This document shows, piece after piece, positions 1-64,000 of a stretch of DNA of 64,000 bases. The stretch is from positions 3,574,217-3,638,216 of the forward strand of contig OX639992.1 in assembly GCA_951828515.1 (NCBI GenBank), given 5' to 3'. Source of the DNA: an uncultured Poribacteria bacterium. Lineage in GTDB: Bacteria; Poribacteria; WGA-4E; WGA-3G. The first letter of the stretch is position 1; each line of letters starts with the position of its first letter. Under the pieces are notes generated by a model. It worked only from the letters and a program-made list of their open reading frames with translations, had not been told where the DNA came from and ran no database searches. Position numbers and translations under genes: made by a program.

Positions 1-127
1 ATGAGTGGGGAATAAGAAGTTTTCGTTACCCCCAAAGTAGTAGCCTGCAACAACGGCGCGGGCGGATGTAAGGAGCGCACGTCAATGTCGGAAGGCATGT
101 CCTTCCTCCGCAAGGTATAATTAAAAA
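1..127 (+). repeat. Dispersed leader repeat ahead of gatB
   Basis: This non-coding leader shares its two ends with the leader of the GNAT gene at 5323-5415 (opposite strand). Both hold a GTAGCCTGCAACA...GGCG hairpin-forming segment followed by CCTCCGCAAGGTATAATTAA just before the ATG. The genes behind the two copies are unrelated, so the shared sequence is a mobile or amplified repeat and not common ancestry of the genes. TATAAT lies seven bases before the ATG in both, which could act as a -10 box for leaderless transcripts. Confidence 0.7.
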
Positions 128-1573
128 ATGGAAAAATATGAGATAGTTATTGGTTTGGAAATCCACGCCGAATTGTGTACAGACAGTAAACTTTTCTGTA
201 ACTGTGCTTATATTTTTGGAGCATCGGCGAACGACTGTACGTGTCCGATCTGTTTAGGAATGCCCGGAACATTACCGGTCGTCAATAGGCGCGCTGTTGA
301 ATTTGCGGTTCGCGCCGGCTTGGCGATGGAATGTGGAATCACGCCCTCCAGTAAGTTCGATCGGAAGAACTATTTCTATCCAGACCTGCCGAAGAACTAC
401 CAAATCTCACAATATGACATACCGTTGTGTCAAAACGGGAAAGTGACGTTTGAATTTGAAGGCGAACGCCGTACTGTCGCCCTTCGTAGAATTCATCTGG
501 AAGAGGACGCAGGGAAATCCATTCACGCCGAAGTCACAGGTGACCCGACACGGAGTTTCATGGATTTCAATCGTGCCGGTGTACCACTCCTTGAAATTGT
601 TAGCGAACCTGAATTGCACTCTCCTGCGGAAGCCATTGCCTATTGTCGCGCGGTTAAGGAAATTTTGGAATATATTCAAGTCAGCGACTGCAACATGGAA
701 GAGGGAAGTCTGCGATGTGAACCGAACCTCTCCCTGCGTCCCAAAGGGAGTAAAGAATTGGGAACGCGCACTGAGATTAAGAACAAGAACTCGTTCCAAG
801 AATTGATAGAGGCAATGGAATACGAGGTGAAACGGCAGGCACGAATTTTAGATGCCGGTGAGGAGGTTGTCCAAGAAACACTTCTATTTGATGCCAGTAC
901 GGGAAAGACCGTCGCCATGCGAGGGAAAGAAGAAGCCGACGACTATCGCTATTTCCCTGAACCAGATCTCGTTCATGTCCAAATAAGTAATGAATGGATT
1001 GAAGAAGTCCAGCCGACGCTTCCCGAACTCCCTGCTGCCCGTCGGGAACGGTTCATTACAGATTACGACATCTCTCCCGAAAACGCAGAGTTCCTGACCG
1101 GTACCCGATCTCTCGCTGAATTTTTCGATGAAGCCGCTCGACTCAGCGGCGAACCCACCGCCTGTGCAAATTGGATCATGGGAGACCTAACGCGGCTCTT
1201 AAACACAGCCGAAATTGAGATCCAAGATGCGAAGATCACGCCAGCACACCTCAGCGCACTCATCCAGTTAATCGAGGATTCGACCATCAGCGGTAAAATT
1301 GCGAAATCTGTGCTTGACGATGCCTTTGAAACGGGCAAAATGCCGAAGCAGATTGTTGATGAAAAGGGATTGGCGCAGATTACGGACACTTCAGAGATAG
1401 AATCTATCGTCTTACAGGTCGTGGAGGAAAATCCCGGTCCCGCACAAGATTACCGTGATGGCACGAAAAAAGCGATCGGATTTCTTGTAGGGCAAGTGAT
1501 GCGCGCCACTCGCGGCAAGGCGAATCCGCAACTCGTAAATCAGATTTTAACACGTGTTTTGTCGACAGATTAA
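128..1573 (+). CDS. gatB: Asp-tRNA(Asn)/Glu-tRNA(Gln) amidotransferase subunit B
   Basis: GatB is the tRNA-binding kinase subunit of the cytosolic GatCAB complex. It activates the side-chain carboxylate of mischarged Glu-tRNA(Gln) or Asp-tRNA(Asn), and ammonia from GatA completes the amide. The 481 residues are the family's usual length. The N-terminal catalytic part opens with VIGLEIHAEL and holds the conserved YFYPDLPKNYQISQYD block near residue 82; the C-terminal YqeY-like tRNA-binding domain covers roughly residues 335-478. Neither gatA nor gatC is adjacent. The ATG follows a repeat-derived leader with no good ribosome binding site at normal distance (AAGG is 12 bases away), so leaderless or weak initiation is possible. 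Confidence 0.97.
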   Translation: MEKYEIVIGLEIHAELCTDSKLFCNCAYIFGASANDCTCPICLGMPGTLPVVNRRAVEFAVRAGLAMECGITPSSKFDRKNYFYPDLPKNYQISQYDIPLCQNGKVTFEFEGERRTVALRRIHLEEDAGKSIHAEVTGDPTRSFMDFNRAGVPLLEIVSEPELHSPAEAIAYCRAVKEILEYIQVSDCNMEEGSLRCEPNLSLRPKGSKELGTRTEIKNKNSFQELIEAMEYEVKRQARILDAGEEVVQETLLFDASTGKTVAMRGKEEADDYRYFPEPDLVHVQISNEWIEEVQPTLPELPAARRERFITDYDISPENAEFLTGTRSLAEFFDEAARLSGEPTACANWIMGDLTRLLNTAEIEIQDAKITPAHLSALIQLIEDSTISGKIAKSVLDDAFETGKMPKQIVDEKGLAQITDTSEIESIVLQVVEENPGPAQDYRDGTKKAIGFLVGQVMRATRGKANPQLVNQILTRVLSTD

Positions 1574-1815
1574 GGCTTTCCAATGAATATAGCCGTGTTA
1601 AAAGACAAACTGTCTGAAATTAATCAGAAGAAGAACAGCCCCACCAACGTAGCAGGTGAGACCTCTATAACGATGCATGAAGAAAATATTGTCGTTTGCC
1701 AGAGGACGCATAATCACGATTTTTAAGACGCTAATTAGCCATGAACCTATTTAACCGGGCAGAAACCCGATTTTGACAACGGAAAAATCGGCGCGAAAAC
1801 CCAATCGTTAAAAAA

Positions 1816-2907
1816 ATGTCTGTAGGACAGATTACCCTCACATCCCTAACAAAGCAATTCGGCGACACGGTCGCGGTTGACGATGTGTCTTTACAGATAG
1901 TAGGCGGTGAATTCTTTTCACTGCTGGGACCGAGCGGATGTGGAAAAACGACAACACTCCGTATCATCGGAGGGTTTGAATATCCTACTGCCGGAGAGGT
2001 ATCCATCAACGGCAAACTGATGGCAGAAACGCCACCCTATCGCCGTCCCGTCAATACCGTCTTCCAAAATTACGCGTTATTCCCTCACAAAACCGTCGCA
2101 CAGAATATCGCATTTGGGCTACAGATGAAGAAAGCGACCAAAGCAGAAATCTCTGACGCTGTTGAACGCTCGTTAGATTTAATTCAGCTACCGGGTTACA
2201 ACGACCGGAAACCGAGTGAACTCTCCGGTGGTGAGAAACAGCGTGTAGCACTTGCGCGTGCCTTAATCAACGAACCTACCATTCTGCTATTAGATGAACC
2301 GCTCTCAGCACTCGATCTGAAACTCCGAAAACAGATGCAATTGGAGCTAAAAGCGTTACAGCGCAAAGTCGGTATCACGTTCGTCTACGTCACACATGAC
2401 CAAGGGGAAGCGTTGGCACTGTCCGACCGGATTGCCGTAATGAACGATGGTGAAATCCTCCAGGTCGGGACACCCTCTGAAATCTACGATTTGCCGCAGA
2501 GCCGCTTTGTCGCAGACTTTATCGGCACCTCAAACTTTCTTGAGGGAACGCTTATTGGTGAAAATGAAATTGCACTAACAACAGACCCTCCGCTCAAAAT
2601 TGTCGGCACCCCGAGTGACAATATGCCCTTGAATACGCCTGTCACCGTTGCGGTCCGCCCTGAACGCATTAATCTACGGATGACCCCTGCCTCTGATGAT
2701 ATGAACTACCTATGCGGTGTGATTCAGGACGAAAGTTATCTTGGCACAACGCTTCAATACACCGTGCAAACCGATTACGCAACGCCACTCATTGTTCATC
2801 AGCAGAATACTGGTGGGACAGACGGACATCGCTTCCAACGCGACGATACAGTCTATCTGCAATGGACACCCGAAAACGCGATTGTTTTGAAAAGCAACAA
2901 AGACTAA
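1816..2907 (+). CDS. ABC transporter ATP-binding protein, spermidine/putrescine (PotA) type
   Basis: This is the ATPase subunit of an importer, acting at the inner face of the membrane. All motifs are intact: Walker A GPSGCGKTT (about residue 38), signature LSGGEKQR, Walker B ILLLDEPLSALD, the H-loop VTHDQ, and a C-terminal TOBE-like domain from about residue 240 that normally senses the substrate or regulator. Length (363) fits the PotA/FbpC group. No permease or binding-protein gene lies next to it, so the substrate (polyamine, iron or sugar) cannot be read from context and the partner subunits must be elsewhere. Its stop overlaps tail to tail by four bases with the dehydrogenase gene on the other strand. 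Confidence 0.9.
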   Translation: MSVGQITLTSLTKQFGDTVAVDDVSLQIVGGEFFSLLGPSGCGKTTTLRIIGGFEYPTAGEVSINGKLMAETPPYRRPVNTVFQNYALFPHKTVAQNIAFGLQMKKATKAEISDAVERSLDLIQLPGYNDRKPSELSGGEKQRVALARALINEPTILLLDEPLSALDLKLRKQMQLELKALQRKVGITFVYVTHDQGEALALSDRIAVMNDGEILQVGTPSEIYDLPQSRFVADFIGTSNFLEGTLIGENEIALTTDPPLKIVGTPSDNMPLNTPVTVAVRPERINLRMTPASDDMNYLCGVIQDESYLGTTLQYTVQTDYATPLIVHQQNTGGTDGHRFQRDDTVYLQWTPENAIVLKSNKD

Positions 2908-3902
2908 CCACCAGACAACGGCAGTCTGACCTTCCCATTGTCACGCTGTTGCGAGGTTAAGAAGCCAATAATAATCTGGACGACCTTATACCCCTCGGTT
3001 CCAGGCGAGACGGGTTCTCCACCCTCTGTGATAAGACCTACCAACTCTCGGGGACCCGCAGGAATGCCAGTGATGTCCCACGTTGGTGCCTCAATCGTCT
3101 CAACAACATCGTCCTGATGGAGTGTTGCTCCCTTGTCACTGATGAGAATATAACCGTTGGTGCCAACAATCTCAACGCGGAACCCGGAGAGGGTTGTCTT
3201 TGGACCACCAGCATAATAGCCTCGCACACCGTTCGCGAAGTGGATATATCCGTGCGCCGATGGTTCTGTTGCAGGGTCATGTCCGCCATCACCTTTATAC
3301 TCGTTATAGTCTGCATAGCCTTCTTCTAATTCGGCAGAGACCCACTCTGGATCTGAATCCGCGAAATAGCAGATAGCATCGACAAGGTGTGTTCCGTTGC
3401 GGAAGAGCATCGCGCGACCCCCACTCAGGGTGCCGATGACATACTGGACATCTCCAATGCGTCCACCACCGACGATAACATCTTTGGTATGCCGCCACAA
3501 AGGCTGCCACCGACGGGTATGGTCGATCGAGAGAATAGTGCCGTTCCGATCCGTTGCTTCCAGCATCCTGTCTGCGTCTGCAACGCTGGTCGCCATCGGT
3601 TTTTCACAGAAGATACCCTTTACACCGGCATTCGCCGCGTCAACAACAAGGTCGGCATGTCGATGGTCGGACGTCGCCACTGTCACGATGTCCAAATTCT
3701 CGGCAGCAAGCATCTCTTGATGGTTGGTATACAAGGCGATGTTGCTCCAGTTGTCCTGATATTTTTCCTTGAATGCATCCAATGTGCTTTGAACAAAATC
3801 GCAGCCGGCAGCTAATTCGACGTTCGGCAAATCTACTAATCCCGATACGTGAGTCGTACCAATACCGCTACAACCGATAACACCTACGCGTAATTTTGCC
3901 AT
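2904..3902 (-). CDS. Gfo/Idh/MocA family NAD(P)-dependent oxidoreductase
   Basis: This is a cytosolic dehydrogenase of the glucose-fructose oxidoreductase/inositol dehydrogenase superfamily. The Rossmann fold starts with VGVIGCSGIGTTH (residues 5-18); the family EKP motif is present as FCEKPMAT and holds the usual catalytic lysine. The second half is the alpha/beta substrate domain. I chose the second ATG because it sits eight bases from GGAGG; the ATG two codons earlier is only two bases away from it. The gene is monocistronic and convergent with the ABC ATPase. The substrate, probably a sugar or inositol, is not determinable from sequence. Confidence 0.9.
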   Translation of the reverse strand: MAKLRVGVIGCSGIGTTHVSGLVDLPNVELAAGCDFVQSTLDAFKEKYQDNWSNIALYTNHQEMLAAENLDIVTVATSDHRHADLVVDAANAGVKGIFCEKPMATSVADADRMLEATDRNGTILSIDHTRRWQPLWRHTKDVIVGGGRIGDVQYVIGTLSGGRAMLFRNGTHLVDAICYFADSDPEWVSAELEEGYADYNEYKGDGGHDPATEPSAHGYIHFANGVRGYYAGGPKTTLSGFRVEIVGTNGYILISDKGATLHQDDVVETIEAPTWDITGIPAGPRELVGLITEGGEPVSPGTEGYKVVQIIIGFLTSQQRDNGKVRLPLSGG

Positions 3903-4036
3903 TTCCATATCCTCCGCTATTCTAAAACCTTATGCTAATACGTGCAACTTCTTTACCTTATGAAGGGATTGTATGTTGCAGCGGATTAGATGTCAAGTTT
4001 TTATTCCAGAATAGGAAAGGTGGACCGTGAAATGAT

Positions 4037-4065
4037 TTGATATAAACCGAAAATTTTGGTAGAAT
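4037..4065 (+). promoter_or_regulatory. Sigma-70-like promoter for the DUF433 gene
   Basis: TTGATA (4037-4042), a 17-base spacer and TAGAAT (4060-4065) lie 43 bases upstream of the GTG start of the DUF433 gene, which has its own GGAGG. Confidence 0.6.
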
Positions 4066-4108
4066 ATTTATGCAAGATTAACAAATCTTATTATGGAGGA
4101 AGATAATT

Positions 4109-4348
4109 GTGGTTAGAATTATCGCTAATTCAGAAATTCTTGGTGGAAAACCTGTTATTGAAGGTACGCGTATAAGTGTGGAACAAGTATTGGGTTTATT
4201 GGCGAAAGGTATGACAAACGAGGAGATTATTGAATCTTATCCGATATTAAGTGAAGAAAGCATTCGGGCTGTTCTTGCCTATGCAGCACGCGCATTTCAA
4301 AACGAAATTTTCATTGATGTTGTCTCTCACAACGACGGAACCCCTTAA
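4109..4348 (+). CDS. DUF433 small helix-turn-helix protein, orphan antitoxin-like
   Basis: This 79-residue protein matches the DUF433 family: ...ILGGKPVIEGTRISVEQVLGLL, then a helix-turn-helix region (GMTNEEIIESYPILSEESIRAVL). DUF433 proteins commonly act as DNA-binding antitoxins paired with a small PIN-like DUF5615 nuclease. Here no toxin gene follows: the next reading frame is the opposite-strand GNAT, which overlaps the 3' end by four bases. The GTG start is preceded by GGAGG at ideal distance and a clear promoter, so the gene looks expressed. It may be a solitary regulator or the remnant of a toxin-antitoxin pair. Confidence 0.85.
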   Translation: MVRIIANSEILGGKPVIEGTRISVEQVLGLLAKGMTNEEIIESYPILSEESIRAVLAYAARAFQNEIFIDVVSHNDGTP

Positions 4349-5322
4349 AATCCGTCGGTATACCAAAAGATATGGTGTGACTGGATACCTTGTGCCAGAG
4401 GTGCTGGTTGATTATGTAACAGATTCGGAATCGAATTGAATGTCGGTGATGCCATCTTCTCCGAAAGCACAGCGGGTTGAACGATATGATACATTGCACT
4501 CCCCTGTTCCTCGATTACTGGAGCATTGAACCCATCTGCAATAGGCGCAGGGTAGATAACTTCAAGTGATTCTGTATCCATCTGTGCGATAACATAAGAG
4601 AGCATACCCTCAAAAAGGTGTTTGCCATTTTCTTCTTCCAAGGCTCCCTCTGAAGCGATGAACTCTTTAACGCTGAGCCCATCTTCGCGTCGGGTGACCG
4701 AGACGTAGCCTTCAATGTTGCCATCCCTTTCGGCAACATATATGTTTGGGGACTCGGTGCGCACCCACTGCGTCCAGTACCCTATTTCATCCCTGACAAC
4801 AGTGCCGTTAAATTTTCGCGCATACCCGTTATAGAGATCAGCGATCCGTTTGACTTCGACTGCATCATCAAAATTCGCTGGACGGACTTCCCACTCCGAC
4901 TGTTTGTCAGCCCTGAAGGATTGTCTCGCATAGTAACGAGGCACCTTTTCCCACCCTTCAATCGAATAGATACGTTGACTTCCGAAAAGCACAGAGACAA
5001 CAATGTCGCGGGACTCCATGAATCGGATCGAATCTTTGAGAAGTTGTGTAGCGATGCCACGTCGGCGGTATTCTGGACTTGTACTGACTTCCCCAATGCC
5101 ACCGACGGTTATGGGTTCACCGTGCAAAAATATCTTTCGGATGAAGACGCGCACTGTGCTGACAATAGTGCCTTTATCAACAGCAATTCGGATACCTTCC
5201 GCATCCTGCCACGGATCGTTATGCCAATGATTGGAAAAATATTGGCGGCCACCTGTAAAGACGGACGTGACATGGTCCAGCCACGTTTCTAATTCTTCTG
5301 GACGAAGTGCACGAAATTCCAT
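4345..5322 (-). CDS. GNAT-family N-acetyltransferase, Eis-like
   Basis: This 325-residue protein has an N-terminal acetyltransferase domain with the acetyl-CoA loop V-S-T-S-P-E-Y-R-R-R-G-I-A (about residues 79-91) and a central second GNAT-like fold, the arrangement seen in Eis-type enzymes. It presumably acetylates an amine on a small molecule or protein in the cytosol; the acceptor is unknown. Its 5' leader is the same repeat that precedes gatB. It converges with the DUF433 gene with a four-base overlap. Confidence 0.8.
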   Translation of the reverse strand: MEFRALRPEELETWLDHVTSVFTGGRQYFSNHWHNDPWQDAEGIRIAVDKGTIVSTVRVFIRKIFLHGEPITVGGIGEVSTSPEYRRRGIATQLLKDSIRFMESRDIVVSVLFGSQRIYSIEGWEKVPRYYARQSFRADKQSEWEVRPANFDDAVEVKRIADLYNGYARKFNGTVVRDEIGYWTQWVRTESPNIYVAERDGNIEGYVSVTRREDGLSVKEFIASEGALEEENGKHLFEGMLSYVIAQMDTESLEVIYPAPIADGFNAPVIEEQGSAMYHIVQPAVLSEKMASPTFNSIPNLLHNQPAPLAQGIQSHHIFWYTDGF

Positions 5323-5415
5323 TTTTAATTATACCTTGCGGAGGTACCCCCGGTGTTAAGACTATTGTGTATGTTCCTTGGATCCGCCTGCGCCGATGTT
5401 GCAGGCTACGATTCT
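5323..5415 (-). repeat. Second copy of the gatB-type leader repeat
   Basis: Read on the minus strand, this segment repeats the GTAGCCTGCAACA...GGCGCAGGCGGAT hairpin block and the terminal CCTCCGCAAGGTATAATTAA seen at 1-127. The central part differs. It ends immediately before the GNAT start codon. Confidence 0.7.
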
Positions 5416-5427
5416 GGTTTTATCCAT

Positions 5428-7455
5428 TTAAAATTTTATCGTGAGTTCTCCGAGGAACTGGCGCGCCTCGTTACGACTCCCAAACACTTCATAGAGGTCG
5501 CCGGAGACATCGTAAAACCTTCGGATAAAATTGCGACTTGTTTCCGCCGGATTCAGATCTGCATAACGAAGCCACAAATTCGTCCGAGACCAAATGTCCC
5601 AATTCAGTTCAATAACCGTGGAACTCGCATCGCCGGTATCCACTCTGTGCTGTTTGTTGAGGTCTGGAAAGAGCGCGTCCTGCGTCAAATCAGACGTGCC
5701 ATCGACACGCCCAATGGATAGGTTCAACTCTTTATATCGATACGGGTTCGGATTCGTGATGAATTTTAGATTCGCAGCGAACGCATTCTCTAACGCTTGT
5801 GTCTCAAAATCGTAGCTATCCTCTACTTTCGCAGGCGTAACATAGCGTTCATCCTGCTCGCCATACGTCAACTCATCAAGGAATGTCAAGTGCCACCGTT
5901 CAGAAAGACTATAGGTCCACCCAAACATATTTTTCAGTTCCAGTTGGTTGAGTTCATCTTGAACATCGGTTGAAAAGTCAATATCCTCATAATCTTCCAA
6001 GTAGTTATTGCGGAGATTGGCGGCGCGAACGCTGTAAAAACCGTTCATGTGCGAAGGCTTCACGGTAAAACCGCTGACAGAATATTGCGCGATCGTGAAG
6101 TCGCTATCATCCCGTAAATAGAGATAGCCAGCAGCGTCCAGATCCAAGAAGGTCTGATCGTGTTTTTCCTCGCTGAGCTGATCGGTCTCATAAACGATGC
6201 GTCCGAGATACCGTCCATTGAGATCGAACTTCTGGATACGTGAAATGATGTTATGAAAGAGTGTCAGACGAATGTCTTTGCGTTTAAGCTCTTCAGCGAG
6301 TTCCTCTTTGGCTTCCGCATCGGTTTCATCGGCATAGTATCGACTGTATTCTGCTTCCTCCAGTAACCGAACGCGTCGATTCAAGGCGGCATTATCGGCA
6401 GCTGTGGCGGGACTCTGCGCAAATGGACCGTATCCTGGACGTGTTGCATTCGTGATAGTATCAGCAAGTTCTGCTTGACCTGGAGTGATCTCCGTAAGTT
6501 GCGTTAATGTAGGTGAAAGTGCAATAATTTCCGGGAGTCCACCGACTTTCCTACGGAACCGACTCGCATCTTTAACGAGTACCTCACCGGTCGGAAGAGC
6601 GACAAGTGCCATCGGTTTCATAAATTCACCATTGCCGCGTCCTTTTCTCCCAAAACTATCGAGCGGCTTCCCCGCCGCATCAAACTTCACAATGCGGTGG
6701 TTCCCAGTGTCCGCAATAAGCACATTTCCCCGCGCATCAATTGCGATGTCCGAGGCATCCATATCAAACTCTCCTTCGCCTGCCCCGTATCTCCCGAAAG
6801 TGAGTAATGCCTCTCCATCGGTACTGAACTTATGAACGCGTCCAAGTTCGGCATCTAAAACATAGAGTTCATTTTCGGAGTTGAGCGCGACGCGAAGAGC
6901 TCTATCATGTCCTTTCGGCTGTATGGCGAAAGCGGTTTTCCCTTGCTCGTCGATGATGAGGTTCGCTGGCAAAACGACTTTGGGAAGAACATCCACGGGA
7001 TCGACAAAGTAGGTGTCTAACAATTCACCTGTTCCACTGAATTTGTGGACACATGGTGTGAACATATAAACTTTTGGAGTGCCTGCTTCAGTGCCTGTCT
7101 CTGCAATATGCTGAATAGTTACATCGGCGACATAGATATTCCCGAAACCATCTACAGCAAGATGTCCAGGTTTCCGCAGGGCATTGTCTGGAGATTCCGG
7201 TGCTTCTGGGATTTGAAACAGAAATTCTCCTGTCCCTGATAATTTTTGAATGAGCCGATTTTCGGTGTCGCTGACGTAGATATTTTGCTTATCAAAGGCG
7301 AGGTGAATATCCTTGCCAAACCGCCCTTGGGTTGAACCTTTACCTGCGAATTCGCGCTCTAATTGGATAAAATCTACTGGGAAAGCCGAACTTAATCCGA
7401 TGGATAGTAAGCAAAGGGTGGATAGAAGCGATAGGATAATGATATATCTTTTCAT
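5428..7455 (-). CDS. Secreted NHL-repeat propeller protein with C-terminal beta-strand domain
   Basis: The 675 residues start with a signal peptide (MKRYIIILSLLSTLCLLSIG...). Residues about 30-290 hold NHL repeats of the form GNVLIADTGNHRIVKFDAAG, which fold as a beta-propeller. A charged central stretch (about 350-400) is followed by another propeller-like piece and, from about residue 500, alternating strands ending in ...GELTIKF. A terminal phenylalanine with alternating aromatics is typical of outer-membrane barrel strands, so the protein may be anchored in or delivered to the outer membrane; that is inference. NHL proteins bind proteins or glycans and no catalytic motif is visible. It stands alone, followed upstream by an array of tandem repeats. 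Confidence 0.75.
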   Translation of the reverse strand: MKRYIIILSLLSTLCLLSIGLSSAFPVDFIQLEREFAGKGSTQGRFGKDIHLAFDKQNIYVSDTENRLIQKLSGTGEFLFQIPEAPESPDNALRKPGHLAVDGFGNIYVADVTIQHIAETGTEAGTPKVYMFTPCVHKFSGTGELLDTYFVDPVDVLPKVVLPANLIIDEQGKTAFAIQPKGHDRALRVALNSENELYVLDAELGRVHKFSTDGEALLTFGRYGAGEGEFDMDASDIAIDARGNVLIADTGNHRIVKFDAAGKPLDSFGRKGRGNGEFMKPMALVALPTGEVLVKDASRFRRKVGGLPEIIALSPTLTQLTEITPGQAELADTITNATRPGYGPFAQSPATAADNAALNRRVRLLEEAEYSRYYADETDAEAKEELAEELKRKDIRLTLFHNIISRIQKFDLNGRYLGRIVYETDQLSEEKHDQTFLDLDAAGYLYLRDDSDFTIAQYSVSGFTVKPSHMNGFYSVRAANLRNNYLEDYEDIDFSTDVQDELNQLELKNMFGWTYSLSERWHLTFLDELTYGEQDERYVTPAKVEDSYDFETQALENAFAANLKFITNPNPYRYKELNLSIGRVDGTSDLTQDALFPDLNKQHRVDTGDASSTVIELNWDIWSRTNLWLRYADLNPAETSRNFIRRFYDVSGDLYEVFGSRNEARQFLGELTIKF

Positions 7456-7560
7456 AATTTCTTAGCGGGTTTTAACTTTAATCTTCCGATTGAAAAATCC
7501 TTTTTTATTATGATACGCGGTATCTATCTGAATGTCAAGACAAAACGTTTCAATTCTCCT

Positions 7561-7786
7561 GTAGGAGGGAACTCCGATTCCCGACTTCTTCGCTGATCGC
7601 TGACCGCCGACTGCTGACTGCCTCTTTGTAGGAGGGAACTCCGATTCCCGACTTCTTCGCTGATCGCTGACCGCCGACTGCTGACTGCCTCTTTGTAGGA
7701 GGGAACTCCGATTCCCGACCCTCCCATAGGAGGGAACTCCGATTCCCGACTTCTTCGCTGATCGCTGACGGCTGACCGCCAAAGAC
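7561..7786. repeat. Tandem 67-bp repeat array with palindromic modules
   Basis: Four copies of a module beginning GTAGGAGGGAACTCCGATTC start at 7561, 7628, 7695 and 7726 (the last begins ATAGGAGG). The first three are spaced exactly 67 bases; each module contains the hairpin GGGAA/TTCCC around a six-base loop and is followed by runs of CTGATCGCTGACCGC-type words. The same module occurs twice inside the coding sequence at 34931 and 34985. This array fills most of the 331-base gap between the NHL gene and the membrane protein. Confidence 0.9.
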
Positions 7787-9718
7787 CTAATCCGGTAAAA
7801 TACGGTACCCTGTACTAATCCCCGTAATCATCCCAATAATTGCCCAGAGTCCAGCACACGTCATCTCCCCAAGAACAAGACCGAGGAAAACAGGTCTCGC
7901 ACTCCGATACGCCTTCAACCCGCCATATTTCACAATGCTAAACTTCAGACCCCAGCCCAAAAATATAGAAAACCACAGTTTAAACGTTGCCCATGAACTC
8001 AGCATCGTATAGCCGAGCGGATGCAGGGGCCACCAGATGAAAGTCTGACGCATCCACATCAACCAGATTGTGAATCCACTCCCGAAGAACATAAATCCCG
8101 TATTCGTCCAATTCGTGCTCGTTTTCGGGCTTACGAGCAATCCCTCAAGTTGCCGCATGAACCAACTACCACCCGTGTAAGGTGCCCCGTGTGCATAACT
8201 AACCTTAATCGCAGAGTAATAGGAAACACCAAGCCCTATGACCATGGCAACCGCCATCGCAATAAGCAGTTGCCGCCGTTTGACGCGGGCATCATCTGCG
8301 GCTTTCAATCCGTTCATGATGTTTGGCATCATAAATTCACGGAGATCTAACGTGAGACATACCGGATGCATCATTATCGAAGTCAATGTGGAAGGGTGGA
8401 TTTTTGAGGTACCCAGTGTCGTTAGGAAGAAACTCTGCGGTGAAAATGATGGATTGATGAACGGAATGCCGCCGTTAATCACCTGCCACGTTAGTAAGAC
8501 ATACATCGCCAGTAGGAATAGCACAAAACCGAAAGCAAATAGGAGGGACATCCCCATCAAATGATTGAAAAACGCAAGCACACAGATACCACCGAGGAGT
8601 CCAAAAATCGTAACACCATGTGGCAAGGCTTCGTCGGAAGGTTGAAACTTCAACATGCTTTTAATGTGGTGTCTCGCTTTCCAGAGCGCGATGGCGACAA
8701 ATGTCAGGCAGGCACCGGCTTCCTGTGCTGCGCTGAATGATTTGCCTGTCCACTGCACACCTGGTCCCGAAGTGAGTTGGAAACCGAGTACTACACCCAA
8801 CAGGCACTGGAGTTTGTAGAACACGAAGAAAAACCAGATGCTAAACGAAACCTCCAAAGTGAGCAGATAACTGAACCCCACCATAGACCAGAAAATGACA
8901 ATCTGAAACGGACGAAGCGCCGTCCACGGCTTTTCAGAGAGGTACGCGTTCAGCCAAAAATCGCGTGGAACATGAGGCATGGACGGAAAGAACGTATGGA
9001 GCCCGTTCATCGTATGCAGGAAGACTGGGAACGCAAACCCAAACCAGAGCGCGCTGTTCTTAAAAAGCGGCCCGAGACTACCTCTACCTTGTGCTGACAT
9101 TTCTACTGGTAACTTAACAAGCGGAAAGGCACAGCGTTCGTACTCCACCCACTGCTTACGAAGTAGTACCGATAGACAGATCATCACGAAATAGACGACG
9201 AGGACGTAGGCACTCCACGTTAAGATAGGGACTATCCACGGTCCCCACGGCACCGATTCCCCAGCGAATAAGCCTTCAAAGAAAGACTGCGCTGCGGTGT
9301 GATCACGAACCACGCGCCATTCCGGGATATAGTGGTGAAATAACGATTCCCAGTCGTTTTCCGGTGTGGCGAGGTACTGATAAGCTACCATCGGACTAAG
9401 AGCATAGCGCATCATCCCTGAGGATGGGATGCCTGCTGGCGCAAGCATGATACACCAAATCGTGACAAGCTCGCCGGATGAGAACGCCGAAGAAGGATGG
9501 ACCTGCTTCAGGAGCACATTAATTCCCAATACAAGAATTGTCAGAACAAAGAAAGGAGCGACAGGGAAATGTCCACCTGCGAGAAATATATTACGGATGA
9601 CGTAATCGTTATAGGGCGCGAGAAGACATTCGGTCGTAGCGCACGCCAAACCGATAAGCACTGCACGCCACGTGAGGCTATCCCGTGTTTGCTGCTGAAT
9701 CAATTTCTTGCCTTTCAA
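7787..9718 (-). CDS. Polytopic membrane protein, DUF6785-like
   Basis: This 643-residue protein has a short cytosolic start followed by roughly a dozen hydrophobic segments, for example ACATTECLLAPYND, FFVLTILVLGINVLL, WIVPILTWSAYVLVVYFVMICLSVLL and later IFGLLGGICVLAFFN. Tryptophan-rich loops (WESLFHHYIPEW) sit between helices. I recognise the pattern as the large uncharacterised DUF6785/DUF6784 group that is abundant in Poribacteria and Planctomycetes, but this is from memory of the family and no transport substrate is known. The gene is monocistronic; the tandem repeat array ends at its stop codon. Confidence 0.6.
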   Translation of the reverse strand: MKGKKLIQQQTRDSLTWRAVLIGLACATTECLLAPYNDYVIRNIFLAGGHFPVAPFFVLTILVLGINVLLKQVHPSSAFSSGELVTIWCIMLAPAGIPSSGMMRYALSPMVAYQYLATPENDWESLFHHYIPEWRVVRDHTAAQSFFEGLFAGESVPWGPWIVPILTWSAYVLVVYFVMICLSVLLRKQWVEYERCAFPLVKLPVEMSAQGRGSLGPLFKNSALWFGFAFPVFLHTMNGLHTFFPSMPHVPRDFWLNAYLSEKPWTALRPFQIVIFWSMVGFSYLLTLEVSFSIWFFFVFYKLQCLLGVVLGFQLTSGPGVQWTGKSFSAAQEAGACLTFVAIALWKARHHIKSMLKFQPSDEALPHGVTIFGLLGGICVLAFFNHLMGMSLLFAFGFVLFLLAMYVLLTWQVINGGIPFINPSFSPQSFFLTTLGTSKIHPSTLTSIMMHPVCLTLDLREFMMPNIMNGLKAADDARVKRRQLLIAMAVAMVIGLGVSYYSAIKVSYAHGAPYTGGSWFMRQLEGLLVSPKTSTNWTNTGFMFFGSGFTIWLMWMRQTFIWWPLHPLGYTMLSSWATFKLWFSIFLGWGLKFSIVKYGGLKAYRSARPVFLGLVLGEMTCAGLWAIIGMITGISTGYRILPD

Positions 9719-9903
9719 AGCAGGTTTTTACAGACTATCCTAATAACACTGCACACTATACCACACACACCGTTTTTTTCATAGAGAAATTTTACGCGGT
9801 ATTGTACTTGAAAATGACACAGACCAAATGTCCATCTATAGCCGAGAGGGATCAAGTTACTTCCAACAAACTTTTCCACGACGGTGCCTGCGCCGCGCAG
9901 CCA

Positions 9904-11295
9904 TCATATACCTCGCAACGGCAACCGTAACAAGACTTCCGTCCCTTCACCGGGTGTGCTATCAATCTCTACTATACCGCCATGCTCTTCGAGAATGCGT
10001 TTGACGTTTGCTAACCCAAGTCCCGTTCCTCTCGTCTTCCGGGTAAAAAACGGTTCAAAGAGATGTTCCAAATCCTCCGCTGGTATCCCGACTCCCGTGT
10101 CTTCAACCTTGATACAGACGCTATCATTTTCCGTAAGGGTAGACACCCGCAACACCCCACCTTGCGGCATTGCCTCCATTGCATTTAATACCACATTCAT
10201 AAGCGCCTGCTTCAATTTATCTGAATCAAATTGAATTTCTGGGGTTTCAGGTAACAAATCCAAGGCAAGTTGAATCTTATGATGTGATAAGTTGGCTTCC
10301 ATCAAAGATAGAACGGTTTGTAGGACAGGTGCAATCGGTTGTTCCTCGAGGTCAAGCGAGGCAGGACGTGCGAAATCCATTAAGCCTTTCACGATGGTAT
10401 CAATCCGCTCAATCTCTTCAAGGATATAACGAACGGATTGTTGATGCTTCTCTCCCAACATTTCAGGCTTCTGCATCAACATCTGCGCTAACATCCGCAT
10501 GGATGACAGCGGATTTCGGATCTCGTGAGCGAATGAGGCAGACATTTTTCCCGCTGTCGCCAAGCGTTCCGCTTGAATTAACTGATCTCTGGACTCCTTG
10601 AGGTCCCTTGTCATCTGATTGAACGCAGCAGCGAGATCGCCTATCTCATCGTATGTTTTAATCTCACACTGCTCATCCAAGGCACCCGTCGCGACACGTG
10701 CCGTAGAATCGACCAAGACTTTGATTGGGTCCGTCAAGTTCTTCCCGATACGATAACTAATAAAAGCGATCAGTGCCATAACGAGAACAGCAATACCCAA
10801 CATATACCATGTCAGGGTACGCTTTGCTTCGGCGATCTTTTCCATCGGACGCAACAAGCAGTAGAACCGCCCTGGGTTGAGCACAAGATAAAAGACCTTG
10901 TAAGGCTTTCCAACGAGCATCACATCGTGTGTAATAGGCGTGCCATCCGCTTCTTGGAAGTGATCTTTTACCTCACGCAGCCGCATTTTTTTCGCTAAAT
11001 TCGCCCAGTCCTGCTCAGCATCGGAGAGCCCGATCAACGTACTCTGATTAAGTGTGTAATCGGAACCGAAAACCATAATTTCTACGCTGTACGCCTTCTT
11101 GACTTTCTCACTATCTTCCCGAATAAACCCAGTTTCTACGATGGTGTCGAGCCAACCTTGGGTTTCACGTGTAAACTGTTCACTGTACTTCCACGCAAAC
11201 AGTTCAACCGTTAGTAACGGCACAAAGACAGTGACACAAGCAAACAGAAGCAAAAATGGGAGAACGATTTTAGTTTGAATGCTATACCGACGCAT
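9904..11295 (-). CDS. Membrane sensor histidine kinase, orphan
   Basis: The 463-residue kinase has a first membrane helix (IVLPFLLLFACVTVFVPLL), a periplasmic sensor domain of about 140 residues, a second helix (LGIAVLVMALIAFISY), a HAMP linker and then HisKA with phosphoacceptor His257 in SFAHEIRNPLSS. HATPase motifs follow: N box MNVVLNAMEAMP, G1 DTGVGIP, G2 GTGLGLANV. I placed the start at the ATG of MRRYSIQTK, behind AGAGAG. It would autophosphorylate on an external cue and pass phosphate to a response regulator, but none is adjacent. The nearest response regulator in the window is at 24709 and already has its own kinase. Confidence 0.93.
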   Translation of the reverse strand: MRRYSIQTKIVLPFLLLFACVTVFVPLLTVELFAWKYSEQFTRETQGWLDTIVETGFIREDSEKVKKAYSVEIMVFGSDYTLNQSTLIGLSDAEQDWANLAKKMRLREVKDHFQEADGTPITHDVMLVGKPYKVFYLVLNPGRFYCLLRPMEKIAEAKRTLTWYMLGIAVLVMALIAFISYRIGKNLTDPIKVLVDSTARVATGALDEQCEIKTYDEIGDLAAAFNQMTRDLKESRDQLIQAERLATAGKMSASFAHEIRNPLSSMRMLAQMLMQKPEMLGEKHQQSVRYILEEIERIDTIVKGLMDFARPASLDLEEQPIAPVLQTVLSLMEANLSHHKIQLALDLLPETPEIQFDSDKLKQALMNVVLNAMEAMPQGGVLRVSTLTENDSVCIKVEDTGVGIPAEDLEHLFEPFFTRKTRGTGLGLANVKRILEEHGGIVEIDSTPGEGTEVLLRLPLRGI

Positions 11296-11808
11296 CAGAA
11301 TCTCTCTTTTAAACCACAACTTGAGGTCGTCTCTGCAAAATCTAAAGTTGCCGTTAGTATACTGCAAAGCAGTGAGCATGTCAAGGGGTACGTAAAGTTT
11401 TTGGCATGAACAGTGGGACGGATTTGTAACCCTGGTTTCCCCGAAATCCGATCCTAACAGAGAGCGTTTCCAATAAAGACACCTCTGTTATTCTGTAAAT
11501 CCTTGAATCCTGTAAATCCTGATTCAGACAACGACCTCGCACGCCAATAAAAAATCCGCGCAATCCGGGTCATCCGCGAAAATCCGCGATTCAGACTGAC
11601 AATTGACAAAATATTTACAGGACTCTAAAAAACGAACAAAAACCTCCTTCAATCTGTCTAAGACTGAGGAAGGACAGACTTAACATTAAGAAAATTGGAA
11701 CTTTCTGACATTTACGGTGTGTAGGCTTTAAGGTAGTTTACGCTCGATTATGAGATTATGAACCCAAGTCCCTTAGACTTAACCTTATTACGAAAGGAGA
11801 AAAAAGAC
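11296..11808. repeat. Gene-free region with degenerate repeats, ahead of an ECF sigma gene
   Basis: About 510 bases lack a gene. From roughly 11480 to 11600 there are short words of the type AATCCTGTAAATCCTGATT and AATCCGCGCAATCCGGGT...ATCCGCGAAAATCCGCG, a degenerate dispersed repeat. At 11697 GGAACTTT followed about 14 bases later by GTGTAG resembles an ECF promoter for the downstream sigma gene, but this is weak. Confidence 0.5.
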
Positions 11809-12453
11809 ATGACGAACATCCAAAAACCGACCAGTGTGTATACAGCGTCGGAGCTTGAACGAATTGACGAGGATGAACTCGTTGATCGGTTTCAAAATGG
11901 TGACATAGAGGCTTTTAATCCTCTCGTTCTCAAATATGAAAAAAAAATATATAACCTCATTTACCAGCGGATTCGTGATCGGGAAACAGCAAAAGATATT
12001 AGCCAAGAGGTCTTTTTAAAGGCGTTTAAAGCACTGCCTAACTTCAAAGGTGGCTCCGCGTTTTACAGTTGGATTTACCGGATTGCTATCAATAGTAGCA
12101 TTGACTTTCAGCGGCAGCGTAACCGTAGCAAAGTTCTTACGTTTGAAGAATTACCACCTGATGCCGACGACGTCCTACGGATGTCAGAGTCTCACCCATC
12201 GCCCGAGAAATTTCTTGAAGAAAAGGAACTCGGTAAGATTATTCGGAAGGCGGTGCGGAAACTACCTCCGGGTCAGCGTCGGGTCTTCAATCTTCGTCAC
12301 CGAAGAGAGCTGGCAATTAAAGAAATTGCAGTGTTGTTAAACAGATCCGAAGGTACAGTTAAAACACACTTACACCACGCCCATCGACGCCTCCAAGGCA
12401 TGCTGCTTCCCTACTTACGGGGTGAACCCTTGGAATGGCATGGTGAGGTTTAG
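11809..12453 (+). CDS. ECF-type RNA polymerase sigma factor
   Basis: This 214-residue protein has sigma region 2 (about residues 25-95, with the DISQEVFLKAFKALPNF core) and region 4 (about 150-205, with KEIAVLLNRSEGTVKTHLHHA as the DNA-reading helix-turn-helix) joined by a linker (FEELPPDADD). It would direct RNA polymerase to a dedicated promoter set. The ATG was chosen because GAAAGGAGAAAAAAGAC sits just before it; an upstream ATG 17 codons earlier lacks a site. There is no anti-sigma gene beside it: the tRNA cluster follows. This sigma is distinct in sequence from the membrane-anchored one at 39049. Confidence 0.93.
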   Translation: MTNIQKPTSVYTASELERIDEDELVDRFQNGDIEAFNPLVLKYEKKIYNLIYQRIRDRETAKDISQEVFLKAFKALPNFKGGSAFYSWIYRIAINSSIDFQRQRNRSKVLTFEELPPDADDVLRMSESHPSPEKFLEEKELGKIIRKAVRKLPPGQRRVFNLRHRRELAIKEIAVLLNRSEGTVKTHLHHAHRRLQGMLLPYLRGEPLEWHGEV

Positions 12454-12475
12454 CAGATAACGAAATAGAGACTAC

Positions 12476-12590
12476 GACTTACGCAAAATCCTTTTTTGTT
12501 AGATCAATCCGAAGAATGAAAGGCTGGAATCGTGGGAGGGTCCCCTATCCTTCCAGCTTTCCATCCTTAATGAGCGCGTTGTGCGTAAGT
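12476..12590. mobile_element. MITE-like element with ACTTACGCA ends
   Basis: ACTTACGCA (12477-12485) is mirrored by TGCGTAAGT (12582-12590), enclosing about 115 bases with no gene. Inside is a second inverted repeat (GAAAGGCTGGAA against TTCCAGCTTTC). The same terminal sequence bounds the element at 14600-14689, with a different interior. Size, terminal inverted repeats and lack of coding fit a non-autonomous transposable element. Confidence 0.7.
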
Positions 12591-12709
12591 ATCGCTGTGC
12601 GTCGCAGCAAACTTTTCTTTTCCACAACCGGAAAATCACAGAACCAAATTCTGGAACCTCATTTGAATTCACAGAAAAAGAAAATAAATCGGAAAAAGTA
12701 ACAATTTCC

Positions 12710-12739
12710 TTGACACAAGAGTCTTATATATTGTATAAT
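12710..12739 (+). promoter_or_regulatory. Consensus sigma-70 promoter of the tRNA cluster
   Basis: TTGACA (12710-12715), an 18-base spacer and TATAAT (12734-12739) lie 23 bases before the first tRNA. Both hexamers match the housekeeping consensus perfectly, as expected for stable RNA. Confidence 0.88.
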
Positions 12740-12762
12740 TAAGATGGAGAATTGTGAAATTA

Positions 12763-12850
12763 GGTGGGATGGCTGAGTGGACGAAAGCGGCGGTCTTGAA
12801 AACCGTTATGGCGCAAGCCATCGTGGGTTCGAATCCTACTCCCACCGCCA
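12763..12850 (+). tRNA. tRNA-Ser(UGA)
   Basis: Acceptor GGTGGGA pairs with TCCCACC; the anticodon loop CTTGAAA gives anticodon TGA, decoding UCA and probably other UCN codons. A long variable arm (ATGGCGCAAGCCAT) identifies a class II tRNA. CCA is encoded. Confidence 0.95.
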
Positions 12851-12869
12851 TTATAGATAGAGATACAAA

Positions 12870-12960
12870 GGTTGGAGTGGACGAAAGCGGCGGTCTTGTC
12901 TTTTGATAAAGGGCGTTATGGCGCAAGCCATCGTGGGTTCGAATCCTACTCCCACCGCCA
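12870..12960 (+). pseudogene. Broken duplicate of tRNA-Ser(UGA)
   Basis: This is a partial copy of the preceding tRNA. A 24-base block from the D arm to the anticodon stem and about 48 bases of the 3' half, including CCA, are identical. But the 5' acceptor strand is reduced to GGTTGGA, which no longer pairs with TCCCACC, and the anticodon loop is replaced by a longer unrelated stretch (TCTTTTGATAAAGGG). It cannot fold as a normal tRNA. Confidence 0.85.
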
Positions 12961-12963
12961 TAG

Positions 12964-13048
12964 GGAGAGGTGCAGGAGTGGTTGAACTGGACTGCCTGCT
13001 AAGCAGTTATGGCGTAAGCCATCGTGGGTTCGAATCCCACCCTCTCCG
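12964..13048 (+). tRNA. tRNA-Ser(GCU)
   Basis: Acceptor GGAGAGG pairs with CCTCTCC; anticodon loop CTGCTAA between ACTGC and GCAGT gives GCT, decoding AGY. The long variable arm is present. CCA is not encoded. Confidence 0.95.
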
Positions 13049-13143
13049 TTTTATGAACAATAACCAGAGGACAGAGAACTGTAGGTCGATTCAGGTCTCG
13101 TAACTCCGTCCTACGTTTTTTCGATCTCTGACGTACAGCATAC

Positions 13144-13217
13144 GCGCCTGTAGCTCAGTGGATTAGAGCATCTGACTACGGATCAGAAGGCCGGGGGTTC
13201 GAATCCTCTCAGGCGCT
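13144..13217 (+). tRNA. tRNA-Arg(ACG)
   Basis: Acceptor GCGCCTG pairs with CAGGCGC; anticodon stem TCTGA/TCAGA encloses CTACGGA, anticodon ACG. Adenosine 34 of this tRNA is the bacterial substrate of TadA, whose gene starts 23 bases downstream. CCA is not encoded. Confidence 0.95.
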
Positions 13218-13240
13218 TCAAAGGTATTTGTTGGAAAAAT

Positions 13241-13699
13241 TTGGATAACGATTTTTTCTGGATGGGACAAGCGCTTAAATTAGCGCAACAGGCAGGCGAA
13301 AAAGGAGAAGTGCCAGTTGGTGCCTTGCTTGTTAGAGGCGAGGTCCTGATCGCTGAAGCATTTAACTTACGCGAAGCACATGGCAGTCCTATCGCCCACG
13401 CGGAAATGCTTGTTCTGCAAGCCGCATCTGAAAAAATCGGCAACTGGCGATTTGTTGATACAACCCTATATGTGACGTTAGAGCCTTGCCCAATGTGTGC
13501 GGGGGCGATCGTCTTAGCACGTATCCCAAGAGTGGTTTACGCAACAACGGACCCGAAATCAGGGGCAGCCGGGACGCTCTATAATATCCTTCAAGATGAA
13601 CGTTTGAATCATCGGGTTGAGTTGGTGAGTGGGGTATTAGCAGAAGAAAGCGGTGCCCTCCTGAAGTCCTTTTTTCGGCAACGTCGTAATAAAGTGTAA
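13241..13699 (+). CDS. tadA: tRNA-specific adenosine deaminase TadA
   Basis: TadA is a zinc enzyme that deaminates A34 of tRNA-Arg(ACG) to inosine, so that one tRNA reads CGU, CGC and CGA. The 152 residues match the family length. The zinc/catalytic motif HAEM (about residue 53, the H-A-E of the deaminases) and PCPMCAGA (about residue 83) are intact. The start is TTG, behind TTGGAAAAAT, only 23 bases from the end of tRNA-Arg(ACG), so enzyme and substrate are probably cotranscribed. The tRNA-Ser, tadA, SRP RNA, dnaX, ybaB, recR order repeats the arrangement known from Bacillus. Confidence 0.95.
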   Translation: MDNDFFWMGQALKLAQQAGEKGEVPVGALLVRGEVLIAEAFNLREAHGSPIAHAEMLVLQAASEKIGNWRFVDTTLYVTLEPCPMCAGAIVLARIPRVVYATTDPKSGAAGTLYNILQDERLNHRVELVSGVLAEESGALLKSFFRQRRNKV

Positions 13700-13764
13700 A
13701 AAGGTTTATAGAAGGCATGGATATGTGCCACTCGTTACTATGGGTTGGAGAGATTACATCAGAA

Positions 13765-13849
13765 GGAGAGATGCAGGAGTGGTTGAACTGGACAGTCTCG
13801 AAAACTGTTGTGGCGTAAGTCACCGTGGGTTCGAATCCCACTCTCTCCG
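13765..13849 (+). tRNA. tRNA-Ser(CGA)
   Basis: Acceptor GGAGAGA pairs with TCTCTCC; anticodon stem ACAGT/ACTGT encloses CTCGAAA, anticodon CGA, decoding UCG. Long variable arm present; CCA not encoded. A run of seven T follows directly. Confidence 0.95.
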
Positions 13850-13907
13850 TTTTTTTCTTTAATGGCAGGTCAAAATAACTGTCGAAAAACGTTTTTTTAC
13901 CACTTGT

Positions 13908-13980
13908 GGGGCAGTAGCTCAGTTGGGAGAGTGCATCCCTCGCACGGATGAGGTCACGGGTTCAAATCCCGTCTGCTCCA
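13908..13980 (+). tRNA. tRNA-Ala(CGC)
   Basis: Acceptor GGGGCAG pairs with CTGCTCC and the discriminator is A; anticodon stem CATCC/GGATG encloses CTCGCAC, anticodon CGC, decoding GCG. Normal short variable loop; CCA not encoded. Confidence 0.93.
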
Positions 13981-13984
13981 TACG

Positions 13985-14009
13985 AAATTGTGCTATTAAA
14001 GCACAATTT
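13985..14009 (+). terminator. Possible hairpin terminator after tRNA-Ala
   Basis: Arms AAATTGTGC and GCACAATTT form a perfect nine-pair stem around TATTAAA, five bases after the tRNA. The stem is AT-rich and the following T-run is weak, so termination is plausible but not strong. Confidence 0.4.
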
Positions 14010-14116
14010 GTCTTCGCTTTACATTCTTCGGTCCGGAATTGGGTCGAGAGTTGTTTTTATCAGATTTCCCATCTCATATCGCGTGCGGTTTGATGAGATG
14101 CGCTTGAAAATTTTAC

Positions 14117-14208
14117 GGAGAGATGCAGGAGTTGGTTGAACTGGCATGACTGGAAATCATGTGTGCTGTTTTGCAGTACCGTGGGTTCGAATCCCACTCT
14201 CTCCGCCA
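14117..14208 (+). tRNA. tRNA-Ser(GGA)
   Basis: Acceptor GGAGAGA pairs with TCTCTCC; anticodon stem CATGA/TCATG encloses CTGGAAA, anticodon GGA, decoding UCY. Long variable arm with a TGCTGTTTTGCAG hairpin. CCA is encoded. Confidence 0.94.
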
Positions 14209-14270
14209 CTTTTGATGCGGCTTGCGAGTCGAGCTTGCTGGCTATATAACCGCTCAGATAATTAACGCCT

Positions 14271-14541
14271 TGGCTATGCTAGGTGGGGAGGTAGCGGTGC
14301 CCTGTATCTGCAATCCGCTAAAGCAGGACTGAATCCCCAGTATGCGGCCAGTTTCTGTGGGGACTGTCCCACGCACGTAGTGTTGATGGTTGGGTCTTGA
14401 GCAACGTGCGCTTATTGAACCCCGTCAGGTCCGGAAGGAAGCAGCGGTAAATGAGTTGCTCGTGTGACGCAAGGGTGCCTGACCTGAGCTAACGACGCGG
14501 GCAACGCCTGGAGAAACTTGTCAACCCTGGGTGCATAGCCA
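14271..14541 (+). ncRNA. ffs: Signal recognition particle RNA, large (Alu-containing) bacterial type
   Basis: Terminal helix GGCTATGC (14272-14279) pairs with GCATAGCC (14533-14540). The 5' part (CTAGGTGGGGAGGTAGCGGT) is the Alu domain seen in the Bacillus scRNA. The universally conserved Ffh-binding helix 8 appears as CAGGTCCGGAAGGAAGCAGC near 14427-14446. At about 270 nt it is the long form, unlike the 114-nt E. coli 4.5S RNA. It lies between tRNA-Ser(GGA) and dnaX, the same place as in Bacillus. Confidence 0.95.
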
Positions 14542-14599
14542 TCTTTGTTAAGGGTTGTCAGCAGTCGGTTATCAGTTTTCAGTTAAAGAGATCTTAATT

Positions 14600-14689
14600 A
14601 GGACTTACGCACTTCCTTGGTAGGTGCGGTTTCCTAACCGCACCGAATACGTCCGAATAGACGAGATTTACTGATTTTGCGTAAGTCCT
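14600..14689. mobile_element. MITE-like element with AGGACTTACGCA ends
   Basis: AGGACTTACGCA (14600-14611) is perfectly mirrored by TGCGTAAGTCCT (14678-14689), flanked on both sides by TTAAT-like bases. The interior contains a perfect nine-pair hairpin with arms GGTGCGGTT (14623-14631) and AACCGCACC (14636-14644). It has no coding capacity. It shares its ends with the element at 12476-12590. Confidence 0.75.
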
Positions 14690-14857
14690 GTTAATGTAAC
14701 AATTCCGCACTTCTTGGCGTATGCCACATTTGGACACATTGTTACAAAGGCGGCTCTTAACCGACTGCCGATGACTTTAACCATCAACTCGCCTCCGTTA
14801 TAAGTGTTAAAGCACGAGTTGATGGTTAAAACTGAAAACTATAAAAAGGATTGCCTG

Positions 14858-16645
14858 ATGTCTTACGAGGTTCTCGCTCAAAAATGGCGTCCCCAAAACT
14901 TTAGCGACGTTGTCGGACAGGAGCACATTACTACGACGCTAAAAAATCAGATCCTCTCCGAGCGTATCGGGCACGCTTACCTTTTTTGGGGACCCCGTGG
15001 TACTGGTAAAACCACAGTCGCGCGTATCCTTGCCAAAGCCGTCAACTGTCCTAACCGTATTCAAGAAACCGAATTTGACTCCACTAAGACCGCTGAGCCT
15101 TGCAATCAATGCGAATTTTGCAACGAAATTTCGCAAGATAGATCCTTCGACGTGATTGAGATGGATGCCGCTTCCAATCGCGGTATTGATACAATCAGGG
15201 ACCTCCGTGAAAACGTCAAACTCTCCCCCGCCAGCTGTACCTACAAAATTTACATTATAGATGAAGCACACATGCTCTCAACGGAGGCATTCAATGCATT
15301 ACTCAAAACGCTTGAAGAGCCGCCTCCGCATGTCATGTTCATCATGGCAACAACTGAGCATGCCAAAATCCCGAAAACAATTAGTTCTCGCTGTCAAGAT
15401 TTCGATTTTCGACATCTCGAAAATGAAAAGATAATTGAACGCTTGCAGCTAATTGTCAAAGAGGAAGATATTTCAGCAGATCTGGATGTACTCACGCTCA
15501 TCACCCGTCAATCTGAAGGATGTTTGCGAGATGCAGAAAACTTATTGGAACGACTCGTTTCCTCTGCGGGCAAGAATTTAACAGTCGAAGCCGTTGAACA
15601 GACCATCGGACTCGGTTCCAGTTCTCTCGTCCAAGAACTTACGGAGGCGATAACGGAAAGAGATGTTGCAAAAGGACTGAAAACACTAAATAACCTGACG
15701 AAACAAGGCACGGATTTATCGCAATGCTTAGATCAACTGATCGGTTATTTCCGGGACCTACGACTTTTAGCAATTGACAACAGTCTCAGCGAACAGGTTC
15801 AGAGTCCCAAGTCGGATCTTCCGAGACTCAAGCAGCAGGCGGAACAGATGTCCGTCGGTCGGTTATCACGGATTATCAAAATTTTGATGCACACCAATCA
15901 GGACATCAAGCAGTACGGTTATCCACAACTTCTATTAGAGACAGCACTTATCCAACTCAGCTCGCTTGAAGAAGGTATACCTCTTGAGGAAATAATCAAC
16001 AAATTGTCGGCATTGGAGCAGAAATTCGATTCAGCGGGGTTTTCTGAAACGCCACAACACGCACCACAGCAGGACATATTCTCGCCGCTGACAAATCAGC
16101 CAAATCTACAACAATCTATTTCGCCAGATTTACCGGCTTCCACAAAGTCGGATACACCTACAGTAGCGTCATTTGATCCCGCAGAGGATCAACGCATACC
16201 CTCTTCTGCACCGGACGGGGACGGAAACGTATCAAACCCTTCTGTTGTTTCTCATGGATCCAGAGACCTCGCAGACCTTCCGTCATTTTGGAAAGAGGTA
16301 AAGTCGAAACTTCCACGAAAACTCATACACGGATTACCAGAGGGATCCATCCCTACTGTGAACGGGACAAACACAGTCGAAATTGCATGTTCACGCTCAT
16401 ACCTTTTTATGATAACGGATGAAGACAAAAAAACTATAGCCGATGTCCTAAGACAGGAAGTTGGCAAACCCGTGAAAATTGAATTAGTTGCCTCAGATAC
16501 AGTCCCGGAACCGGTAGTATCCGAGGACGTACCGGAAGAAGTAGAACGAAAAACACCACTTCTGCGTAGAATTGAAGCCCAAGAGGATCCACAACTTAAA
16601 ACCGTACTCGACCTTTTTGAGGCTAAAGTTGTGGAGACCCAATAA
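14858..16645 (+). CDS. dnaX: DNA polymerase III subunit gamma/tau
   Basis: DnaX is the clamp-loader ATPase that loads the beta sliding clamp and, as tau, ties the polymerases together. Of the 595 residues, 1-360 are the AAA+ core: Walker A GPRGTGKTT (45-53), a four-cysteine zinc module (C-P-N...C-N-Q-C-E-F-C), Walker B IYIIDEAHML and sensor 1 ATTEHAKIPKTISSRC with the arginine finger in SRC. A proline- and serine-rich linker (about 400-470) leads to a C-terminal tau-like domain. I start at MSYEVLAQKWRP, the normal family start, behind AAAGGATT; a further 18 codons upstream are open but not conserved. It heads dnaX-ybaB-recR. Confidence 0.96.
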   Translation: MSYEVLAQKWRPQNFSDVVGQEHITTTLKNQILSERIGHAYLFWGPRGTGKTTVARILAKAVNCPNRIQETEFDSTKTAEPCNQCEFCNEISQDRSFDVIEMDAASNRGIDTIRDLRENVKLSPASCTYKIYIIDEAHMLSTEAFNALLKTLEEPPPHVMFIMATTEHAKIPKTISSRCQDFDFRHLENEKIIERLQLIVKEEDISADLDVLTLITRQSEGCLRDAENLLERLVSSAGKNLTVEAVEQTIGLGSSSLVQELTEAITERDVAKGLKTLNNLTKQGTDLSQCLDQLIGYFRDLRLLAIDNSLSEQVQSPKSDLPRLKQQAEQMSVGRLSRIIKILMHTNQDIKQYGYPQLLLETALIQLSSLEEGIPLEEIINKLSALEQKFDSAGFSETPQHAPQQDIFSPLTNQPNLQQSISPDLPASTKSDTPTVASFDPAEDQRIPSSAPDGDGNVSNPSVVSHGSRDLADLPSFWKEVKSKLPRKLIHGLPEGSIPTVNGTNTVEIACSRSYLFMITDEDKKTIADVLRQEVGKPVKIELVASDTVPEPVVSEDVPEEVERKTPLLRRIEAQEDPQLKTVLDLFEAKVVETQ

Positions 16646-16667
16646 CCGCCCCTTTTCAAAGGTCAGT

Positions 16668-16710
16668 AAAGAGATGTGTTTTTGCTTGGGTGTTTCTTAA
16701 ACTCTACGAA
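16668..16710 (+). repeat. Core fragment of the inverted-repeat element
   Basis: AAAGAGATGTGTTTTTGCTT followed by GGGTGTTTC is the central part of the dispersed element also found at 22165-22300 and, reversed, at 26008-26160. The TCAGTTATC-type arms are missing here except for a short AGGTCAGT. Confidence 0.6.
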
Positions 16711-16762
16711 GATAATCGTGGATGCTCTAATCTACTTTGTTGAACCGCAAGGAAATTAAAAT

Positions 16763-17071
16763 ATGAAAATGAACGACTTGATGAAGCAAGCACAGCAAAT
16801 GCAAAAGCGAATGCTTGAAATCCGAGAAGAACTCGCAAACCGCACTGTTGAAGCAACCGTCGGAGGTGGAATGGTAACCGCTGTTGTCAATGGACAACAA
16901 GAAGTCGTATCACTCCGAATTACACCAGAAGTTGTTGATCCAGAAGATACAGAAATGCTCGAAGACCTTATCGTCGCTGCAGTCAATGAAGCATTACAAC
17001 AATCGCAAGAAATGATGTCGGCAGAAATGAGCAAGTTGACCGGTGGCATTAAAATCCCAGGACTTCCATAG
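16763..17071 (+). CDS. ybaB: YbaB/EbfC nucleoid-associated protein
   Basis: This small DNA-binding protein of 102 residues forms a dimer that binds DNA without strong sequence preference and is almost always found between dnaX and recR. The family pattern is intact: MNDLMKQAQQMQKRMLEIREEL at the start, an alanine/glycine-rich strand (TVEATVGGGMVTAVVNGQQEV), and the LEDLIVAAVNEALQQSQEMM helix ending in GGIKIPGLP. Confidence 0.95.
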   Translation: MKMNDLMKQAQQMQKRMLEIREELANRTVEATVGGGMVTAVVNGQQEVVSLRITPEVVDPEDTEMLEDLIVAAVNEALQQSQEMMSAEMSKLTGGIKIPGLP

Positions 17072-17221
17072 TTTTTTAAATAATGGTCCCTCTGGCTACC
17101 TTTCACTACATTTCAGGCAGGAACTTCCAAGAACGCACAAGTACTTTTTCGCGTGCGGTATTTTGGAGGCAACCATTGCGGAACATAGTGGAGCAATGAG
17201 AGTGAGACCATAATTAGAAAA

Positions 17222-17836
17222 ATGCAAGAATACCCGAAACCGCTGGCGAAGCTCATTACGGAGCTCCAAAAGCTGCCAACGATCGGTCAGAAGACAGCAC
17301 AACGCTTAGCGTTTTTTATGCTAAAGTTACCTGACACTGAGACTGCCCAGATTGCAGAAGCCATCGCGCAGGTAAAACAACATTTATCTTACTGCGATAT
17401 ATGTGGCACTATTACAGACACAAATCCGTGTTATATCTGTACAAACCCGCGCCGCGATCGGCAGGTAATTTGCGTCGTTGAAGAATCTGATGATCTTTGG
17501 GCAATTGAGAGAACCAACGGTTATAAGGGACTTTACCACGTGCTCGGCGGTGTTCTTTCACCACTGGACGGGACTGGTCCCGACGAACTCGGAATCAATA
17601 CCCTCTTTCAACGAATTCGGGGTGCCACTGCAGACAGAGAACCGGTCCGAGAAGTAATTCTTGCTACAAACTGGACAACAGAAGGACAAGCAACTGCGCT
17701 CTACCTTATACAACACTTGGAAACCTTTGAAGTCGCTGTCACTCGAATCGCTTACGGTATTCCCGTCGGGGGTGATTTAGAGTACATTGATGAGGTAACA
17801 CTCGCAAAAGCACTTGAAGGTAGACGGAAAGTTTAG
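17222..17836 (+). CDS. recR: Recombination mediator RecR
   Basis: RecR acts with RecO (and RecF) to load RecA at gaps and stalled forks. The 204 residues show the helix-hairpin-helix (LPTIGQKTAQRLAFF), the four-cysteine zinc finger (C-D-I-C...C-Y-I-C), the TOPRIM domain (ICVVEESDDLWAIE) and the conserved GGVLSPLDG and RIAYGIPVGGDLEYIDEVTL segments. It is 150 bases downstream of ybaB and in the same direction, a standard operon. Confidence 0.97.
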   Translation: MQEYPKPLAKLITELQKLPTIGQKTAQRLAFFMLKLPDTETAQIAEAIAQVKQHLSYCDICGTITDTNPCYICTNPRRDRQVICVVEESDDLWAIERTNGYKGLYHVLGGVLSPLDGTGPDELGINTLFQRIRGATADREPVREVILATNWTTEGQATALYLIQHLETFEVAVTRIAYGIPVGGDLEYIDEVTLAKALEGRRKV

Positions 17837-17918
17837 GATGAGTGGCGAACAGGTACATAAGCTGAGTCGCGGATTAACTGGAAACCTGCACATAATTTGT
17901 CTTTGCTTTACATGTGGA

Positions 17919-17946
17919 GGGCAACCCAGGAGCAATAAATTAAAAA
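17919..17946 (+). repeat. Leader repeat shared with the STAS gene at 21822
   Basis: GGGCAACCCAGGAGCAATAA then ATTAAAAA directly precedes the peptidase ATG. A copy (GGGCAATCCAGGAGCAATAG then TTTAAAAA) directly precedes the unrelated STAS gene. Both carry AGGAG, so the repeat supplies the ribosome binding site. Confidence 0.7.
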
Positions 17947-18915
17947 ATGGAAAAACGGTGGCTCGTCGCACTTTTTGTTAGCCTGTATTGCGGTGTATTT
18001 AGCGTCGCATGTGCGGAGTCAGATTCAGATAACCGAAAAACAACATCAAGAGACTCTGCTCACGAGAACGTCAGTACCGCGCGGGCGGCGAATGCCGTCT
18101 TTGACGCACAACGAGCCTTTGATATGTTGGAGAGGCAGTGTGCATTCGGACCGCGCCCGCCCGGTTCGGTTTCACATAGCGAAACGCAGAATTTTCTACT
18201 TACAGAACTTCAGAAATATGCAAACAGCGTAGCCCTTCAACCCCACCAGTATAAGGCAAAAACGGTAACGCTCCATCTGAACAATATTTTGGCAGAGTTT
18301 GGACCGCCAACTGGTGGTGAGACGCTTTTGCTCGCGGCACATTGGGATACCCGTCCTTTTGCTGAGCGGGATCCAAAGCCAGAAAATCGGGATAAACCGA
18401 TCCTTGGTGCCAATGATGGTGCTTCCGGTGTTGCTGTGCTCCTCGAAATTGCGAGAGTCTTAAAAGAACACCCACCACCGCGCAGGGTCGTTATCGTTCT
18501 TTTCGACGGCGAGGATTACGGCAGGTCGGTCGAGGATATGTTTATCGGCTCTCGGTTTTTCGCTCGAAATTTAGGTAAATGGAAACCGGATTATGGAATT
18601 CTGTTAGACATGATCGGAGACAAGGATTTGGCACTCCCGATTGAACGCTATTCTTGGAACGCAAATCGGGGTTTCACACAGGCAATCTGGCAGCGCGCAG
18701 CAACGCTCGGTTTAACGCCGTTTCAATCCCGTTTAGGGGATGCAATCTTGGACGATCATGTCCCGTTAATCGAGGTAGGGATTCCAATGGTAAATATTAT
18801 TGACTTCACTTATCCCTATTGGCATACAGTTGAAGATACAGTCGACAAATGTAGTCCAAAAAGCCTTGAAGTCGTCGCAACGCTTGTTATCAGCATCATT
18901 TACGACGGACTCTAA
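17947..18915 (+). CDS. Exported M28 zinc peptidase / glutaminyl cyclase-like protein
   Basis: The 322-residue protein starts with a signal peptide (RWLVALFVSLYCGVFSVACA), with a possible but atypical lipobox ending at the cysteine. The M28 zinc ligands are present: AAHWDTRPFAERD, GANDGASGVAVLLE, FDGEDYG, LDMIGDKD and YPYWHTVEDT. The AERDPKP...RDKPILGANDGASG block is characteristic of the bacterial glutaminyl-peptide cyclotransferase-like branch, so it may cyclise N-terminal glutamine or act as an aminopeptidase outside the cytoplasm. It follows recR but has its own repeat-derived leader. Confidence 0.88.
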   Translation: MEKRWLVALFVSLYCGVFSVACAESDSDNRKTTSRDSAHENVSTARAANAVFDAQRAFDMLERQCAFGPRPPGSVSHSETQNFLLTELQKYANSVALQPHQYKAKTVTLHLNNILAEFGPPTGGETLLLAAHWDTRPFAERDPKPENRDKPILGANDGASGVAVLLEIARVLKEHPPPRRVVIVLFDGEDYGRSVEDMFIGSRFFARNLGKWKPDYGILLDMIGDKDLALPIERYSWNANRGFTQAIWQRAATLGLTPFQSRLGDAILDDHVPLIEVGIPMVNIIDFTYPYWHTVEDTVDKCSPKSLEVVATLVISIIYDGL

Positions 18916-19033
18916 TTAACTATCAGTCGTCAACAAAATCGCGAGCACAGTTCGCTCCTACAAAAGGAACCAACAGCCGATAGCCGTTTTGACTGATTGC
19001 TGAAAGCCGATGGTTTTCGACAGCCATAAAAAA
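18916..19033 (+). repeat. Dispersed repeat upstream of mnmG
   Basis: The gap holds words of the AACTATCAGTCGTCAAC, GAACCAACAGCCGATAGC and GATTGCTGAAAGCCGATGG type, members of the TCAGC/GATAAC repeat family. No separate gene is seen. Confidence 0.55.
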
Positions 19034-20962
19034 ATGAATACTTATCATAAACATTATGACGTTATCGTAGTCGGTGCGGGGCATGCAGGGTGTGAAGCCG
19101 CACTTGCCGCCGCACGAATGGGCTGCGAAACACTCATCGTCACTATTAATCTGGACACCATCGCGAAGATGTCTTGTAACCCCGCTATTGGGGGGCTTGC
19201 CAAAGGGCATCTCGTTAAAGAGATAGACGCGCTCGGCGGTGAGATGGCAAAAAGTATTGACAAGACCGGAATCCAATTCAGACGTTTAAATACCAAAAAG
19301 GGACCCGCAGTTCGATCAAGCCGCGCACAAGCCGATAAAAAGGCGTACCAAGATGAAATGAAACGAGTCCTTGAAGCACAAGAACGGCTCGACATCAAAC
19401 AAGTGTTAGTTGAGGAGCTCCTCGTCAAAGAGGGGCGATGCATCGGGATTCTGAGCCAGACAAAAACCGCTTATTTCGGAGAGACTGTGATTTTGACGAC
19501 AGGTACTTTCCTGAAGGGCATAATCCATATTGGGGATGTGTCATATAGCGCAGGTAGAGCCGGCGAGTCCTCCGCCGAGAAACTTTCAGAAAGTTTTTTA
19601 AGTCTTGGATTTGAGATTGGACGGCTCAAAACTGGCACGCCTCCACGGGTCAATGCTCAGACGGTTGATTTCAGCGAAATGGAAATTCAGCCGGGCGATG
19701 AAAATCCGCTCCCTTTCTCGTTTTTAACTGAACGAATTACACAGCCTCAACTCCCGTGCTACCTGACTTACACGAATCAGCAAACACATAAGGTAATCCA
19801 TGAGAACCTCCACCGATCTGCGATGTACAGTGGTCGTATCGTCGGCATCGGTCCCCGTTACTGTCCCTCAATCGAGGATAAGGTGGTCCGTTTCGCAGAG
19901 AAGACAGAACATCAAGTCTTCGTGGAACCTGAGGGCCGAGATACGGATGAAATCTACCTCAACGGTATTTCTGCGAGTCTACCTGAAGATGTACAGGTAG
20001 AGATGGTACATAGCATCAAAGGGTTAGAGAATGCTGAGATTATGCGCTTCGGATACGCCGTAGAATACGACTTCGCACCAGCGACACAACTGCAACCGAC
20101 GCTTGAGACAAAACAGGTGCCGGGACTCTATTTCGCGGGGCAACTCAATGGGACCACAGGCTACGAGGAAGCCGCCGCACAAGGGCTTATGGCAGGAATC
20201 AATGCCGCTTTAAAGGTAAAACGTGAGGACCCTCTTATCCTTGACAGATCACAAGCTTACATAGCAGTCCTTATCGACGATTTGGTTACGTTGGACATCC
20301 GTGAACCCTACCGCATGTTCACATCGCGTGCCGAATACAGGTTGGCATTGCGAGAAGACAACGCAGATTTGCGACTCACCGAGATCGGTAGACGGATCGG
20401 ACTCGTTGACGATGACAGATACCATCGATTCCAAGGGAAGGCAGCCGCTATCCAAACAGAATTGGGACGTTTACAAGAGACTCTTCTCAAACCGACGTCT
20501 ACGACTCTGGATAACTTGGCGAGCATCCTTGAGACAGGCGAGTTAAAGCAACCTACATCCTTGGCAGAACTTCTGAAACGTCCGGAACTTCACTACGAGC
20601 AGATAACTCAGATCGCACCACCTTCTGAATCCCTGCCACTGGCTGTGACAGAGCAGGTGGAAATCCAAATTAAATATGACGGATACATCCAACGACAGCA
20701 GCGACAGATTCATCAATTCAAGAAATTGGAAAATTTCCGAATCCCCGACACATTCGACTATACAGACGTTCAGGGGTTGAAGACAGAAGCGCGTGAGAAA
20801 CTCGCAAAGATCCGGCCCGCTTCTATTGGACAGGCATCACGCTTACCTGGTGTTTCGCCAGCGGATATCTCAATCTTGACGGTTATCCTTCATCAACGGA
20901 ATGCAAAACGGCAGTCAGCCGTCAGCGGTCAGCAATCAGCAAGAGGTGGAAGGTTTACCTAA
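19034..20962 (+). CDS. mnmG: tRNA uridine 5-carboxymethylaminomethyl modification enzyme MnmG (GidA)
   Basis: MnmG, with the GTPase MnmE, installs the cmnm5 group on wobble U34 of several tRNAs using FAD and methylenetetrahydrofolate. The FAD fingerprint GAGHAGCEAALAAARMG (from residue 14), SCNPAIGGLAKGHLVKEIDALGG, and GLYFAGQLNGTTGYEEAAAQG are all intact in 642 residues. I start at MNTYHKHYDVIVV; the eight codons before it lie in a repeat. The last 15 or so residues (RQSAVSGQQSARGG) are encoded by an intruding dispersed repeat that has replaced or extended the natural C-terminus. rsmG follows, the common gidA-gidB order. Confidence 0.96.
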   Translation: MNTYHKHYDVIVVGAGHAGCEAALAAARMGCETLIVTINLDTIAKMSCNPAIGGLAKGHLVKEIDALGGEMAKSIDKTGIQFRRLNTKKGPAVRSSRAQADKKAYQDEMKRVLEAQERLDIKQVLVEELLVKEGRCIGILSQTKTAYFGETVILTTGTFLKGIIHIGDVSYSAGRAGESSAEKLSESFLSLGFEIGRLKTGTPPRVNAQTVDFSEMEIQPGDENPLPFSFLTERITQPQLPCYLTYTNQQTHKVIHENLHRSAMYSGRIVGIGPRYCPSIEDKVVRFAEKTEHQVFVEPEGRDTDEIYLNGISASLPEDVQVEMVHSIKGLENAEIMRFGYAVEYDFAPATQLQPTLETKQVPGLYFAGQLNGTTGYEEAAAQGLMAGINAALKVKREDPLILDRSQAYIAVLIDDLVTLDIREPYRMFTSRAEYRLALREDNADLRLTEIGRRIGLVDDDRYHRFQGKAAAIQTELGRLQETLLKPTSTTLDNLASILETGELKQPTSLAELLKRPELHYEQITQIAPPSESLPLAVTEQVEIQIKYDGYIQRQQRQIHQFKKLENFRIPDTFDYTDVQGLKTEAREKLAKIRPASIGQASRLPGVSPADISILTVILHQRNAKRQSAVSGQQSARGGRFT

Positions 20963-21016
20963 AAACCTCTTTACTGAAGGTTTTCGACGGCTGATGGTTT
21001 CCGATAGTCAATATAT
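20911..21016 (+). repeat. Dispersed repeat across the mnmG 3' end
   Basis: GTCAGCCGTCAGCGGTCAGC, AATCAGCAAGAGG, CCTCTTTACTGAAGGTTTTC and CGACGGCTGATGG belong to the same family that sits inside the gene at 32915. The first half is translated as the tail of MnmG. Confidence 0.75.
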
Positions 21017-21028
21017 GAGGCGTGGCAA

Positions 21029-21730
21029 TTGGCGAGATTCGAGCAATATCTAAAGGAGACGTTCAATCATTACGGATTTCCGCTAACTGAACATCAGGCG
21101 GCACAATTCAGTCTGTTTCGCACTGAATTACAGCGGTGGAATGAACACATTAACCTGACTGCGATCACAGATGATGATGAGATCGTTCATAAACATTTTC
21201 TCGATTCGCTAAGGGTCTTGAAACATATCTCGTTGGGTAGTGGTGATTCTGTGATTGATGTTGGAACTGGTGCCGGATTTCCAGGGATTGCGTTGAAAAT
21301 TTATCTGCCGGATTTCAGGTTAACGCTTGTTGAATCGTCGAAAAAGAAGGTGAGTTTTCTAAAATATTTGGTCGCCGAATTGAACCGGTGTCGTATAGTG
21401 AACGCGCATCAAAGAATAGACGTTGAAATATTTGCGGAACGGGCGGAGGTTTGTGCACAACAGCAGAAACACATTGGAGCATACGATTGGGTCTTCACCC
21501 GTTACGTCGCGGCGATTCGCGACTCGGCGGTGTACTGTATACCTTTGTTGAAACCGACAGGAAAGTGGGTGGCTTACAAGTCTGGCGATGAAACTATCGA
21601 GACCGAAATTAATAATAGTTCGGCGCGCTCCAACGCACTTGGTGGTGTCGTTGAAACTGTCTTAAAAAATCCAAAGTTCAACCGAAATTATGTCGTGATA
21701 CGCCGCTGTACATCACAATCTTCGTCCTAA
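21029..21730 (+). CDS. rsmG: 16S rRNA (guanine(527)-N7)-methyltransferase RsmG
   Basis: RsmG (GidB) uses SAM to methylate G527 of 16S rRNA, a modification near the streptomycin site. The 233 residues show LQRWNEHINLTAITDDDEI, the HFLDSL motif, the SAM loop VIDVGTGAGFPGIALKI and the LVESSKKKVSFLK strand. It begins with TTG behind GAGG and lies 66 bases after mnmG, the common gidA-gidB pair. No parA/parB or dnaA follows, so this copy of the pair is not at a recognisable origin. Confidence 0.93.
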   Translation: MARFEQYLKETFNHYGFPLTEHQAAQFSLFRTELQRWNEHINLTAITDDDEIVHKHFLDSLRVLKHISLGSGDSVIDVGTGAGFPGIALKIYLPDFRLTLVESSKKKVSFLKYLVAELNRCRIVNAHQRIDVEIFAERAEVCAQQQKHIGAYDWVFTRYVAAIRDSAVYCIPLLKPTGKWVAYKSGDETIETEINNSSARSNALGGVVETVLKNPKFNRNYVVIRRCTSQSSS

Positions 21731-21821
21731 ACCACTTCAAAAGCCACTTTTGGGAACCCAAATTAATTAAAAACCTGCTCTGAACGAAGTGAAGGGCAAT
21801 CCAGGAGCAATAGTTTAAAAA

Positions 21822-22160
21822 ATGAATTTTGAGACAACGATTGGGGAACAAAATATCTCCATCCTTCATGTAGAAGGGAAGATTCTTGGAAATGCAGCTG
21901 ACGTGTTCCGTAAAGAAATGAGCGAACAACTTCAAATCGGGCGCGATAAATTAGTAGTGAATCTAATGAACGTTCCGCTAATCGACAGCAGCGCGTTAGG
22001 GGCAATTGTGGTCACTTTGAAATCGTGTCAGCGGTCAGGTGGAAAGTTGGTTTTACTCAACCCTCAGAAAGCTGTTAGGGAGGTTCTGGAGATAACGCAA
22101 CTCAGTACCGTCATTGAAATTTATGATACAGAAGAAGGCGCGTGCGCTGCTTTCATGTAG
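21822..22160 (+). CDS. STAS-domain anti-sigma factor antagonist
   Basis: This 112-residue single-domain protein is of the SpoIIAA/RsbV type. The phosphorylatable serine lies in LIDSSALGAIV (about residues 53-63), in the normal place at the start of helix 2. In partner switching, the unphosphorylated form binds an RsbW-like kinase and frees its target. It stands at the head of a same-strand run with a sensor kinase, REC-PP2C phosphatase, RsbW-like protein and second STAS. The leader is a repeat that brings its own AGGAG. Confidence 0.92.
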   Translation: MNFETTIGEQNISILHVEGKILGNAADVFRKEMSEQLQIGRDKLVVNLMNVPLIDSSALGAIVVTLKSCQRSGGKLVLLNPQKAVREVLEITQLSTVIEIYDTEEGACAAFM

Positions 22161-22164
22161 CAAA

Positions 22165-22300
22165 ATAGTTGTCAGAGGAGGGTTTTCAGTTTTCAGTCTT
22201 CAGTCGTCGGTTAAGAGGTGTTTTTGCTTGGGTGTTTCCCCTCGTTTAACAAAACCCTTTTAAACTGATAACCGATAACTGACAACCGACAACTATAAAA
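22165..22300 (+). repeat. Long imperfect inverted-repeat element directly before the sensor-kinase start
   Basis: The left arm (GTTGTCAG...TTTTCAGTCTTCAGTCGTCGGTT) and right arm (AACTGATAACCGATAACTGACAACCGACAAC, read in pieces) are inverted copies. Between them is the core AAGAGGTGTTTTTGCTTGGG...GTTTAACAAAACCC. The right arm ends eight bases before the ATG. The same architecture recurs at 26008-26160 and 27500-27627. Confidence 0.75.
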
Positions 22301-22301
22301 C

Positions 22302-24716
22302 ATGAAAGATAAAGATCGGTCAGAACGTTCCGGGTTTAATGTGGGTTTACGTGGTCAACAGATAGTTTTGTTTCTGTTAGTCGCACTAATGCCGTTGTTC
22401 GCCGTTTCTTTAACTATCAAATTTTTAGGCGAAAGTGCGCTAAAGGAGACTGTTGGTGAGAACCTTGTTCTTCTCGCAAAAGAAAAACTCGCAAGCGCGG
22501 ATAACGCCATCTCTGAAAAAATCTCGAAGATTCAAGCAGAGCTTCCAAACATCCGAGCGGCAGTTGTGTACTCGAATACTGCTAACGAGAAACAAAGTGT
22601 ATTTCTCAGCGTATGGGCACGATTAGAGGACAGCATCCGCCTGCTTGAGACCTACGCGGGCTATAAAACTGAGGTGACGATTACAAATGCCTTTGGGTAT
22701 GTCCTACGTTCAAATGACCAACAATTGGATTACGACACAACAAAAATGATCCCACATCAAGTGCGGGACAGGAACTGGTGGCAAAGAGCATATAACAATG
22801 GTATCGGTTATCCATTTGTCGAAGATGTCATTTATGATGACGTACGCGGTGTACATCTGCTTCCAATTGCCCTCCCGATACGTATGAATGCTAAAGACTC
22901 CATCGCACGGGGAAAAAACAACACAGTCGGCGTGCTAAGAACATATCTGTTTCTACCTGAACTTAGCAATTTAGTTGAAGTGCTTCCGGAATTGGAGGAA
23001 ACATACACGGTTTTAACGAGCCAATCTGGCAAAATCATTGCCGCTTCACCTCAGAGCGGGTATCAAATAGACAGTCACATAGAGATGAGCGATGCCGCAG
23101 AGGAAGCAATCATTGAGGGGAAAAAGGGCGTTAATGGAAAGTATTACGATTACGAACCGGAAGGTGAGATGGACACTTTCGGTGAACCTCGCGTCTACGG
23201 TTGGGCGCGGACACGACTCTCAAATATGGAGCCGTGGAAGGTTCAACAAAACTTTAGTAATTGGATAGTCTTTACTTCACGTCCTATCTCTTCTGCTTAC
23301 GCCGGTGTTGTCAGGTTGAATAAATATATTTTTTATGTTACCATCGGGTCAAGTTGTATCGTTGTATTAATTGCTTGGTGGGCTGCCCAGCGTATAGCGA
23401 CACCTATATTGAAAGTCGCACAAGCCGCACGTAGCATTGGACAAGGTGAATTTGATAGCGAAATTACTGTTGATAGCGATAATGAAGTGGGTGTTCTTGC
23501 CGAAGAATTTAATGAGATGCGTCGGAACCTGAAAAACGCTGTTGATCGATTAACGCATGAAGAGAAAAAACTCACGACTATTGTAGACAATCTCGGTGAA
23601 GGTTTGATTGTCGTTGAACCGACTGGGCGCGTCCTCTACGTCAATCCTGTAGCCGAGCGTCTCTTGAATTTAGGGGATACCGCTGACTACGAAAATTTTG
23701 TCGCTGTCGATACGGCAAATAGTACAATCTGCTGGACGAAAACATTTGAAAAAGGAGAGGACACAAAAACGGATAAGAGAACTGTTAACATGAAAATACT
23801 GTCTTTCTCTCGGCGTGAAGTGGCGCAACACCAAACGATGATCGTCGAAATGAATGTCAACGGAAACCAGCAACAAGACACGAACGGTTCTCGAGTACTC
23901 CGCATCATAGCAAGCCATTTTTCCGATGAACATAATAACATCGTTGGCACCGTTTATGTCTTTGACGACATCACCAGTGAGCATGAAATGGAAAAAATGA
24001 AGTCGGAATTCGTTTCACTTGTCTCCCATGAATTGCGAACTCCACTAACTTCCATCATCGGATTTATTTCGTTAATACTGGATGGGAAAACTGGCAAAAT
24101 TAATCGGAAGCAACACGAAAGTTTAAGCCGCGCCTATCGCCAGTCGAAACGACTCGCCTCTCTAATTAACGATTTACTTGATGTCTCCCGAATTGAAGCC
24201 GGACGCATTGAGATGAAACAAGAGCAGGTACAAATAGACACAATAGCCAAACGGCGAATCGAAGAACTCCGTCCACAAGCAGACGAAAAAGCGATTTCTC
24301 TGTTTTTTGAAACACAATCAAATTTACCTCTAATGATTGGCGATGCAGATCGGATTGGGCAAATTTTTATTAATCTCATCGGAAACGCTATTAAATTCAC
24401 ACCAGATAACGGGAAGGTGACGGTAAGAATATCAAAATCTCTGCAGAACGGGAACGCTACCGACGGATTCCATGTTGAAATCATTGATACGGGACCCGGA
24501 ATTCCCCCTGAAGATAGAGAAAAAGTCTTTGATAAGTTCCGACAACTCGGAAGCGTCCAAGCACGAAAGCCGCAAAGCGGCACCGGTTTAGGTCTTTCAA
24601 TTACCGCCGGAATAGTTGAAGCACACGGTGGACGATTATGGGTGGATGCTGGAGAGAATGGGCGGGGAAGCAACTTCCAGTTTTTTGTTCCGTTGGAAAA
24701 AGAAAAAAATGGCTGA
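22302..24716 (+). CDS. Sensor histidine kinase with Cache, HAMP and PAS domains
   Basis: The 804 residues are arranged as membrane helix (IVLFLLVALMPLFAVSLTI), periplasmic double-Cache sensor (about 45-335, with RDRNWWQRAYNNG), second helix (VTIGSSCIVVLIAWWAA), HAMP, PAS (VDNLGEGLIVVEPTGRVLYVNP), HisKA with His576 in VSHELRTPLTS, and HATPase with N box INLIGNAIKF, G1 DTGPGIP and G2 GTGLGLSITAG. It presumably senses a small molecule outside the cell. Its stop overlaps the start of the REC-PP2C gene by eight bases, so they are translationally coupled and this response regulator is its partner. Confidence 0.94.
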   Translation: MKDKDRSERSGFNVGLRGQQIVLFLLVALMPLFAVSLTIKFLGESALKETVGENLVLLAKEKLASADNAISEKISKIQAELPNIRAAVVYSNTANEKQSVFLSVWARLEDSIRLLETYAGYKTEVTITNAFGYVLRSNDQQLDYDTTKMIPHQVRDRNWWQRAYNNGIGYPFVEDVIYDDVRGVHLLPIALPIRMNAKDSIARGKNNTVGVLRTYLFLPELSNLVEVLPELEETYTVLTSQSGKIIAASPQSGYQIDSHIEMSDAAEEAIIEGKKGVNGKYYDYEPEGEMDTFGEPRVYGWARTRLSNMEPWKVQQNFSNWIVFTSRPISSAYAGVVRLNKYIFYVTIGSSCIVVLIAWWAAQRIATPILKVAQAARSIGQGEFDSEITVDSDNEVGVLAEEFNEMRRNLKNAVDRLTHEEKKLTTIVDNLGEGLIVVEPTGRVLYVNPVAERLLNLGDTADYENFVAVDTANSTICWTKTFEKGEDTKTDKRTVNMKILSFSRREVAQHQTMIVEMNVNGNQQQDTNGSRVLRIIASHFSDEHNNIVGTVYVFDDITSEHEMEKMKSEFVSLVSHELRTPLTSIIGFISLILDGKTGKINRKQHESLSRAYRQSKRLASLINDLLDVSRIEAGRIEMKQEQVQIDTIAKRRIEELRPQADEKAISLFFETQSNLPLMIGDADRIGQIFINLIGNAIKFTPDNGKVTVRISKSLQNGNATDGFHVEIIDTGPGIPPEDREKVFDKFRQLGSVQARKPQSGTGLGLSITAGIVEAHGGRLWVDAGENGRGSNFQFFVPLEKEKNG

Positions 24717-25926
24717 AACAATTTTGATTGTTGATGACGATCTGGATATCCTCGAATTGCTAAAAATGAATCTGGAACCGGAGGGCTATAACGTACGTAC
24801 AGCAAACGATGGTGAGAGTGCGGTGCAGAGCGCATGTGCGAACCCCCCAGATCTCATTCTTCTCGATGTGATGATGCCACATAAAGATGGCTTTCAGGTT
24901 ATTGAAGAACTAAAGAATATAGAAGATACAAAAAACATTCCAGTCATTTTAGTAACTGCCCGTGGGCAGACAGAGGATAAAGTCCTCGGATTGGATACTG
25001 GGGCGGATGATTATATCACGAAACCGTTTGACTTACGTGAGGTGACGGCGCGGGTTGAAGCTGTTTTAGGTAGAACGCGTCCCATCAAATACATCAACCC
25101 GTTAATGAACGCAATGGGGGACAAGTTCAGCGAAGAAGGGTTGCAACAACTCGCTGGGCACCTTCAAGCCGCCGCCGCTATTCAAAAAAAATTGTTACCC
25201 GAACAAGCACCAAGGCTTGAAGGATTTGACATTGCAATTCTGCTCCAAAGTTCAACATCCGTCTCTGGCGATTTTTATGACTTCATTCCGTTGAGTGAAA
25301 CACAAATCGGACTTGTTCTCGGTGATGTAAAGGGCAACGGTATTCCTGCGGCACTGTTGATGGTAATGATTCGGACAGCACTCCGTTTACTCTGCCATGA
25401 AGAAGACACTCCGGCATCAATCCTCAAACGGATTAATGACTTAGTGGTCCGTGACACCGAAGCGGATCTGTTCGCAACAATGGTTTACGGGATATTGGAC
25501 ATAGCAAATGCGACCTTCACATACTCAAATGGAGGACACTGTTATCCATTCCATTGGAAGACTACCAACGAGATGGGAGTCTTAAAGACTCAAGGCATGT
25601 TGATAGGCGCATTCGAGGAAGCAACGTTTTCAAGCGACATTTGCTCCCTATCTCCCGGTGATGTCCTCGTTTTCTATACAGATGGTATTACCGAAACCGA
25701 AACTGGAAACGGTGAAGGTTTCAGTGAAAACCAAGGAGCGTCTACGAACACAGTGGAAGAGGATATGTTCTACGGTGGAGATAAGCTTGCCGACTGTATT
25801 TCCAAAAACGCGGAATTGTCAGCATCAGCGTTATGTGACTCGATTGTTAACGATTTAACGGTGTTTAGTGGTAACACAAGCACTCATGACGACAGAGCAT
25901 TAATTATTATCAAGCGAAATATTTAA
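24709..25926 (+). CDS. Response regulator with C-terminal PP2C (SpoIIE/RsbU) phosphatase
   Basis: The 405-residue protein has a receiver domain at 1-120 with phosphoacceptor Asp53 in LILLDVMMPHKDG and the conserved K in ITKPFDLREV. A short helical linker (LQAAAAIQKKLLPEQAP) is followed by the PP2C domain (about 170-405) with the metal aspartates in SGDFYDF, LGDVKGNGIPAALLM and VFYTDGITE. Phosphorylation by the upstream kinase should switch on dephosphorylation of the STAS antagonists encoded on either side. Start ATG overlaps the kinase stop (ATGGCTGA). Confidence 0.94.
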   Translation: MAETILIVDDDLDILELLKMNLEPEGYNVRTANDGESAVQSACANPPDLILLDVMMPHKDGFQVIEELKNIEDTKNIPVILVTARGQTEDKVLGLDTGADDYITKPFDLREVTARVEAVLGRTRPIKYINPLMNAMGDKFSEEGLQQLAGHLQAAAAIQKKLLPEQAPRLEGFDIAILLQSSTSVSGDFYDFIPLSETQIGLVLGDVKGNGIPAALLMVMIRTALRLLCHEEDTPASILKRINDLVVRDTEADLFATMVYGILDIANATFTYSNGGHCYPFHWKTTNEMGVLKTQGMLIGAFEEATFSSDICSLSPGDVLVFYTDGITETETGNGEGFSENQGASTNTVEEDMFYGGDKLADCISKNAELSASALCDSIVNDLTVFSGNTSTHDDRALIIIKRNI

Positions 25927-25951
25927 ATCTGGATGGGCATACAATGTGGAA

Positions 25952-25980
25952 TTGCCCGGATAATATGCTTTTGGTATAAT
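25952..25980 (+). promoter_or_regulatory. Sigma-70-like promoter ahead of the RsbW-like gene
   Basis: TTGCCC (25952-25957), a 17-base spacer and TATAAT (25975-25980). Transcription would run through the repeat element at 26008-26160 into the RsbW-like gene. Confidence 0.55.
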
Positions 25981-26007
25981 AAATCTTAAAATACCAAAAC
26001 ATGCAAA

Positions 26008-26160
26008 TAGAAGTTAACAGTTGTCGGTTATCAATTATCGGTTAAAAGAGGGTGTTGTTAAACGACGGAAACATCCAAGCAAAAACATCTCTTAACTGAA
26101 AACTGAAAGGATTTTTTACGAAGTAAAAAATCCGACTGACAACTGACAACTGACAACTAT
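26008..26160 (+). repeat. Inverted-repeat element, core in reverse orientation
   Basis: Arms GTTGTCGGTTATCAATTATC and GACAACTGACAACTGACAAC flank a core that is the reverse complement of the one at 22165 (ATCCAAGCAAAAACATCTC). Near the right arm a separate palindrome, GGATTTTTTACGAAGTAAAAAATCC, is read as arms GGATTTTTTAC and GTAAAAAATCC. The element ends in the 5' leader of the next gene. Confidence 0.75.
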
Positions 26161-26179
26161 AAAAGAAGGAGTTTCAAAC

Positions 26180-26884
26180 GTGGGCGAGAGAACTGAACAG
26201 GTTATTACGCTTTCTCTCCCAAGTTCAATGCAACATGTTGATTTGCTCAAAGTTATTGTCACCGAGATTTTGAAAGAAACAAATTTCTCAGAGGATATTC
26301 AAGAGCAGGTTAATCTTGCTGTTATTGAAGCGGGCACAAACTCGACCAAGCACAGCAACGAAGAGGAACCGGAAAAACAGAGGAATTTTCAGCTAATTCT
26401 TGCTGAGAATAAATTAACTGTTGTCACTGAGGACGAGGGTGAGGAATCTACGCGCATAGAAACTGAAACTGAGCAGGTTATTGCGCTTTCTCTTCCAAGT
26501 TCAATGCAACATGTTTACCTACTCGACGTTGTTGTCACCGAGATTTTGAAAGAGACAGACTTTACAGAAGAAATTCAAGAGCAGATCAATCTTGCTGTTA
26601 TTGAGGCGGGCACAAACGCTATCAAGCACGGTAATAAAGAAAATCCAACTAAAAAAGCGACCCTCAAATTCACTCTTGCCGAGGATAGACTTGAGATCTT
26701 CATTGAAGACGAAGGCGATGGATTCACACGTAGGGAAGTCGCGGATCCTCTCGACCCGGAAAACTTGCTCAAAAGCAGCGGTAGAGGACTATTTTTGATG
26801 GAAGCCTGTATGGACTCTGTAACTTACGAAAATAATGGGACTATCATCAAAATGGTGAAATATAAAGGGACTCCAGAATCATAA
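26180..26884 (+). CDS. RsbW-like anti-sigma kinase with an internally duplicated, half-degenerate domain
   Basis: This 234-residue protein has two tandem copies of the HATPase domain of serine-kinase anti-sigma factors. Each begins with EQVI(T/A)LSLPSSMQHV and continues through the N box (LAVIEAGTNSTKHSN in copy 1, LAVIEAGTNAIKHGN in copy 2). Copy 1 stops after EDEGEES, so it lacks the G1 glycine and the GRGLFLM lid. Copy 2 has EDEGDGFT and SSGRGLFLMEACMD and looks active. The GTG start follows AAGGAG. It should bind the STAS proteins in a partner-switching cycle; no target sigma factor is adjacent. Confidence 0.9.
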   Translation: MGERTEQVITLSLPSSMQHVDLLKVIVTEILKETNFSEDIQEQVNLAVIEAGTNSTKHSNEEEPEKQRNFQLILAENKLTVVTEDEGEESTRIETETEQVIALSLPSSMQHVYLLDVVVTEILKETDFTEEIQEQINLAVIEAGTNAIKHGNKENPTKKATLKFTLAEDRLEIFIEDEGDGFTRREVADPLDPENLLKSSGRGLFLMEACMDSVTYENNGTIIKMVKYKGTPES

Positions 26885-27133
26885 TCACATACACTCTCAG
26901 TTTTACATCGGTTTGGCGACCCTCACCAAATGGGTAAAGAGGCATAAGATACCCTTTATTACTGTATTCATACCTTTTCTGGCATAGGGCTCAAGCATTA
27001 ATAATCTACAGATTGCCCTTAGTTGGATAATTTGGGCATTGAACCCTCTTTATGGAGGAATATTAAGGGGACTGAGAACCGAAGTTGCCCTCTTTGGGTT
27101 GGGAGTAATTTAATAATTTTTTAAGGTATTTCT

Positions 27134-27499
27134 ATGCAAGTTAACCTTCGACACAAAGGTAGTATTACCATTTTAGATATTGAGGGAAGAGTTATTGGAG
27201 CAGATGCCTTGGCTCTCAAAGACATTATCGATCAACAAATCCAGGTAGCTGATAGTGAACGGGAGCCTAGGGAAAAACTCAATATAATTTTGAATTTAGA
27301 ACGGGTCCAAATGATGGATAGCTCCGGCTTAGGCGTGCTTGTTGCTGCTCATACCGCTATCCGACGGAACGAAGGGAACATAGTACTCCTAAACCTTGGG
27401 GGCAACATTAGAAGTCTTATTGTCATGGCAAAATTGATGACAATTTTTGACTGTTATGATTCGGAAGCAGAAGCAATAGCCGGAATCATACGGACTTAA
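27134..27499 (+). CDS. STAS-domain anti-sigma factor antagonist, second copy
   Basis: This 121-residue STAS protein has the phosphorylation serine in MMDSSGLGVLVAAH. It differs clearly from the one at 21822, with an insertion (DSEREPREKLN) before strand 3. It follows the RsbW-like gene on the same strand and is probably its direct antagonist, with the PP2C response regulator as the activator. Confidence 0.92.
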   Translation: MQVNLRHKGSITILDIEGRVIGADALALKDIIDQQIQVADSEREPREKLNIILNLERVQMMDSSGLGVLVAAHTAIRRNEGNIVLLNLGGNIRSLIVMAKLMTIFDCYDSEAEAIAGIIRT

Positions 27500-27627
27500 G
27501 GACGGTTATCAGTCGTCAGTTATCAGTGCAACTGTTTTCGTTTGACAAAACCCTCTTGTAACTCTCACTGCGAGGCAAACCGATAACTGAAAGCCTGCGT
27601 AGCAGGCGAACTGATAACTAATAAAAA
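27500..27627 (+). repeat. Inverted-repeat element before the AccD-like gene
   Basis: Left words GGTTATCAGTCGTCAGTTATC and right words AACCGATAACTGAAAGCC and GAACTGATAACTAATAAAAAG bracket GTTTGACAAAACCCTC and an internal AAGCCTGCGTAGCAGGCG hairpin. The right end abuts the next start codon. Confidence 0.65.
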
Positions 27628-27628
27628 G

Positions 27629-28360
27629 ATGGAAACACGTATCTCCAAAGATCCTGAAGAAAACACCAGTTTATGGCACAAATGCACCGGGTGTCAAGAG
27701 TTCGCTTTCAAAAACGAACTTGAACGGAACCTGTATATCTGTTCATATTGCGGTGCCCTGTTCCCTCTACTTGCTGAAAAGCGGCTTGAATATTTACTCG
27801 ATGACTTGCCAACGGCGGAAATCCGATCTGCCAAAGAATCTGGGCTTGTTGCCGAAGGATTGATTTCAGGGTATCCAGTCTGTTTGTTTATCGCAGATAT
27901 AGATGTCATCCCTACAGAGATTGACGCATCCTTTTTTCTCGTAGCGATTGAAAATGCCTTAAAAAAACAGATGCCGTTGATTACGATCGTCGCTTGCCAG
28001 CCAGACGGATCGCGGGCAGCCTTGGCAGAAATTACCTACTTGACGATGCAAATGGAACAATTAGCGGATAAATCACTCCCCCATATCACTATTTTAACCG
28101 AAACAGAAGTATATCCATTGGCGACGTATCTCCCTATCGGCGAACTGGTTATCGCAGAAGGCAGACCCCCTGTTAAAAAACCGGTGTCACCTAATTTACA
28201 ACCCGCGCTACATGCCCCAGAAGAACAACTGCTGACACAGCCATCACCATCGGAACAAGACATTGAACCTGACCTGAATGTTGATTGTTATATTCCTCGT
28301 GAAGAGTTGCCAAATACATTGGGATTATTTCTGAAATTCTTTGTTGGCAGTCGTCAGTGA
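27629..28360 (+). CDS. Degenerate acetyl-CoA carboxylase beta (AccD)-like protein
   Basis: The 243 residues begin with an AccD-type zinc ribbon: C19-x2-C22 and C38-x2-C41 in LWHKCTGCQEF...LYICSYCGALF. The following region tracks the AccD carboxyltransferase order: EGLISGYPVCLFI, AIENALKKQMPLITI, LTMQMEQLADKSLPHITILTE, GELVIAEGRPPV. But the catalytic SGGARMQEG loop is replaced by QPDGSRAALAE, the GGSMG and GGV(T)AS glycine motifs are gone, and the protein stops early. It is unlikely to be a carboxylase and may bind RNA or another protein through the ribbon. The last residues (GSRQ) come from the repeat that follows. The AccD comparison is from memory of the family. Confidence 0.7.
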   Translation: METRISKDPEENTSLWHKCTGCQEFAFKNELERNLYICSYCGALFPLLAEKRLEYLLDDLPTAEIRSAKESGLVAEGLISGYPVCLFIADIDVIPTEIDASFFLVAIENALKKQMPLITIVACQPDGSRAALAEITYLTMQMEQLADKSLPHITILTETEVYPLATYLPIGELVIAEGRPPVKKPVSPNLQPALHAPEEQLLTQPSPSEQDIEPDLNVDCYIPREELPNTLGLFLKFFVGSRQ

Positions 28361-28415
28361 GAAGCGTTCGTTTAACCAAAGCATTTTACTACCGATGATC
28401 GATAACCGATAACTA
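28343..28415 (+). repeat. Dispersed repeat supplying a stop codon and the galK leader
   Basis: GGCAGTCGTCAGTGAGAAGC and GATGATCGATAACCGATAAC are arms of the dispersed family. The TGA within the first arm ends the AccD-like gene; the second arm lies just ahead of the galK start. Confidence 0.65.
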
Positions 28416-28419
28416 ACTT

Positions 28420-29709
28420 ATGAAAAAAGACGTTTTGCACGAAGCTCCGAATAATGTAGGCATACCTGAAAACAGGGCTAAGCGCGTTTCCTTCACCAAC
28501 CAGAAATTTAAAGAAACCTTCGGTAGCGCGTCCACATTTGTTGCATCAGCTCCCGGTAGAGTGAACCTCATCGGCGAACATACAGATTACAACGACGGTT
28601 ATGTGTTTCCAGTAGCGATTGATAAATATCTCAACATCGCGGCTCGGAAGAGGTCTGATAGACGTGTCAAGTTACACGCTTTAGATGTCAACGATTCTTA
28701 CGAATTCTGCTTGGATACGCTCTCTCCTATTCAGCAGGATGCCCCAGCATGGAGTCATTATCTTATCGGCGTTGCGTCCCTTCTACAAACATTAGGCAAA
28801 AAAGTATCGGGAATAGATGCTGTCATCACAGGTGATGTACCGATTGGTGCCGGTCTGAGTTCTTCCGCGGCACTTTCAGTCTCAACAGCCCTTACTTTTT
28901 TAGCCGCCAGCACTGCGTCTGGGACCTTTGAAAGAACGCCACAATTAGGAATGAATAACAAAGAACTCGCTGCGTTGTGTCAGCAGGTAGAACATGAATT
29001 TGTCGGTGTCAAATGCGGTATCATGGACCAGACGATCTCACTGCTCGGACAGGAAAATCAAGCACTGTTCTTGGACTGCCGTTCGCTTGAACACGAGCAT
29101 GTTCCCCTCAACTTGGCAACGCACTATATTGCTATCTGTAATACGAAGGTAAAACGCGAACTTGCCGCTTCTGAATACAATAAACGCCGCGCGGAGTGTG
29201 AAAGAGGGATTGCTATCCTTCAACAATGGTTGCCCGGGATCTCTTCACTTCGGGATATTACGCTAACAGATTTCAAAAAGTATGAAGAAGAACTTCCCGC
29301 GTTAACACAAAAAAGGTGTCGGTATGTGATTGAGGAGAACACCCGTGTATTAGATGCCGTTGCCGGGCTTAAGACGCGACACCTACAGACGGCAGAAGAA
29401 ACAGACGAATCGCTCATACAATTCGGTAGACTGATGAACGCGTCACACAACGGGCTTCGGGATGATTACGAAGTCAGTTGCAGTGAGTTAGATTTGCTTA
29501 CCGACATTGCCCGCAGCATCACAGGCGTAATCGGAAGCCGTATGACAGGTGCGGGGTTTGGTGGATGCACAGTTAACATCGTTCATAGAGACGTTTTAGA
29601 AACGTTCCAAACGCTCGTGACAACAGAATACCACAAACATACCGGTATTAAACCTGAGATTTATCTCTGTAATGTCAGTGACGGCGCACAAGTTTTCTGG
29701 AACAGTTAA
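28420..29709 (+). CDS. galK: Galactokinase
   Basis: This GHMP-family kinase phosphorylates galactose to galactose-1-phosphate in the Leloir pathway. The signature APGRVNLIGEHTDYNDGYVFP is at about residues 44-64, the ATP loop is GDVPIGAGLSSSAALSV, and the third motif is MTGAGFGGCTVNIV. The catalytic aspartate lies in GIMDQTIS. Length 429 is longer than E. coli GalK (382), mainly from an N-terminal extension and an alanine/serine-rich insert (LAASTASGTFERTPQLGM). No galT or galE is adjacent; a ROK sugar kinase follows on the same strand. Confidence 0.95.
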   Translation: MKKDVLHEAPNNVGIPENRAKRVSFTNQKFKETFGSASTFVASAPGRVNLIGEHTDYNDGYVFPVAIDKYLNIAARKRSDRRVKLHALDVNDSYEFCLDTLSPIQQDAPAWSHYLIGVASLLQTLGKKVSGIDAVITGDVPIGAGLSSSAALSVSTALTFLAASTASGTFERTPQLGMNNKELAALCQQVEHEFVGVKCGIMDQTISLLGQENQALFLDCRSLEHEHVPLNLATHYIAICNTKVKRELAASEYNKRRAECERGIAILQQWLPGISSLRDITLTDFKKYEEELPALTQKRCRYVIEENTRVLDAVAGLKTRHLQTAEETDESLIQFGRLMNASHNGLRDDYEVSCSELDLLTDIARSITGVIGSRMTGAGFGGCTVNIVHRDVLETFQTLVTTEYHKHTGIKPEIYLCNVSDGAQVFWNS

Positions 29710-29851
29710 GAAAGTGTTCTAAAATGCCTAAAGTTTTAAGTGCCTAAAGTTGGGGAGAGACCGCTTTCAACTTCACAACTTGCAAACTTTGCAGACTTTA
29801 CAGATTTTCTTAACTGGCAACTGATAACTCTCTTGGCGTTAAAGTAAAAAT

Positions 29852-30982
29852 ATGGAATATAGTATCGGCGTCGATCTTGGCGGAACAGATATCAAGGCTG
29901 GATTAGTTTCATCGGTAGGTGATATTTCTTGTCGTGTGGCTCTCCCTACAGATGTTGATGTAGGAGGTCCGAAAGTAGTAGCGGCTCGAATTGCGGAAAC
30001 TGTTCGTCAAGTGCTTGTGAAAGCAGAAACCGCAGATCCACACGTCATATCAAAATTAGGCAAAGCACCACAATCGCCCTTAAACAACGCGAAAGAGGCT
30101 AACGACGAATGTCGCAGGCATGATGACACACACGAGGTTTGGATTGGACTCGGAGCACCCGGACTTATCATCGCTGAAACAGGTGTCGTCCACTTCTCAC
30201 CGAATTTTCCCGGTTGGACGGACATTCCGCTCGTCGATTATGTGAACGCTGAACTGGCAAAGTTACGTCTGCTGAAGACAACTGCAAGTGATCATTCACA
30301 AACTCATAGGGGTGAGAAATATAAACTTGTATTACGAGGTATGGACAACGATGTGAATGCGATGACACTCGGTGAACTCCGTCATGGTGCCGGTGTTGGA
30401 TACAAAAACATCGCCGCATTGACACTCGGCACAGGTGTAGGCGGGGGAGTCGTGATAGACGGGCAAGTTTACCATGGGAGTCAAAATACTGCGGGCGAAC
30501 TTGGACATACTATCGTTGAACCCAATGGACGTTATTGTGGGTGTGGTAATCAGGGATGTCTTGAGGCGTATGCTGGGGCGAAGAACATCGTTGAACGGAC
30601 GCAGGAGAAAATAGAGACAGGACGGTCTACGATTTTAGCGGAAGCCATACAGAATGGAACGCCCCTAACGCCACGGCAAATAGCGGAGGCGGCACATGCG
30701 GGTGACGAAATCGCAATGGAGATTTTTGCTGAAACAGGACGGTATATCGGAATTGCCCTTACCTCAATAGCGCATATTCTCAACCCACAAATTGCAATCA
30801 TCGGGGGCGGTATAGCGGAAGCTGGTGAAAAACTTCTCTTTGAGCCTATCCGGGCTGAACTTTCCAAACGTGCTATGGATATTCCGGCGCGGATGAAAAT
30901 CATGAAGGCACACCTCGGAAACGATGCAGGCATTGTGGGTGCTGCGATGCTCGCCCTTGAAAGTGAGAAACCGGCAGTGTAG
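29852..30982 (+). CDS. ROK-family sugar kinase (glucokinase-like)
   Basis: The protein starts with the ATP loop IGVDLGGTDIKAGLV and has the second phosphate motif ALTLGTGVGGGVVIDG, the catalytic aspartate in GMDNDVNAMTLGE, and the ROK zinc site GHTIVEPNGRYCGCGNQGCLEAYAG. The 376 residues exceed the usual 310-330 because of two hydrophilic inserts (about residues 68-90 and 150-165, the latter TTASDHSQTHRGE). It would phosphorylate glucose, mannose or N-acetylmannosamine in the cytosol; the sequence does not decide which. It is grouped with galK in a small sugar-kinase run. Confidence 0.9.
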   Translation: MEYSIGVDLGGTDIKAGLVSSVGDISCRVALPTDVDVGGPKVVAARIAETVRQVLVKAETADPHVISKLGKAPQSPLNNAKEANDECRRHDDTHEVWIGLGAPGLIIAETGVVHFSPNFPGWTDIPLVDYVNAELAKLRLLKTTASDHSQTHRGEKYKLVLRGMDNDVNAMTLGELRHGAGVGYKNIAALTLGTGVGGGVVIDGQVYHGSQNTAGELGHTIVEPNGRYCGCGNQGCLEAYAGAKNIVERTQEKIETGRSTILAEAIQNGTPLTPRQIAEAAHAGDEIAMEIFAETGRYIGIALTSIAHILNPQIAIIGGGIAEAGEKLLFEPIRAELSKRAMDIPARMKIMKAHLGNDAGIVGAAMLALESEKPAV

Positions 30983-31048
30983 CGCGAGGGATTCGGGGGT
31001 GTAAACCCGCTGTGACATGTCACAGAAAAAATTTGTCAGGAGACAAAA

Positions 31049-31792
31049 ATGAAAAATAAACTGCTCTACTTTAAGAACCTTGGACAGGCTTATCGGATAC
31101 CTACCTATAATGGAATGAAGAGGTTTTTGCTTGGGGGTTTCTTTAGCCCAAGATTCCCTAAATTAAAATTAAAAATTTTAGTGGTGCTTTGCTTGGCACT
31201 CATCCCACTGAGTTGCTCGAAGGTCCCAGAGGTCCCAGATTTTCTCAAAGATACTTTCCAGCCAGAGATGATTGTTCCCGTGTTCGACCCAGATGCTCAT
31301 ATCATGCCACAGACGGGTACTATTGGTTACGTCAAAAACGGTGTAAAAGCAATGGCGGTACCACTAAACGATGTGAAAGCGGTTGATGCGTTCGGTATTT
31401 TTATCTATAATGGAACCGACCATTGGATCTCCTTCAAAAAAAAGGATTGCCAGATGCTTGATGGCACGGGAAGTGTTACGAAGCCAATCGATAAATCGCA
31501 GGAATCTTTCTACCTAAAAAAGAACTTCAGACCGAAACTGCCCCCCGAATTCGGTGCGGAAGTATTCCGATGGGATAAGGCTATTAGAATACAAGGCGAT
31601 CCAGCAGTACTCCCCAGAGCAGATATTGAGAAAACAACCGTGATGCCCGGACAACACGCGAGGTTCTTCCTATATTTCCGTAAACGAAGCATTAAATATA
31701 GCAGTTTGCGAATCATTGTGCCGAGAGTCACCAGTGATTTCAATGAGCAACAAACAACATTCGTTTTCAAATTTAAGGTGCAACGCGGCTAA
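31049..31792 (+). CDS. Putative lipoprotein of unknown function
   Basis: I do not recognise the family. The 247 residues begin behind CAGGAGACAAAA with about 42 residues of basic, non-hydrophobic sequence. A hydrophobic helix (KILVVLCLALIPL) and a cysteine in LSCSK (Cys56) follow, suggesting a signal peptide with a lipobox-like end. The stretch encoding residues about 22-38 (AAGAGGTTTTTGCTTGGGGG) is a piece of the dispersed repeat core, so the long n-region probably grew by repeat insertion; a start at the internal ATG (MKRFLLGG) is an alternative. The mature part is rich in strands and has no recognised motif. The next gene overlaps its 3' end. Confidence 0.65.
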   Translation: MKNKLLYFKNLGQAYRIPTYNGMKRFLLGGFFSPRFPKLKLKILVVLCLALIPLSCSKVPEVPDFLKDTFQPEMIVPVFDPDAHIMPQTGTIGYVKNGVKAMAVPLNDVKAVDAFGIFIYNGTDHWISFKKKDCQMLDGTGSVTKPIDKSQESFYLKKNFRPKLPPEFGAEVFRWDKAIRIQGDPAVLPRADIEKTTVMPGQHARFFLYFRKRSIKYSSLRIIVPRVTSDFNEQQTTFVFKFKVQRG

Positions 31793-32888
31793 ACGCGCGT
31801 GCACCAAGTCGGAATTCCGAGAAAAAGTTGCGAAGTGTACTAAAGTTGGGAAGTTTCAAAGTGTACGAAAGTTTCAACGCCTCACTTTACGGACTTTACG
31901 GACTTTAGAACATTTTACAGACTACCTTTGCCTTCTCCTCCTTGTGCTCTGTTTGAGTTGCACCCTACCCGAAGCCGAAGTTGTGCAGCCGGTTGAAATC
32001 CTTTTCTCGAACCGTGAACGGGAGGCACCGCCTATATTCGGTATTCGTTACATCGAAACGCTCGGTAGGACCGGGCACGGAGCAGGGGAATTTCGGACCC
32101 CCTTAGGACTCGCCATAGATGAAGCGGACAGAATCTACGTTGCCGATGCGGGTAACAATCGGGTACAAGTGGTTGATAATGCTGGAAATTTTATCTTAGA
32201 ATTCGGAAGTCGTGGATGGCGGACAGGGGAGTTCGATCACCCCACAGATATAGCACTGAGTTTTCAAAGGAGATACCGGCTCTATGTAGCAGATACCGGG
32301 AACAATCGGGTGCAATACTGCAATTTCGTTGATCGGATTTTTTATCCACTCAGTGAGAGTGTGGAGGACATACTGCTTGACCGTCCCAAAGGCATCGGTA
32401 TCGGACGGAATGGTGAGGTTTATGTCGTCGATACAGGCAATCACCGCTGGGTTGAATTCAATGTCACTGGTGTTCCCGTCGTAGCACGAGGAAGTTTCGG
32501 GAATGGCAGCGAACAATTTTGGGATCCGACGGATCTGGGTGTTGATGCCCACGGAAATGTTTACATCGTTGACACTGGTAATCATCTTATAAAAAAATAC
32601 GACTTCAGTGGCAACCCTATTAACATGTGGGGCGGCGAAGGCGACGCACTTGGGCAACTACGGGAACCGAAGTGTATCGCTTTAGATGAATGGAATTATC
32701 TTTATGTAACAGACAGCGGCAACCGGCGTATTCAAGTCTTTGCACCTGATGGTAGAAGTATCACAGAATTCAGCGCCCCGACACTTCAGGAACCAGTGGG
32801 CATTGCAGTCTCAAAAACCGGACGGGTCTTTGTCAGTGATGCCGAAGCGAATGACATAAAGGTGTTCCAAGTTTTTCGTAAAAAATAG
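31743..32888 (+). CDS. NHL-repeat propeller lipoprotein
   Basis: The C-terminal 290 residues are six NHL repeats (for example DEADRIYVADAGNNRVQVVD, GEVYVVDTGNHRWVEFN, GNVYIVDTGNHLIKKYD), a full propeller. A hydrophobic segment (LCLLLLVLCLSC) ends in a possible lipidation cysteine. The N-terminus is uncertain: the frame is open from 31716, I use ATG 31743, and both overlap the preceding gene. Between the start and the hydrophobic segment lie about 50 residues (KVAKCTKVGKFQSV...RTLRTL) coded by TTTACGGACTTTACGGACTT-type repeats. Propellers of this class bind ligands or peptidoglycan-associated partners; no catalysis is evident. Confidence 0.7.
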   Translation: MSNKQHSFSNLRCNAAKRACTKSEFREKVAKCTKVGKFQSVRKFQRLTLRTLRTLEHFTDYLCLLLLVLCLSCTLPEAEVVQPVEILFSNREREAPPIFGIRYIETLGRTGHGAGEFRTPLGLAIDEADRIYVADAGNNRVQVVDNAGNFILEFGSRGWRTGEFDHPTDIALSFQRRYRLYVADTGNNRVQYCNFVDRIFYPLSESVEDILLDRPKGIGIGRNGEVYVVDTGNHRWVEFNVTGVPVVARGSFGNGSEQFWDPTDLGVDAHGNVYIVDTGNHLIKKYDFSGNPINMWGGEGDALGQLREPKCIALDEWNYLYVTDSGNRRIQVFAPDGRSITEFSAPTLQEPVGIAVSKTGRVFVSDAEANDIKVFQVFRKK

Positions 32889-32914
32889 CCGTCGCAGTCA
32901 GGAAGAGCGTTCCG

Positions 32915-35900
32915 ATGCACATCAGACATCTCTTGCTGAAAGCCGAAAGCCGACAGCTGATAACTATTCTTGTTTCCTTCTGTTTGTGTGTATTACCATG
33001 TTCCGGTAGTCCAGCCCAAAATCCCCCTAATAACGAAACTGAAATCCTTGAACTTCCTACCTTTTCTGTCCTCCAGAAAATGGAGTCCGTTGAATTGGAA
33101 GCAGGAGCGCAAGAATTCACGGTGAAGTATCCACCGATTCTGCCGCACAGCGAACGGATAACAGGACCGGATGGAAAGGTACTCGTGCGGGGTGTCGATT
33201 ATCAGATCGATTTCTATTTGGGTAAAATCACTGTAGCGGCAGGTCTTCTGCCTGCCCATGCCGAACTACCTACAGGCGAACCGTCCAAACTTAAAGTAAT
33301 CTACCGGACATTGCCATTCGCGATTAAACAAGTCTATAAACGCGATCTTTACGGAACGGAAGTCAGCGATCAGCAATCAGCAGTCAGCAATCAGCAAGAG
33401 CGATTGCCTCGCAGTGAGAGTTCACCAGAAAACCTCTTTACTGAAGGTTCCCGACAGCCGACAACTGACAGCCAATTAGAAGTGTCCGGCAGTCAGACCT
33501 TCGGTATCTCGGTGGGCAGTGGACGCGGTGTGACGCAGAATCAAGAACTCCGCGTCAATGTAGAGGGAAAAGTCTCTGAAAAAATCAGTGTCCTCGCCCT
33601 GCTATCCGATCAGGATTTGCCTATCCAACCCGAAGGAACGACCGAAAATATCCAAGACATCGACCAGAAATTGATTCGTATAACGCATCCGAACATGAGG
33701 GGGACTTTAGGGGATTTTGAAGGGTCGCTGGGTCCATCGGAGTTTATTTTCTTCCCGCGCGCATTAGAGGGTGTACAAGTTGAAGGCGATTTTAAGTGGA
33801 TGGACTTTCATTTCATTCCGAGTGCCATTCCGAAAGGACAGTCTACGAGTTTAGTCCTTCGCGGTGAGGAAGGACGCAGCGAATACCGACTCACGGTTGA
33901 TGGACAATTCGTCATTGTGAAAGCGGGCAGTGAAATCGTTTGGCTAAATGGTGAGAGGATGCGGCGCGGCGAAAACAACGATTACATCATTCGCGAATAT
34001 GGGGACCCAATTGTCGAGTTCAACAGTAAACACCTCATAACGAGCAACGATGTGATTCGAATCGACTTTGAGTACATCCCGGAAGAACGGGCGTACCAAC
34101 AGAATCTTTACGGACTCAGTAGTGTTTTCACATTGCCGGGCGAGCGTTTAACGTTTGGCGCGTCCTATGCCGTTGAAGCAGATCTGAATCAACCCGAGCA
34201 GTCTCTCATCCAGCTCGATGACACCGACCTGGAGGCACTTCGCCAAAATATACTTGATCCGGAAGAAGATGGTTCGCCTCTCACAGCACCACAAAAGCAC
34301 ACTGTGTGGGGACTGGAGAGTCGTCTAAACGTTACGGAGCAAGCGTGGATTCAAGGCGAACTCGCCTATAGTAATCTTGATAAAAATACCTACTCCACTG
34401 GTGATCGGAAAGAGGTGAGTCAGGCGTGGAAACTGATAGGGTATGCCGATTGGGACTTCGCAACATGGACGGATCAACTGCGTCCTAAACTGACAACAAA
34501 TCTCGATATACGGTCAATGGATGCCGACTTTGTGCCCGTCGGTGCCTCAAGCGGCAACCGTTCCCGCTCCCGCTATGAAACACAATACGCCAAAGAAGGC
34601 TTTGATGACGCGTTCCTGCTGGACACTGCCGGTAGATCGCGAACGCCCCAAGATGAGAGAACTATGGATTTCGACATCCGACTGATTCCAATAGATTGGT
34701 TAGAGGTTGACGCAGGAGTGGGTAGGAGTGAAGAGAGGGAGCCAGATAATCGTCAGTTATCAGTTAACAGCGGTCAGTTAAAAGGAGATCTGGTTCAATC
34801 AGATCCCTCTTTAACCGACAACCGACAACTGACAACTAATAACTATTCAACCATCCGCAACAATTTAAACTGGGGTATCAACTTCAATAGGCGTTCAGGC
34901 AGTGGATGGGTAAGCCCAACCTTCACACCTGTAGGAGGGAACTCCGATTCCCGACTGCCTATAATTGGACAAGAGAAGAATCCGGTAGGAGGGAACTCCG
35001 ATTCCCGACAAAGCACATCTACAGGAGCACAATTACTGAAGAGGTTACCGAATCTTCGTTGGGACGACTACCGTAGCAGTTCACGAATGGAAGGAGCAGA
35101 TTCAGCAAGGGCACAGTCGCTACAAAAGTCACGTCAAGAAGGTAATCTGGCGTATCCTCTCGGTCCGTTCAGAATTTTGGGAACACTGGGACGAGTGGAA
35201 TCGAACGAGGCGCGTAATGCTACGCTTAACCGAAAGCGGAACCGCGCAACCGGACGTATTGACCTCGCTGATTTCAAGTGGGCATCCTTGAACACCAGTT
35301 ATGAGCTTGAGGAGGCTTTTGCGAAAGAACCGTTACTTACTGTTGATGACGAGCCTATCGGTTTATCGGATTGGCAGCGGAATACCACAGCGCGGACTTG
35401 GAAGATAGGCATTCTTTCACAACAACAATCCTTTCTCAACGGCGCGGTGAGTCTGACAGCAAACATTGCGCGCCGGATGTTGAAAGCACACACCGATCTT
35501 GGGGCAGATACAACGACACAACTTGCCGATGTCAACCTTCAACTCACACCACTCAGTCGGGCAATTGATATAGAAATCGCCTATGAATTAGATAAAAAAC
35601 TGACGAGTCAACGCCGAGAAATATACACCGACATTCATCCACACACCGGCGTTCTAATTCAACCCGGTGAAGGATACTACGTGAAATTGGACGACCTGCA
35701 CTATGTAGAGGATCCCGAGGAAGGTACCTATATCAAAATTTATCAAAATGTCGGAGATAAACCCACAACAGCAGTAGATGCAGAATTTCGCGTGCGTTTT
35801 CAACCTCGTCAGTTTTTCGCACGGCGTGCCAGAGCCAGACAACAACAGCATCGTGAATCAATGCTAAAACGTGACAGTTTACGTCCGAATAGCCGTCAGC

Positions 35901-36817
35901 AAGAGGGTATTGTGGTAGACAAAACGTCTACAACTGCCACACAATCCACCGACAGTCGACGGTCTCCGACAACTGACAGCCAATTAGAATGGTTTCTAAA
36001 TGCCCTCAGAGGTCAAACACGGTTATGGTTGACCGAGGAACAGGAGGTAGAAGATGCGGTGTCTCTCTATCTGCTCCAAAGTCTACAAGGCTCGGAAACG
36101 CTTTTTGGACGTTTGAATCAACACCACAGGCTCGAGTTCTCGCCATCGCCAGCGTTCAGTTTCGAGTTCAACCTTCGTGCTGGAGAGACGCTCAACCGCC
36201 GGATTAATAACCAAGAACGCCACAGACGGCACCGGACGTGGGATGTCGGTCTTTCTGTGAACCCAGCGCAACGTATATCTGTTGGTGTGAACTGGGAACA
36301 ACGCCGAGAAACTGAGAAATACAGTCAATTCCAATTTGAGGAGCTCTCACAGGAAACTGAGCCTATGACCAACAGGGGAGAACTTCCATCAACGCCTATC
36401 TCAGATCTGCACCAATTTGAACAGTCGACTGAATTGAGCCTCCGATATGAACTCAGCAGCTCCGTGCGATGGAGCGGGGTTGGAGGATATAAACGGACAA
36501 TTGACAAGGAGCAACTCGACGAAGAACCAGAAGCCAAAACGCGGACCTTCTCTTATGAAAATCGCATCACGTATAGTCTCATCGGTAAGGGACGCATTGA
36601 CATCAACTATAAACTCGGCTACGGCGAAAGTCAGGGCGGTATCCCCTTTGCGCAATACACGTTCTATGAAGGCATCAGTCACGAAGTCCGCACAACCGCA
36701 GATTACAGATTACGAAAGTTCACCGATCTCCTGTTTCGACTCAATTACCGCCTGCTCTCCACAAAGCAACGGAAACCCGAACACCGCTTAGAGATGACGG
36801 TCAGTGCTGAACTCTAA
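32915..36817 (+). CDS. Large exported, SprA-like beta-strand protein with repeat-derived inserts
   Basis: The 1300-residue protein has a signal peptide (ITILVSFCLCVLPCSG) whose preceding n-region (KAESRQL) is itself repeat-coded. Segments such as KAGSEIVWLNGERMRRGENN and GPDGKVLVRGVDYQIDFYLGKI resemble the strand-turn modules of SprA-like outer-membrane translocon proteins. Long runs of alternating aromatic and polar residues to the end (...LRKFTDLLFRLNYRLLSTKQ) suggest a large outer-membrane beta-barrel. That assignment is inference. At least four places (residues about 149-188, 610-645, 673-699 and 992-1023) are in-frame copies of dispersed DNA repeats, all in hydrophilic linkers. It follows the NHL lipoprotein by 26 bases and is probably cotranscribed. 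Confidence 0.7.
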   Translation: MHIRHLLLKAESRQLITILVSFCLCVLPCSGSPAQNPPNNETEILELPTFSVLQKMESVELEAGAQEFTVKYPPILPHSERITGPDGKVLVRGVDYQIDFYLGKITVAAGLLPAHAELPTGEPSKLKVIYRTLPFAIKQVYKRDLYGTEVSDQQSAVSNQQERLPRSESSPENLFTEGSRQPTTDSQLEVSGSQTFGISVGSGRGVTQNQELRVNVEGKVSEKISVLALLSDQDLPIQPEGTTENIQDIDQKLIRITHPNMRGTLGDFEGSLGPSEFIFFPRALEGVQVEGDFKWMDFHFIPSAIPKGQSTSLVLRGEEGRSEYRLTVDGQFVIVKAGSEIVWLNGERMRRGENNDYIIREYGDPIVEFNSKHLITSNDVIRIDFEYIPEERAYQQNLYGLSSVFTLPGERLTFGASYAVEADLNQPEQSLIQLDDTDLEALRQNILDPEEDGSPLTAPQKHTVWGLESRLNVTEQAWIQGELAYSNLDKNTYSTGDRKEVSQAWKLIGYADWDFATWTDQLRPKLTTNLDIRSMDADFVPVGASSGNRSRSRYETQYAKEGFDDAFLLDTAGRSRTPQDERTMDFDIRLIPIDWLEVDAGVGRSEEREPDNRQLSVNSGQLKGDLVQSDPSLTDNRQLTTNNYSTIRNNLNWGINFNRRSGSGWVSPTFTPVGGNSDSRLPIIGQEKNPVGGNSDSRQSTSTGAQLLKRLPNLRWDDYRSSSRMEGADSARAQSLQKSRQEGNLAYPLGPFRILGTLGRVESNEARNATLNRKRNRATGRIDLADFKWASLNTSYELEEAFAKEPLLTVDDEPIGLSDWQRNTTARTWKIGILSQQQSFLNGAVSLTANIARRMLKAHTDLGADTTTQLADVNLQLTPLSRAIDIEIAYELDKKLTSQRREIYTDIHPHTGVLIQPGEGYYVKLDDLHYVEDPEEGTYIKIYQNVGDKPTTAVDAEFRVRFQPRQFFARRARARQQQHRESMLKRDSLRPNSRQQEGIVVDKTSTTATQSTDSRRSPTTDSQLEWFLNALRGQTRLWLTEEQEVEDAVSLYLLQSLQGSETLFGRLNQHHRLEFSPSPAFSFEFNLRAGETLNRRINNQERHRRHRTWDVGLSVNPAQRISVGVNWEQRRETEKYSQFQFEELSQETEPMTNRGELPSTPISDLHQFEQSTELSLRYELSSSVRWSGVGGYKRTIDKEQLDEEPEAKTRTFSYENRITYSLIGKGRIDINYKLGYGESQGGIPFAQYTFYEGISHEVRTTADYRLRKFTDLLFRLNYRLLSTKQRKPEHRLEMTVSAEL
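33360..33478 (+). repeat. In-frame dispersed repeat inside the 1300-residue gene (1)
   Basis: GTCAGCGATCAGCAATCAGC and CAGTCAGCAATCAGCAAG, then CCTCTTTACTGAAGGTTCCC and CCGACAACTGACAGCC, are typical intergenic words here translated as VSDQQSAVSNQQ...RQPTTDSQLE. Confidence 0.85.
34745..34850 (+). repeat. In-frame dispersed repeat inside the 1300-residue gene (2)
   Basis: GATAATCGTCAGTTATCAG...GGTCAGTTAAAAGG and ACCGACAACCGACAACTGAC form the paired arms of the inverted-repeat element, translated as DNRQLSVNSGQLKG...LTDNRQLTTNN. Confidence 0.85.
34931..35009 (+). repeat. Two in-frame GTAGGAGGGAACTCC modules inside the gene (3)
   Basis: Copies at 34931-34955 and 34985-35009 match the module of the intergenic array at 7561 and are translated as VGGNSDSR each time. 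Confidence 0.9.
35888..35985 (+). repeat. In-frame dispersed repeat inside the 1300-residue gene (4)
   Basis: AATAGCCGTCAGCAAGAGG and CTCCGACAACTGACAGCC are translated as NSRQQEG...SPTTDSQLE. The end (ACTGACAGCCAATTAGAA) is identical to the end of copy 1. Confidence 0.8.
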
Positions 36818-36843
36818 TATCATCCGATGAGCCAGAAATGAAC

Positions 36844-38688
36844 TTATTGCCTCTGCTGCATTTGCGTCATCATTGCCATCATTTGTATAAGCTGCTTGAA
36901 GTCACCAAGGTCAATGAAAAGTTTCGCATCAATACTATTGCCCCGTCTTTTGGCGGAAAGACCGATGCTATAGTTCTCTGGTAGACTCATGAATATCCCC
37001 GCAACCAATTGGAGTGCTGCCGCATTGTCTGGGTTTATCCTTCCTAACATCGGCAAAGAGTTTTTAGCCGCGATAGCTGGGGACATTGCACAGAAAATGT
37101 TGGTGTCAGCTCCTAATTTTTCAACGAGTTTCTGATAACTCGGATGCTCAGAAAATCTCGTCTCGTTTCCCGCTTTCCTATCAAGTGCTATTTGAATTGA
37201 TTCTGGACCTGTACCCGTTGCGAAAAGGAGCCGCCCCTCGGTAAAGGCATAATACCAGTGCCATTTGGTGGGCAGTAAACCAGAGACTTCTTCTGGCAAT
37301 TCCTTTGGCAGTGCCACTTTGAGGTCGGGAAAAATGTAACTTTTAATCTCAACTCGGTTGTACATTATCGACTTACCCGCATGAACGTCTTGAGTCTTGA
37401 GGTGTTCCAGAAATACCTCATCCATATAGACCTTGGCAGCCTGTTCATCTTTCAATTCATAGATGAACAGATAAGCCGGTAAATGCGTATCCTCAAAACC
37501 GTAAGAAACACTCCATCGATCTGCAAGAGATTCATGAAAATCTTTCACCTGTTTGAGGAGCGAATCCTGCTGTGCTTGTTGTTCTGGCGTTACCTTGGGA
37601 AAAGTATCTAACCAGAATCTGCTCAGCTCAACCAGCAACTGTGGGCAACCTTGAACGGCACCATTCATAGCTGCACGATTCGGGAGTTCATTGAGAAAAG
37701 TTAAGTCACCAGACCTTTCTTCCAAAACTTTCAGAAATTCGCTATCACTTCTGAATTTCACGGACGGTTTGATCTGTACACTGGTTCCCTCTACCTCAAG
37801 CCAGACGTTTATTGATCGTAATTGCTCAATGCCCCCTATTTCCTCTCCGGGTATTTCTTCAAGGAAGGATGCAATTGACTTGGATATCGGATCTCCATCT
37901 TGGAGAGCATTTACTATTGATGCTAATTCTTCTTCAGGTAACCCATCGAAGGTAGCAATAATAGCTTCAACATCAACGCAAACTCCTACCTGATCGTCAC
38001 CTCCCAAAATATCTGTAAGAAAAGTAACGTAATTTGGGTTCTGCATGATACCCTGACCCTCCCGGTTATAGGTATCAATAACGTTCTCACAAACCCCCAT
38101 AGGCATTGAAAAAACGAAGATATTCTCCAAAATAGCGAAACTCTGGTTACCTTCCGTAGTATTCCAATAGGTTACGCCTTTATATTCTGTGGGAGTGCCG
38201 CCCTCGGCTTTAATCATCTGTTTCATTGCCGAAGGATCCCTTAGATGCCCGAATGCAAAAAGATGCAGCGGCTGCAAACTGGCAATGCAGACCGCGAAAT
38301 CTTGGTTCAAATCCAATCCGGTTTCTTCAAAATCGGCTAAACTTTCAAACTCGTCTCCGAAAATAGCCTTCAAAATCTGCATAGATACATCGGGGACCTC
38401 GGTTTGAGGGGAAAGTTCAGTTGCTATTATATTAATTCTGTTATCCAATTCCAACAGACTCGGGCAGTAGATAACACTCAATGCTTTTTCAGGAATTAGG
38501 CGTAGAACACTATCGACTGGAACAGCAACTGGTGCCCTTTCGGATTGTTGAGAAAGTGTATCTACCTGTCCTGGTTCGGATACCTTAGATGAATCTGGCA
38601 CGGCTTCTATCACATTGAAGGTGGTGAATAGAAAGATTATCAGAAATATCGACACGGTGAAGTATGCGGGTAAACATCTCTTTGACAT
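36844..38688 (-). CDS. Secreted DUF3352-like protein
   Basis: The 614-residue protein has a signal peptide (MSKRCLPAYFTVSIFLIIFLF) and a long alpha/beta body resembling DUF3352: LIPEKALSVIYCPSLLELD near the start, FAFGHLRDPSAMKQMI, and LLFATGTGPESIQIALDRKAG near residue 490. Function of that family is unknown. The chosen ATG has AAGGAG at good distance. About 113 bases upstream is a GCAACC/CGTCAT promoter like those of the SelN-type genes, so I place it in the same regulon. It converges with the gene at 32915. Confidence 0.65.
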   Translation of the reverse strand: MSKRCLPAYFTVSIFLIIFLFTTFNVIEAVPDSSKVSEPGQVDTLSQQSERAPVAVPVDSVLRLIPEKALSVIYCPSLLELDNRINIIATELSPQTEVPDVSMQILKAIFGDEFESLADFEETGLDLNQDFAVCIASLQPLHLFAFGHLRDPSAMKQMIKAEGGTPTEYKGVTYWNTTEGNQSFAILENIFVFSMPMGVCENVIDTYNREGQGIMQNPNYVTFLTDILGGDDQVGVCVDVEAIIATFDGLPEEELASIVNALQDGDPISKSIASFLEEIPGEEIGGIEQLRSINVWLEVEGTSVQIKPSVKFRSDSEFLKVLEERSGDLTFLNELPNRAAMNGAVQGCPQLLVELSRFWLDTFPKVTPEQQAQQDSLLKQVKDFHESLADRWSVSYGFEDTHLPAYLFIYELKDEQAAKVYMDEVFLEHLKTQDVHAGKSIMYNRVEIKSYIFPDLKVALPKELPEEVSGLLPTKWHWYYAFTEGRLLFATGTGPESIQIALDRKAGNETRFSEHPSYQKLVEKLGADTNIFCAMSPAIAAKNSLPMLGRINPDNAAALQLVAGIFMSLPENYSIGLSAKRRGNSIDAKLFIDLGDFKQLIQMMAMMTQMQQRQ

Positions 38689-38800
38689 TGTTTTCTCCTT
38701 AGTAGTGCGGCACTTGTAGCACCATATCCTCGTTTTTGGCTCACTTGCCGCATTTGTCCGATAAATTCTATCGTTTGTCAATGAATACTTTAATTGTTAA

Positions 38801-38828
38801 ATGACGCAATTTGCAAGTGAAAGGTTGC
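38801..38828 (-). promoter_or_regulatory. ECF-type promoter of the DUF3352-like gene
   Basis: On the minus strand GCAACC (38828-38823), a 16-base spacer and CGTCAT (38806-38801). It matches both hexamers of the five promoters between 42573 and 50767 but with a spacer one base shorter. The rest of the 360-base gap between the two genes shows no other feature. Confidence 0.7.
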
Positions 38829-39048
38829 ATAAGTCCAAAAAGATCGCAAATCGGGTTTCTTCATAGATTTCTTGCGATTCAAAGTGTGCAAATGAATTTG
38901 CTGGCTGTATATTGGAAAGTTAAAACGTGGGACGTGTCGGAGGGTTTACCTTTTGCTAAATTGGCAGAGAGAAAAACAGCAGGACGAAAAGACGACTGGC
39001 TCAATAGAGGTTGTGGCGGTTCACTGTGAATCTGTGTACTACATTATC

Positions 39049-40374
39049 TCAACGTGGGTCTATAGAGATTTTCGCGAGAAAAGAGTTGACTTTCCCTTCC
39101 CCGCTGAACGAATTACCGGTAGCCCCTAACTTAAAATGTGTGCCTTTGTCAAAACGGTGCGTGATCCTTCCACCCTTACCCGGTATAATCCCTGATGCCG
39201 AGGTAAGGACACTTTTAGGCATACCGTTCGTGGAAAGTTCGCTATCGCTTGTAAACAGAATGAAGGCACCAGCACCCTCTGCACTCCCGATCCAAAGGTC
39301 GATCGTGAGCATACCGCCATTTTTAAATGCCGTCGTATCAATCTCAACGACAGTATAATCTTGATAGCCTGCCGCCGGTGTTTGGAAAATGCTCAGAACG
39401 TCTTGTGAAGGTTTTTCATCGTTGAGCACGACGTTCTTTGCCTGTGTGGAGAGAAACCTCGGTCTATATTCCGATGGATCTGCATTCGGCGCAAATCCAT
39501 CACCTTTACTCGGTGTCGTAGATTTACCAGCTTGGGTCCGCACATCCGGTTTCGATGTGAGATTTAGAACAATAGGTGTGTCAATGAGTTCTACCGTCAT
39601 TTCCGATGGGGCATCGAAATTGTAAGGCTGTTGGAAACGTGTTAAATACTGACTGCTTGCTCCAAGTGCCATCACAACAAGAATAAGGCTTGAAGCGGCA
39701 ATTGCCCACGGCACAAATGGTTTACCGAAGGAAGGGGATGCAGGTTCAATACGGGAAACTTCCTGCATGATTTTCTCGGTGAGATTCGCCCTAATTTGGA
39801 AACCCTCCAACGCCTCTTGGATCATGGGTTCCGCCTTCTTTAAGCGGTGTCGCGCACGACGGAGCCGACTCTTAACCGTACTCGCTGACACACCCAAAAA
39901 CCGGCTAATCTCTTCACACGTCATTTCTCCAAAATAATGGAGTGTAACGACAGTGCGTTCACTTTCCCGCAGTCGGGCAAGCAATCTTTGGACGATGTCG
40001 CGTTGCGCTTCAGTAGCCGCTTTCTCCTGCTCCTCGGCAATATATTGAGAATACGTCCCACCTTCTATCAGTTCGGTGTCCGTATCTTCCAGCGATTGCG
40101 TCTGTATCCGTTTCTTTCTGAGCCATGCGTAGCATTGACGTGCCGCGATTCTATAAAGCCACCCCGCAAAACGACGCGGATCCCTCAGTGTTGCCAGTTT
40201 CTTATAAACCCGCAGGAAGGTATCCTGTGTAATTTCCTCAGCAATATGGAAATCGCCTACCTTCCGCCACGCGAGTGCGTGAACCTGCTTTTGATATTTT
40301 TTTACCAATTGCGCAAAAGCGTTTTCATCGCCTGTGAGACTGCGTTGAATTAGTTCAACATCGTCGTTTTTCAT
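39049..40374 (-). CDS. Membrane-anchored ECF sigma factor with C-terminal beta-rich domain
   Basis: Residues 1-185 are a complete ECF sigma factor: region 2 (ITQDTFLRVYKKLATLRDPRRFAGWLYRIA) and region 4 (MTCEEISRFLGVSASTVKSRLRRARHRL). A short linker (ANLTEKIMQEVSRIEP) leads to one membrane helix (about 221-239, WAIAASSLILVVMALG). The exported part ends in a 120-residue domain (about 318-441) containing GYQDYTVVEIDTTAF, MLTIDLWIGSAEGAG, FDKGTHFKLGATGN and NSFLAKISI. The same domain ends three neighbouring SelN-like selenoproteins. Sigma regions would be inside and the shared domain outside the cell, as in transmembrane one-component regulators. GGAGG precedes the ATG. It is the obvious candidate to read the GCAACC/CGTCAT promoters around it. 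Confidence 0.88.
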   Translation of the reverse strand: MKNDDVELIQRSLTGDENAFAQLVKKYQKQVHALAWRKVGDFHIAEEITQDTFLRVYKKLATLRDPRRFAGWLYRIAARQCYAWLRKKRIQTQSLEDTDTELIEGGTYSQYIAEEQEKAATEAQRDIVQRLLARLRESERTVVTLHYFGEMTCEEISRFLGVSASTVKSRLRRARHRLKKAEPMIQEALEGFQIRANLTEKIMQEVSRIEPASPSFGKPFVPWAIAASSLILVVMALGASSQYLTRFQQPYNFDAPSEMTVELIDTPIVLNLTSKPDVRTQAGKSTTPSKGDGFAPNADPSEYRPRFLSTQAKNVVLNDEKPSQDVLSIFQTPAAGYQDYTVVEIDTTAFKNGGMLTIDLWIGSAEGAGAFILFTSDSELSTNGMPKSVLTSASGIIPGKGGRITHRFDKGTHFKLGATGNSFSGEGKVNSFLAKISIDPR

Positions 40375-40482
40375 CCATTACCTCCAAAGAACTAAACTTG
40401 GAGAATCTATGAGAATGGTAGCGAGACTGATAGGTTGGACGAAAATCCGTAGACATCCATCCAACCTGCTGATATATTTGGA

Positions 40483-42480
40483 TCACTTGACATCATAAAT
40501 GAACCAGCTACCTTCCACTTTTCGCATCTTAACGAATACTTCCTGTTGTGGTGCCATCGGCACTCTCAATCGGAAGTGGAATTCGTCACCTACATATTCG
40601 CTGCTCAAAATCTCCATTTCACTCAACATTTCACTTATCTGAGCGCGCATATCTTCTGGCACATCGGTAAAATCACCTCCAAGTGTTTCTCTGGCATCCC
40701 CTGCAAGCATCGGGAGTATTGTCTCTCCATCAAGATCCTTAAATGCCTTCACGAAAGTGTTCATTGCATCTTCCGCAGATTGTTCTGGACGCACTGGTGA
40801 CACTTTTCTGGATGCTGTTTCCTGATTCGGTTCGACAGAGATTTTTGCCCAAAAAGCGTTGACACTTCCTTTCTGGCTGAACCAATTGCCTGTACCCCCC
40901 AGCTTAAAAATTTTACCCCGATCAAAACGATACTTGATTGTCCCTCTTTTACCGGGTGGAACATCCCATGCAGAAGCAAGTGCTCCGTGAGGCATACCCT
41001 CTGTCGGGAGTTCAGTGTCAGCATCGTAAAGATCGAACGATCCCTTGGGTTCAGCATTCCCTACCAGAATATCAATAGTAAGCAGACCGCCGCTTTTAAA
41101 CGCTGTCGTATCAATTTCAATGACAGTATAGTCTTGAAAACCGCGTCCTGGTGCCCGAAAAATATTGAGGACCTCCCGTTTCGGTTTTTCACTGGTGAGT
41201 GTAACTTTCAAATCCTTTGACACAGCATCTAATTCAGGAAAAGACCCTGAATCAGGTTCTAATGAAGGTTTCGAGGTCTCCTCCCGAAATCCGGGAAGTT
41301 TTCCATCTAAGGCTTCCGTGAGAAATAAAAGGTACCCGTTAGCACCGTTGTAAGGTGATATGCGTTCATTAACGGGGAGTCTACCCATTAGTTCAAATTC
41401 CGTCGATAGCACCAGGGAATCCGCAGGTGATTTTTTCTTCCATCCTTTCATGATTGCTTGTGCCAAGGCGTGGGTTGTGTCAAATGTTGTACCTTCGCGC
41501 TCGCGTCTCTTATCAATCGGATCCCGCAAACTCGGGACCCGTCCTAATTTGGAATTCGGCACCCATGTGTTGATGAAATTTTCATTCAAGAACTCTATAA
41601 TTTGATCGTCGGAGAGGACACCTGCCCTCAAGGATTTACCGCTCCCTCAGCACGACTCATCAGCAAGCGGGCCATCTATTGAGATGACGTGAATCGGTTT
41701 TTGCTGCGCTGGTGCCATTTCCAATGCTTCCTCCAATGAAACCCAGTTGATTTGCTGCGATTTGTAGAAACGCAATATCAGCTTACGTTCAGCTGCTTCT
41801 TGTGTAATTGATTCTACAAACTTGATGTCTGGGGCAATCTCTCTGATCTCAGCACGGAGTTCTATTTGTGGACAAAAACCGACATCTATAGTTCTGGTAC
41901 TGTTTCGTCCAACATCAAAATTCAGTACACCTTCAGGAACGTACATCTTGAAAGAGGCAACCTTTTCCTTAATTCGATCAATGACAAGATACCCAGTGAA
42001 TTGAGACGGAGTGAACCGACCATCTTCTAAGATGAATTCTGCATGGATGCGGAACACGATTTCAGCATATTTATCATTATAGGCGCGCAAGCATGCCCAC
42101 AAGCCATAGGAATCCCCCGCATTCATACTAATATCCAGACTTGGCTTAGGGTAGAGTTGGCGTAGTAATTCCAGCACACCCCCTTCTTCGATCTTCCAGA
42201 GATCGCCAACAGAAACTGCTTCAGAGGGCAGAAAAGTCCGAAAAACCGATGCAGGATACCGCTTCTCGGGTTCAGCAACTCGTAGATTTGCCAGTTCATC
42301 CCACTCCACATGGAAACCATATTGTGTATATTCAATCGGGGCAATGAACCCTTTTACTAACACTTCCGATGCGTCATTAAGATTAAGTGTAATTTTGTTA
42401 TCAGCTGATGAGTGATTATCAGCACCGAGTTGTCCACTCATCACCACCAGAATAAGAAACCCAACCGTCAAAATTTTCAT
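40483..42480 (-). CDS. Selenoprotein N-like protein A, read through UGA as selenocysteine
   Basis: The frame from ATG 42480 (AAGGAG before it) meets TGA at 41649-41647 and continues in the same frame to 40483, giving 665 residues with Cys277-Sec278 in DESCUGSGKSLR. The N-terminus is a signal peptide (MKILTVGFLILVVMSG), so the protein is exported. Residues about 120-260 match animal SelN: VFRIHAEF, FTPSQFTG, MYVPEGVLNFDV, PQIELRA. After Sec come LNENFINTWVP and a thioredoxin-like remainder. The shared beta-rich domain (GFQDYTVIEIDTTAF) follows, then an extra C-terminal NTF2-like segment (DAMNTFVKAFKDLDGETILPML) found only in this copy. A CU pair suggests a thiol/selenol redox role. Conventional gene calling splits it at the TGA. 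Confidence 0.9.
41614..41629 (-). promoter_or_regulatory. Bacterial SECIS-like stem-loop, gene A
   Basis: Seventeen bases after the UGA, GAGGGC pairs with GUCCUC (one G-U) around the tetraloop AGGU. A GU in the loop 25 or so bases from the UGA is what SelB-dependent bacterial SECIS elements need, and AGGU is also in the fdhF loop of E. coli. Confidence 0.75.
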
Positions 42481-42572
42481 TTTCAAATCTCCTTGTAATA
42501 ATTGACAATAACATTCTACATCAATAATGCCTATACAACAAGTTGTTGCTCACGTAGATTCTAATCTCGATA

Positions 42573-42605
42573 TATAATGACGCGGGTACCAGACAAAACG
42601 GTTGC
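42573..42605 (-). promoter_or_regulatory. ECF-type promoter of SelN-like gene A
   Basis: Minus strand GCAACCGTTTT (42605-42595) and CGTCATTATA (42582-42573); 17 bases between GCAACC and CGTCAT. The leader down to the ATG is nearly identical to that of gene B. Confidence 0.85.
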
Positions 42606-42696
42606 TTAATTCCACGGAGGCAGCTTTAAAAAAATGTAACATAGAGAGAGGACTCCGTTACAAGTAAAGTTGTATTGAATACACAAAACCCGTGTA

Positions 42697-44367
42697 TTAA
42701 TTTGAGTCTCTTTTCTCAACCCCGGTTTCTACAGAAATTGTAGCAAGAAACGCATTGGTACTTCCGTTTTTACTAAACCAATCACCGGTAGCCCCCAACT
42801 GAAAGGATTGACCGCGCTCAAAGGTATACATAATTTTCTCTATTCCACCGGGTGGAATACCCCACGCTGAAGCAAGGGCATTCTTAGGTACTCCTTCTGT
42901 TGGCAGTTTACTGTCACCTGCAAACAAATCAAACGAACCAGCAGCTTCGGCATGTCCAACAGAAATATCAATCGTGAGCATACCACCCTTTTCAAACGCT
43001 GTTGCATCAATCTCAACGACAGTATAATCTTGATAACCCGGTTCTGGTGTCCGAAAAATATTCAGGATCTCCTGTGAGGTCCGAACATCGTTAAGTACAA
43101 CTTTCAAGTTACTCAATACAGTCTCCGAGTTGAGAGGCTCTGGTTCTGAAGTATTTTCACCCAACCCAGGAAGTTTTCCGTCTAAGGATTCCTTAAGAAA
43201 CGTTAGGTAACGTTGCCCCATGTTTGATCCGATAAGATCATTGACGGGTTGTCTACCCATCACTTCAAGATCTGTCGAGAGAATCAAAGAATCCGATGGT
43301 GAACGCTTCTTCCAGCCTTTCATGATCCCTTGTGCCAAAGGGCGCATTCTGTCAAACGGCTGGAACCCTTGCTCGCGGCGCGCTGTCATGTATACTTTTT
43401 TATTCGGCGTGCGCTCCAATTCAAAATTCGACACCCATGTGTTGATGAAATTTTCGTTCAAGTACTCAATAATTCGGTTATTGGAGAGGACAACTGCCCT
43501 CAGGGCTTTGCCGCTCCCTCAGCACGATTCATCCATTAACGGTCCATCAATGGAGATGGCGTGAATAGGCTTCTGCTGTGTTTGTGCCATTTCCAATACC
43601 CGATCCGGCGGTACCCAGTTAATTTGCTGTGATTTGTAGAAACGTAGTATCAGCGCGTGTTCAGCGGTTTCTTGGGGAATGGATTCTGCGAATTCAACGT
43701 TTTCCAGAAGATCTTGTGTCCCAGCACGAAGTTCCATTTGGCAAAAACCACCCGCTACAATACTATGGTTTGCGTCTTTGTCTCTCTTCCAGTTAACATC
43801 AAAGTTTATTGGACCATCAGGAACGTACATCTCAAAGAAGGCAACCTTATCTTCGATCCGATCGATCACAAGTTGTCCTGTAAACTGGGATGGAGTAAAC
43901 CATCCATCTTGTAGTTTGAACTCTGCATGAATCCGAAATACAATGTAGGCAAATTGATCGTTGTAAGCGCGTAAGCACGCCCACAAGCCATAGGAATCCC
44001 CCGAATTGATATGCATATTCAAATTCGGGTTGGGGTGCAGCTGCCGAAACAAGGTGAGTGCCCCTTCCGCCTCAATCCTCCATGTTTCACCAATTGAAAC
44101 CGGTTCGTCTGGAAGAAAAGCGTGGAAAACCGATGCAGGATACCGCTTCTCAGGTTCAGCAGCGCGCAGATTCATCAAGGTGTCCCACTCCTTAAAAGAG
44201 GTCTCGGATAAGTTCTCCCCAACAGGCGCGATGAAGCCTTTCACGAATATTTCTGCTGTCCCATCAAGGTTAAGCGTGATTTTATTAGGGGTTGCCGAGT
44301 GGTCATCAGCATTTAGTTGTCCGCTCATCATTGCCAAAATAATGAAACCAACAATCCAGATTTTCAT
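42697..44367 (-). CDS. Selenoprotein N-like protein B, read through UGA as selenocysteine
   Basis: The frame from ATG 44367 (AAGGAG) passes TGA at 43521-43519 and ends at 42697, giving 556 residues with Cys282-Sec283 in DESCUGSGKALR. It has a signal peptide (MKIWIVGFIILAMMSG). SelN-like landmarks are IVFRIHAEF, WFTPSQFTG, MYVPDGPINFDVNW, QMELRA, then NENFINTWVSN after Sec. The shared beta-rich domain (GYQDYTVVEIDATAF...LGATGDWFSKNG) forms the C-terminus; the NTF2-like tail of copy A is absent. Closest paralogue is A, including about 120 bases of nearly identical leader, so this is a recent tandem duplication. Confidence 0.9.
43486..43501 (-). promoter_or_regulatory. Bacterial SECIS-like stem-loop, gene B
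   Basis: Same place and stem as in gene A (GAGGGC/GUCCUC, 17 bases after UGA); the loop is AGUU and keeps the GU. A competing GCCC/GGGC hairpin is also possible just upstream. Confidence 0.7.
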
Positions 44368-44458
44368 TTTCAATCTCCTTGTAATAATTAACAATAACAT
44401 TCTACATCAACAATGCCTATACAACAGGTTGTTGCTCACGTAGGTTCTAATCTCGATA

Positions 44459-44491
44459 TATAATGACGCGGGGAACCGACAAAACGGTTGC
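44459..44491 (-). promoter_or_regulatory. ECF-type promoter of SelN-like gene B
   Basis: GCAACCGTTTT (44491-44481) and CGTCATTATA (44468-44459), 17 bases between the hexamers. Confidence 0.85.
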
Positions 44492-44608
44492 TTAATTCTG
44501 CATAGGGGCACATGCCGTAAGTAACAATGCTTAAATATTCCCTTGTTATCACTTACAGGATTCTGAAGTTTTGATAAGGATAAAATCATTCTAATTTCTA
44601 AACCTGCT

Positions 44609-45433
44609 CTAAGGAACGACCGCTCTTCTTTTCACATCCGCCCAAGTTGTTGCAACTTTATCACTCGGTGAAACGGCGAGGAAATTCCCTACCATTGTTT
44701 GTTTAATTTCATTGTCACTGAGTGCCCGTCGCCAGACCGCGGCTTCGTCAATAAAACCGTTGATAAATGCATACTGGGATCTATTTTTTGCGCACCCGAT
44801 CCGTAGGTTCGCGTCATTACCACCGAAGAAGTTGAACTCCTTTTTCTTTTTACCTATGACTTTACCATCTAAATAAATTTTCATGGTTTTTCCGTCGTAG
44901 CTTCCAGTAACATGATACCATTTTTGAACACCCATTTTGTGTAGAACTGCGAATTCATGCCGGTTCGTAATCCCTTGTTTCTCCCGCGACCCGAGAAACA
45001 ACACAATCTCTGGTCCGTTACCGATATCGGAACTACCGATACCGTAAGTGCCAGCCCAACCTTCCCCCGAATGGCAACCTTTATCGAGCCAATGCAACAT
45101 TCTTTTGCCTTTCCATGTTTCTTGATAGTAAATCCATGTCATCATTGTTATTTCGCCTGTAACTTTCAGCTTCTCCTGAGCGGGGATACTGACGCAATCC
45201 TGACCATCATCTGTAATGTGAATTGCCTTGCCATATTTGCCTTTCACAATCTTGGTATTCTCAAGAATCTCGGCATTAAGACCATTCCCAGATTCATTAA
45301 CAACCGTCTGATCTTTAACGTTATCAAACGTTAGATAAAAAACGAGTTCCTCATCCAAACTCGCGTTAGCGGAAATCGTCCCAAACAGAATAACAATCCC
45401 CAAAAAAGCAGTACCGATAAATTCTCGTATCAT
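44609..45433 (-). CDS. Secreted LamG/concanavalin-like lectin-fold protein 1
   Basis: The 274-residue protein begins with a signal peptide (IREFIGTAFLGIVILFGTISANA) and folds as one LamG domain: LVFYLTFDNVKDQTVVNESG, ITMMTWIYYQETW, WYHVTGSYDGKTMKIYLDGK, NGFIDEAAVWRRALSDNEI. Such domains bind glycans or proteins; no catalytic site is visible. The chain ends VATTWADVKRRAVVP, a tail shared with the paralogue at 46695 and in part with the protein at 54675. I start at the ATG behind AGGAG; the upstream in-frame stretch lies in the promoter. It has its own ECF-type promoter. Confidence 0.85.
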   Translation of the reverse strand: MIREFIGTAFLGIVILFGTISANASLDEELVFYLTFDNVKDQTVVNESGNGLNAEILENTKIVKGKYGKAIHITDDGQDCVSIPAQEKLKVTGEITMMTWIYYQETWKGKRMLHWLDKGCHSGEGWAGTYGIGSSDIGNGPEIVLFLGSREKQGITNRHEFAVLHKMGVQKWYHVTGSYDGKTMKIYLDGKVIGKKKKEFNFFGGNDANLRIGCAKNRSQYAFINGFIDEAAVWRRALSDNEIKQTMVGNFLAVSPSDKVATTWADVKRRAVVP

Positions 45434-45502
45434 GTTCTCTTTTTCTCCTATAGCGTCTATTACGCTTTCCAAAATTTGCCACACGAATATTGGGTTGATA
45501 TA

Positions 45503-45535
45503 TACAGTGACGCGGATTAAGGACAAAACGGTTGC
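45503..45535 (-). promoter_or_regulatory. ECF-type promoter of LamG gene 1
   Basis: GCAACCGTTTT (45535-45525) and CGTCACTGTA (45512-45503), 17 bases between the hexamers; one base differs in the second hexamer (CGTCAC). Confidence 0.8.
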
Positions 45536-45628
45536 CTAATTCTGAAAACATAAGAAAAATATGATGCCCGGAGCGGAAAGCGCACATAATACCAGAAAAT
45601 CAGTTTTATGGTGATTCTGTCTATAACA

Positions 45629-46651
45629 CTATTTCTTTTTTATTTTTCCCCATACTCTGCTTAGCAGTTGCGATTGTGGCGAAACAGGCAACAAATACAT
45701 AGGGTCGAACCAATCCCCTCCAAAATTCGCATCAAAAACCCGCCCAATATGTGTCAACTGGGTCCGAGTACCACTGTTCACATCAAGTTTGAAAATGTGT
45801 AGACGACCATTAATTTTTTGTGTATAAAGGACTTCTTCTCCATCTGGCGACAATACAGGATACTGTGCCCTTGGACCGGCTTCATCCACAAGTTCTCGGA
45901 GATCAGTCCCGTCCCGGTTCACAATGTAGATTGTCTCCTTATCCAGCCATACGGCGGGGAAACGATCCCCCGGCAAAAGGCGCGGTAAGGGATTCTTATT
46001 CCAAGAAAAAACGATCTTACGCCCCGTTGCCGACCAAAAGGGATGATTTTGCCAAGACGTTGCGGTCCTCGGTAGGAGGTGTTTTTGCCTTCGTGTATGG
46101 ATGTCAATGAGGGCAACTCGACAGGTATCTCCAATATAAGACATATATGCTATTTTCGTCCCATCGGGCGACCACGTAGGATATCTGCCCTCCACGATGC
46201 TCTCCTCTTTTTGTGAACCCAAGGTTGCAACGTGGATATGGAACTTGACACTGTTCCAATTCAGGTGTGTGTAAGCGATCTGTTTGCCATCCGGTGACCA
46301 CGTCGGAGAATCCCTATAAGCCTTTCTTTTCCTCGTGAAGACACGTCGAACATTAGATCCACTCGGATCCATCAGATACAGGTCTCGAATGCTGCCATCA
46401 CGATCGGAGACGAAAAGAATCTCCTCACCAGTAGGAGACCAAACGGCGTTCAGATCATTTGCGCGATGTTGTGTTAAATTCACTTGTTCGCTGCCGTCTG
46501 GATTCATGATGTAGACCTCGTAATTACCGTCTCGTGAAGAGGTGAACAAAATTTTGGCGGTTGTAGGTGCTGTTGCGAAAACGAGGCAACCGCTTACGTC
46601 CAGTATCAACACGTTCAATATAGCAAAAACGAACAACCGTATTGTTTTCAT
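45629..46651 (-). CDS. TolB-like beta-propeller protein, exported
   Basis: The 340 residues start with a signal peptide (TIRLFVFAILNVLILDVSG) and then carry WD40-like TolB repeats: AKILFTSSRDGNYEVYIMNP, WSPTGEEILFVSDRDG, WSPDGKQIAYTHLNW, YPTWSPDGTKIAYMSY, YPVLSPDGEEVLYTQ. The protein is a periplasmic propeller of the TolB/PD40 class; a true Pal-binding TolB N-domain is absent, so it is not TolB itself. ATG 46651 was chosen for the AAGGAA before it. It lies 43 bases downstream of LamG gene 2 and probably forms an operon with it under the ECF-type promoter at 47581. Confidence 0.82.
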   Translation of the reverse strand: MKTIRLFVFAILNVLILDVSGCLVFATAPTTAKILFTSSRDGNYEVYIMNPDGSEQVNLTQHRANDLNAVWSPTGEEILFVSDRDGSIRDLYLMDPSGSNVRRVFTRKRKAYRDSPTWSPDGKQIAYTHLNWNSVKFHIHVATLGSQKEESIVEGRYPTWSPDGTKIAYMSYIGDTCRVALIDIHTRRQKHLLPRTATSWQNHPFWSATGRKIVFSWNKNPLPRLLPGDRFPAVWLDKETIYIVNRDGTDLRELVDEAGPRAQYPVLSPDGEEVLYTQKINGRLHIFKLDVNSGTRTQLTHIGRVFDANFGGDWFDPMYLLPVSPQSQLLSRVWGKIKKK

Positions 46652-46694
46652 TTTATATTCCTTTATGAGGAGATTCTGATTTTGCAAGTAGCCG

Positions 46695-47513
46695 TTAAGG
46701 TGCGATCGCTCTCCTTTTCATATCCGCCCAGGTCGTCGCCACTTTATCACTCGGTGAAACGGCGAGAAAGTTCCCTGTCATGGCTTGTTTAATTTCATCA
46801 TCGCTCAGGGCTCGTTGCCAGACAGCAGCTTCGTCAATAGAACCATTGACAAATGCAGCGTGTGCTCTATCTTTTACACATCCAATTTGAACATCAGCAT
46901 CATTGTCACCAGCTAAATTGAATTTTCTCTCTTCTTCGCCTATGACTTTACCATCTACATAGATTTTCATGGTTTCGCCATCGTAGTTGGCTGCCACATG
47001 ATGCCATTTTTTAGCCACCATTTTGTGTGGACTGGCCAGATCCTTCCGCCCTGTCACATTCCCTTGATTATCCCGTGATCCCAAATATAACCAGATTAGT
47101 GGTCCTCCACCGATATCACCACTCTGAATACCATAGGAGGTCGCCGCACCAGCCGTATGACAGTCTTTATCAAACCAATGTGTTCTCTTACCTATCCATG
47201 TTTCTGGATAATAAATCCATAACACCATTGTTATCTCACCTCTAACTTTTAGTTTTTCCTGAGAAGCGATATTGACGCAATCCACCCTTTGACCTGTGAT
47301 ACGGATTGCCTCTCCATATTTGCCCTTGACAATCTCGGCATTCTCAACTATTTCTGCATCAAGACCATTTCCAGATTCATCAAGAATCGTTTGATTTTTA
47401 ACGTTATCGAACGTCAGATAAAAAACGAGTCCCTCATCCAAACCCGCGTTGGCAAAAGCTATCAACGATAGCATAATAACACTCGAAAAAGCAGCAATAA
47501 ATGCCCGTAACAT
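46695..47513 (-). CDS. Secreted LamG/concanavalin-like lectin-fold protein 2
   Basis: This 272-residue paralogue of the protein at 44609 has the same plan: signal peptide (LRAFIAAFSSVIMLSLIAFANA), LamG body (LVFYLTFDNVKNQTILDESG, WHHVAANYDGETMKIYVDGK, NGSIDEAAVWQRALSDDEI) and tail VATTWADMKRRAIAP. AGGAGG precedes the ATG. It leads an operon with the TolB-like gene. With copy 1 it brackets the TolB-like gene, indicating a local duplication. Confidence 0.85.
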   Translation of the reverse strand: MLRAFIAAFSSVIMLSLIAFANAGLDEGLVFYLTFDNVKNQTILDESGNGLDAEIVENAEIVKGKYGEAIRITGQRVDCVNIASQEKLKVRGEITMVLWIYYPETWIGKRTHWFDKDCHTAGAATSYGIQSGDIGGGPLIWLYLGSRDNQGNVTGRKDLASPHKMVAKKWHHVAANYDGETMKIYVDGKVIGEEERKFNLAGDNDADVQIGCVKDRAHAAFVNGSIDEAAVWQRALSDDEIKQAMTGNFLAVSPSDKVATTWADMKRRAIAP

Positions 47514-47580
47514 GTTTTCTTTTCCTCCTATAGCGTTATTTGAACTTTCTAAAATATGTCATACAAATATCGTGTCGAGA

Positions 47581-47613
47581 TATAATGACGCGGAGGATCG
47601 GAAAAACGGTTGC
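47581..47613 (-). promoter_or_regulatory. ECF-type promoter of the LamG2-TolB-like operon
   Basis: GCAACCGTTTT (47613-47603) and CGTCATTATA (47590-47581), 17 bases between the hexamers. Confidence 0.85.
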
Positions 47614-47744
47614 CTAATTCTTCAAAAAATAATGGAAAATCGGATACATACCTAATAGAAAAAGCCCAACACCACTGATTCTGCATGTATTTAACAGAAA
47701 CGTAGATCTGCAGTCCCGCGTTGACAGGTGGTTTAGGTTAATAT

Positions 47745-47908
47745 AACCCAAGTTGCTACCTAATAGGTCATGGACGTTTCAACACGGATTTTTCAAGGAA
47801 AAACATCTCTTTATACCCCGTAGGGGTGGTATGTCTATAGAAAATCGGGTATTCAAGGAGTTGCACCGCGTAGGGGTGCTATGTAAATGGAAGCTGGCAA
47901 CTTGGGTT
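47745..47908. mobile_element. MITE-like element with AACCCAAGTTGC ends
   Basis: AACCCAAGTTGC (47745-47756) is perfectly mirrored by GCAACTTGGGTT (47897-47908), with partial extension of the match into TTAATAT on the outside. The 164-base element is non-coding and holds two tandem copies of ACCCCGTAGGGGTGGTATGT / ACCGCGTAGGGGTGCTATGT. It ends nine bases from the stop codon of SelN-like gene C. Confidence 0.75.
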
Positions 47909-47916
47909 AATATATC

Positions 47917-49452
47917 CTATTTTTCAAATGAAGGGACGACAGAAACACGCGCCAGAAAAGCGTTGGGAGCACTCTTCTGGTTGCCTACTCCTGTAGCAAC
48001 CAATTTAAAATGCTGTTTACCCCGACCAAAATGGTGAAAGATATGCCCTATGCTATCAGGTGAAACGTTCCACGCGCCAGTCAGTGCTTTATCTGTCGTT
48101 TTGTTTGTCAGAATTTTGGCATCGGCATCGAACAACTCAAATGTTCCAGTTGCTTCACCTGCTCCCACCTGTATCTCAATGTGGAGTATTCCCTGTTCAA
48201 AGGGTGTGGTATCAATTTCAACGACCGTGTAATCTGGTGTATCGGTGTCGGATGCGCTAAAGGTGTGCAAAATCTCCATCAACGCCGTTCCCAAACTGAT
48301 CGGATTTCGATCTAATCTCGACCCTTTTCCCACACGTCTACGCCTTCCGTCAAACGCATCTACAGCATGCTGTAACACTGATAGGTACGCGTGTGGCTGA
48401 TTCCTGTAAGGCAATGCCATCTCTGGTTGATGCATAATGACTTCTGCATCGGGGGTCAGTGCCAAAATGTCCACAGAGTCGGTATAGTGGCGTTTCATCT
48501 CTTTAGCGACAAGGCTTGCTACCTCGCCTTTCGCACCACCTATCAGTTCCAGCAATTCTCGGAGGAGCACCCATGTATTGACGAACTTCTCGTTGAGTGT
48601 CTTTATGACTTCTGAATCGGAGAGCGGACCCGCCCTCAAATTTTTGCCGTTCGCTCAGCACGATTCATCGTCCAAACATCCCCAGACAAGGATGGCATGA
48701 ATCGGACGATTGGTTGCTTTGGCTCGTGTGACCGCTTCACCAACCGGCAGCCAATCAATCTCAGCGAATTTATAGAACTTCAGCTCCAGCGCGCGGTATG
48801 CTTCTTCCGTTGTAATAGCAGTGTCCCACGCGATATCGTCTGGGTCGGTCTCGTCTACAGCGAGGAGTTCCATACGTGGCACAAAAATCATATCCGCTCC
48901 ACCATAGGCATTGAGGTCAACATTGCTATTGCGTGCCGGTAGTGCCAACGAAAACGCGCGAACCGTTCCGCTTTTTAAATTTACCAATATCTTTCCGGAA
49001 AATTGCGATGGAATAAACCTTGCTTCGGACTCCCTCTCATCGTTTGCCTCTTGCCACTCCTGATAGGCGGCAGACTTCAACGTGAATTCTGCATGAATTC
49101 GGAAAGCGATTTCTGCATAGTTTGATGAGCATGCCCGTAAGCAGGCAAAGGCTCCTTCCTCACCGTAACCTAAATCAGCTGTCGCACCCGGATGAAACTG
49201 ATGAAGGAAGCAAACAACACTGTTCGCATCAAGTTCCCAGACATCACCGACTGTTACAGTTGATGACGGAAGAAATGTCTTGAAAGCATCCGCTCTGTAT
49301 TCCTTGATGGGTCGGTTTGGGGACAAGTCGAAGAGTTCAACGTGTTCTGGCAACGCTTTGTGCATACGAAACGTAGAATCCGCAATTGGTTCCCAATGTG
49401 CATGTACCTGTAGACGTGCCGAACTATTTAGGACATTACAAAGATTTATCAC
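47917..49452 (-). CDS. Selenoprotein N-like protein C, read through UGA as selenocysteine
   Basis: The frame from GTG 49452 passes TGA at 48657-48655 and ends at 47917, giving 511 residues with Cys265-Sec266 in DDESCUANGKNLR. This is the most divergent of the four and the closest in wording to animal SelN: HAILVWGCLDDESCU, and LNEKFVNTWVLLRELLEL after Sec. Upstream are IAFRIHAEFTL, FIPSQFSG and PRMELLA. There is no signal peptide: the chain begins where the mature part of A and B begins. The shared beta-rich domain closes the protein (PDYTVVEIDTTPF...FKLVATGVGN). The start overlaps the stop of gene D (GTGA), so it is translationally coupled to D. Confidence 0.9.
48620..48637 (-). promoter_or_regulatory. 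Bacterial SECIS-like stem-loop, gene C
   Basis: Seventeen bases after the UGA, GAGGGCG pairs with CGCUCUC over seven pairs around the loop GGUC. The stem is one pair longer than in A, B and D and its sequence has changed on both sides while pairing is kept; the loop again holds GGU. Confidence 0.78.
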
Positions 49453-50693
49453 TGTTTGTCTCCATTGTCATGAGGCATTCGGTTATTGAAGAAAACATTC
49501 CAATTAGTTGTTGGCTGCGGTTCCAAAGTGTTGTCGTCCAATCCGGGCTTTTTCCCCGCTAATGCTGCCTTAAGAAAGAAAAGGTACGCCTCTTCGTCTC
49601 CAAGTCCTTTCAGTTCGGTATTGAAGAAGTCATTCACAGGCATGCTGCCCATTAACTCAAGTTCCGACGAGATCACCAAGCAATCTACGGGTGAATGCCC
49701 ATTCCAGCCTTTCATAATTGCTTGTGCCAATGGATGACTCCTGTCAAATGTCTTGGATCCACCTTGGTACCTCAGTGCCATGAAGGCTCGTTTTTTTGGC
49801 GTACGTCTTAATTCAACATTCGATACCCAGGTGTTGATGAAATTTCCGTTCAAGAATGCGACATTCTGTTCATCAGAAAGGGCAACTGCCCTCAAGCCTT
49901 TTCCAGTCCCTCAGCACGACTCATCTGCCAGCGGTCCATCTATGGAGATAGCATGAATCGGTTTCTGTTGTGCTTGTGCCATCTCCAACACTTGATCGGG
50001 TGGGACCCAGTTAACTCGCTTCGATCCGTAAAAACGCAGCATCAGCAAATGCTTCGCTTCTTTATGGGTGATGGAAACCCCTGTGAATTCAACATTTTCT
50101 ATAATATCCTTCGTCCCCACACGGAGCTCCATCTGTGAACAAAAGCCAGCATCCGTGCCTTTCCAGTTGAGATCGAAATTTACTGTGCCTTCAGGGACGT
50201 ACATCTCAAAGAATACAACACTCCGTTCAACCCTATCAATAATGAGAGTTCCAGTGAACTGCGACGGTGTAAACCAACCCCCTTCTAACTTGAATTCTGC
50301 ATGAATCCGAAAGGTAATGTCGGCAAATCGATCGTTGTAAGCGCGTAGGCATGCCCACAATCCCCGAGAATCCCCAGAATTGATGTGCATAGCCAAATTC
50401 GGATTCGGATGAAGTTGCCGGAGCAATTCAAGGACGCTGGCTTCTTCAATCTCCCAAAGGTCGCCAACCACAACAGGTTCATTTGGAAGAAACACTTGGA
50501 AAACCGATGCAGGATGATGTTTTTCTGGCTCAGCGACGCATAGGTTTGCCAATGCATCCCACTTTACATGAAAATTGGATAGGGTTTTTTCAATCGGGGC
50601 GATAAAGCCTTTCACCAACACTTCTGCGTCGCCATCAAGATTGATCGTAATTTTGTTAGTTGTTGGTGCTTTATAGATATTAAGAGTTTCCAT
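49449..50693 (-). CDS. Selenoprotein N-like protein D, short form, read through UGA as selenocysteine
   Basis: The frame from ATG 50693 (GGAG before it) passes TGA at 49913-49911 and ends at 49449, giving 414 residues with Cys260-Sec261 in DESCUGTGKGLR. SelN landmarks are ITFRIHAEF, WFTPSQFTG, MYVPEGTVNFDLNW, QMELRV and NGNFINTWVSN. Unlike A and B it has no signal peptide (METLNIYKAPTTNK). It stops at the point where the beta-rich domain begins in the paralogues (NWNVFFNNRMPHDNG), running by GTGA overlap into gene C. D has lost the C-terminal domain and C the N-terminal leader, as though an intervening segment had been deleted. Confidence 0.9.
49878..49893 (-). promoter_or_regulatory. Bacterial SECIS-like stem-loop, gene D
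   Basis: GAGGGC pairs with GCCCUU around AGUU, 17 bases after the UGA. Compared with A and B the inner G-U pair has become G-C and the outer G-C has become G-U, so pairing is preserved while bases change. Confidence 0.75.
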
Positions 50694-50734
50694 TTTTCAA
50701 TCTCCTCACCAAAATTTGAATCTCTATCTCAAAA

Positions 50735-50767
50735 TACAATGACGCGAGTTCCAGTCAAAACGGTTGC
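50735..50767 (-). promoter_or_regulatory. ECF-type promoter of SelN-like genes D and C
   Basis: GCAACCGTTTT (50767-50757) and CGTCATTGTA (50744-50735), 17 bases between the hexamers; 42 bases before the gene D start. Confidence 0.83.
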
Positions 50768-50879
50768 ACAATTCCGTCCAAAACTATTGATTCAGCATGC
50801 ATTCACAATAAATTGCCGAATAAGTCGGACTATTCAGTTTTACCATTTATACACATTTTCGGATGCACCTGTGGAGGAG

Positions 50880-51300
50880 TCGGTATGTTCGTAGTAGTGC
50901 GATTCATCGCACGTTCTTACAGACAACTGAGACGGACGTAGCCCTCAGCGATGTATCCGACAGCACCTGTAGAAAATCGAAAGTTTCCTGTAGGAGGGAT
51001 CTCCGAATCCCGACTCTTTACTGATTGCTGATTGCTGATTGCTGATCGCTATTCTCGTTCGTAGTCGTACGATTCATCGCACGTTCCCTAATACTGTGAA
51101 TCCTGCTTCAGACAATCGACAACTAATTCCCTCTTACTGACCGCTGACTGCTGATTGCTGATCGCTATTCTTCTGACTGCTGATTGCTGATCGCTATTCT
51201 CGTTCGTAGTAGTGCGATTTGCGGCGTACTCGCCCAAATGCGACGTGCATTCATCGCACGTTCTTAAAGTGTTTGGCGGGGAATAAGAAAGCACACTTGA
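50880..51300. repeat. Repeat-filled intergenic region with hairpins
   Basis: The gap between gene D and the GH32 gene contains no credible gene. It holds GTGCGATTCATCGCAC hairpins at 50897-50912 and (one mismatch) 51067-51082. A third copy at 51212-51259 is split by about 30 inserted bases between its arms. Other contents are a variant GTAGGAGGGATCTCCGAATC near 50990 and long runs of CTGATTGCTGATCGCTATTC-type words. Confidence 0.75.
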
Positions 51301-51389
51301 CAAAATGAAAAACATGCATAGAATGGTAAGCAAAACAGCGAAATAGTGCCTATCTCTTTGCAATGTTCAAAACGGAAAGGAAACAGGTA

Positions 51390-52736
51390 ATGATTCAGAC
51401 GGCTTATAAGGAAGCGTATCGTCCACAGTTCCACTTTACACCGAAAACCAACTGGACCAACGATCCGAACGGATTAATCCACTACAAAGGCGAGTTTCAC
51501 CTCTTCTTCCAACACAACCCATTCAGTATCGACTGGGGCAACATGACGTGGGGACACGCTATCAGCACAGACCTCGTTCATTGGAAGCAACTCCCGCATG
51601 CCATCCACCCAGATGAACTTGGAACAATCTTCTCCGGTTCTGGTGTCGTGGACTGGAAAAATACCGGCGGTTTTCAGACCGGCGACGAAGCGGTACTCGT
51701 CAATTTTTACACGTCTGCAGGCAGCCACGCTCCGAAAGAGGTCCCGTTCACACAAAGCATCGCCTACAGCAACGACCGCGGACGGAGTTGGACAAAATAT
51801 GAAGGGAATCCCGTCATTGAGCATATCGTGAAAGATAACCGCGATCCGAAGGTCATCTGGCACGAACCCACGCAAAAGTGGGTAATGGCGCTCTACCTTG
51901 ATCAAAATGACTATGCTCTCTTCGGTTCGACAAATCTCAAGGAATGGACAAGACTCTCCGATCTCCAGATTCCCGACACAGAATGCCCTGACATCTTTGA
52001 GCTTCCTGTTGACGGTGATCCCGATAATACCAAATGGGTTTTCTGGGGTGCGGCAGGGAAATATTACGTCGGTAATTTCGATGGAACAACCTTTACACCC
52101 GAAGGGGACGCACAGCGCGCTGACCACGGTGCCAACTTCTATGCAGCGCAAACGTGGAGCGATGTACCAGAATTCGATGGCAGATGCATCCAAATTGCTT
52201 GGATGAGTGGCAGTAAACCGCCAGATATGCCTTTTAACCAGCAGATGAGTTTCCCGTGCAAGTTGACCCTTCGGACGACTTCAGAGGGGATACGTCTACA
52301 TCGAGAACCGGTAGCAGAGATCGAAAACATCCACACGTATACGCACGCGTGGAGTGACTATCTTCTCAAGCAGGGCGAAGATCCGCTTGCAGGATTGACA
52401 GGTGAGTTGTTCGATATCCGTGCTGAACTGGCACTGAACGATGCTACCGCCGTTGGTTTCAAAATTCGTGGACAGGATGTCCGTTACGATGTCGCATCTC
52501 AGGAACTAACATTCTTAGAAAGGAGCGGACCCCTCACGCCACAAAATGGGAAAATCCGCTTGCAAATTTTAGTTGACCGTATCTCTATCGAAGCATTTGG
52601 AAATGATGGTGAACTCTCAATGACGTCCTATTTTCTTCCAGATCTGGAGAACGCAGACATCGGAATCTACGCCGAGGGAAGTCCAGCGACATTGGTATCA
52701 CTGAAAGTGCACGAGTTGAGATCTTCGTGGGTGTAA
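51390..52736 (+). CDS. Glycoside hydrolase family 32 beta-fructosidase
   Basis: This enzyme hydrolyses terminal beta-fructosides such as sucrose, inulin or levan. The catalytic set is complete in 448 residues: nucleophile Asp25 in NWTNDPNG, the transition-state stabiliser in NRDPKVIW, and acid/base Glu in DTECPDIFEL. The five-blade propeller covers about 1-310 and the C-terminal beta-sandwich 330-448. There is no signal peptide, so it acts inside the cell. I start at MIQTAYKEAYRP, nine codons after the first possible ATG. No fructose kinase or transporter is adjacent. Confidence 0.95.
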   Translation: MIQTAYKEAYRPQFHFTPKTNWTNDPNGLIHYKGEFHLFFQHNPFSIDWGNMTWGHAISTDLVHWKQLPHAIHPDELGTIFSGSGVVDWKNTGGFQTGDEAVLVNFYTSAGSHAPKEVPFTQSIAYSNDRGRSWTKYEGNPVIEHIVKDNRDPKVIWHEPTQKWVMALYLDQNDYALFGSTNLKEWTRLSDLQIPDTECPDIFELPVDGDPDNTKWVFWGAAGKYYVGNFDGTTFTPEGDAQRADHGANFYAAQTWSDVPEFDGRCIQIAWMSGSKPPDMPFNQQMSFPCKLTLRTTSEGIRLHREPVAEIENIHTYTHAWSDYLLKQGEDPLAGLTGELFDIRAELALNDATAVGFKIRGQDVRYDVASQELTFLERSGPLTPQNGKIRLQILVDRISIEAFGNDGELSMTSYFLPDLENADIGIYAEGSPATLVSLKVHELRSSWV

Positions 52737-52756
52737 AATACCCACAGTTTACCGAA

Positions 52757-52796
52757 AAGCGCGCCTGGAGGTTCATAAAAACCTTCAGGCGCGCTT
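52757..52796 (-). terminator. Strong hairpin terminator between convergent genes
   Basis: Arms AAGCGCGCCTGGAGGTT and AACCTTCAGGCGCGCTT pair over 17 positions (one G-U) around six bases. On the minus strand the stem is followed by TTTT, so it best serves the IscA/IscU-like operon, and it may also stop transcription from the GH32 gene. Confidence 0.7.
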
Positions 52797-52852
52797 GGAT
52801 GAAGAGGGATATTTTAAAAACCGGTTATCTGTTGCAGAACAGATCAAACCAA

Positions 52853-53182
52853 TTAAACACTAAACGACTCACCACAACCGCATGTGTTTTTAGCGTTCGG
52901 ATTTGTTATCTTGAAGCCTGAATCCATCAAACCATCGTTATAGTCCAGGACGGAACCTGCGAGATAGAGTGTGCTACGAGGATCGACGAAAATCTTCAAG
53001 CCATGAAATTCAAAAACTTTGTCGGTGCCTTTTGCGGGGCCAAACTCAAGATTATATTGGAAGCCGGAGCATCCGCCGCCGATAACCTGCATCCGCAAGC
53101 CGAGTTCGGATTCAGCTGGGGCTTCACTGTTGTTAATGAGGGTGACCGCCTTTTGTGCGGCAGATTCTGTGACAGTAATCAT
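52853..53182 (-). CDS. A-type iron-sulfur carrier protein (IscA/ErpA/HesB family)
   Basis: The 109-residue protein has the three cysteines of A-type carriers: GGGCSGFQY and the C-terminal NTCGCGESF. It would accept and deliver Fe-S clusters in the cytosol. It starts with the ATG in the four-base overlap with the upstream scaffold-like gene (ATGA), so they are one operon. The C-terminal CGCG motif and length are normal. Confidence 0.93.
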   Translation of the reverse strand: MITVTESAAQKAVTLINNSEAPAESELGLRMQVIGGGCSGFQYNLEFGPAKGTDKVFEFHGLKIFVDPRSTLYLAGSVLDYNDGLMDSGFKITNPNAKNTCGCGESFSV

Positions 53183-53559
53183 GGTGATTGCGCCTCCTTT
53201 TTGGACAAAAAATCAGCAATAGCCATTTTTAGGACTTCTTCAGCAGTGTTCGCGTAACGTTGTTTATCCAGTGGCAATCCTCCCAACGCATCAGAAAGCT
53301 GCATAGCAGTAATTTCCAATGCCCGAGGGACCTCGGTGCCTGTAATCAGTTCAGTGAGAATCGAAGCACTCGCAATAGCAGTCGGGCAACCGAAGGCTCG
53401 AAATTTCGCTGCAACGATCACGTCATTCGATATTTTGAGCGTCAGTTTTATCATCTCACCGTCAGCAGGAGAACCAACACTACCAGTGCCATCAGCATCG
53501 GTGATAGTTCCGATATTGCGCGGACTTTCGTAATGTTCGGTCACCTGTGGCGTATACAT
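53179..53559 (-). CDS. IscU/NifU-like scaffold protein lacking two cluster cysteines
   Basis: The 126 residues align with IscU from end to end (YTPQVTEHYESPRNIG, KFRAFGCPTAIASASILTEL, LGGLPLDKQRYANTAEEVLKMAI). Of the three cluster cysteines, only the middle one (Cys58 in FGCPTA) is kept. The first, normally in PACGD, is Asp33 in PADGE; the third, normally in HCS, is Tyr102 in RYA. It therefore cannot hold a cluster in the standard way. It may be a modified scaffold, a heterocomplex partner or an accessory protein of the downstream A-type carrier. No cysteine desulfurase is adjacent. Confidence 0.85.
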   Translation of the reverse strand: MYTPQVTEHYESPRNIGTITDADGTGSVGSPADGEMIKLTLKISNDVIVAAKFRAFGCPTAIASASILTELITGTEVPRALEITAMQLSDALGGLPLDKQRYANTAEEVLKMAIADFLSKKEAQSP

Positions 53560-53712
53560 GAGACGTTGTAAATCGGGTTTACAAGGTTTCCCCCACGATT
53601 CACGAGGTAAATTGTAATTTACAATTCCATTTAAAGAAGCTTATTTCTCAATTATACGATATTTCCAGACACATGTCAAGTTTTTAAGTTCTAAATCAGA
53701 TGGAGAGGACAG

Positions 53713-54528
53713 ATGACACCCAAACAGCGATACCTTTTTGACTTAACGGGGTATATCCACCTCAAAAACGTCCTCAGCGATGAAGAATTGAAAAACGCTC
53801 AGGATGCCGTCGAGCGATGCGTCCAAACACCACAGGATGAACTCCCGCCCGGTATTAGTTACGGCGGTGGCGGCTATTCCAACGGTTTTTCGTTCGACAA
53901 ATCGCTTGAAGCACTCACACTTCATCCGAAAACGTGGCCAATCGTGAAGGAACTCACTGATAATAAGCCTCGTTTTAATCGAGGCAGCCTTCTTGCCAAG
54001 GGACCAGAGCACGATCAGGTTATTGGCAAGTTGCACTGTGCTCGTGAAGATTGTGGATGGCAGACACGCCGCTATGATGTCAGGGACGGACAGATTCACT
54101 GCAACGACTTCGTCGTCTTTTTCTATTTCGCCGATGTCCACCCCGGCGATGGTGGTTTAGTTGTCCTACCAGGTTCCCACAAAGCAAACTTTGAACGTCC
54201 GGAGGGGATTTTCTTCCCGGATCCGGAGGACCCACCCGATGAACTTCATCCAGCGTTAGTTAATGTGACAGCGCGTGCCGGTGATGCCATTGTCTTGTCC
54301 GAACTGCTGACGCATGGGGTCCTCATCTGGAAACCGAAGGACCGGTATCGGCGATTTATCATCTTGCGTTACACAACACAGTTTTTCCAAGATGCAAGGG
54401 AACAGAGAGTCCCGTTTCCACCAGAGGTAATGGAACGACTTTCTCCCGAAACCATTGAACTTGTGCAACCCGCATCCTATACGCATATCAAGGAAATTGT
54501 CAAAAGTGAGTATATCCAGCTAACCTAA
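53713..54528 (+). CDS. Phytanoyl-CoA dioxygenase (PhyH) family protein
   Basis: This Fe(II)/2-oxoglutarate oxygenase of 271 residues is of the PhyH group, which hydroxylates diverse small molecules. It has the double-stranded helix core with QIHCNDFVVFFYFADVHPGDGGLVVLPGSHK, a typical PhyH string, and a distal histidine in LTHGVLIW followed by an arginine-rich strand (KDRYRRFIILRY) for 2-oxoglutarate. The exact H-x-D pair cannot be fixed by eye. Poribacteria carry many such genes. It is monocistronic; a hairpin (TCAAGCAA/TTGCTTGA) lies just after its stop. Confidence 0.87.
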   Translation: MTPKQRYLFDLTGYIHLKNVLSDEELKNAQDAVERCVQTPQDELPPGISYGGGGYSNGFSFDKSLEALTLHPKTWPIVKELTDNKPRFNRGSLLAKGPEHDQVIGKLHCAREDCGWQTRRYDVRDGQIHCNDFVVFFYFADVHPGDGGLVVLPGSHKANFERPEGIFFPDPEDPPDELHPALVNVTARAGDAIVLSELLTHGVLIWKPKDRYRRFIILRYTTQFFQDAREQRVPFPPEVMERLSPETIELVQPASYTHIKEIVKSEYIQLT

Positions 54529-54530
54529 CA

Positions 54531-54560
54531 GGTCAAGCAAAGATTGGGAAATCTTGCTTG
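54531..54560 (+). terminator. Hairpin after the PhyH gene
   Basis: TCAAGCAAAGATT pairs with AAATCTTGCTTGA around GGG, with one bulged base. There is no clear T-run, so its role as terminator is uncertain. Confidence 0.45.
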
Positions 54561-54633
54561 ATGCTTTCGGTAAAATATGCTACCATTCTTGCAATTGATA
54601 CTGTGCCGCGTGGTTAGAAAGGTTACTCTATTT

Positions 54634-54654
54634 GGTGGGATTAGGAATCCCACC
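54634..54654 (+). repeat. Perfect small palindrome upstream of the secreted protein gene
   Basis: Arms GGTGGGATT and AATCCCACC around AGG lie 21 bases before the start codon. It resembles the hairpin at 14623-14644 in arm length and loop (AGGA on one strand) but has different paired bases, as in a covarying hairpin family. Confidence 0.6.
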
Positions 54655-54674
54655 AGCAAACGGGAGGATGCACA

Positions 54675-55373
54675 ATGCTCCAAAAATGTCAATTAACGCT
54701 CAGCTTAGCCCTCTGTCTTCTGCTGATACAGCCGCTCACAAGCTTCGCCGTAGAAGAATTCAAGGTTTCAAAAAATGGAAAGGGCGAACAGATATGGTTT
54801 GAGGCGGAAGCCTTTGATGAAAGAGACTCCAAGGATGTTTACAAATTGGGCAAAGGTGAAAAGGCTGTGGATCCCGCTGATGGTGCCTTCGGGGATATTA
54901 TCACGAATGCCGGTGCTGGCAAAAAAGGCTGGATACTCTATAGGTTCGACATCAGCCGTGCGGGAGGAAAATCCGGAGACTGGCGGTTTATTGGGCGCGT
55001 CATTAATCCGAGCAACCATTCGGATTGGTTGTGGGTCTTGGGTGACGATGGTGATAAAATTCCAGATGCGGAACCTGCCTTCGTCCGTCCAAATCACATT
55101 ATCTTTGAAGAAAATATTCCCGAATGGACATGGAAGAAGACCGGAGATTTTGGACAAGATGCTGGCACGATTAATAAATTACAAGACGGTGAAAACGTCA
55201 TGATGATATGGACACGTCAGAGTTCGCTTCAGGTCCAATATGATGTCTTCTGCTGGTCGAGTGACCTGGAATATCAGCCTACGGATGAAGATTACGAGAA
55301 AGCGGACGAAAAAACTTTACCGGTGCATCCCGATGGATTGCTAACCACAACGTGGGCGCGACTTAAGCAGTAG
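54675..55373 (+). CDS. Secreted protein with carbohydrate-binding-like fold
   Basis: The 232-residue protein has a signal peptide (LTLSLALCLLLIQPLTSFA) and a body resembling a CBM6-type beta-sandwich: WFEAEAFDERDS, GWILYRFDISRAGGKSGDWRFIGRV, and an acidic WVLGDDGDKIPDA loop. It ends LLTTTWARLKQ, echoing the ATTWADVK tail of the two LamG proteins. Function is not known. GGGAGG precedes the ATG. The 3' end overlaps the Fur-family gene on the other strand by 11 bases. Confidence 0.7.
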   Translation: MLQKCQLTLSLALCLLLIQPLTSFAVEEFKVSKNGKGEQIWFEAEAFDERDSKDVYKLGKGEKAVDPADGAFGDIITNAGAGKKGWILYRFDISRAGGKSGDWRFIGRVINPSNHSDWLWVLGDDGDKIPDAEPAFVRPNHIIFEENIPEWTWKKTGDFGQDAGTINKLQDGENVMMIWTRQSSLQVQYDVFCWSSDLEYQPTDEDYEKADEKTLPVHPDGLLTTTWARLKQ

Positions 55374-55863
55374 TTTCGTCGTTCTCGTCAGGTGTTTTTG
55401 GCTCTAATTCTGCTTGGCACTCAGCGCAGTAACCGATGATCTCATTACGGAAGCGCACCGCTTTAAAGTCGTGCGCTTCGCACACTGCTTGTTGTAAGGC
55501 ATCAATTTGCGGTTCTTTAAACTCAACAATTTGGCTGCACCGAAGACAGATAAGATGCGCATGTTCCCGAAGTGAATGAATACTCTCATAACGAGTGTTC
55601 TTCTGTGCATCGATGAATTCTGTTAACAGTCCACTTCTCACCAGCAGCGGCAACGTTCGATAAATCGTCGGGCGCGACACACGGTAACCGTTTCGACGCA
55701 TCTGAACCAAAAGGTCTTCTGTTTGAAAATGTCCGGGATAGTCAAAGACTTGGTTTAAGATGTCCAATCGCTTTTGGGTCAAACGGAGTCCATAACTTTT
55801 GAGATAATCTTCAAACTGCTTTGCAAATTCGTTATCGTGAGTGGCTTCTTCAGCGGTTTCCAT
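55363..55863 (-). CDS. Fur-family metal-dependent transcriptional regulator
   Basis: The 166 residues hold the Fur winged helix (LRLTQKRLDILNQVFDYPGHFQTEDLLVQM...VSRPTIYRTLPLLVRSGLL), the HAHLIC metal-binding strand and two CxxC pairs (CLRC and CAEC) for structural zinc. It would repress iron-, zinc- or peroxide-responsive genes in the cytosol; the subtype is not decidable by eye. I start at METAEEATHD, 18 codons after the first possible start, because the upstream part overlaps mqnA. It lies 13 bases after mqnA and probably shares its transcript. Confidence 0.9.
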   Translation of the reverse strand: METAEEATHDNEFAKQFEDYLKSYGLRLTQKRLDILNQVFDYPGHFQTEDLLVQMRRNGYRVSRPTIYRTLPLLVRSGLLTEFIDAQKNTRYESIHSLREHAHLICLRCSQIVEFKEPQIDALQQAVCEAHDFKAVRFRNEIIGYCAECQAELEPKTPDENDETTA

Positions 55864-55876
55864 TTTCCGACCTCTT

Positions 55877-56716
55877 TCAACTGGACGCAAAAGACAGACG
55901 ACGACACGGCGGTGCAAGATCGTTTTTCACGGCATACTTATAATACAGTTCAAGGCCTTTGATCTCAGATTCACCTAAGTCGTATTTAATGTGATTTTGC
56001 AAATAATTGCGACAAAGTTTTTCGGGAAAACCGAGCCTTTGTGCCTCAATCCGCGCGATTTCTGGGATCTGTGCGATACCACGTGCTTTTGATTCGAGGA
56101 GTACCTCCGGTAAATTACCAAGTTGCGCTTCTGTCCGGGCAACCCAACAAGCGTAAACGAATGGTAAACCTGTGTACTTATACCACGCCTCACCAAGATC
56201 GATATTATGCTCCGTTGAACCCAGATGTCTAAGTGCCGGATCTCCGATTAAGAGGACTGCATCAAAAGGTGGATCTTGACGATCTTGAAGCGCAGTCTTT
56301 GGATTTACTGTCGGTCTGCACGTTGTGAACGCTGGAGAGATTCCATATTTCTCAGCGAGCAGGATCTTCAGCAGCGCAATAGAGGTTCGGGAAGCCGTAT
56401 CGAGCCCAATACGTCGAATCTCTGGGATCGGAACGCGACTGAAGAGTTGGATACTTTGGACACTTCCGTGAGAGGCAATTGCTATATCAGGTAGAATACA
56501 GTAAGACGCATGCGAAGGATTCGCTCGAAAGTATTCAATAGTCGAGATCAACCCGACCTCAATATCACCCCTACTTAATGATAACGCGAGACGGCTGGGA
56601 GTATCAACACTGAGTTCAAATTCTGTTTGGATTTCCTCGTTCAATAACGGATAAATAAGCGGTTTAGTATTTAGAAACGAGACCGCACCAACCCTTAAGC
56701 GGCTTTTCTGTACCAC
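55877..56716 (-). CDS. mqnA: Chorismate dehydratase MqnA
   Basis: MqnA converts chorismate to 3-enolpyruvyl-benzoate, the first step of the futalosine route to menaquinone. The 279 residues show the family start RVGAVSFLNTKPLIYPL, the substrate loop TPSRLALSLSRGDIEVGLISTIEY, the LDTASRTSIALLKILL segment and LGEAWYKYTGLPFVYACWVAR. It starts with GTG inside the last codons of mqnE (22-base overlap), so the two are coupled. mqnB, mqnC and mqnD are not in the window. Confidence 0.93.
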   Translation of the reverse strand: MVQKSRLRVGAVSFLNTKPLIYPLLNEEIQTEFELSVDTPSRLALSLSRGDIEVGLISTIEYFRANPSHASYCILPDIAIASHGSVQSIQLFSRVPIPEIRRIGLDTASRTSIALLKILLAEKYGISPAFTTCRPTVNPKTALQDRQDPPFDAVLLIGDPALRHLGSTEHNIDLGEAWYKYTGLPFVYACWVARTEAQLGNLPEVLLESKARGIAQIPEIARIEAQRLGFPEKLCRNYLQNHIKYDLGESEIKGLELYYKYAVKNDLAPPCRRLSFASS

Positions 56717-57831
56717 CGATTCCCCTCTCGAATGATCTCATTGTAAAGCGTATCACGTTCAACAGGCACGAAGCCGGCCTCCTCAATGAGGTGTGTTAGT
56801 GCCGAAACGGAAACAGCCTCTGGTGTGTCCGCTCCCGCCATGTGCGTAATTTTTTCCTCGGTTACGGTGCCATCAATATCGTCAGCTCCGAAACGAAGTG
56901 CGACCTGTGCAGTTTTCAAGCCGGTCATAATCCAGTAGACTTTTATGTGCAGCAAGTTATCGAGCATCAAGCGGGCAACGGCGATGTTCCGAAGGTCAGT
57001 CAGACCCGTCGTCGATGGTAGATACGCCATGCGGGTGTTGGCAGGATGAAACGCCAGTGGAATGAACGTCGCGAAACCGCCGGATTTATCCTGTTGCTCC
57101 CGCAACCGAATGAAATGATCGACTCTGTCCTCGTTGGTCTCAAGGTGTCCATAGAGCATTGTTGCATTTGTGGGAATACCGAGACGATGTGCGATGTCGT
57201 GAATCTCCAGCCATCCTTCCGCGCTTAGTTTTCCTGGGCAAATCTTTTCACGCGTTTCTTCAGCAAATATTTCAGCACCACCCCCAGGTAACGAATCCAA
57301 ACCTGCATCCCGTAATTCCGTTAAAACTTCTTCTATTGACATTTTAAAGATACGCGAGAAGTGATGAATTTCAACGGCTGTGAAGAATTTGAGGTGGACC
57401 TGTGGCATCCGTTCCTTGAGTCCGCGGATGATGTCTAAGTAATAATCGAAAGGTAATTTAGGATGTAACCCACCAACGCTATGAATCTCAGTGCATCCGT
57501 GCTCTATAGAATACATCGCTTTGTCTAAAAATTCATCAACACTCATTTCCCATGCCCCTTCCGTTTGCATATTTTTCCGAGCAAAGGCACAAAAATGGCA
57601 CCGGGCGTGTAGGATACAAACATTTGAATAATCAATATGCTGGTTGATGTTATAGTAAGCGACGTTTCCATTTAGACGTTCACGGGCATGATTCGCTATA
57701 AATCCAACCCCTGTAATATCCGGACTTTCATAAAGCGCAACCCCCTCCTCAAAGGAGAGTCGTTCTTCTGCCTTGACTTTTTCATAGATTTCAGACAACT
57801 TCGGGTCCGTAAGACGACTATAGTTCTCCAT
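56695..57831 (-). CDS. mqnE: Aminofutalosine synthase MqnE, radical SAM
   Basis: MqnE joins enolpyruvyl-benzoate to adenosine from SAM to give aminofutalosine, step two of the futalosine pathway. It is recognised by VGGLHPKLPFDYYLDIIRG, HLKFFTAVEIHHF, LDSLPGGGAEIF, ICPGKLSAEGWL and TNATMLYGHLET in 378 residues. The Fe-S motif is unusual: C72-x5-C78-x2-C81 in NVCILHARCHFCAF, whereas radical SAM proteins normally use Cx3Cx2C. All three cysteines are still present. The gene order mqnE-mqnA with overlap fits a menaquinone operon. Confidence 0.93.
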   Translation of the reverse strand: MENYSRLTDPKLSEIYEKVKAEERLSFEEGVALYESPDITGVGFIANHARERLNGNVAYYNINQHIDYSNVCILHARCHFCAFARKNMQTEGAWEMSVDEFLDKAMYSIEHGCTEIHSVGGLHPKLPFDYYLDIIRGLKERMPQVHLKFFTAVEIHHFSRIFKMSIEEVLTELRDAGLDSLPGGGAEIFAEETREKICPGKLSAEGWLEIHDIAHRLGIPTNATMLYGHLETNEDRVDHFIRLREQQDKSGGFATFIPLAFHPANTRMAYLPSTTGLTDLRNIAVARLMLDNLLHIKVYWIMTGLKTAQVALRFGADDIDGTVTEEKITHMAGADTPEAVSVSALTHLIEEAGFVPVERDTLYNEIIREGNRWYRKAA

Positions 57832-57910
57832 TATTTTTTTATCCTAATCGGTTCTCCAGTTTCCCACGAATTTGGCAAGCCAAAACTTGCTATAGAAAGT
57901 AAAAAATTGC

Positions 57911-57940
57911 TTGACACTTGTTTTTCAGTAAAGGTATTAT
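57911..57940 (+). promoter_or_regulatory. Sigma-70-like promoter of the isomerase operon
   Basis: TTGACA (57911-57916), an 18-base spacer and TATTAT (57935-57940). The leader to the gene at 58085 includes a TCAGCAGTCGG...CAGCAGTCAGCGG repeat near 57975-58015. Confidence 0.65.
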
Positions 57941-58084
57941 AGCACAACAACCTTAAAAAAACAAGTCTTTTTTGGTTGTCAGCAGTCGGAAACCATCAGC
58001 AGTCAGCGGTTAGTTACACACAGTAAAAGCGGTTTTTTAACTGCTTTTGTAGAATCTGTGCACTTAAAGGGGAGCAGATAACTT

Positions 58085-58885
58085 ATGCCAAAATTAGGAC
58101 TTATCCATTACAACTACGCAAGTAAATCACTTGACGACTTTCTGAAATTTACGAGTGAGACAGGGTTCGGCTACGTTGAACTCCAGATTGGCGATGTATG
58201 GAACTCGGACGTCGCGAATCCTGAACAAAACGCAGAAGCTGTGAGAGCACAGATTGAAGGTTACGGCTTGCAAGTCTCCGCACTTGCGGCGGGGAACGAT
58301 TTTGTCGTGCTGGAAGAGGATGCTATCCAATCCCAAGTCGCACGAATGGAACGCATTGCAGGACTTGCGAAACGCCTCGGCACTTCAGTTCTCCGCACTG
58401 AGGGCGGTGCCGCGAAAGATGCTGTCCCAGAAAGTCGATGGGTTGAAGCAATGGCTGGATGTCTCACACGATGCCTCGAATTCGCCGAACGGGACGAGGT
58501 CTACTTGGCGGTGGACAACCACGGCATCGTTACAAATGATGGTGATTTGCAGGTAGAACTCTTTGAACGTGTCGGTTCCAAATATGTCGGTGCGAATATG
58601 GACACGATGAATTACCGTTGGGCAGGTCACGATTTGGAAACTGTGGGCAGATATTACGAAATCGTAGCACCTTATACATTGCACACGCACCTGAAAGACG
58701 GGACGGGTTCACGTGGAGATTACCGCGGCGAGGCACTCGGCGAAGGTGAAATAGATCTGGCAAAAGCGATTCGCTGTCTGAGAGACGCAGGCTATGATGG
58801 GGTCTGGTGTTGTGAATATGAAGGTAGGGAAAACGACGGCACGGGTCAAAGAAAGAGTTTTACTTGGATGCAAGCAAACCTATAA
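58085..58885 (+). CDS. Sugar phosphate isomerase/epimerase, TIM-barrel (AP endonuclease 2 superfamily)
   Basis: The 266 residues form a xylose-isomerase-like barrel: KLGLIHYNYASKSLDDFL at the start, TGFGYVELQIGD, LAVDNHGIVTND (metal histidine), YVGANMDTMN, and the terminal HTHLKDG and WCCEYEGREND, which supply metal-binding histidine, aspartate and glutamate. It probably isomerises or epimerises a sugar or inositol derivative with Mn or Mg in the cytosol. The SAM hydroxide adenosyltransferase gene starts four bases after its stop. Confidence 0.87.
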   Translation: MPKLGLIHYNYASKSLDDFLKFTSETGFGYVELQIGDVWNSDVANPEQNAEAVRAQIEGYGLQVSALAAGNDFVVLEEDAIQSQVARMERIAGLAKRLGTSVLRTEGGAAKDAVPESRWVEAMAGCLTRCLEFAERDEVYLAVDNHGIVTNDGDLQVELFERVGSKYVGANMDTMNYRWAGHDLETVGRYYEIVAPYTLHTHLKDGTGSRGDYRGEALGEGEIDLAKAIRCLRDAGYDGVWCCEYEGRENDGTGQRKSFTWMQANL

Positions 58886-58888
58886 CCA

Positions 58889-59728
58889 ATGCATGAACCG
58901 CCTCGTATCATTACGCTAACAACCGATTTCGGCACAAGCGATGCTTATGTCGGGATCATGAAAGGTGTTATCCTCAGTATTAATCCGAATGCGCAAATAG
59001 TTGACCTCACGCACGCTATCCCACCACAAGATATCTACGAAGCGGCTTTCTCAATTTATGCGGCGCACAGTTACTTCCCAAAAGGTACGATTCATATCAT
59101 CGTAGTTGATCCGGGTGTAGGAAGCGATCGACAGGCGATAGTTACCCGTACGGACGACGCATTCTTCGTCTGTCCCGACAATGGTGTGCTGAGCTACCTA
59201 TTGCAGAGTGTTGAGAATGAAGGAGGACGACCCATAAATTCCGTGGCGATTCAAAATAGTGTGTACTGTCTACCAGAAGTCAGCAACACATTCCACGGTA
59301 GGGATGTTTTCGCACCCGTCGCGGCACATCTATCACTCGGTGTGCCGCTTGACGACATCGGTCCGCCGTTAAAAACGCTCGTTCAACTACCAATTCAAGT
59401 GTCGGAACTTTCAGGCAGTACCCTGACAGGGCAAATTGTCAAAATTGACAGGTTCGGGAATGCGATAACAAATATATCGGAAACCGCAATTGCTCGCTTA
59501 AAAAGTACTTCTACAGGAGGAGTATACACTTATGAAATCAGGGTTCGGCGTGTCAGACTCCATCGACTCAACCGTGCTTACGCTGAATCTGGTGTCGGCA
59601 AGCCTCTGGCAATTGTCGGAAGCTCAGGGTTGTTAGAAATTGCTGTGAATGGGGATAGTGCCGAAAAGCAATTAGGCTTAAAACGCGGAGATGCTGTTGT
59701 TATACGGAAAGTTCGTCAAAAAACTTGA
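58889..59728 (+). CDS. SAM hydroxide adenosyltransferase (DUF62 family)
   Basis: This 279-residue member of the fluorinase/chlorinase superfamily uses hydroxide to cleave SAM to adenosine and methionine. Family strings are ITLTTDFGTSDAYVGIMKGVI, IVDLTHAIPPQDI, GTIHIIVVDPGVGSDR, FVCPDNGVL and, in the C-terminal domain, VKIDRFGNAITNI. The fluorinase-specific loop is not apparent, so halogenation is not expected. It is cotranscribed with the upstream isomerase. Confidence 0.92.
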   Translation: MHEPPRIITLTTDFGTSDAYVGIMKGVILSINPNAQIVDLTHAIPPQDIYEAAFSIYAAHSYFPKGTIHIIVVDPGVGSDRQAIVTRTDDAFFVCPDNGVLSYLLQSVENEGGRPINSVAIQNSVYCLPEVSNTFHGRDVFAPVAAHLSLGVPLDDIGPPLKTLVQLPIQVSELSGSTLTGQIVKIDRFGNAITNISETAIARLKSTSTGGVYTYEIRVRRVRLHRLNRAYAESGVGKPLAIVGSSGLLEIAVNGDSAEKQLGLKRGDAVVIRKVRQKT

Positions 59729-59753
59729 CATTCTCAATTTTTTTAGGTATACT
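59725..59753 (+). promoter_or_regulatory. Sigma-70-like promoter of the Uma2 gene
   Basis: TTGACA (59725-59730), a 17-base spacer and TATACT (59748-59753), overlapping the last codon of the preceding gene and 46 bases before the Uma2 ATG. Confidence 0.75.
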
Positions 59754-59799
59754 TAACTCATACATATCTGGAGACACACGACGCGAAAGGAGATGCCCC

Positions 59800-60528
59800 A
59801 TGGAAACTTCCCCAAATACTCCGTCAATTCCTTACGCACCGACTGAAACTGCGGACCTCTACCCTGAATCAGATGGGAAACCTATGGCTGAAACGGACCT
59901 CCATATAGAAGCAATACTCCGCATGCGGTTAATTTTCAGAGCCTACTACGTAGACAGCACCGATGTCTACGTTTCCGGCAATCTCATGATGTATTACGAA
60001 GATGCGAGACCTCCAAAAGCTGTCTCTCCCGATATACTCATCTCTTTCGGAGTAGGTAAGAAAGCTCGACGTACCTATAAGATATGGGAAGAAGGAAAAC
60101 CTCCAGACTTTGTGGTCGAGTTTTCAAGCAAAGGCACCGTTCAAAATGATTTAGACATCAAAATGAGACTCTACGCCCGGCTTGGGATTTCAGAGTACTT
60201 CCTCTGTGATGTTGATAGATCCTATTTGCCCACCCCATTGATGGGTTTTCGGCTGATTGGTGGAGAGTATGTCGAGATTTCCCCCAACGCTGATGGTGGA
60301 ATTTCTTCAGAGACTCTGGGCTTAGATTTTCACCTGTTGGCGGATAACTTCGGGATTTACGATCCAAGAGCGGAAAATTGGTTACAGACCCCCGAGGAAG
60401 CAGCAAACTCAGGCGCCGCACGCGATAGAGAACGCGCCGCACGCGATAGAGAACGCGCCGCACGTGCCGAAACCGAACTCACACGCCTTCGCGAGGAACT
60501 CGCTCGCTTAAAAGAAAGCCCATCATAG
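59800..60528 (+). CDS. Uma2-family (DUF820) PD-(D/E)XK nuclease-fold protein
   Basis: The 242 residues carry the Uma2 restriction-like core: VSPDILISFGV, PPDFVVEFSSKGT (D...E-x-S), MRLYARLGISEYFLCD, GFRLIGGEYVEI. The catalytic glutamate normally followed by xK is VEFSS here, common in this group. Function is unproven; such genes occur in large numbers in cyanobacteria and Poribacteria. The C-terminus is a charged coiled coil coded by a 21-base tandem repeat giving GAARDRER-AARDRER-AARAETE. ATG 59800 follows AAAGGAG. Confidence 0.88.
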   Translation: METSPNTPSIPYAPTETADLYPESDGKPMAETDLHIEAILRMRLIFRAYYVDSTDVYVSGNLMMYYEDARPPKAVSPDILISFGVGKKARRTYKIWEEGKPPDFVVEFSSKGTVQNDLDIKMRLYARLGISEYFLCDVDRSYLPTPLMGFRLIGGEYVEISPNADGGISSETLGLDFHLLADNFGIYDPRAENWLQTPEEAANSGAARDRERAARDRERAARAETELTRLREELARLKESPS

Positions 60529-60565
60529 TGGCAGTCTTTAAGACAAAAAGGAGCACAGAACGGAA

Positions 60566-61561
60566 TTGAAACAGATTGCTTTAACAGGACTTAAACCGAC
60601 AGGACCTCCGCATATCGGCAACTACCTCGGCATGCTTAAGCCCTCGTTGGAACTTGCGGAAAAGTTTCAGGCTCTCTACTTCATACCGGATTATCACGCC
60701 CTCACGACAGTCAGGGACCGAAAGGAATTGGTTACGCTCACCTATCAAGCAACAGCGACGTGGATAGCGTTGGGGTTAAATCCGGATGAGGTGATTTTCT
60801 ACCGACAGTCTGATATTCCAGAGGTGTTTGAGTTGGCGTGGGTCTTGGCGTGTTTCACAACAAAAGGTCTGCTTAACCGATCGCACGCCTACAAAGCCAT
60901 AGTCGATGACAACGTTGCAGCCGGACGTGAAGAGGATAAGAACATTAATGTGGGACTCTTTACCTATCCGGTTTTGATGGCGGCAGATATTTTGCTCTTT
61001 GGAACCCATTTTGTGCCGGTCGGGCTTGATCAGCAACAACATCTCGAAATTACGCGCGATGTTGCCTTGACCTTCAATAGCACTTACGGCAATGTCCTGA
61101 CAATCCCGGAAGCTGTAATTCGGGAGGAAGTGATGACCATCCCCGGTATCGATGGCAGAAAGATGAGCAAAAGTTATAACAACGTCATCCCGATCTTCGC
61201 ACCTTCTAACCAAATACTCAACCCTGTCAAGCGGATTGTAACCGATTCCAAGCGCCCCGAAGAGCCGAAAGACCCAGACGAATGTAACATCTTTGCGATC
61301 TACCGTCATCTCGCCGATGCAGATGCCGTTGAAGCGAAGCGGAAACTCTATCTTGAAGGTGGACTCGCGTATGGCGAGATGAAAAAAGAGTTGTTCGCGT
61401 TGCTGGAGGCCACCTTTTCCGGACAGCGCGATCGGTATAATGCGCTAATGGAAAACCCTGATGAGTTGGATAAAATCCTTGAAAAAGGGGCGGAAAAAGC
61501 ACGCGACATCGCGGTACCAATCCTGGCGAAAGTTCGCAAAGCAGTTGGAGTAAATTCTTAA
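60566..61561 (+). CDS. trpS: Tryptophan-tRNA ligase
   Basis: TrpRS charges tRNA-Trp. The class I signatures are PPHIGNYLG (HIGH-like, about residues 14-22) and GRKMSKSYNN (KMSKS, about residues 197-206). PVGLDQQQHLEITRDVA is the tryptophan-binding helix. Length (331) matches the bacterial enzyme. The start is TTG, with AAAAAGGAG about 12 bases upstream. It follows the Uma2 gene by 37 bases and may be read from its promoter. Confidence 0.96.
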   Translation: MKQIALTGLKPTGPPHIGNYLGMLKPSLELAEKFQALYFIPDYHALTTVRDRKELVTLTYQATATWIALGLNPDEVIFYRQSDIPEVFELAWVLACFTTKGLLNRSHAYKAIVDDNVAAGREEDKNINVGLFTYPVLMAADILLFGTHFVPVGLDQQQHLEITRDVALTFNSTYGNVLTIPEAVIREEVMTIPGIDGRKMSKSYNNVIPIFAPSNQILNPVKRIVTDSKRPEEPKDPDECNIFAIYRHLADADAVEAKRKLYLEGGLAYGEMKKELFALLEATFSGQRDRYNALMENPDELDKILEKGAEKARDIAVPILAKVRKAVGVNS

Positions 61562-61612
61562 CCGGATGGCGAGATGTCTCCATCTTGCCATCTCGATTTT
61601 CTGTGCCTGCAT

Positions 61613-64000
61613 CTACTTCTGAATCAACATCTTCCGTGTGGAAGTGAAATCCCCCGCCGATAACGTGTAAAAGTAGATTCCACTGGCAACTTGCTCGCCA
61701 AATGCGTTCGTCCCATCCCAGTAGACGGCGCGACTCCGGCTCTGATAAAGTCCCGCAGGTTGATGTCCCAACACCAATTTTCGGACTACTGCTCCATTCG
61801 CGGCGTAGATAGTCAGAGCGACTTCAGCGGGTTCAGAGAGCTGATATGGGATCCATGTCTCTGGGTTGAACGGGTTTGGGTAATTGGGTAGCAGTGCTGT
61901 CGTTTTTGGAGCTAACATCTCCAAAAGATGTTCCAGCACCAGAATTCCGCGTTCGTAGGAAACCCGATTTGGAAACCTTGAGTTTTGAATAGCACGTGAT
62001 GCATCTTGTTTAGCGAGGCGCAGCCACTCGGACACCTCCGCTCTTGACAGTGGTGAACGCATTGAGGGGGCACCAGCAACATTTCCTAACGCATTACCAA
62101 CCAGCACGAGATCCTGAACGTTAACGACCCCATCACCGTTTAGGTCTGCTTTATTCTCTCCAGACGCTCCGAAACTTCCCGCAATCAGCACTATATCCTG
62201 GATATTGACGACCCCATCACCATTGATATCGGCGAGGACTTCTGCAGCATCTGCCAACATCGGAAATTTCCATAGGAGAACAGTACCATCAATACTGCCA
62301 CTCGCAATCGTGTTGCCGTCTGGACTGACCGCGACGCTCGTTATGGGCCATGTATGCCCTTCAAACGCTTCCAACTGTTCTCCGGTGTCAGTGTCCCACA
62401 AGCGGATCGTCGCGTCGGAACTTCCGCTAACGAGTACGCCGCCATCTGGACTGAAAACAGTACTGGTGGCATTTGCCGGACTCTCTGTCAGGGTATCCCC
62501 TAACGCCTCCACTGCCTCGTCGGGATCGACAGGTTCAACGAAGGTATGCTGGAGTTCTCCTGTTGAAATATCCCACAGCGAAACCTTGTCTCTACCGCCA
62601 CTTGCAAGTACCTTACCATCAGGACTAAAGGTAACCGTCCTGACATCGGCGTCATGCTCAGTGATAACATGTAGCACTTCACCTGCTTCGAGATCCCACA
62701 AGCGAATAGTATCGTCCCGACTTCCGCTTGCAAGCAGATTGCCATCTGGACTGAACGCCAAGGTTTCAACCCCTGCCTCATGTTCCCATAGGGTTGCTAT
62801 GTGTGCGCCTGTGGTCGCATCCCACAAACGGATGCTATCGTCCTCACTCCCACTGGCGAGCATACCACCGTCTGGACTGAACGCAAGGCTTATCAGGTAG
62901 GAATGATGTCCTCTGAGCGTCTTAAGGTGTTCGCCAGTGACGGCATCCCATAAACGGACAGTATCGTCTTGGCTACCACTTGCAAGTGTCCGTCCATCGG
63001 GAGCGAATACAACAACATCAACATCGTCTTGGTGTCCGATAAGAACATGTCGAAGTTGGCCGGTAACAGCATCCCAGAGTCGAATGGTTTTGTCCCAGCT
63101 CCGAGTCGCAAGTGTCGTCCCATCAGCACTGAATATAATACTCTTGACAGAATCTGTATGTCCGGTGATGGCTTTTAGATGCTCACCTGTAGTAGGGTTC
63201 CATGAGCGGATTGAAGCATCCCATGCCCCACTGGTAAGTGTATTGCCATCAGGCGTGAAAGCGACTCTATAGACATCAGCGGTATGTCCAGTGAGCGTTT
63301 TGAGGTGGGTATTTGTAGTTGTATCCCACAAGCGGATGGTATCGTCCTCACTTGCGCTTGCGAGGAAACTGCCATCGGGACTGTAGACAACATGATAAAC
63401 GTGAGACGTATGCCCAGTGAATGTCTGCTTGATCGTCCATGTGGCGGTATCCCAGAGGTGGATAATAGCGTTCAAATCCCCGCTGGCGAGCGTAGTCCCA
63501 TCAGGGCTCAGCGCAACGGTAGCAACATCATCACGATGTCCTATCAGTGTTTGCTGTAGTTCACCTGTGGTGGCATCCCATATACCGATAGTATCGTCAC
63601 GGCTCCCGCTGATGAGCGTGTTGCCATCAGCAGTAAAAACCAAACTATTAACACCGTCCTCATGCCCTTCGAGTGTTTTCAGAAGTTCGCCTGTTTCAGG
63701 ATGCCACAGACGGATAGTAGAACCTCTACTACCACTTGCGAGTATAGACCCATCAGGACTGAAAACGAGGCTGCGAATGTCCCTTCTACGGTCCCTGAAA
63801 GTGTGCAGCAGCGCACCTGTAGTTGCATCCCACAAGTAGATGGTCCCGTCAGCACTGCCACCAGCGAGCATACGCCCATCAGGTGAGTACGCCATGCTCC
63901 ACAATCCAGACGTATATACAGCAAAATATCTGATTTCTTCATCGGTCGCTGTATCATAGATCCAAATGCCGATAGTACCCGCAACAGCAAGTTGACTCCC
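61613..64000 (-). CDS. WD40 double-propeller protein with dockerin and YPNPFNP sorting tail, 5' end beyond the window
   Basis: The frame is open to the right edge, so at least 795 residues are seen and the start lies outside. Fourteen WD40 blades can be counted (IGIWIYD, IYLWDATTG, IRLWHPETG ... VLLWKFPM), enough for two seven-blade propellers. They are followed by a dockerin pair (DINGDGVVNIQDIVLI and DLNGDGVVNVQDLVLV) and a C-terminal domain with PNYPNPFNPETWIPYQL...VASGIYFYTLSAGDFTSTRKM, the form used as an outer-membrane sorting or anchoring tail. A surface protein scaffold is likely. A TTG at 63904 looks like a start only because the window ends soon after; blade sequence continues upstream of it. 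Confidence 0.9.
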   Translation of the reverse strand, partial: GSQLAVAGTIGIWIYDTATDEEIRYFAVYTSGLWSMAYSPDGRMLAGGSADGTIYLWDATTGALLHTFRDRRRDIRSLVFSPDGSILASGSRGSTIRLWHPETGELLKTLEGHEDGVNSLVFTADGNTLISGSRDDTIGIWDATTGELQQTLIGHRDDVATVALSPDGTTLASGDLNAIIHLWDTATWTIKQTFTGHTSHVYHVVYSPDGSFLASASEDDTIRLWDTTTNTHLKTLTGHTADVYRVAFTPDGNTLTSGAWDASIRSWNPTTGEHLKAITGHTDSVKSIIFSADGTTLATRSWDKTIRLWDAVTGQLRHVLIGHQDDVDVVVFAPDGRTLASGSQDDTVRLWDAVTGEHLKTLRGHHSYLISLAFSPDGGMLASGSEDDSIRLWDATTGAHIATLWEHEAGVETLAFSPDGNLLASGSRDDTIRLWDLEAGEVLHVITEHDADVRTVTFSPDGKVLASGGRDKVSLWDISTGELQHTFVEPVDPDEAVEALGDTLTESPANATSTVFSPDGGVLVSGSSDATIRLWDTDTGEQLEAFEGHTWPITSVAVSPDGNTIASGSIDGTVLLWKFPMLADAAEVLADINGDGVVNIQDIVLIAGSFGASGENKADLNGDGVVNVQDLVLVGNALGNVAGAPSMRSPLSRAEVSEWLRLAKQDASRAIQNSRFPNRVSYERGILVLEHLLEMLAPKTTALLPNYPNPFNPETWIPYQLSEPAEVALTIYAANGAVVRKLVLGHQPAGLYQSRSRAVYWDGTNAFGEQVASGIYFYTLSAGDFTSTRKMLIQK

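Follow-up and report, generated by a model that had tools for sequence, protein, structure and literature searches.

On the minus strand of the window, the 64,000-nucleotide stretch of an uncultured Poribacteria bacterium analysed here, we find an array of four putative selenoprotein genes resembling selenoprotein N (SelN-1 to SelN-4), together with genes for two LamG proteins, a PD40 beta-propeller protein and an ECF sigma factor (Table 1). Each of the four SelN-like genes has one in-frame TGA, in the context DESC-U-(G/A)xGK (4/4 genes), at which standard gene calling cuts it in two. As the sequence-only reading had described, the TGAs directly follow codons for D-E-S-C, the frame is open beyond each, and the LRA..LS and FxNTWV motifs are common to all four proteins. 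The active-site motif is SCUG in SelN-1, SelN-2 and SelN-4, and SCUA in SelN-3. The count of four SelN copies given in that reading holds for the array, but the genome total is eight full-length copies, each with one TGA.

The ends of the four proteins vary. SelN-1, whose ATG at 42480 is preceded by the ribosome binding site AGGAG, has a signal-peptide-like, hydrophobic N-terminus, and its SelN core is followed by a beta-sandwich tail and then a further C-terminal domain. The start of SelN-2 is also signal-peptide-like, and both proteins are predicted from their N-termini to be exported. SelN-3 and SelN-4 have no recognisable signal peptide. The GTG start of SelN-3, which is uncertain, overlaps the ordinary stop of SelN-4, itself a second TGA (49451-49449).

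Table 1. Features of the array and the adjoining sigma factor gene, in window coordinates
Feature	Position	Strand	Remarks
ECF sigma factor	39049..40374	-	Pfam sigma-70 r2 and r4; predicted membrane segment; C-terminal beta-sandwich
Sigma factor beta-sandwich domain	39052..39474	-	homologous to SelN tails
SelN-1	40483..42480	-	putative SelN-like selenoprotein gene, ~665 aa
SelN-1 beta-sandwich tail	40828..41205	-	shared domain
SelN-1 SECIS-type hairpin	41614..41629	-	+20 to +35 from TGA
SelN-1 in-frame TGA	41647..41649	-	putative Sec codon, first base 41649
ECF-type promoter motif	42578..42605	-	ahead of SelN-1 and sigma factor
SelN-2	42697..44367	-	putative SelN-like selenoprotein gene, ~556 aa; signal-peptide-like N-terminus; beta-sandwich tail
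SelN-2 beta-sandwich tail	42727..43101	-	shared domain
SelN-2 SECIS-type hairpin	43486..43501	-	family-level pairing; MFE of this copy favours an extended alternative
SelN-2 in-frame TGA	43519..43521	-	putative Sec codon, first base 43521
ECF-type promoter motif	44464..44491	-	ahead of SelN-2
Second LamG protein	44609..45526	-	Pfam; likely start ATG 45433
ECF-type promoter motif	45508..45535	-	ahead of second LamG gene
PD40 beta-propeller protein	45629..46687	-	Pfam; adjoins SelN genes in relatives
First LamG/concanavalin-like secreted protein	46695..47513	-	Pfam
ECF-type promoter motif	47586..47613	-	ahead of first LamG gene (and PD40 gene)
SelN-3	47917..49452	-	putative SelN-like selenoprotein gene, ~511 aa; beta-sandwich tail; closest of the array to the animal form
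SelN-3 beta-sandwich tail	47932..48276	-	shared domain
SelN-3 SECIS-type hairpin	48622..48637	-	+20 to +35 from TGA
SelN-3 in-frame TGA	48655..48657	-	putative Sec codon, first base 48657
SelN-4	49449..50693	-	putative SelN-like selenoprotein gene, ~414 aa; neither signal peptide nor tail
SelN-4 SECIS-type hairpin	49878..49893	-	+20 to +35 from TGA
SelN-4 in-frame TGA	49911..49913	-	putative Sec codon, first base 49913
ECF-type promoter motif	50740..50767	-	GCAACCGTTTT-N10-CGCGTCA; ahead of SelN-4/SelN-3

Relationship to animal selenoprotein N

SELENON is a congenital myopathy gene encoding a muscle-disease protein that is present in animals and was later reported in algae. Human SELENON matches the HMM of the poribacterial family with 197 bits (E 5e-60) over human residues 193-518, while the best shuffle reaches 0.2 bits; the alignment is colinear, and human Sec462 falls on the TGA column. 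The human sequence used was checked against residues named in papers at 13 published variant positions, and agrees at 13/13. SelN-3 is the best match of the four copies (30% identity over 344 aa, E 1e-46). The likeness comprises colinear N-terminal and Trx-like halves, the FRIHAEF and QFTG strings, and Sec within SC-U-G, followed by G..LR..L and LN..F..TW.

The HMM comparison thus bears out the proposed SelN homology, but the term full-length is too strong, because the transmembrane segment and EF-hand of the animal protein are missing and a C-terminal domain has been added. Animal SELENON has an EF-hand and a type II ER membrane anchor, whereas neither a transmembrane anchor nor an EF-hand is present in any poribacterial copy (0/193 for an EF-hand-like loop, and Pfam gives none either). 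The bacterium has no ER. Other differences are that poribacterial SelN is multi-copy (eight here), belongs to an apparent ECF sigma regulon, has the extra C-terminal beta-sandwich on most relatives, and carries its SECIS within the coding region, rather than in the 3´ UTR as in animal SELENON.

In the AlphaFold model (pLDDT 89), the C-terminal half (residues 217-366) is Trx-like, and the N-terminal half is not covered by the fold matches. The nearest folds are a cytochrome c biogenesis-related C-terminal domain, ERp19, DsbH and AGR2/3 (Z 12-14), and the likeness of the C-terminal half to the Trx-like domains of DsbH, ERp19, AGR2/3 and the DsbD C-terminus spans Z 10-14. Searches of Pfam, NCBIfam and PDB sequences gave no model or relative for the family, with a weak Pfam match to DsbH. 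These fold matches, and the fact that Pfam offers DsbH alone, would fit Sec-containing Trx-like proteins of the DsbH/ERp19/AGR kind that came to resemble SelN at the active site by convergence. However, the SELENON match takes in the N-terminal half, beyond the Trx-like domain, and this half alone scores 89.8 bits (FRIHAEF, P(A/S)QFTG, PQMEL), such that we consider convergence very improbable.

We know of no Cys-Sec pair in the DsbH, ERp19, AGR2/3 or DsbD structures. In the poribacterial SelN proteins, the adjacent Cys-Sec pair would be the redox centre, and a function as a thiol-disulfide oxidoreductase is likely. Eukaryotic thioredoxin reductase, which has been compared with SelN, also has an adjacent Cys-Sec redox pair, in the motif GCUG (PMC12839072), but its fold is unrelated and the pair lies in a C-terminal tail rather than inside a Trx-like domain.

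Decoding of the in-frame TGA

Exactly one TGA is found at the shared column in 192 of the 193 distinct full-length Poribacteria relatives, much more often than chance would give; the remaining one has Ser, and TAA or TAG, which the sequence-only reading had named as evidence against selenocysteine, occurs at this site in none. The Sec machinery for which that reading proposed to look is all encoded on the 5.85 Mb contig that holds the array: tRNA-Sec (78 bits, UCA anticodon), the adjoining selB (347 bits), selA (594 bits), and selD (359 bits), which carries an in-frame TGA of its own. Across the phylum, a selA match over the cut-off is absent in eight of the 65 SelN-bearing genomes, all eight of them drafts.

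A 16-nt hairpin of the bacterial SECIS type, whose apical loop contains G and U, is located at +20 to +35 after the TGA. Across the family, 96.4% of cells are paired, with 21 two-sided compensatory changes compared to 4.3 (sd 1.8) in shuffles, and the strict form of the hairpin is the MFE structure in only 93/181 sequences. The hairpin codons for Arg (AGR, 181/181) and Leu (CTC, 174/181) are nearly invariant, and synonymous differences are 0.19 at the SECIS codons versus 0.49-0.51 elsewhere. A search of the array against Rfam gave nothing above threshold.

Were the TGA an ordinary stop, each gene would yield just the N-terminal portion of the protein, and what follows the codon would be either an independent gene or one in decay. 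In the window, 11 of 47 long ORFs do end at TGA, and standard gene calling breaks each SelN-like gene at this codon. Against this, purifying selection is equally strong after the TGA and before it (dN/dS 0.13 and 0.16, respectively), the TGA is retained with no change to TAA or TAG, the SECIS codons are frozen and the Sec machinery is complete, all of which make a true stop exceedingly unlikely. A TGA between conserved coding stretches does not by itself name a residue, and if the code were reassigned or a suppressor tRNA were present, it could be read as Trp, Gly or Cys. However, there is a single TGA per gene, always beside the Cys of the catalytic motif, and tRNA-Sec, SelA, SelB and SelD are present along with the SECIS-type hairpin. 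Because SelN-4 stops at a second TGA, and TGA is a normal stop for other long ORFs of the window, the codon is not reassigned in general, and we give decoding as another residue hardly any weight.

The Sec machinery, the SECIS-type hairpin, the selection on both sides and the conservation of the codon thus favour the earlier proposal that TGA is selenocysteine, and we regard incorporation of Sec at this position as very likely. We suggest that SelB, guided by the hairpin 20-35 nt downstream, would insert Sec at the UGA beside the Cys in the thioredoxin-like domain. Judging from sequence, we put at roughly 0.92 the probability that all four products are genuine bacterial selenoproteins and homologues of animal selenoprotein N in its luminal body.

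Promoters and the sigma factor of the array

Each unit of the array is preceded by a putative promoter with an AAC-type -35 and a CGTC-type -10, and the sigma factor gene lies inside the set of genes so marked. The motif occurs exactly five times in the genome (5.85 Mb), all within the array, with 0 in the control. These five near-identical ECF-type promoters would drive transcription of the array, and the sigma factor whose gene closes the SelN-1 operon most probably recognises them; the proximity of the gene and the uniqueness of the motif make control of the array by its own sigma factor likely. The regulated four-copy array of the sequence-only reading can be described as part of a probable ECF sigma regulon, which also takes in the two LamG proteins and the PD40 protein. 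The same architecture (LamG, PD40, SelN with tail, ECF sigma) is found in other Poribacteria.

The sigma factor resembles ECF sigma factors with C-terminal extensions in its sigma-70 r2 and r4 regions, hydrophobic segment and outer domain, and differs from them in that its outer domain is homologous to the tails of the regulon's own selenoproteins. It appears to be membrane-tethered, with the beta-sandwich outside the membrane. That this domain recurs in the SelN tails points to a regulon that controls itself and responds to the envelope or to thiol stress, though we offer an envelope or thiol-stress signal as the inducer only tentatively. For the tail domain, only the general beta-sandwich arrangement was matched, which gives no function.

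Distribution, prior reports and origin

SelN is absent from an inventory of 2026 that lists 119 families of prokaryotic selenoproteins and names SelD, GPX, deiodinase-like, SelW-like, MsrA and, newly, SelO as those shared with eukaryotes (PMC13188914). Poribacterial SelN has in common with the known bacterial families an apparently bacterial mode of Sec insertion, in which the SECIS lies close downstream of the UGA. In 2007, SelN was described as restricted to animals (PMC2375036), and our literature search for bacterial or poribacterial SelN found no report; a Planctomycetes paper considered as a candidate (PMC4807772) merely cites a SelN review. The SelN family with a Sec codon probably exists in bacteria as well, adding to the prokaryotic selenoproteome a large gene family hidden by ordinary gene calling, which cuts it at every copy. 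A 2020 study had no solved SELENON structure to use (PMC7474598). Soluble relatives that lack both the membrane anchor and the EF-hand, SelN-4 (414 aa) among them, could provide a route to the structure and to SCUG chemistry. In these simple bacterial versions the redox core stands apart from calcium sensing, and they may allow the structure, chemistry and origin of SelN to be studied.

SelN-like genes are present in 65 of 85 Poribacteria genomes, with up to 18 matches per genome and identity among poribacterial copies down to 29%, so the hint of poribacterial homologues in the sequence-only reading was right. In a profile scan of 84,980 species, the best 80 matches are all from Poribacteria. 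Three samples of ~386 genomes each from other phyla yielded no full-length match, and gave short Trx-segment or weak matches only (E 1e-4 to 9e-4).

Poribacteria are sponge associates. The sponge Amphimedon possesses SelN (PMC3473315), but host DNA, whether as a contaminant or acquired very recently, is an extremely improbable source for genes on a single-contig genome, with bacterial operons, ribosome binding sites, ECF promoters and a bacterial SECIS, in a family so widespread and divergent in the phylum. The opposite direction may be entertained but is rather unlikely: animal SelN would descend from a bacterial Sec family now centred on Poribacteria, as ancient sponge associates, through gene transfer at an early stage of animal or eukaryote history, and a Cys-Sec oxidoreductase already in place would have gained the EF-hand, ER anchor and calcium sensing later. 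An origin of the human protein within Poribacteria was sought in trees, where human SELENON falls outside both poribacterial groups (types A and B) on a long branch, which also speaks against the host as the source, and type A alone is supported at 99/97.

Probable selenocysteine at the in-frame TGAs

The sequence-only reading had described four tandem minus-strand genes (SelN-1 to SelN-4), each with an in-frame TGA directly after D-E-S-C codons and open frame beyond it, and had taken TGA to encode selenocysteine. The TGA positions (see table), the preceding codons and the open frames were all as described. An alignment of the read-through proteins revealed a shared core in which FRIHAEF, PSQF.G, PIH.I, G.L.DESC-U-..GK.LRA..LS and NTWV are invariant, confirming that the copies share the LRA..LS and NTWV motifs. 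The array does hold four copies, but the genome total is eight full-length copies, all of them with a single TGA. SelN-4 terminates at an ordinary TGA overlapping the GTG start of SelN-3; thus, TGA is both Sec codon and stop within one gene. The two genes are probably translationally coupled. TGA is not generally reassigned, as 11 of 47 long ORFs in the window terminate in TGA.

The selenocysteine interpretation had been staked on SelA, SelB, SelD and tRNA-Sec, and all four were found in the genome, a single contig of 5.85 Mb with 95% completeness: tRNA-Sec (78 bits, anticodon TCA) with selB adjoining it, selA, and selD, whose product is probably also a selenoprotein. Of the 193 distinct full-length family copies gathered from fetched loci, 192 carry a single TGA, and its motif is the same in every case. 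Relatives with TAA or TAG at this site, which would have spoken against selenocysteine, were looked for in the same 193 copies; neither these codons nor Cys was found. The sole copy without Sec (L129, at frame segment 1193) has Ser (DEACSESGK), and its contig also bears Sec copies.

A 16-nt hairpin, GAGGGC-AGKU-GYCCUC, lies at +20 to +35 after the TGA, with 96.4% of cells paired, falling to 46-81% when the register is slid. Cells changed on both sides numbered 21, compared with 4.3 (sd 1.8) in column shuffles. The stem Arg codon is AGR in 181/181 sequences (28% family-wide), and the stem Leu codon is CTC in 174/181 (18% family-wide). Synonymous differences are 0.19 in hairpin codons versus 0.49-0.51 on either side, and dN/dS stands at 0.16 before the TGA and 0.13 after it, which together argue that the downstream half is translated in frame and overlaps an RNA signal. 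Machinery, conservation, hairpin and purifying-type dN/dS on both sides all support TGA as selenocysteine.

Coordinates of features (window positions unless marked G000, the source genome)
Feature	Position	Remark
Second ECF sigma gene	11758-12453	231 aa, shorter than the array's; adjoins tRNA cluster
tRNA cluster	12763-14208	seven genes, four tRNA-Ser with different anticodons
Array ECF sigma gene	39049-40374	after SelN-1 in fifth unit
SelN-1	42480-40483	TGA 41649
Extra C-terminal domain, SelN-1	40483-40827	~115 aa, after beta-sandwich; unique to SelN-1 among copies 1-4
SelN-2	44367-42697	TGA 43521
SelN-3	49452-47917	TGA 48657
SelN-4	50693-49449	TGA 49913
SelN-4/SelN-3 overlap	49449-49452	GTGA
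Intergenic stretch heading array	50840-51260	repeats of GATCAGCAATCAGCAGTCAG units and of GAACGTGCGATGAATCGCACTACTACGAAC elements
WD40 protein	61613-63904	763 aa, at least 13 repeats
L138 (SelN copy)	G000:1512974	outside array
selD (L020)	G000:C1:4977731-4978654	one in-frame TGA of its own
SelN fragment without TGA	G000:C1:2541949-2542140	
SelN fragment without TGA	G000:C1:430733-430909	weak
Similar tRNA cluster	G000:2941892-2942633	sub-threshold tRNA-Sec-model matches
Similar tRNA cluster	G000:4210461-4211101	sub-threshold tRNA-Sec-model matches

Relationship to animal selenoprotein N

Pfam, NCBIfam and PDB sequence searches with the SelN-like proteins gave no match. For comparison we used what we take to be the human SELENON sequence, checked at published positions; it agrees at all 13 residues compared (R5, Q8, R27, H52, S78, R262, R268, R291, 315, H389, Sec462, R466 and R469), position 315 being Gly (c.943G>A). 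The HMM comparison proposed earlier gave a clear match: a profile built from the 193 bacterial copies gave this sequence 197 bits (E 5e-60; best of 200 shuffles, 0.2 bits), colinear over aa 193 to 518, and Sec462 falls on the TGA column. By BLAST, SelN-3 is 30% identical to it over 344 aa (E 1e-46). In L138 the stretch GALDDESCUGTGKALR corresponds to GALDDQSCUGSGRTLR in the human protein. The N-terminal half scores 89.8 bits by itself, so the likeness is not confined to the active site. The array proteins are homologues of the SELENON body and not animal-type SELENON. The proposal of full-length homologues therefore holds for the body and not for animal-type features, since the EF-hand loop of the animal protein was looked for in the 193 copies and found in none.

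The relatives are Candidatus Poribacteria MAGs according to named genome records, bearing out the earlier hint of SelN homologues in this phylum. SelN matches occur in 65/85 Poribacteria genomes, with up to 18 per genome, and selA scores above cut-off in 57 of these 65, the other eight being drafts. Outside Poribacteria, samples of ~386 genomes from three centres gave short or weak matches only. The TGA-less fragments in the source genome are probably decaying copies or chance. The tree contains a small type A (SelN-3, L138 and a few others; supported 99/97), closer to human SELENON, and a large type B, with human SELENON attaching on the branch between them; being unrooted, with a single eukaryote on a long branch, it carries no information on the direction of transfer.

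SelN was called animal-specific in 2007 (PMC2375036); it occurs in a sponge (PMC3473315), and its known range was later extended to algae (PMC7539508). It is absent from a 2026 inventory that lists 119 families of prokaryotic selenoproteins (PMC13188914), and a sponge-microbiome study found SelA and SelB co-occurring in symbionts, with targets unnamed (PMC5649159). Subscription papers or preprints beyond the literature covered may hold an earlier mention of bacterial SelN.

Fold, predicted function and a probable sigma factor circuit

An AlphaFold model of a SelN-like protein (pLDDT 89) has a thioredoxin-like C-terminal half; its closest structural matches (Z 12-14) are a cytochrome c biogenesis-related C-terminal domain, ERp19, DsbH and AGR2/3. 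The extra domain of SelN-1 has weak Pfam matches only. Signal-peptide-like starts are present in SelN-1 and SelN-2 and missing from most of the 193 copies. From fold, motif and homology, the proteins most likely function as Cys-Sec thiol-disulfide oxidoreductases; exported copies would act in the envelope, and the remaining copies perhaps in the cytosol. Such a Cys-Sec role has been proposed for SELENON (PMC12839072).

ECF promoters typically have an AAC / CGTC shape, as does GCAACCGTTTT-N10-CGCGTCA, which occurs five times genome-wide, always inside the array and preceding a transcription unit (reversed control motif in the same genome: 0 occurrences). The array's ECF sigma factor consists of sigma domains, a hydrophobic segment and a terminal domain that shares 40-58% identity with the SelN-1, -2 and -3 tails, the shared domain being modelled as a beta-sandwich. 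The order promoter, LamG or PD40, SelN with tail, and ECF with the same domain is kept in relatives. The array is likely an autoregulated circuit under this sigma factor, which may sense a signal outside the membrane through the domain it has in common with its target selenoproteins. Elsewhere in the window, the WD40 protein resembles eukaryote-like repeat proteins of symbionts.

Follow-up and report, generated by a model that had tools for sequence, protein, structure and literature searches.

The 64-kb window analysed here (64,000 nucleotides of contig OX639992.1, from an uncultured Poribacteria bacterium, a sponge symbiont) carries on its minus strand four neighbouring genes, A to D, in which an in-frame UGA lies in an otherwise open frame and is followed by a short hairpin, and this raises the question of how these codons are read. 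We conclude that the four hairpins are, very probably, bacterial SECIS elements that direct the decoding of UGA as selenocysteine; this reading draws on the conservation of UGA and hairpin, on compensatory changes, on the presence of the decoding machinery and on the match to published SECIS rules, all of which are features of the sequences themselves. Across the whole window, exactly four TGA codons, those of A, B, C and D, have at least 120 open codons before them and at least 80 after (Table 1).

Table 1. Genes, predicted selenocysteine codons and predicted SECIS hairpins in the 64-kb window.
Feature	Position in window	Strand	Basis or remark
Gene A, predicted selenoprotein of the family	40483..42480	-	read-through translation and alignment
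UGA (predicted Sec codon), gene A	41649-41647	-	DESCUGSGK motif, open frame on either side
Hairpin A, GAGGGC-AGGU-GUCCUC	41629-41614	-	starts 17 nt past UGA
Gene B, predicted selenoprotein	42697..44367	-	translation, predicted model (pLDDT 86.9), structure comparison
UGA (predicted Sec codon), gene B	43521-43519	-	frame open
Hairpin B, GAGGGC-AGUU-GUCCUC	43501-43486	-	free-RNA full-length fold differs
Gene C	47917..49452	-	translation and alignment; start uncertain
UGA (predicted Sec codon), gene C	48657-48655	-	frame open
Hairpin C, GAGGGCG-GGUC-CGCUCUC	48637-48620	-	second register
Gene D, predicted selenoprotein	49449..50693	-	translation and alignment
UGA (predicted Sec codon), gene D	49913-49911	-	frame open
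Hairpin D, GAGGGC-AGUU-GCCCUU	49893-49878	-	starts 17 nt past UGA

Inspection of the sequence bears out the geometry given in the original prediction: in all four copies the stem begins exactly 17 nt past the UGA, the stems (6-7 bp) and the G-containing 4-nt loops are those described, and the loop GU, placed there at about 25 nt, lies at +25/26 or +26/27. The UGA-to-loop spacing is 23 nt in A, B and D and 24 nt in C, whose register is shifted by 2 nt relative to the other three. The prediction had also seen pairs changing on both sides of the stem; among the four copies this does not hold, since they share one and the same 5' arm, GAGGGC, so that A, B and D vary by wobble in the 3' arm only and C by its register shift, but two-sided changes do appear once relatives are added (see below).

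The legend of Fig. 2 in PMC13188914 gives limits for bacterial SECIS elements of 16-37 nt from UGA to loop, a loop of 3-9 nt and a stem of 4-16 bp, with a G within the first two loop positions and an energy of -7.5 kcal/mol or lower. Spacing (23/24 nt), loop (4 nt) and stem (6-7 bp) lie within these limits in all four copies, each of which sits directly after an in-frame UGA inside a coding region, and the energies are -8.9 (A), -8.9 (B), -10.6 (C) and -9.3 (D) kcal/mol. In the family to which the four genes belong, every sequence (233/233) has a G at loop position 1 or 2, as that legend asks, 216/233 reach its energy limit when folded over +16..+37, and the members with VE or GE carry a 6-nt loop, inside its 3-9 nt range. 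Compared with the bacterial consensus model reviewed in PMC13188914, the Poribacteria element differs in being a single 45-nt element common to a whole protein family, in occurring up to 15 times in one genome, and in having two alternative stem registers and a competing upstream arm.

At the site itself, 248 distinct contexts were compared (4 further rows ended before the UGA column and were left out): 247 have TGA and one has TCA, and this last member still keeps the hairpin. None has TGG, TGC or TGT, and the usual but not defining mark of a selenoprotein, a homologue with cysteine at the site, is thus absent from the 248 contexts. In divergent genera, 17/18 matches have one TGA, while the 18th lies wholly beyond the site, at profile positions 70-169. 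One might suspect pseudogenes in which each UGA is a disabling mutation or an error of assembly, because all titled relatives are metagenome-assembled genomes; the same codon nevertheless recurs in 247 of the 248 contexts across many assemblies, the frame stays open for at least 112 codons past the UGA (median 274.5, 210 genes), and substitutions in codons +14..+30 number 9571/5688/21176 at codon positions 1/2/3, a third-position excess indicating that the downstream frame is under protein-coding selection. We regard this explanation as negligible.

The host genome has SelA, SelB, SelD and tRNA-Sec; the tRNA-Sec scores 78.1 bits and has anticodon TCA, and SelB matches above the cut-off and has winged-helix domains. 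SelD itself contains an in-frame UGA, within CAGU, but the hairpin that follows it is weak (-5.7 kcal/mol) and so does not corroborate the hairpin type of the family. A search of the host genome for the same element gave good scores for eight family members only, the next three matches (E 0.03-0.16) lying outside any gene of the family. SelB is found in 59/64 family-carrying genomes, the five without it being 73-83% complete, and SelB or tRNA-Sec in 61/64, the other three again being 73-83% complete. Stem-loops past stop codons can promote read-through generally, and the hairpins might accordingly help a near-cognate Trp or Cys tRNA to read the UGA, or regulate termination, with no part for selenium. 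Against this stand the complete machinery in the genome, its co-occurrence with the family in 61 of 64 carriers, the agreement of loop, spacing and G with the SECIS limits in the legend cited above, and the lack of a Trp or Cys codon at the site in any member; we consider read-through of this kind very unlikely.

Selenocysteine decoding would then proceed as follows: as the ribosome arrives at the in-frame UGA, SelB in complex with Sec-tRNA-Sec would bind the loop of the hairpin (G plus GU), which lies 23-24 nt downstream, and with SelB so bound the UGA would be decoded as selenocysteine and not as a stop. The products would combine a Cys-Sec-Gly motif with a middle domain that is predicted to be thioredoxin-like in fold. 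SelB binding, selenocysteine insertion, redox activity and export are all what we infer from the sequences.

The conserved peptide LRA(G/V)xLS and codon bias could also by themselves have given rise to the apparent hairpin, the RNA having no role; the peptide does show high conservation, and A and D fold with energies close to those of shuffled sequence. The original prediction had held that the coding constraint of LRAxxLS would not by itself require the stem, and this is borne out by 190 distinct 42-nt downstream sequences, in which pairing was scored in either of the two registers. All six pairs form in 183/190 (96.3%), the other seven having one mismatch each, and at least five pairs form in 190/190; synonymous recoding gives six pairs in only 1.0% on average (maximum 3.7%), and permutation of codons within columns in 83.8% (maximum 87.9%). 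The case that had been named as refuting the prediction, an orthologue with the same protein and the stem lost by synonymous change, was sought in these 190 sequences and none was found, at least 5/6 pairs being kept in every one as against 15% of recoded sequences. Local energies are likewise unusual when set against recoded versions of the same peptide (P = 0.0045, 0.0045, 0.0030 and 0.0055 for A to D), and over codons +6..+12 folding is 6.4 kcal/mol better than recoded, while 70 site-free windows average -0.05 (SD 0.30).

Codon choice follows the stem. Arg+7 is AGG or AGA in 232/232 (background 25.5%) and never CGN, and Leu+11 is CTC in 227/232 (background 19%), though other Arg and Leu columns vary, the control column Arg+36 being CGN in 194/210; Leu+6 is encoded exclusively by CTG or TTG, and Ala+8 is GCA in 203/209. 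The wider set of orthologues that the prediction had proposed as a check of covariation also yields compensatory changes: on a tree of 242 sequences we count nine changes from G-C to A-U at pair 21/30, one from G-C to C-G at pair 18/33, and eight register switches, and divergent members carry a CAGGGCG...CGCUCUG stem. In one sequence the compensatory change also alters the amino acid, Leu to Phe at +6 occurring together with CTC to CTG at +11. In this comparison of sequences, hairpin conservation beyond the protein sequence and compensatory changes across the family are decisive against chance, and we put the by-product explanation at scarcely any probability.

Folding energy gave a more mixed picture. 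Dinucleotide shuffling of the 43 nt past the UGA gave z = 0.05 (A), -2.06 (B), -1.85 (C) and -0.10 (D), so that A and D are unremarkable and the test lends no support by itself; the same is true of an Rfam search at the gathering threshold. All four hairpins reach -7.5 kcal/mol or lower, but in copy B minimum-energy folding of the full 43 nt gives another hairpin. In free RNA, the SECIS stem is part of the minimum-energy fold in 123/233 sequences over +1..+42 and in 215/233 over +12..+45; the lower count over +1..+42 arises because the 3' arm can be captured there by GGGAG at +1..+5. The functional RNA might be larger than the hairpin, with this pairing forming a switch that the ribosome opens on its arrival at the UGA. 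In free RNA the competing pairing frequently has the lowest energy, and GGGAG is kept at the nucleotide level (GGG in 175/203 Gly codons, AGY in 199/199 Ser codons); codon constraint outside the hairpin (UGC at -1, GGG at +1, AGY at +2) is not explained by the SECIS stem. However, the alternative helix of +1..+5 with +31..+35 shows no covariation (paired 0.886, against 0.885 when codons are permuted), whereas pairing in the SECIS stem lies above its permutation null (0.930 vs 0.905, maximum 0.911), and RNAalifold recovers the SECIS stem only. We therefore hold such a switch to be improbable.

With the hairpins read as SECIS elements, the genes would encode an apparently undescribed family of Cys-Sec-Gly redox proteins, present in 64/84 Poribacteria genomes and in 0/302 genomes searched outside the phylum. 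A literature search that covered few subscription papers or preprints found no published account of Poribacteria selenoproteins, and the motif strings of the family retrieved unrelated papers only. PMC9999580 brings Poribacteria and selenocysteine together only through its reference list.

Gene B (556 aa) has a hydrophobic N-terminal leader, which suggests putative export, then a beta-rich N domain and, in the predicted model, a thioredoxin-fold middle domain (about 244-399) and a C-terminal beta-sandwich (about 421-548). Gene A has an additional C-terminal region beyond the beta-sandwich domain, as judged from its read-through translation and alignment, and gene D lacks the beta-sandwich; gene C is the most divergent of the four in the alignment, and its GTG start, which is uncertain, overlaps the stop codon of D. 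The C-terminal domain dominates comparison of the full-length model, and the middle domain was therefore folded alone (pLDDT 92.1). It resembles DsbH (2ju5; Z 12.0, 126 residues, rmsd 3.5), AGR3 (3ph9; Z 10.8), DsbD-gamma (1vrs; Z 9.8) and E. coli thioredoxin (2trx; Z 8.3), and is thus predicted to have the fold of the thioredoxin-like superfamily. No Pfam model matched at its cut-off, the best being Thioredox_DsbH (PF03190; E 0.0036, weak matches in 13/47 members), and sequence searches of the PDB gave nothing usable. Where thioredoxin-like proteins have CxxC, the site reads CUGSGK, and the loop preceding the first core helix is C-U-[GA]-[STN]-G-[KR]; CxxC, UxxC and CxxU are all absent there. 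The proteins probably act as thiol/selenol oxidoreductases through the vicinal Cys-Sec pair.

Mammalian thioredoxin reductase ends in Gly-Cys-Sec-Gly and likewise has a vicinal Cys-Sec followed by Gly, but here the pair lies in the active-site region of a predicted thioredoxin fold and not in a C-terminal tail. Adjacent Cys-Sec is also shared with the prokaryotic families with a CU motif listed in Table 1 of PMC13188914 (KCU-star, SaoC, SaoL, HgcA and MbdU), whose NCBIfam models gave no match to the Poribacteria family at E up to 1. According to the same paper, Cys homologues exist for almost every selenoprotein, and searches for Cys/Sec pairs rely on this; a large family that lacks any Cys form would thus be missed by them. 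We consider the chances even that this is an obligate selenoprotein family confined to Poribacteria: an at least partly exported thioredoxin-fold oxidoreductase in which Cys-Sec-Gly replaces CxxC, with no known Cys form, up to 15 SECIS-bearing genes per genome, and about eight register switches through which spacing and loop G were kept. SelA and SelB are reported to co-occur in most sponge-symbiont bins (PMC5649159), and the family may be a reason for Poribacteria to retain the selenocysteine machinery. The family also supplies several hundred naturally occurring versions of a single SECIS element, material for testing which bases SelB needs.

In each of the four minus-strand genes A to D a single UGA lies in frame, within the motif DESC-U-[GA]-[STN]-G-K (U, selenocysteine or Sec). 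In all four a stem begins 17 nt past the UGA, as the original prediction had described, with 6 bp in A, B and D, 7 bp in C and a loop of 4 nt; the interval 41614 to 49893 is correct, its limits being where hairpin A ends and where hairpin D starts. The further claim, of two-sided pair changes within this set of four copies, does not hold: GAGGGC is identical in 4/4, the 3' arm differs by wobble, and the stem in C is shifted by 2 nt (register 2, as against register 1 in A, B and D). In the gene models, C begins with a GTG that overlaps the terminal TGA of D (49449-49452); D has no C-terminal domain and C no N-terminal leader. The window belongs to a single-contig genome of 5.85 Mb, and in the genome collection all related loci with organism titles (73/73) are Candidatus or uncultured Poribacteria.

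Other features of the window (-, minus strand; +, plus strand)
Feature	Position	Strand	Remark
ECF sigma factor, hydrophobic segment and C-terminal domain	39049-40374	-	C-terminal domain shares 51% identity (152 residues) with the beta-sandwich at the C-terminus of selenoprotein B
Two Laminin_G_3 (laminin-G-like) proteins and one PD40 beta-propeller protein	44609-47513	-	Between selenoprotein genes B and C
Seven-tRNA gene cluster (four tRNA-Ser), then bacterial large SRP RNA	12763-14538	+	

For the wider family of Cys-Sec-Gly proteins, 451 protein-profile matches (225 records) gave 248 distinct 600-nt contexts; four further rows stop short of the site and are not among them. The site codon is TGA in 247/248 and TCA in one, and a Cys codon is found in none of the 248. 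The exception, locus L197 (0-based 3768, + strand), has TCA (Ser) followed by GAG and a hairpin that is still perfect, reflecting either a recent loss of Sec or an assembly error. Cut to 93 nt, the TGA contexts leave 232 distinct sequences, spread over 117 loci.

Codon choice in the stem region is constrained. Arg at +7 (codons counted from the UGA) is AGG in 199 and AGA in 33, that is in 232/232, against an AGR share of 854/3345 among Arg codons of these genes; the comparison column +36, also a conserved Arg, is CGN in 194/210. Leu+11 is CTC in 227/232, Leu+6 is only CTG or TTG, and Ala+8 is GCA in 203/209. All six pairs form, in either register, in 183/190 distinct 42-nt sequences, and at least five in 190/190; upon synonymous recoding six pairs are retained in 1.0% (maximum 3.7%, 300 trials). 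A permutation that swaps codons among sequences, within column and amino acid, tests covariation alone; it gave 83.8% (maximum 87.9%, 500 trials) vs 96.3% observed. Kinship among sequences inflates any permutation test. Seven-codon windows, 84 in all, were scanned for folding in 90 of the 232 sequences: codons +6 to +12 fold 6.44 kcal/mol better than recoded ones, and the 70 windows that lie away from the site have a mean of -0.05 (SD 0.30). Constraint at the nucleotide level is also seen outside the stem: UGC at -1 in 231/232, GGG at +1 in 175/203 Gly codons, and AGY for Ser+2 in 199/199.

The two-sided changes claimed for the four copies do occur among their relatives. In register 1, pair 21/30 is GC in 159, AU in 26, GU in 16 and unpaired in 31 (n=232), and 27 of the 34 sequences that fail in this register make all six pairs in register 2. 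An independent counter, run on 69 distinct rows picked for diversity, found 11 cells with two-sided change vs 2.9 in shuffles, with 0/500 as high. A protein tree was built from 242 sequences with codons +1 to +13 excluded. By parsimony estimate, pair 21/30 went from GC to AU nine times on it, pair 18/33 from GC to CG once, and register 1 gave way to register 2 eight times; every tip retains at least five pairs. Divergent genera gave 18 matches; the 17 that cover the site have one UGA each. Loci L261 and L262 have CAGGGCG/CGCUCUG, a compensated outer pair; L260 is mismatched at that pair.

Folding energy by itself gives no evidence beyond chance. Against dinucleotide shuffles, the 43 nt after the UGA score z = 0.05 (A), -2.06 (B), -1.85 (C) and -0.10 (D), and the full-length fold of copy B is a different hairpin. 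The stem is part of the minimum-energy fold in only 123/233 sequences over +1 to +42, because GGGAG (+1 to +5) pairs with the 3' arm; it is present in 224 over +6 to +50 and in 215 over +12 to +45. This competing helix shows no covariation (0.886 observed vs 0.885), and the variable pairs of the stem do covary (0.930 vs 0.905 in the null, maximum 0.911). With UGA in the A site, the ribosome covers the nucleotides immediately downstream; masking of these would leave the stem free to form. The hairpin RNA is very probably a standard bacterial selenocysteine insertion sequence (SECIS), and we predict with high confidence that UGA is decoded as Sec in this family.

The genome encodes tRNA-Sec (78.1 bits, anticodon TCA) adjoining SelB (347.5 bits, with SelB-wing_2 and SelB-wing_3), as well as SelA (594.3 bits) and SelD (359.4 bits; genome G000, locus L225, about 1531). 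In SelD, UGA encodes its own catalytic residue (KCAGUASK); the hairpin downstream is weak (-5.7 kcal/mol), and we draw no inference from it. The family is present in 64/84 genomes of the phylum, with SelB in 59/64 and tRNA-Sec in 57/64 carriers; three carriers, of 73-83% completeness, are without both. SelB is also found in 16/20 non-carriers, so the Sec machinery does not imply this family. SelA and SelB are described as co-occurring in most sponge-symbiont bins (PMC5649159). A covariance model of the 45-nt element gives 402 matches (summed from the table), up to 15 per genome, all in the same 64 carriers, and none in the other 20 genomes; as it was built from members of the carrier genomes, only the absence from these 20 counts as independent.

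Searches of the family against Pfam and NCBIfam gave no match above a model's cut-off. Table 1 of a 2026 review (PMC13188914) lists 119 selenoprotein families or subfamilies, and searches by name, motif and NCBIfam found no counterpart there to the Cys-Sec-Gly motif and architecture; the family, with no known Cys form, therefore appears to be undescribed. B is predicted to fold into three parts. Its middle domain, folded alone (pLDDT 92.1), is modelled as a thioredoxin-like fold, with DsbH, AGR3/AGR2 and DsbD-gamma as its nearest matches, and the Cys-Sec pair is predicted to lie in the loop preceding the first core helix. Judged by position rather than by residue alignment, Sec would take the place of the first Cys of the thioredoxin CxxC, and Gly that of the second. 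The family probably consists of redox enzymes that work through a Cys-Sec bond. Gene B starts with a leader-like hydrophobic segment; by a crude test only 66/210 first-ATG gene models have such a leader, and we thus do not extend export to the whole family. The C-terminal domain of B is modelled as a beta-sandwich (PliG, Z 11.5), and the nearby ECF sigma factor may sense through this domain, which it has in common with selenoprotein B.
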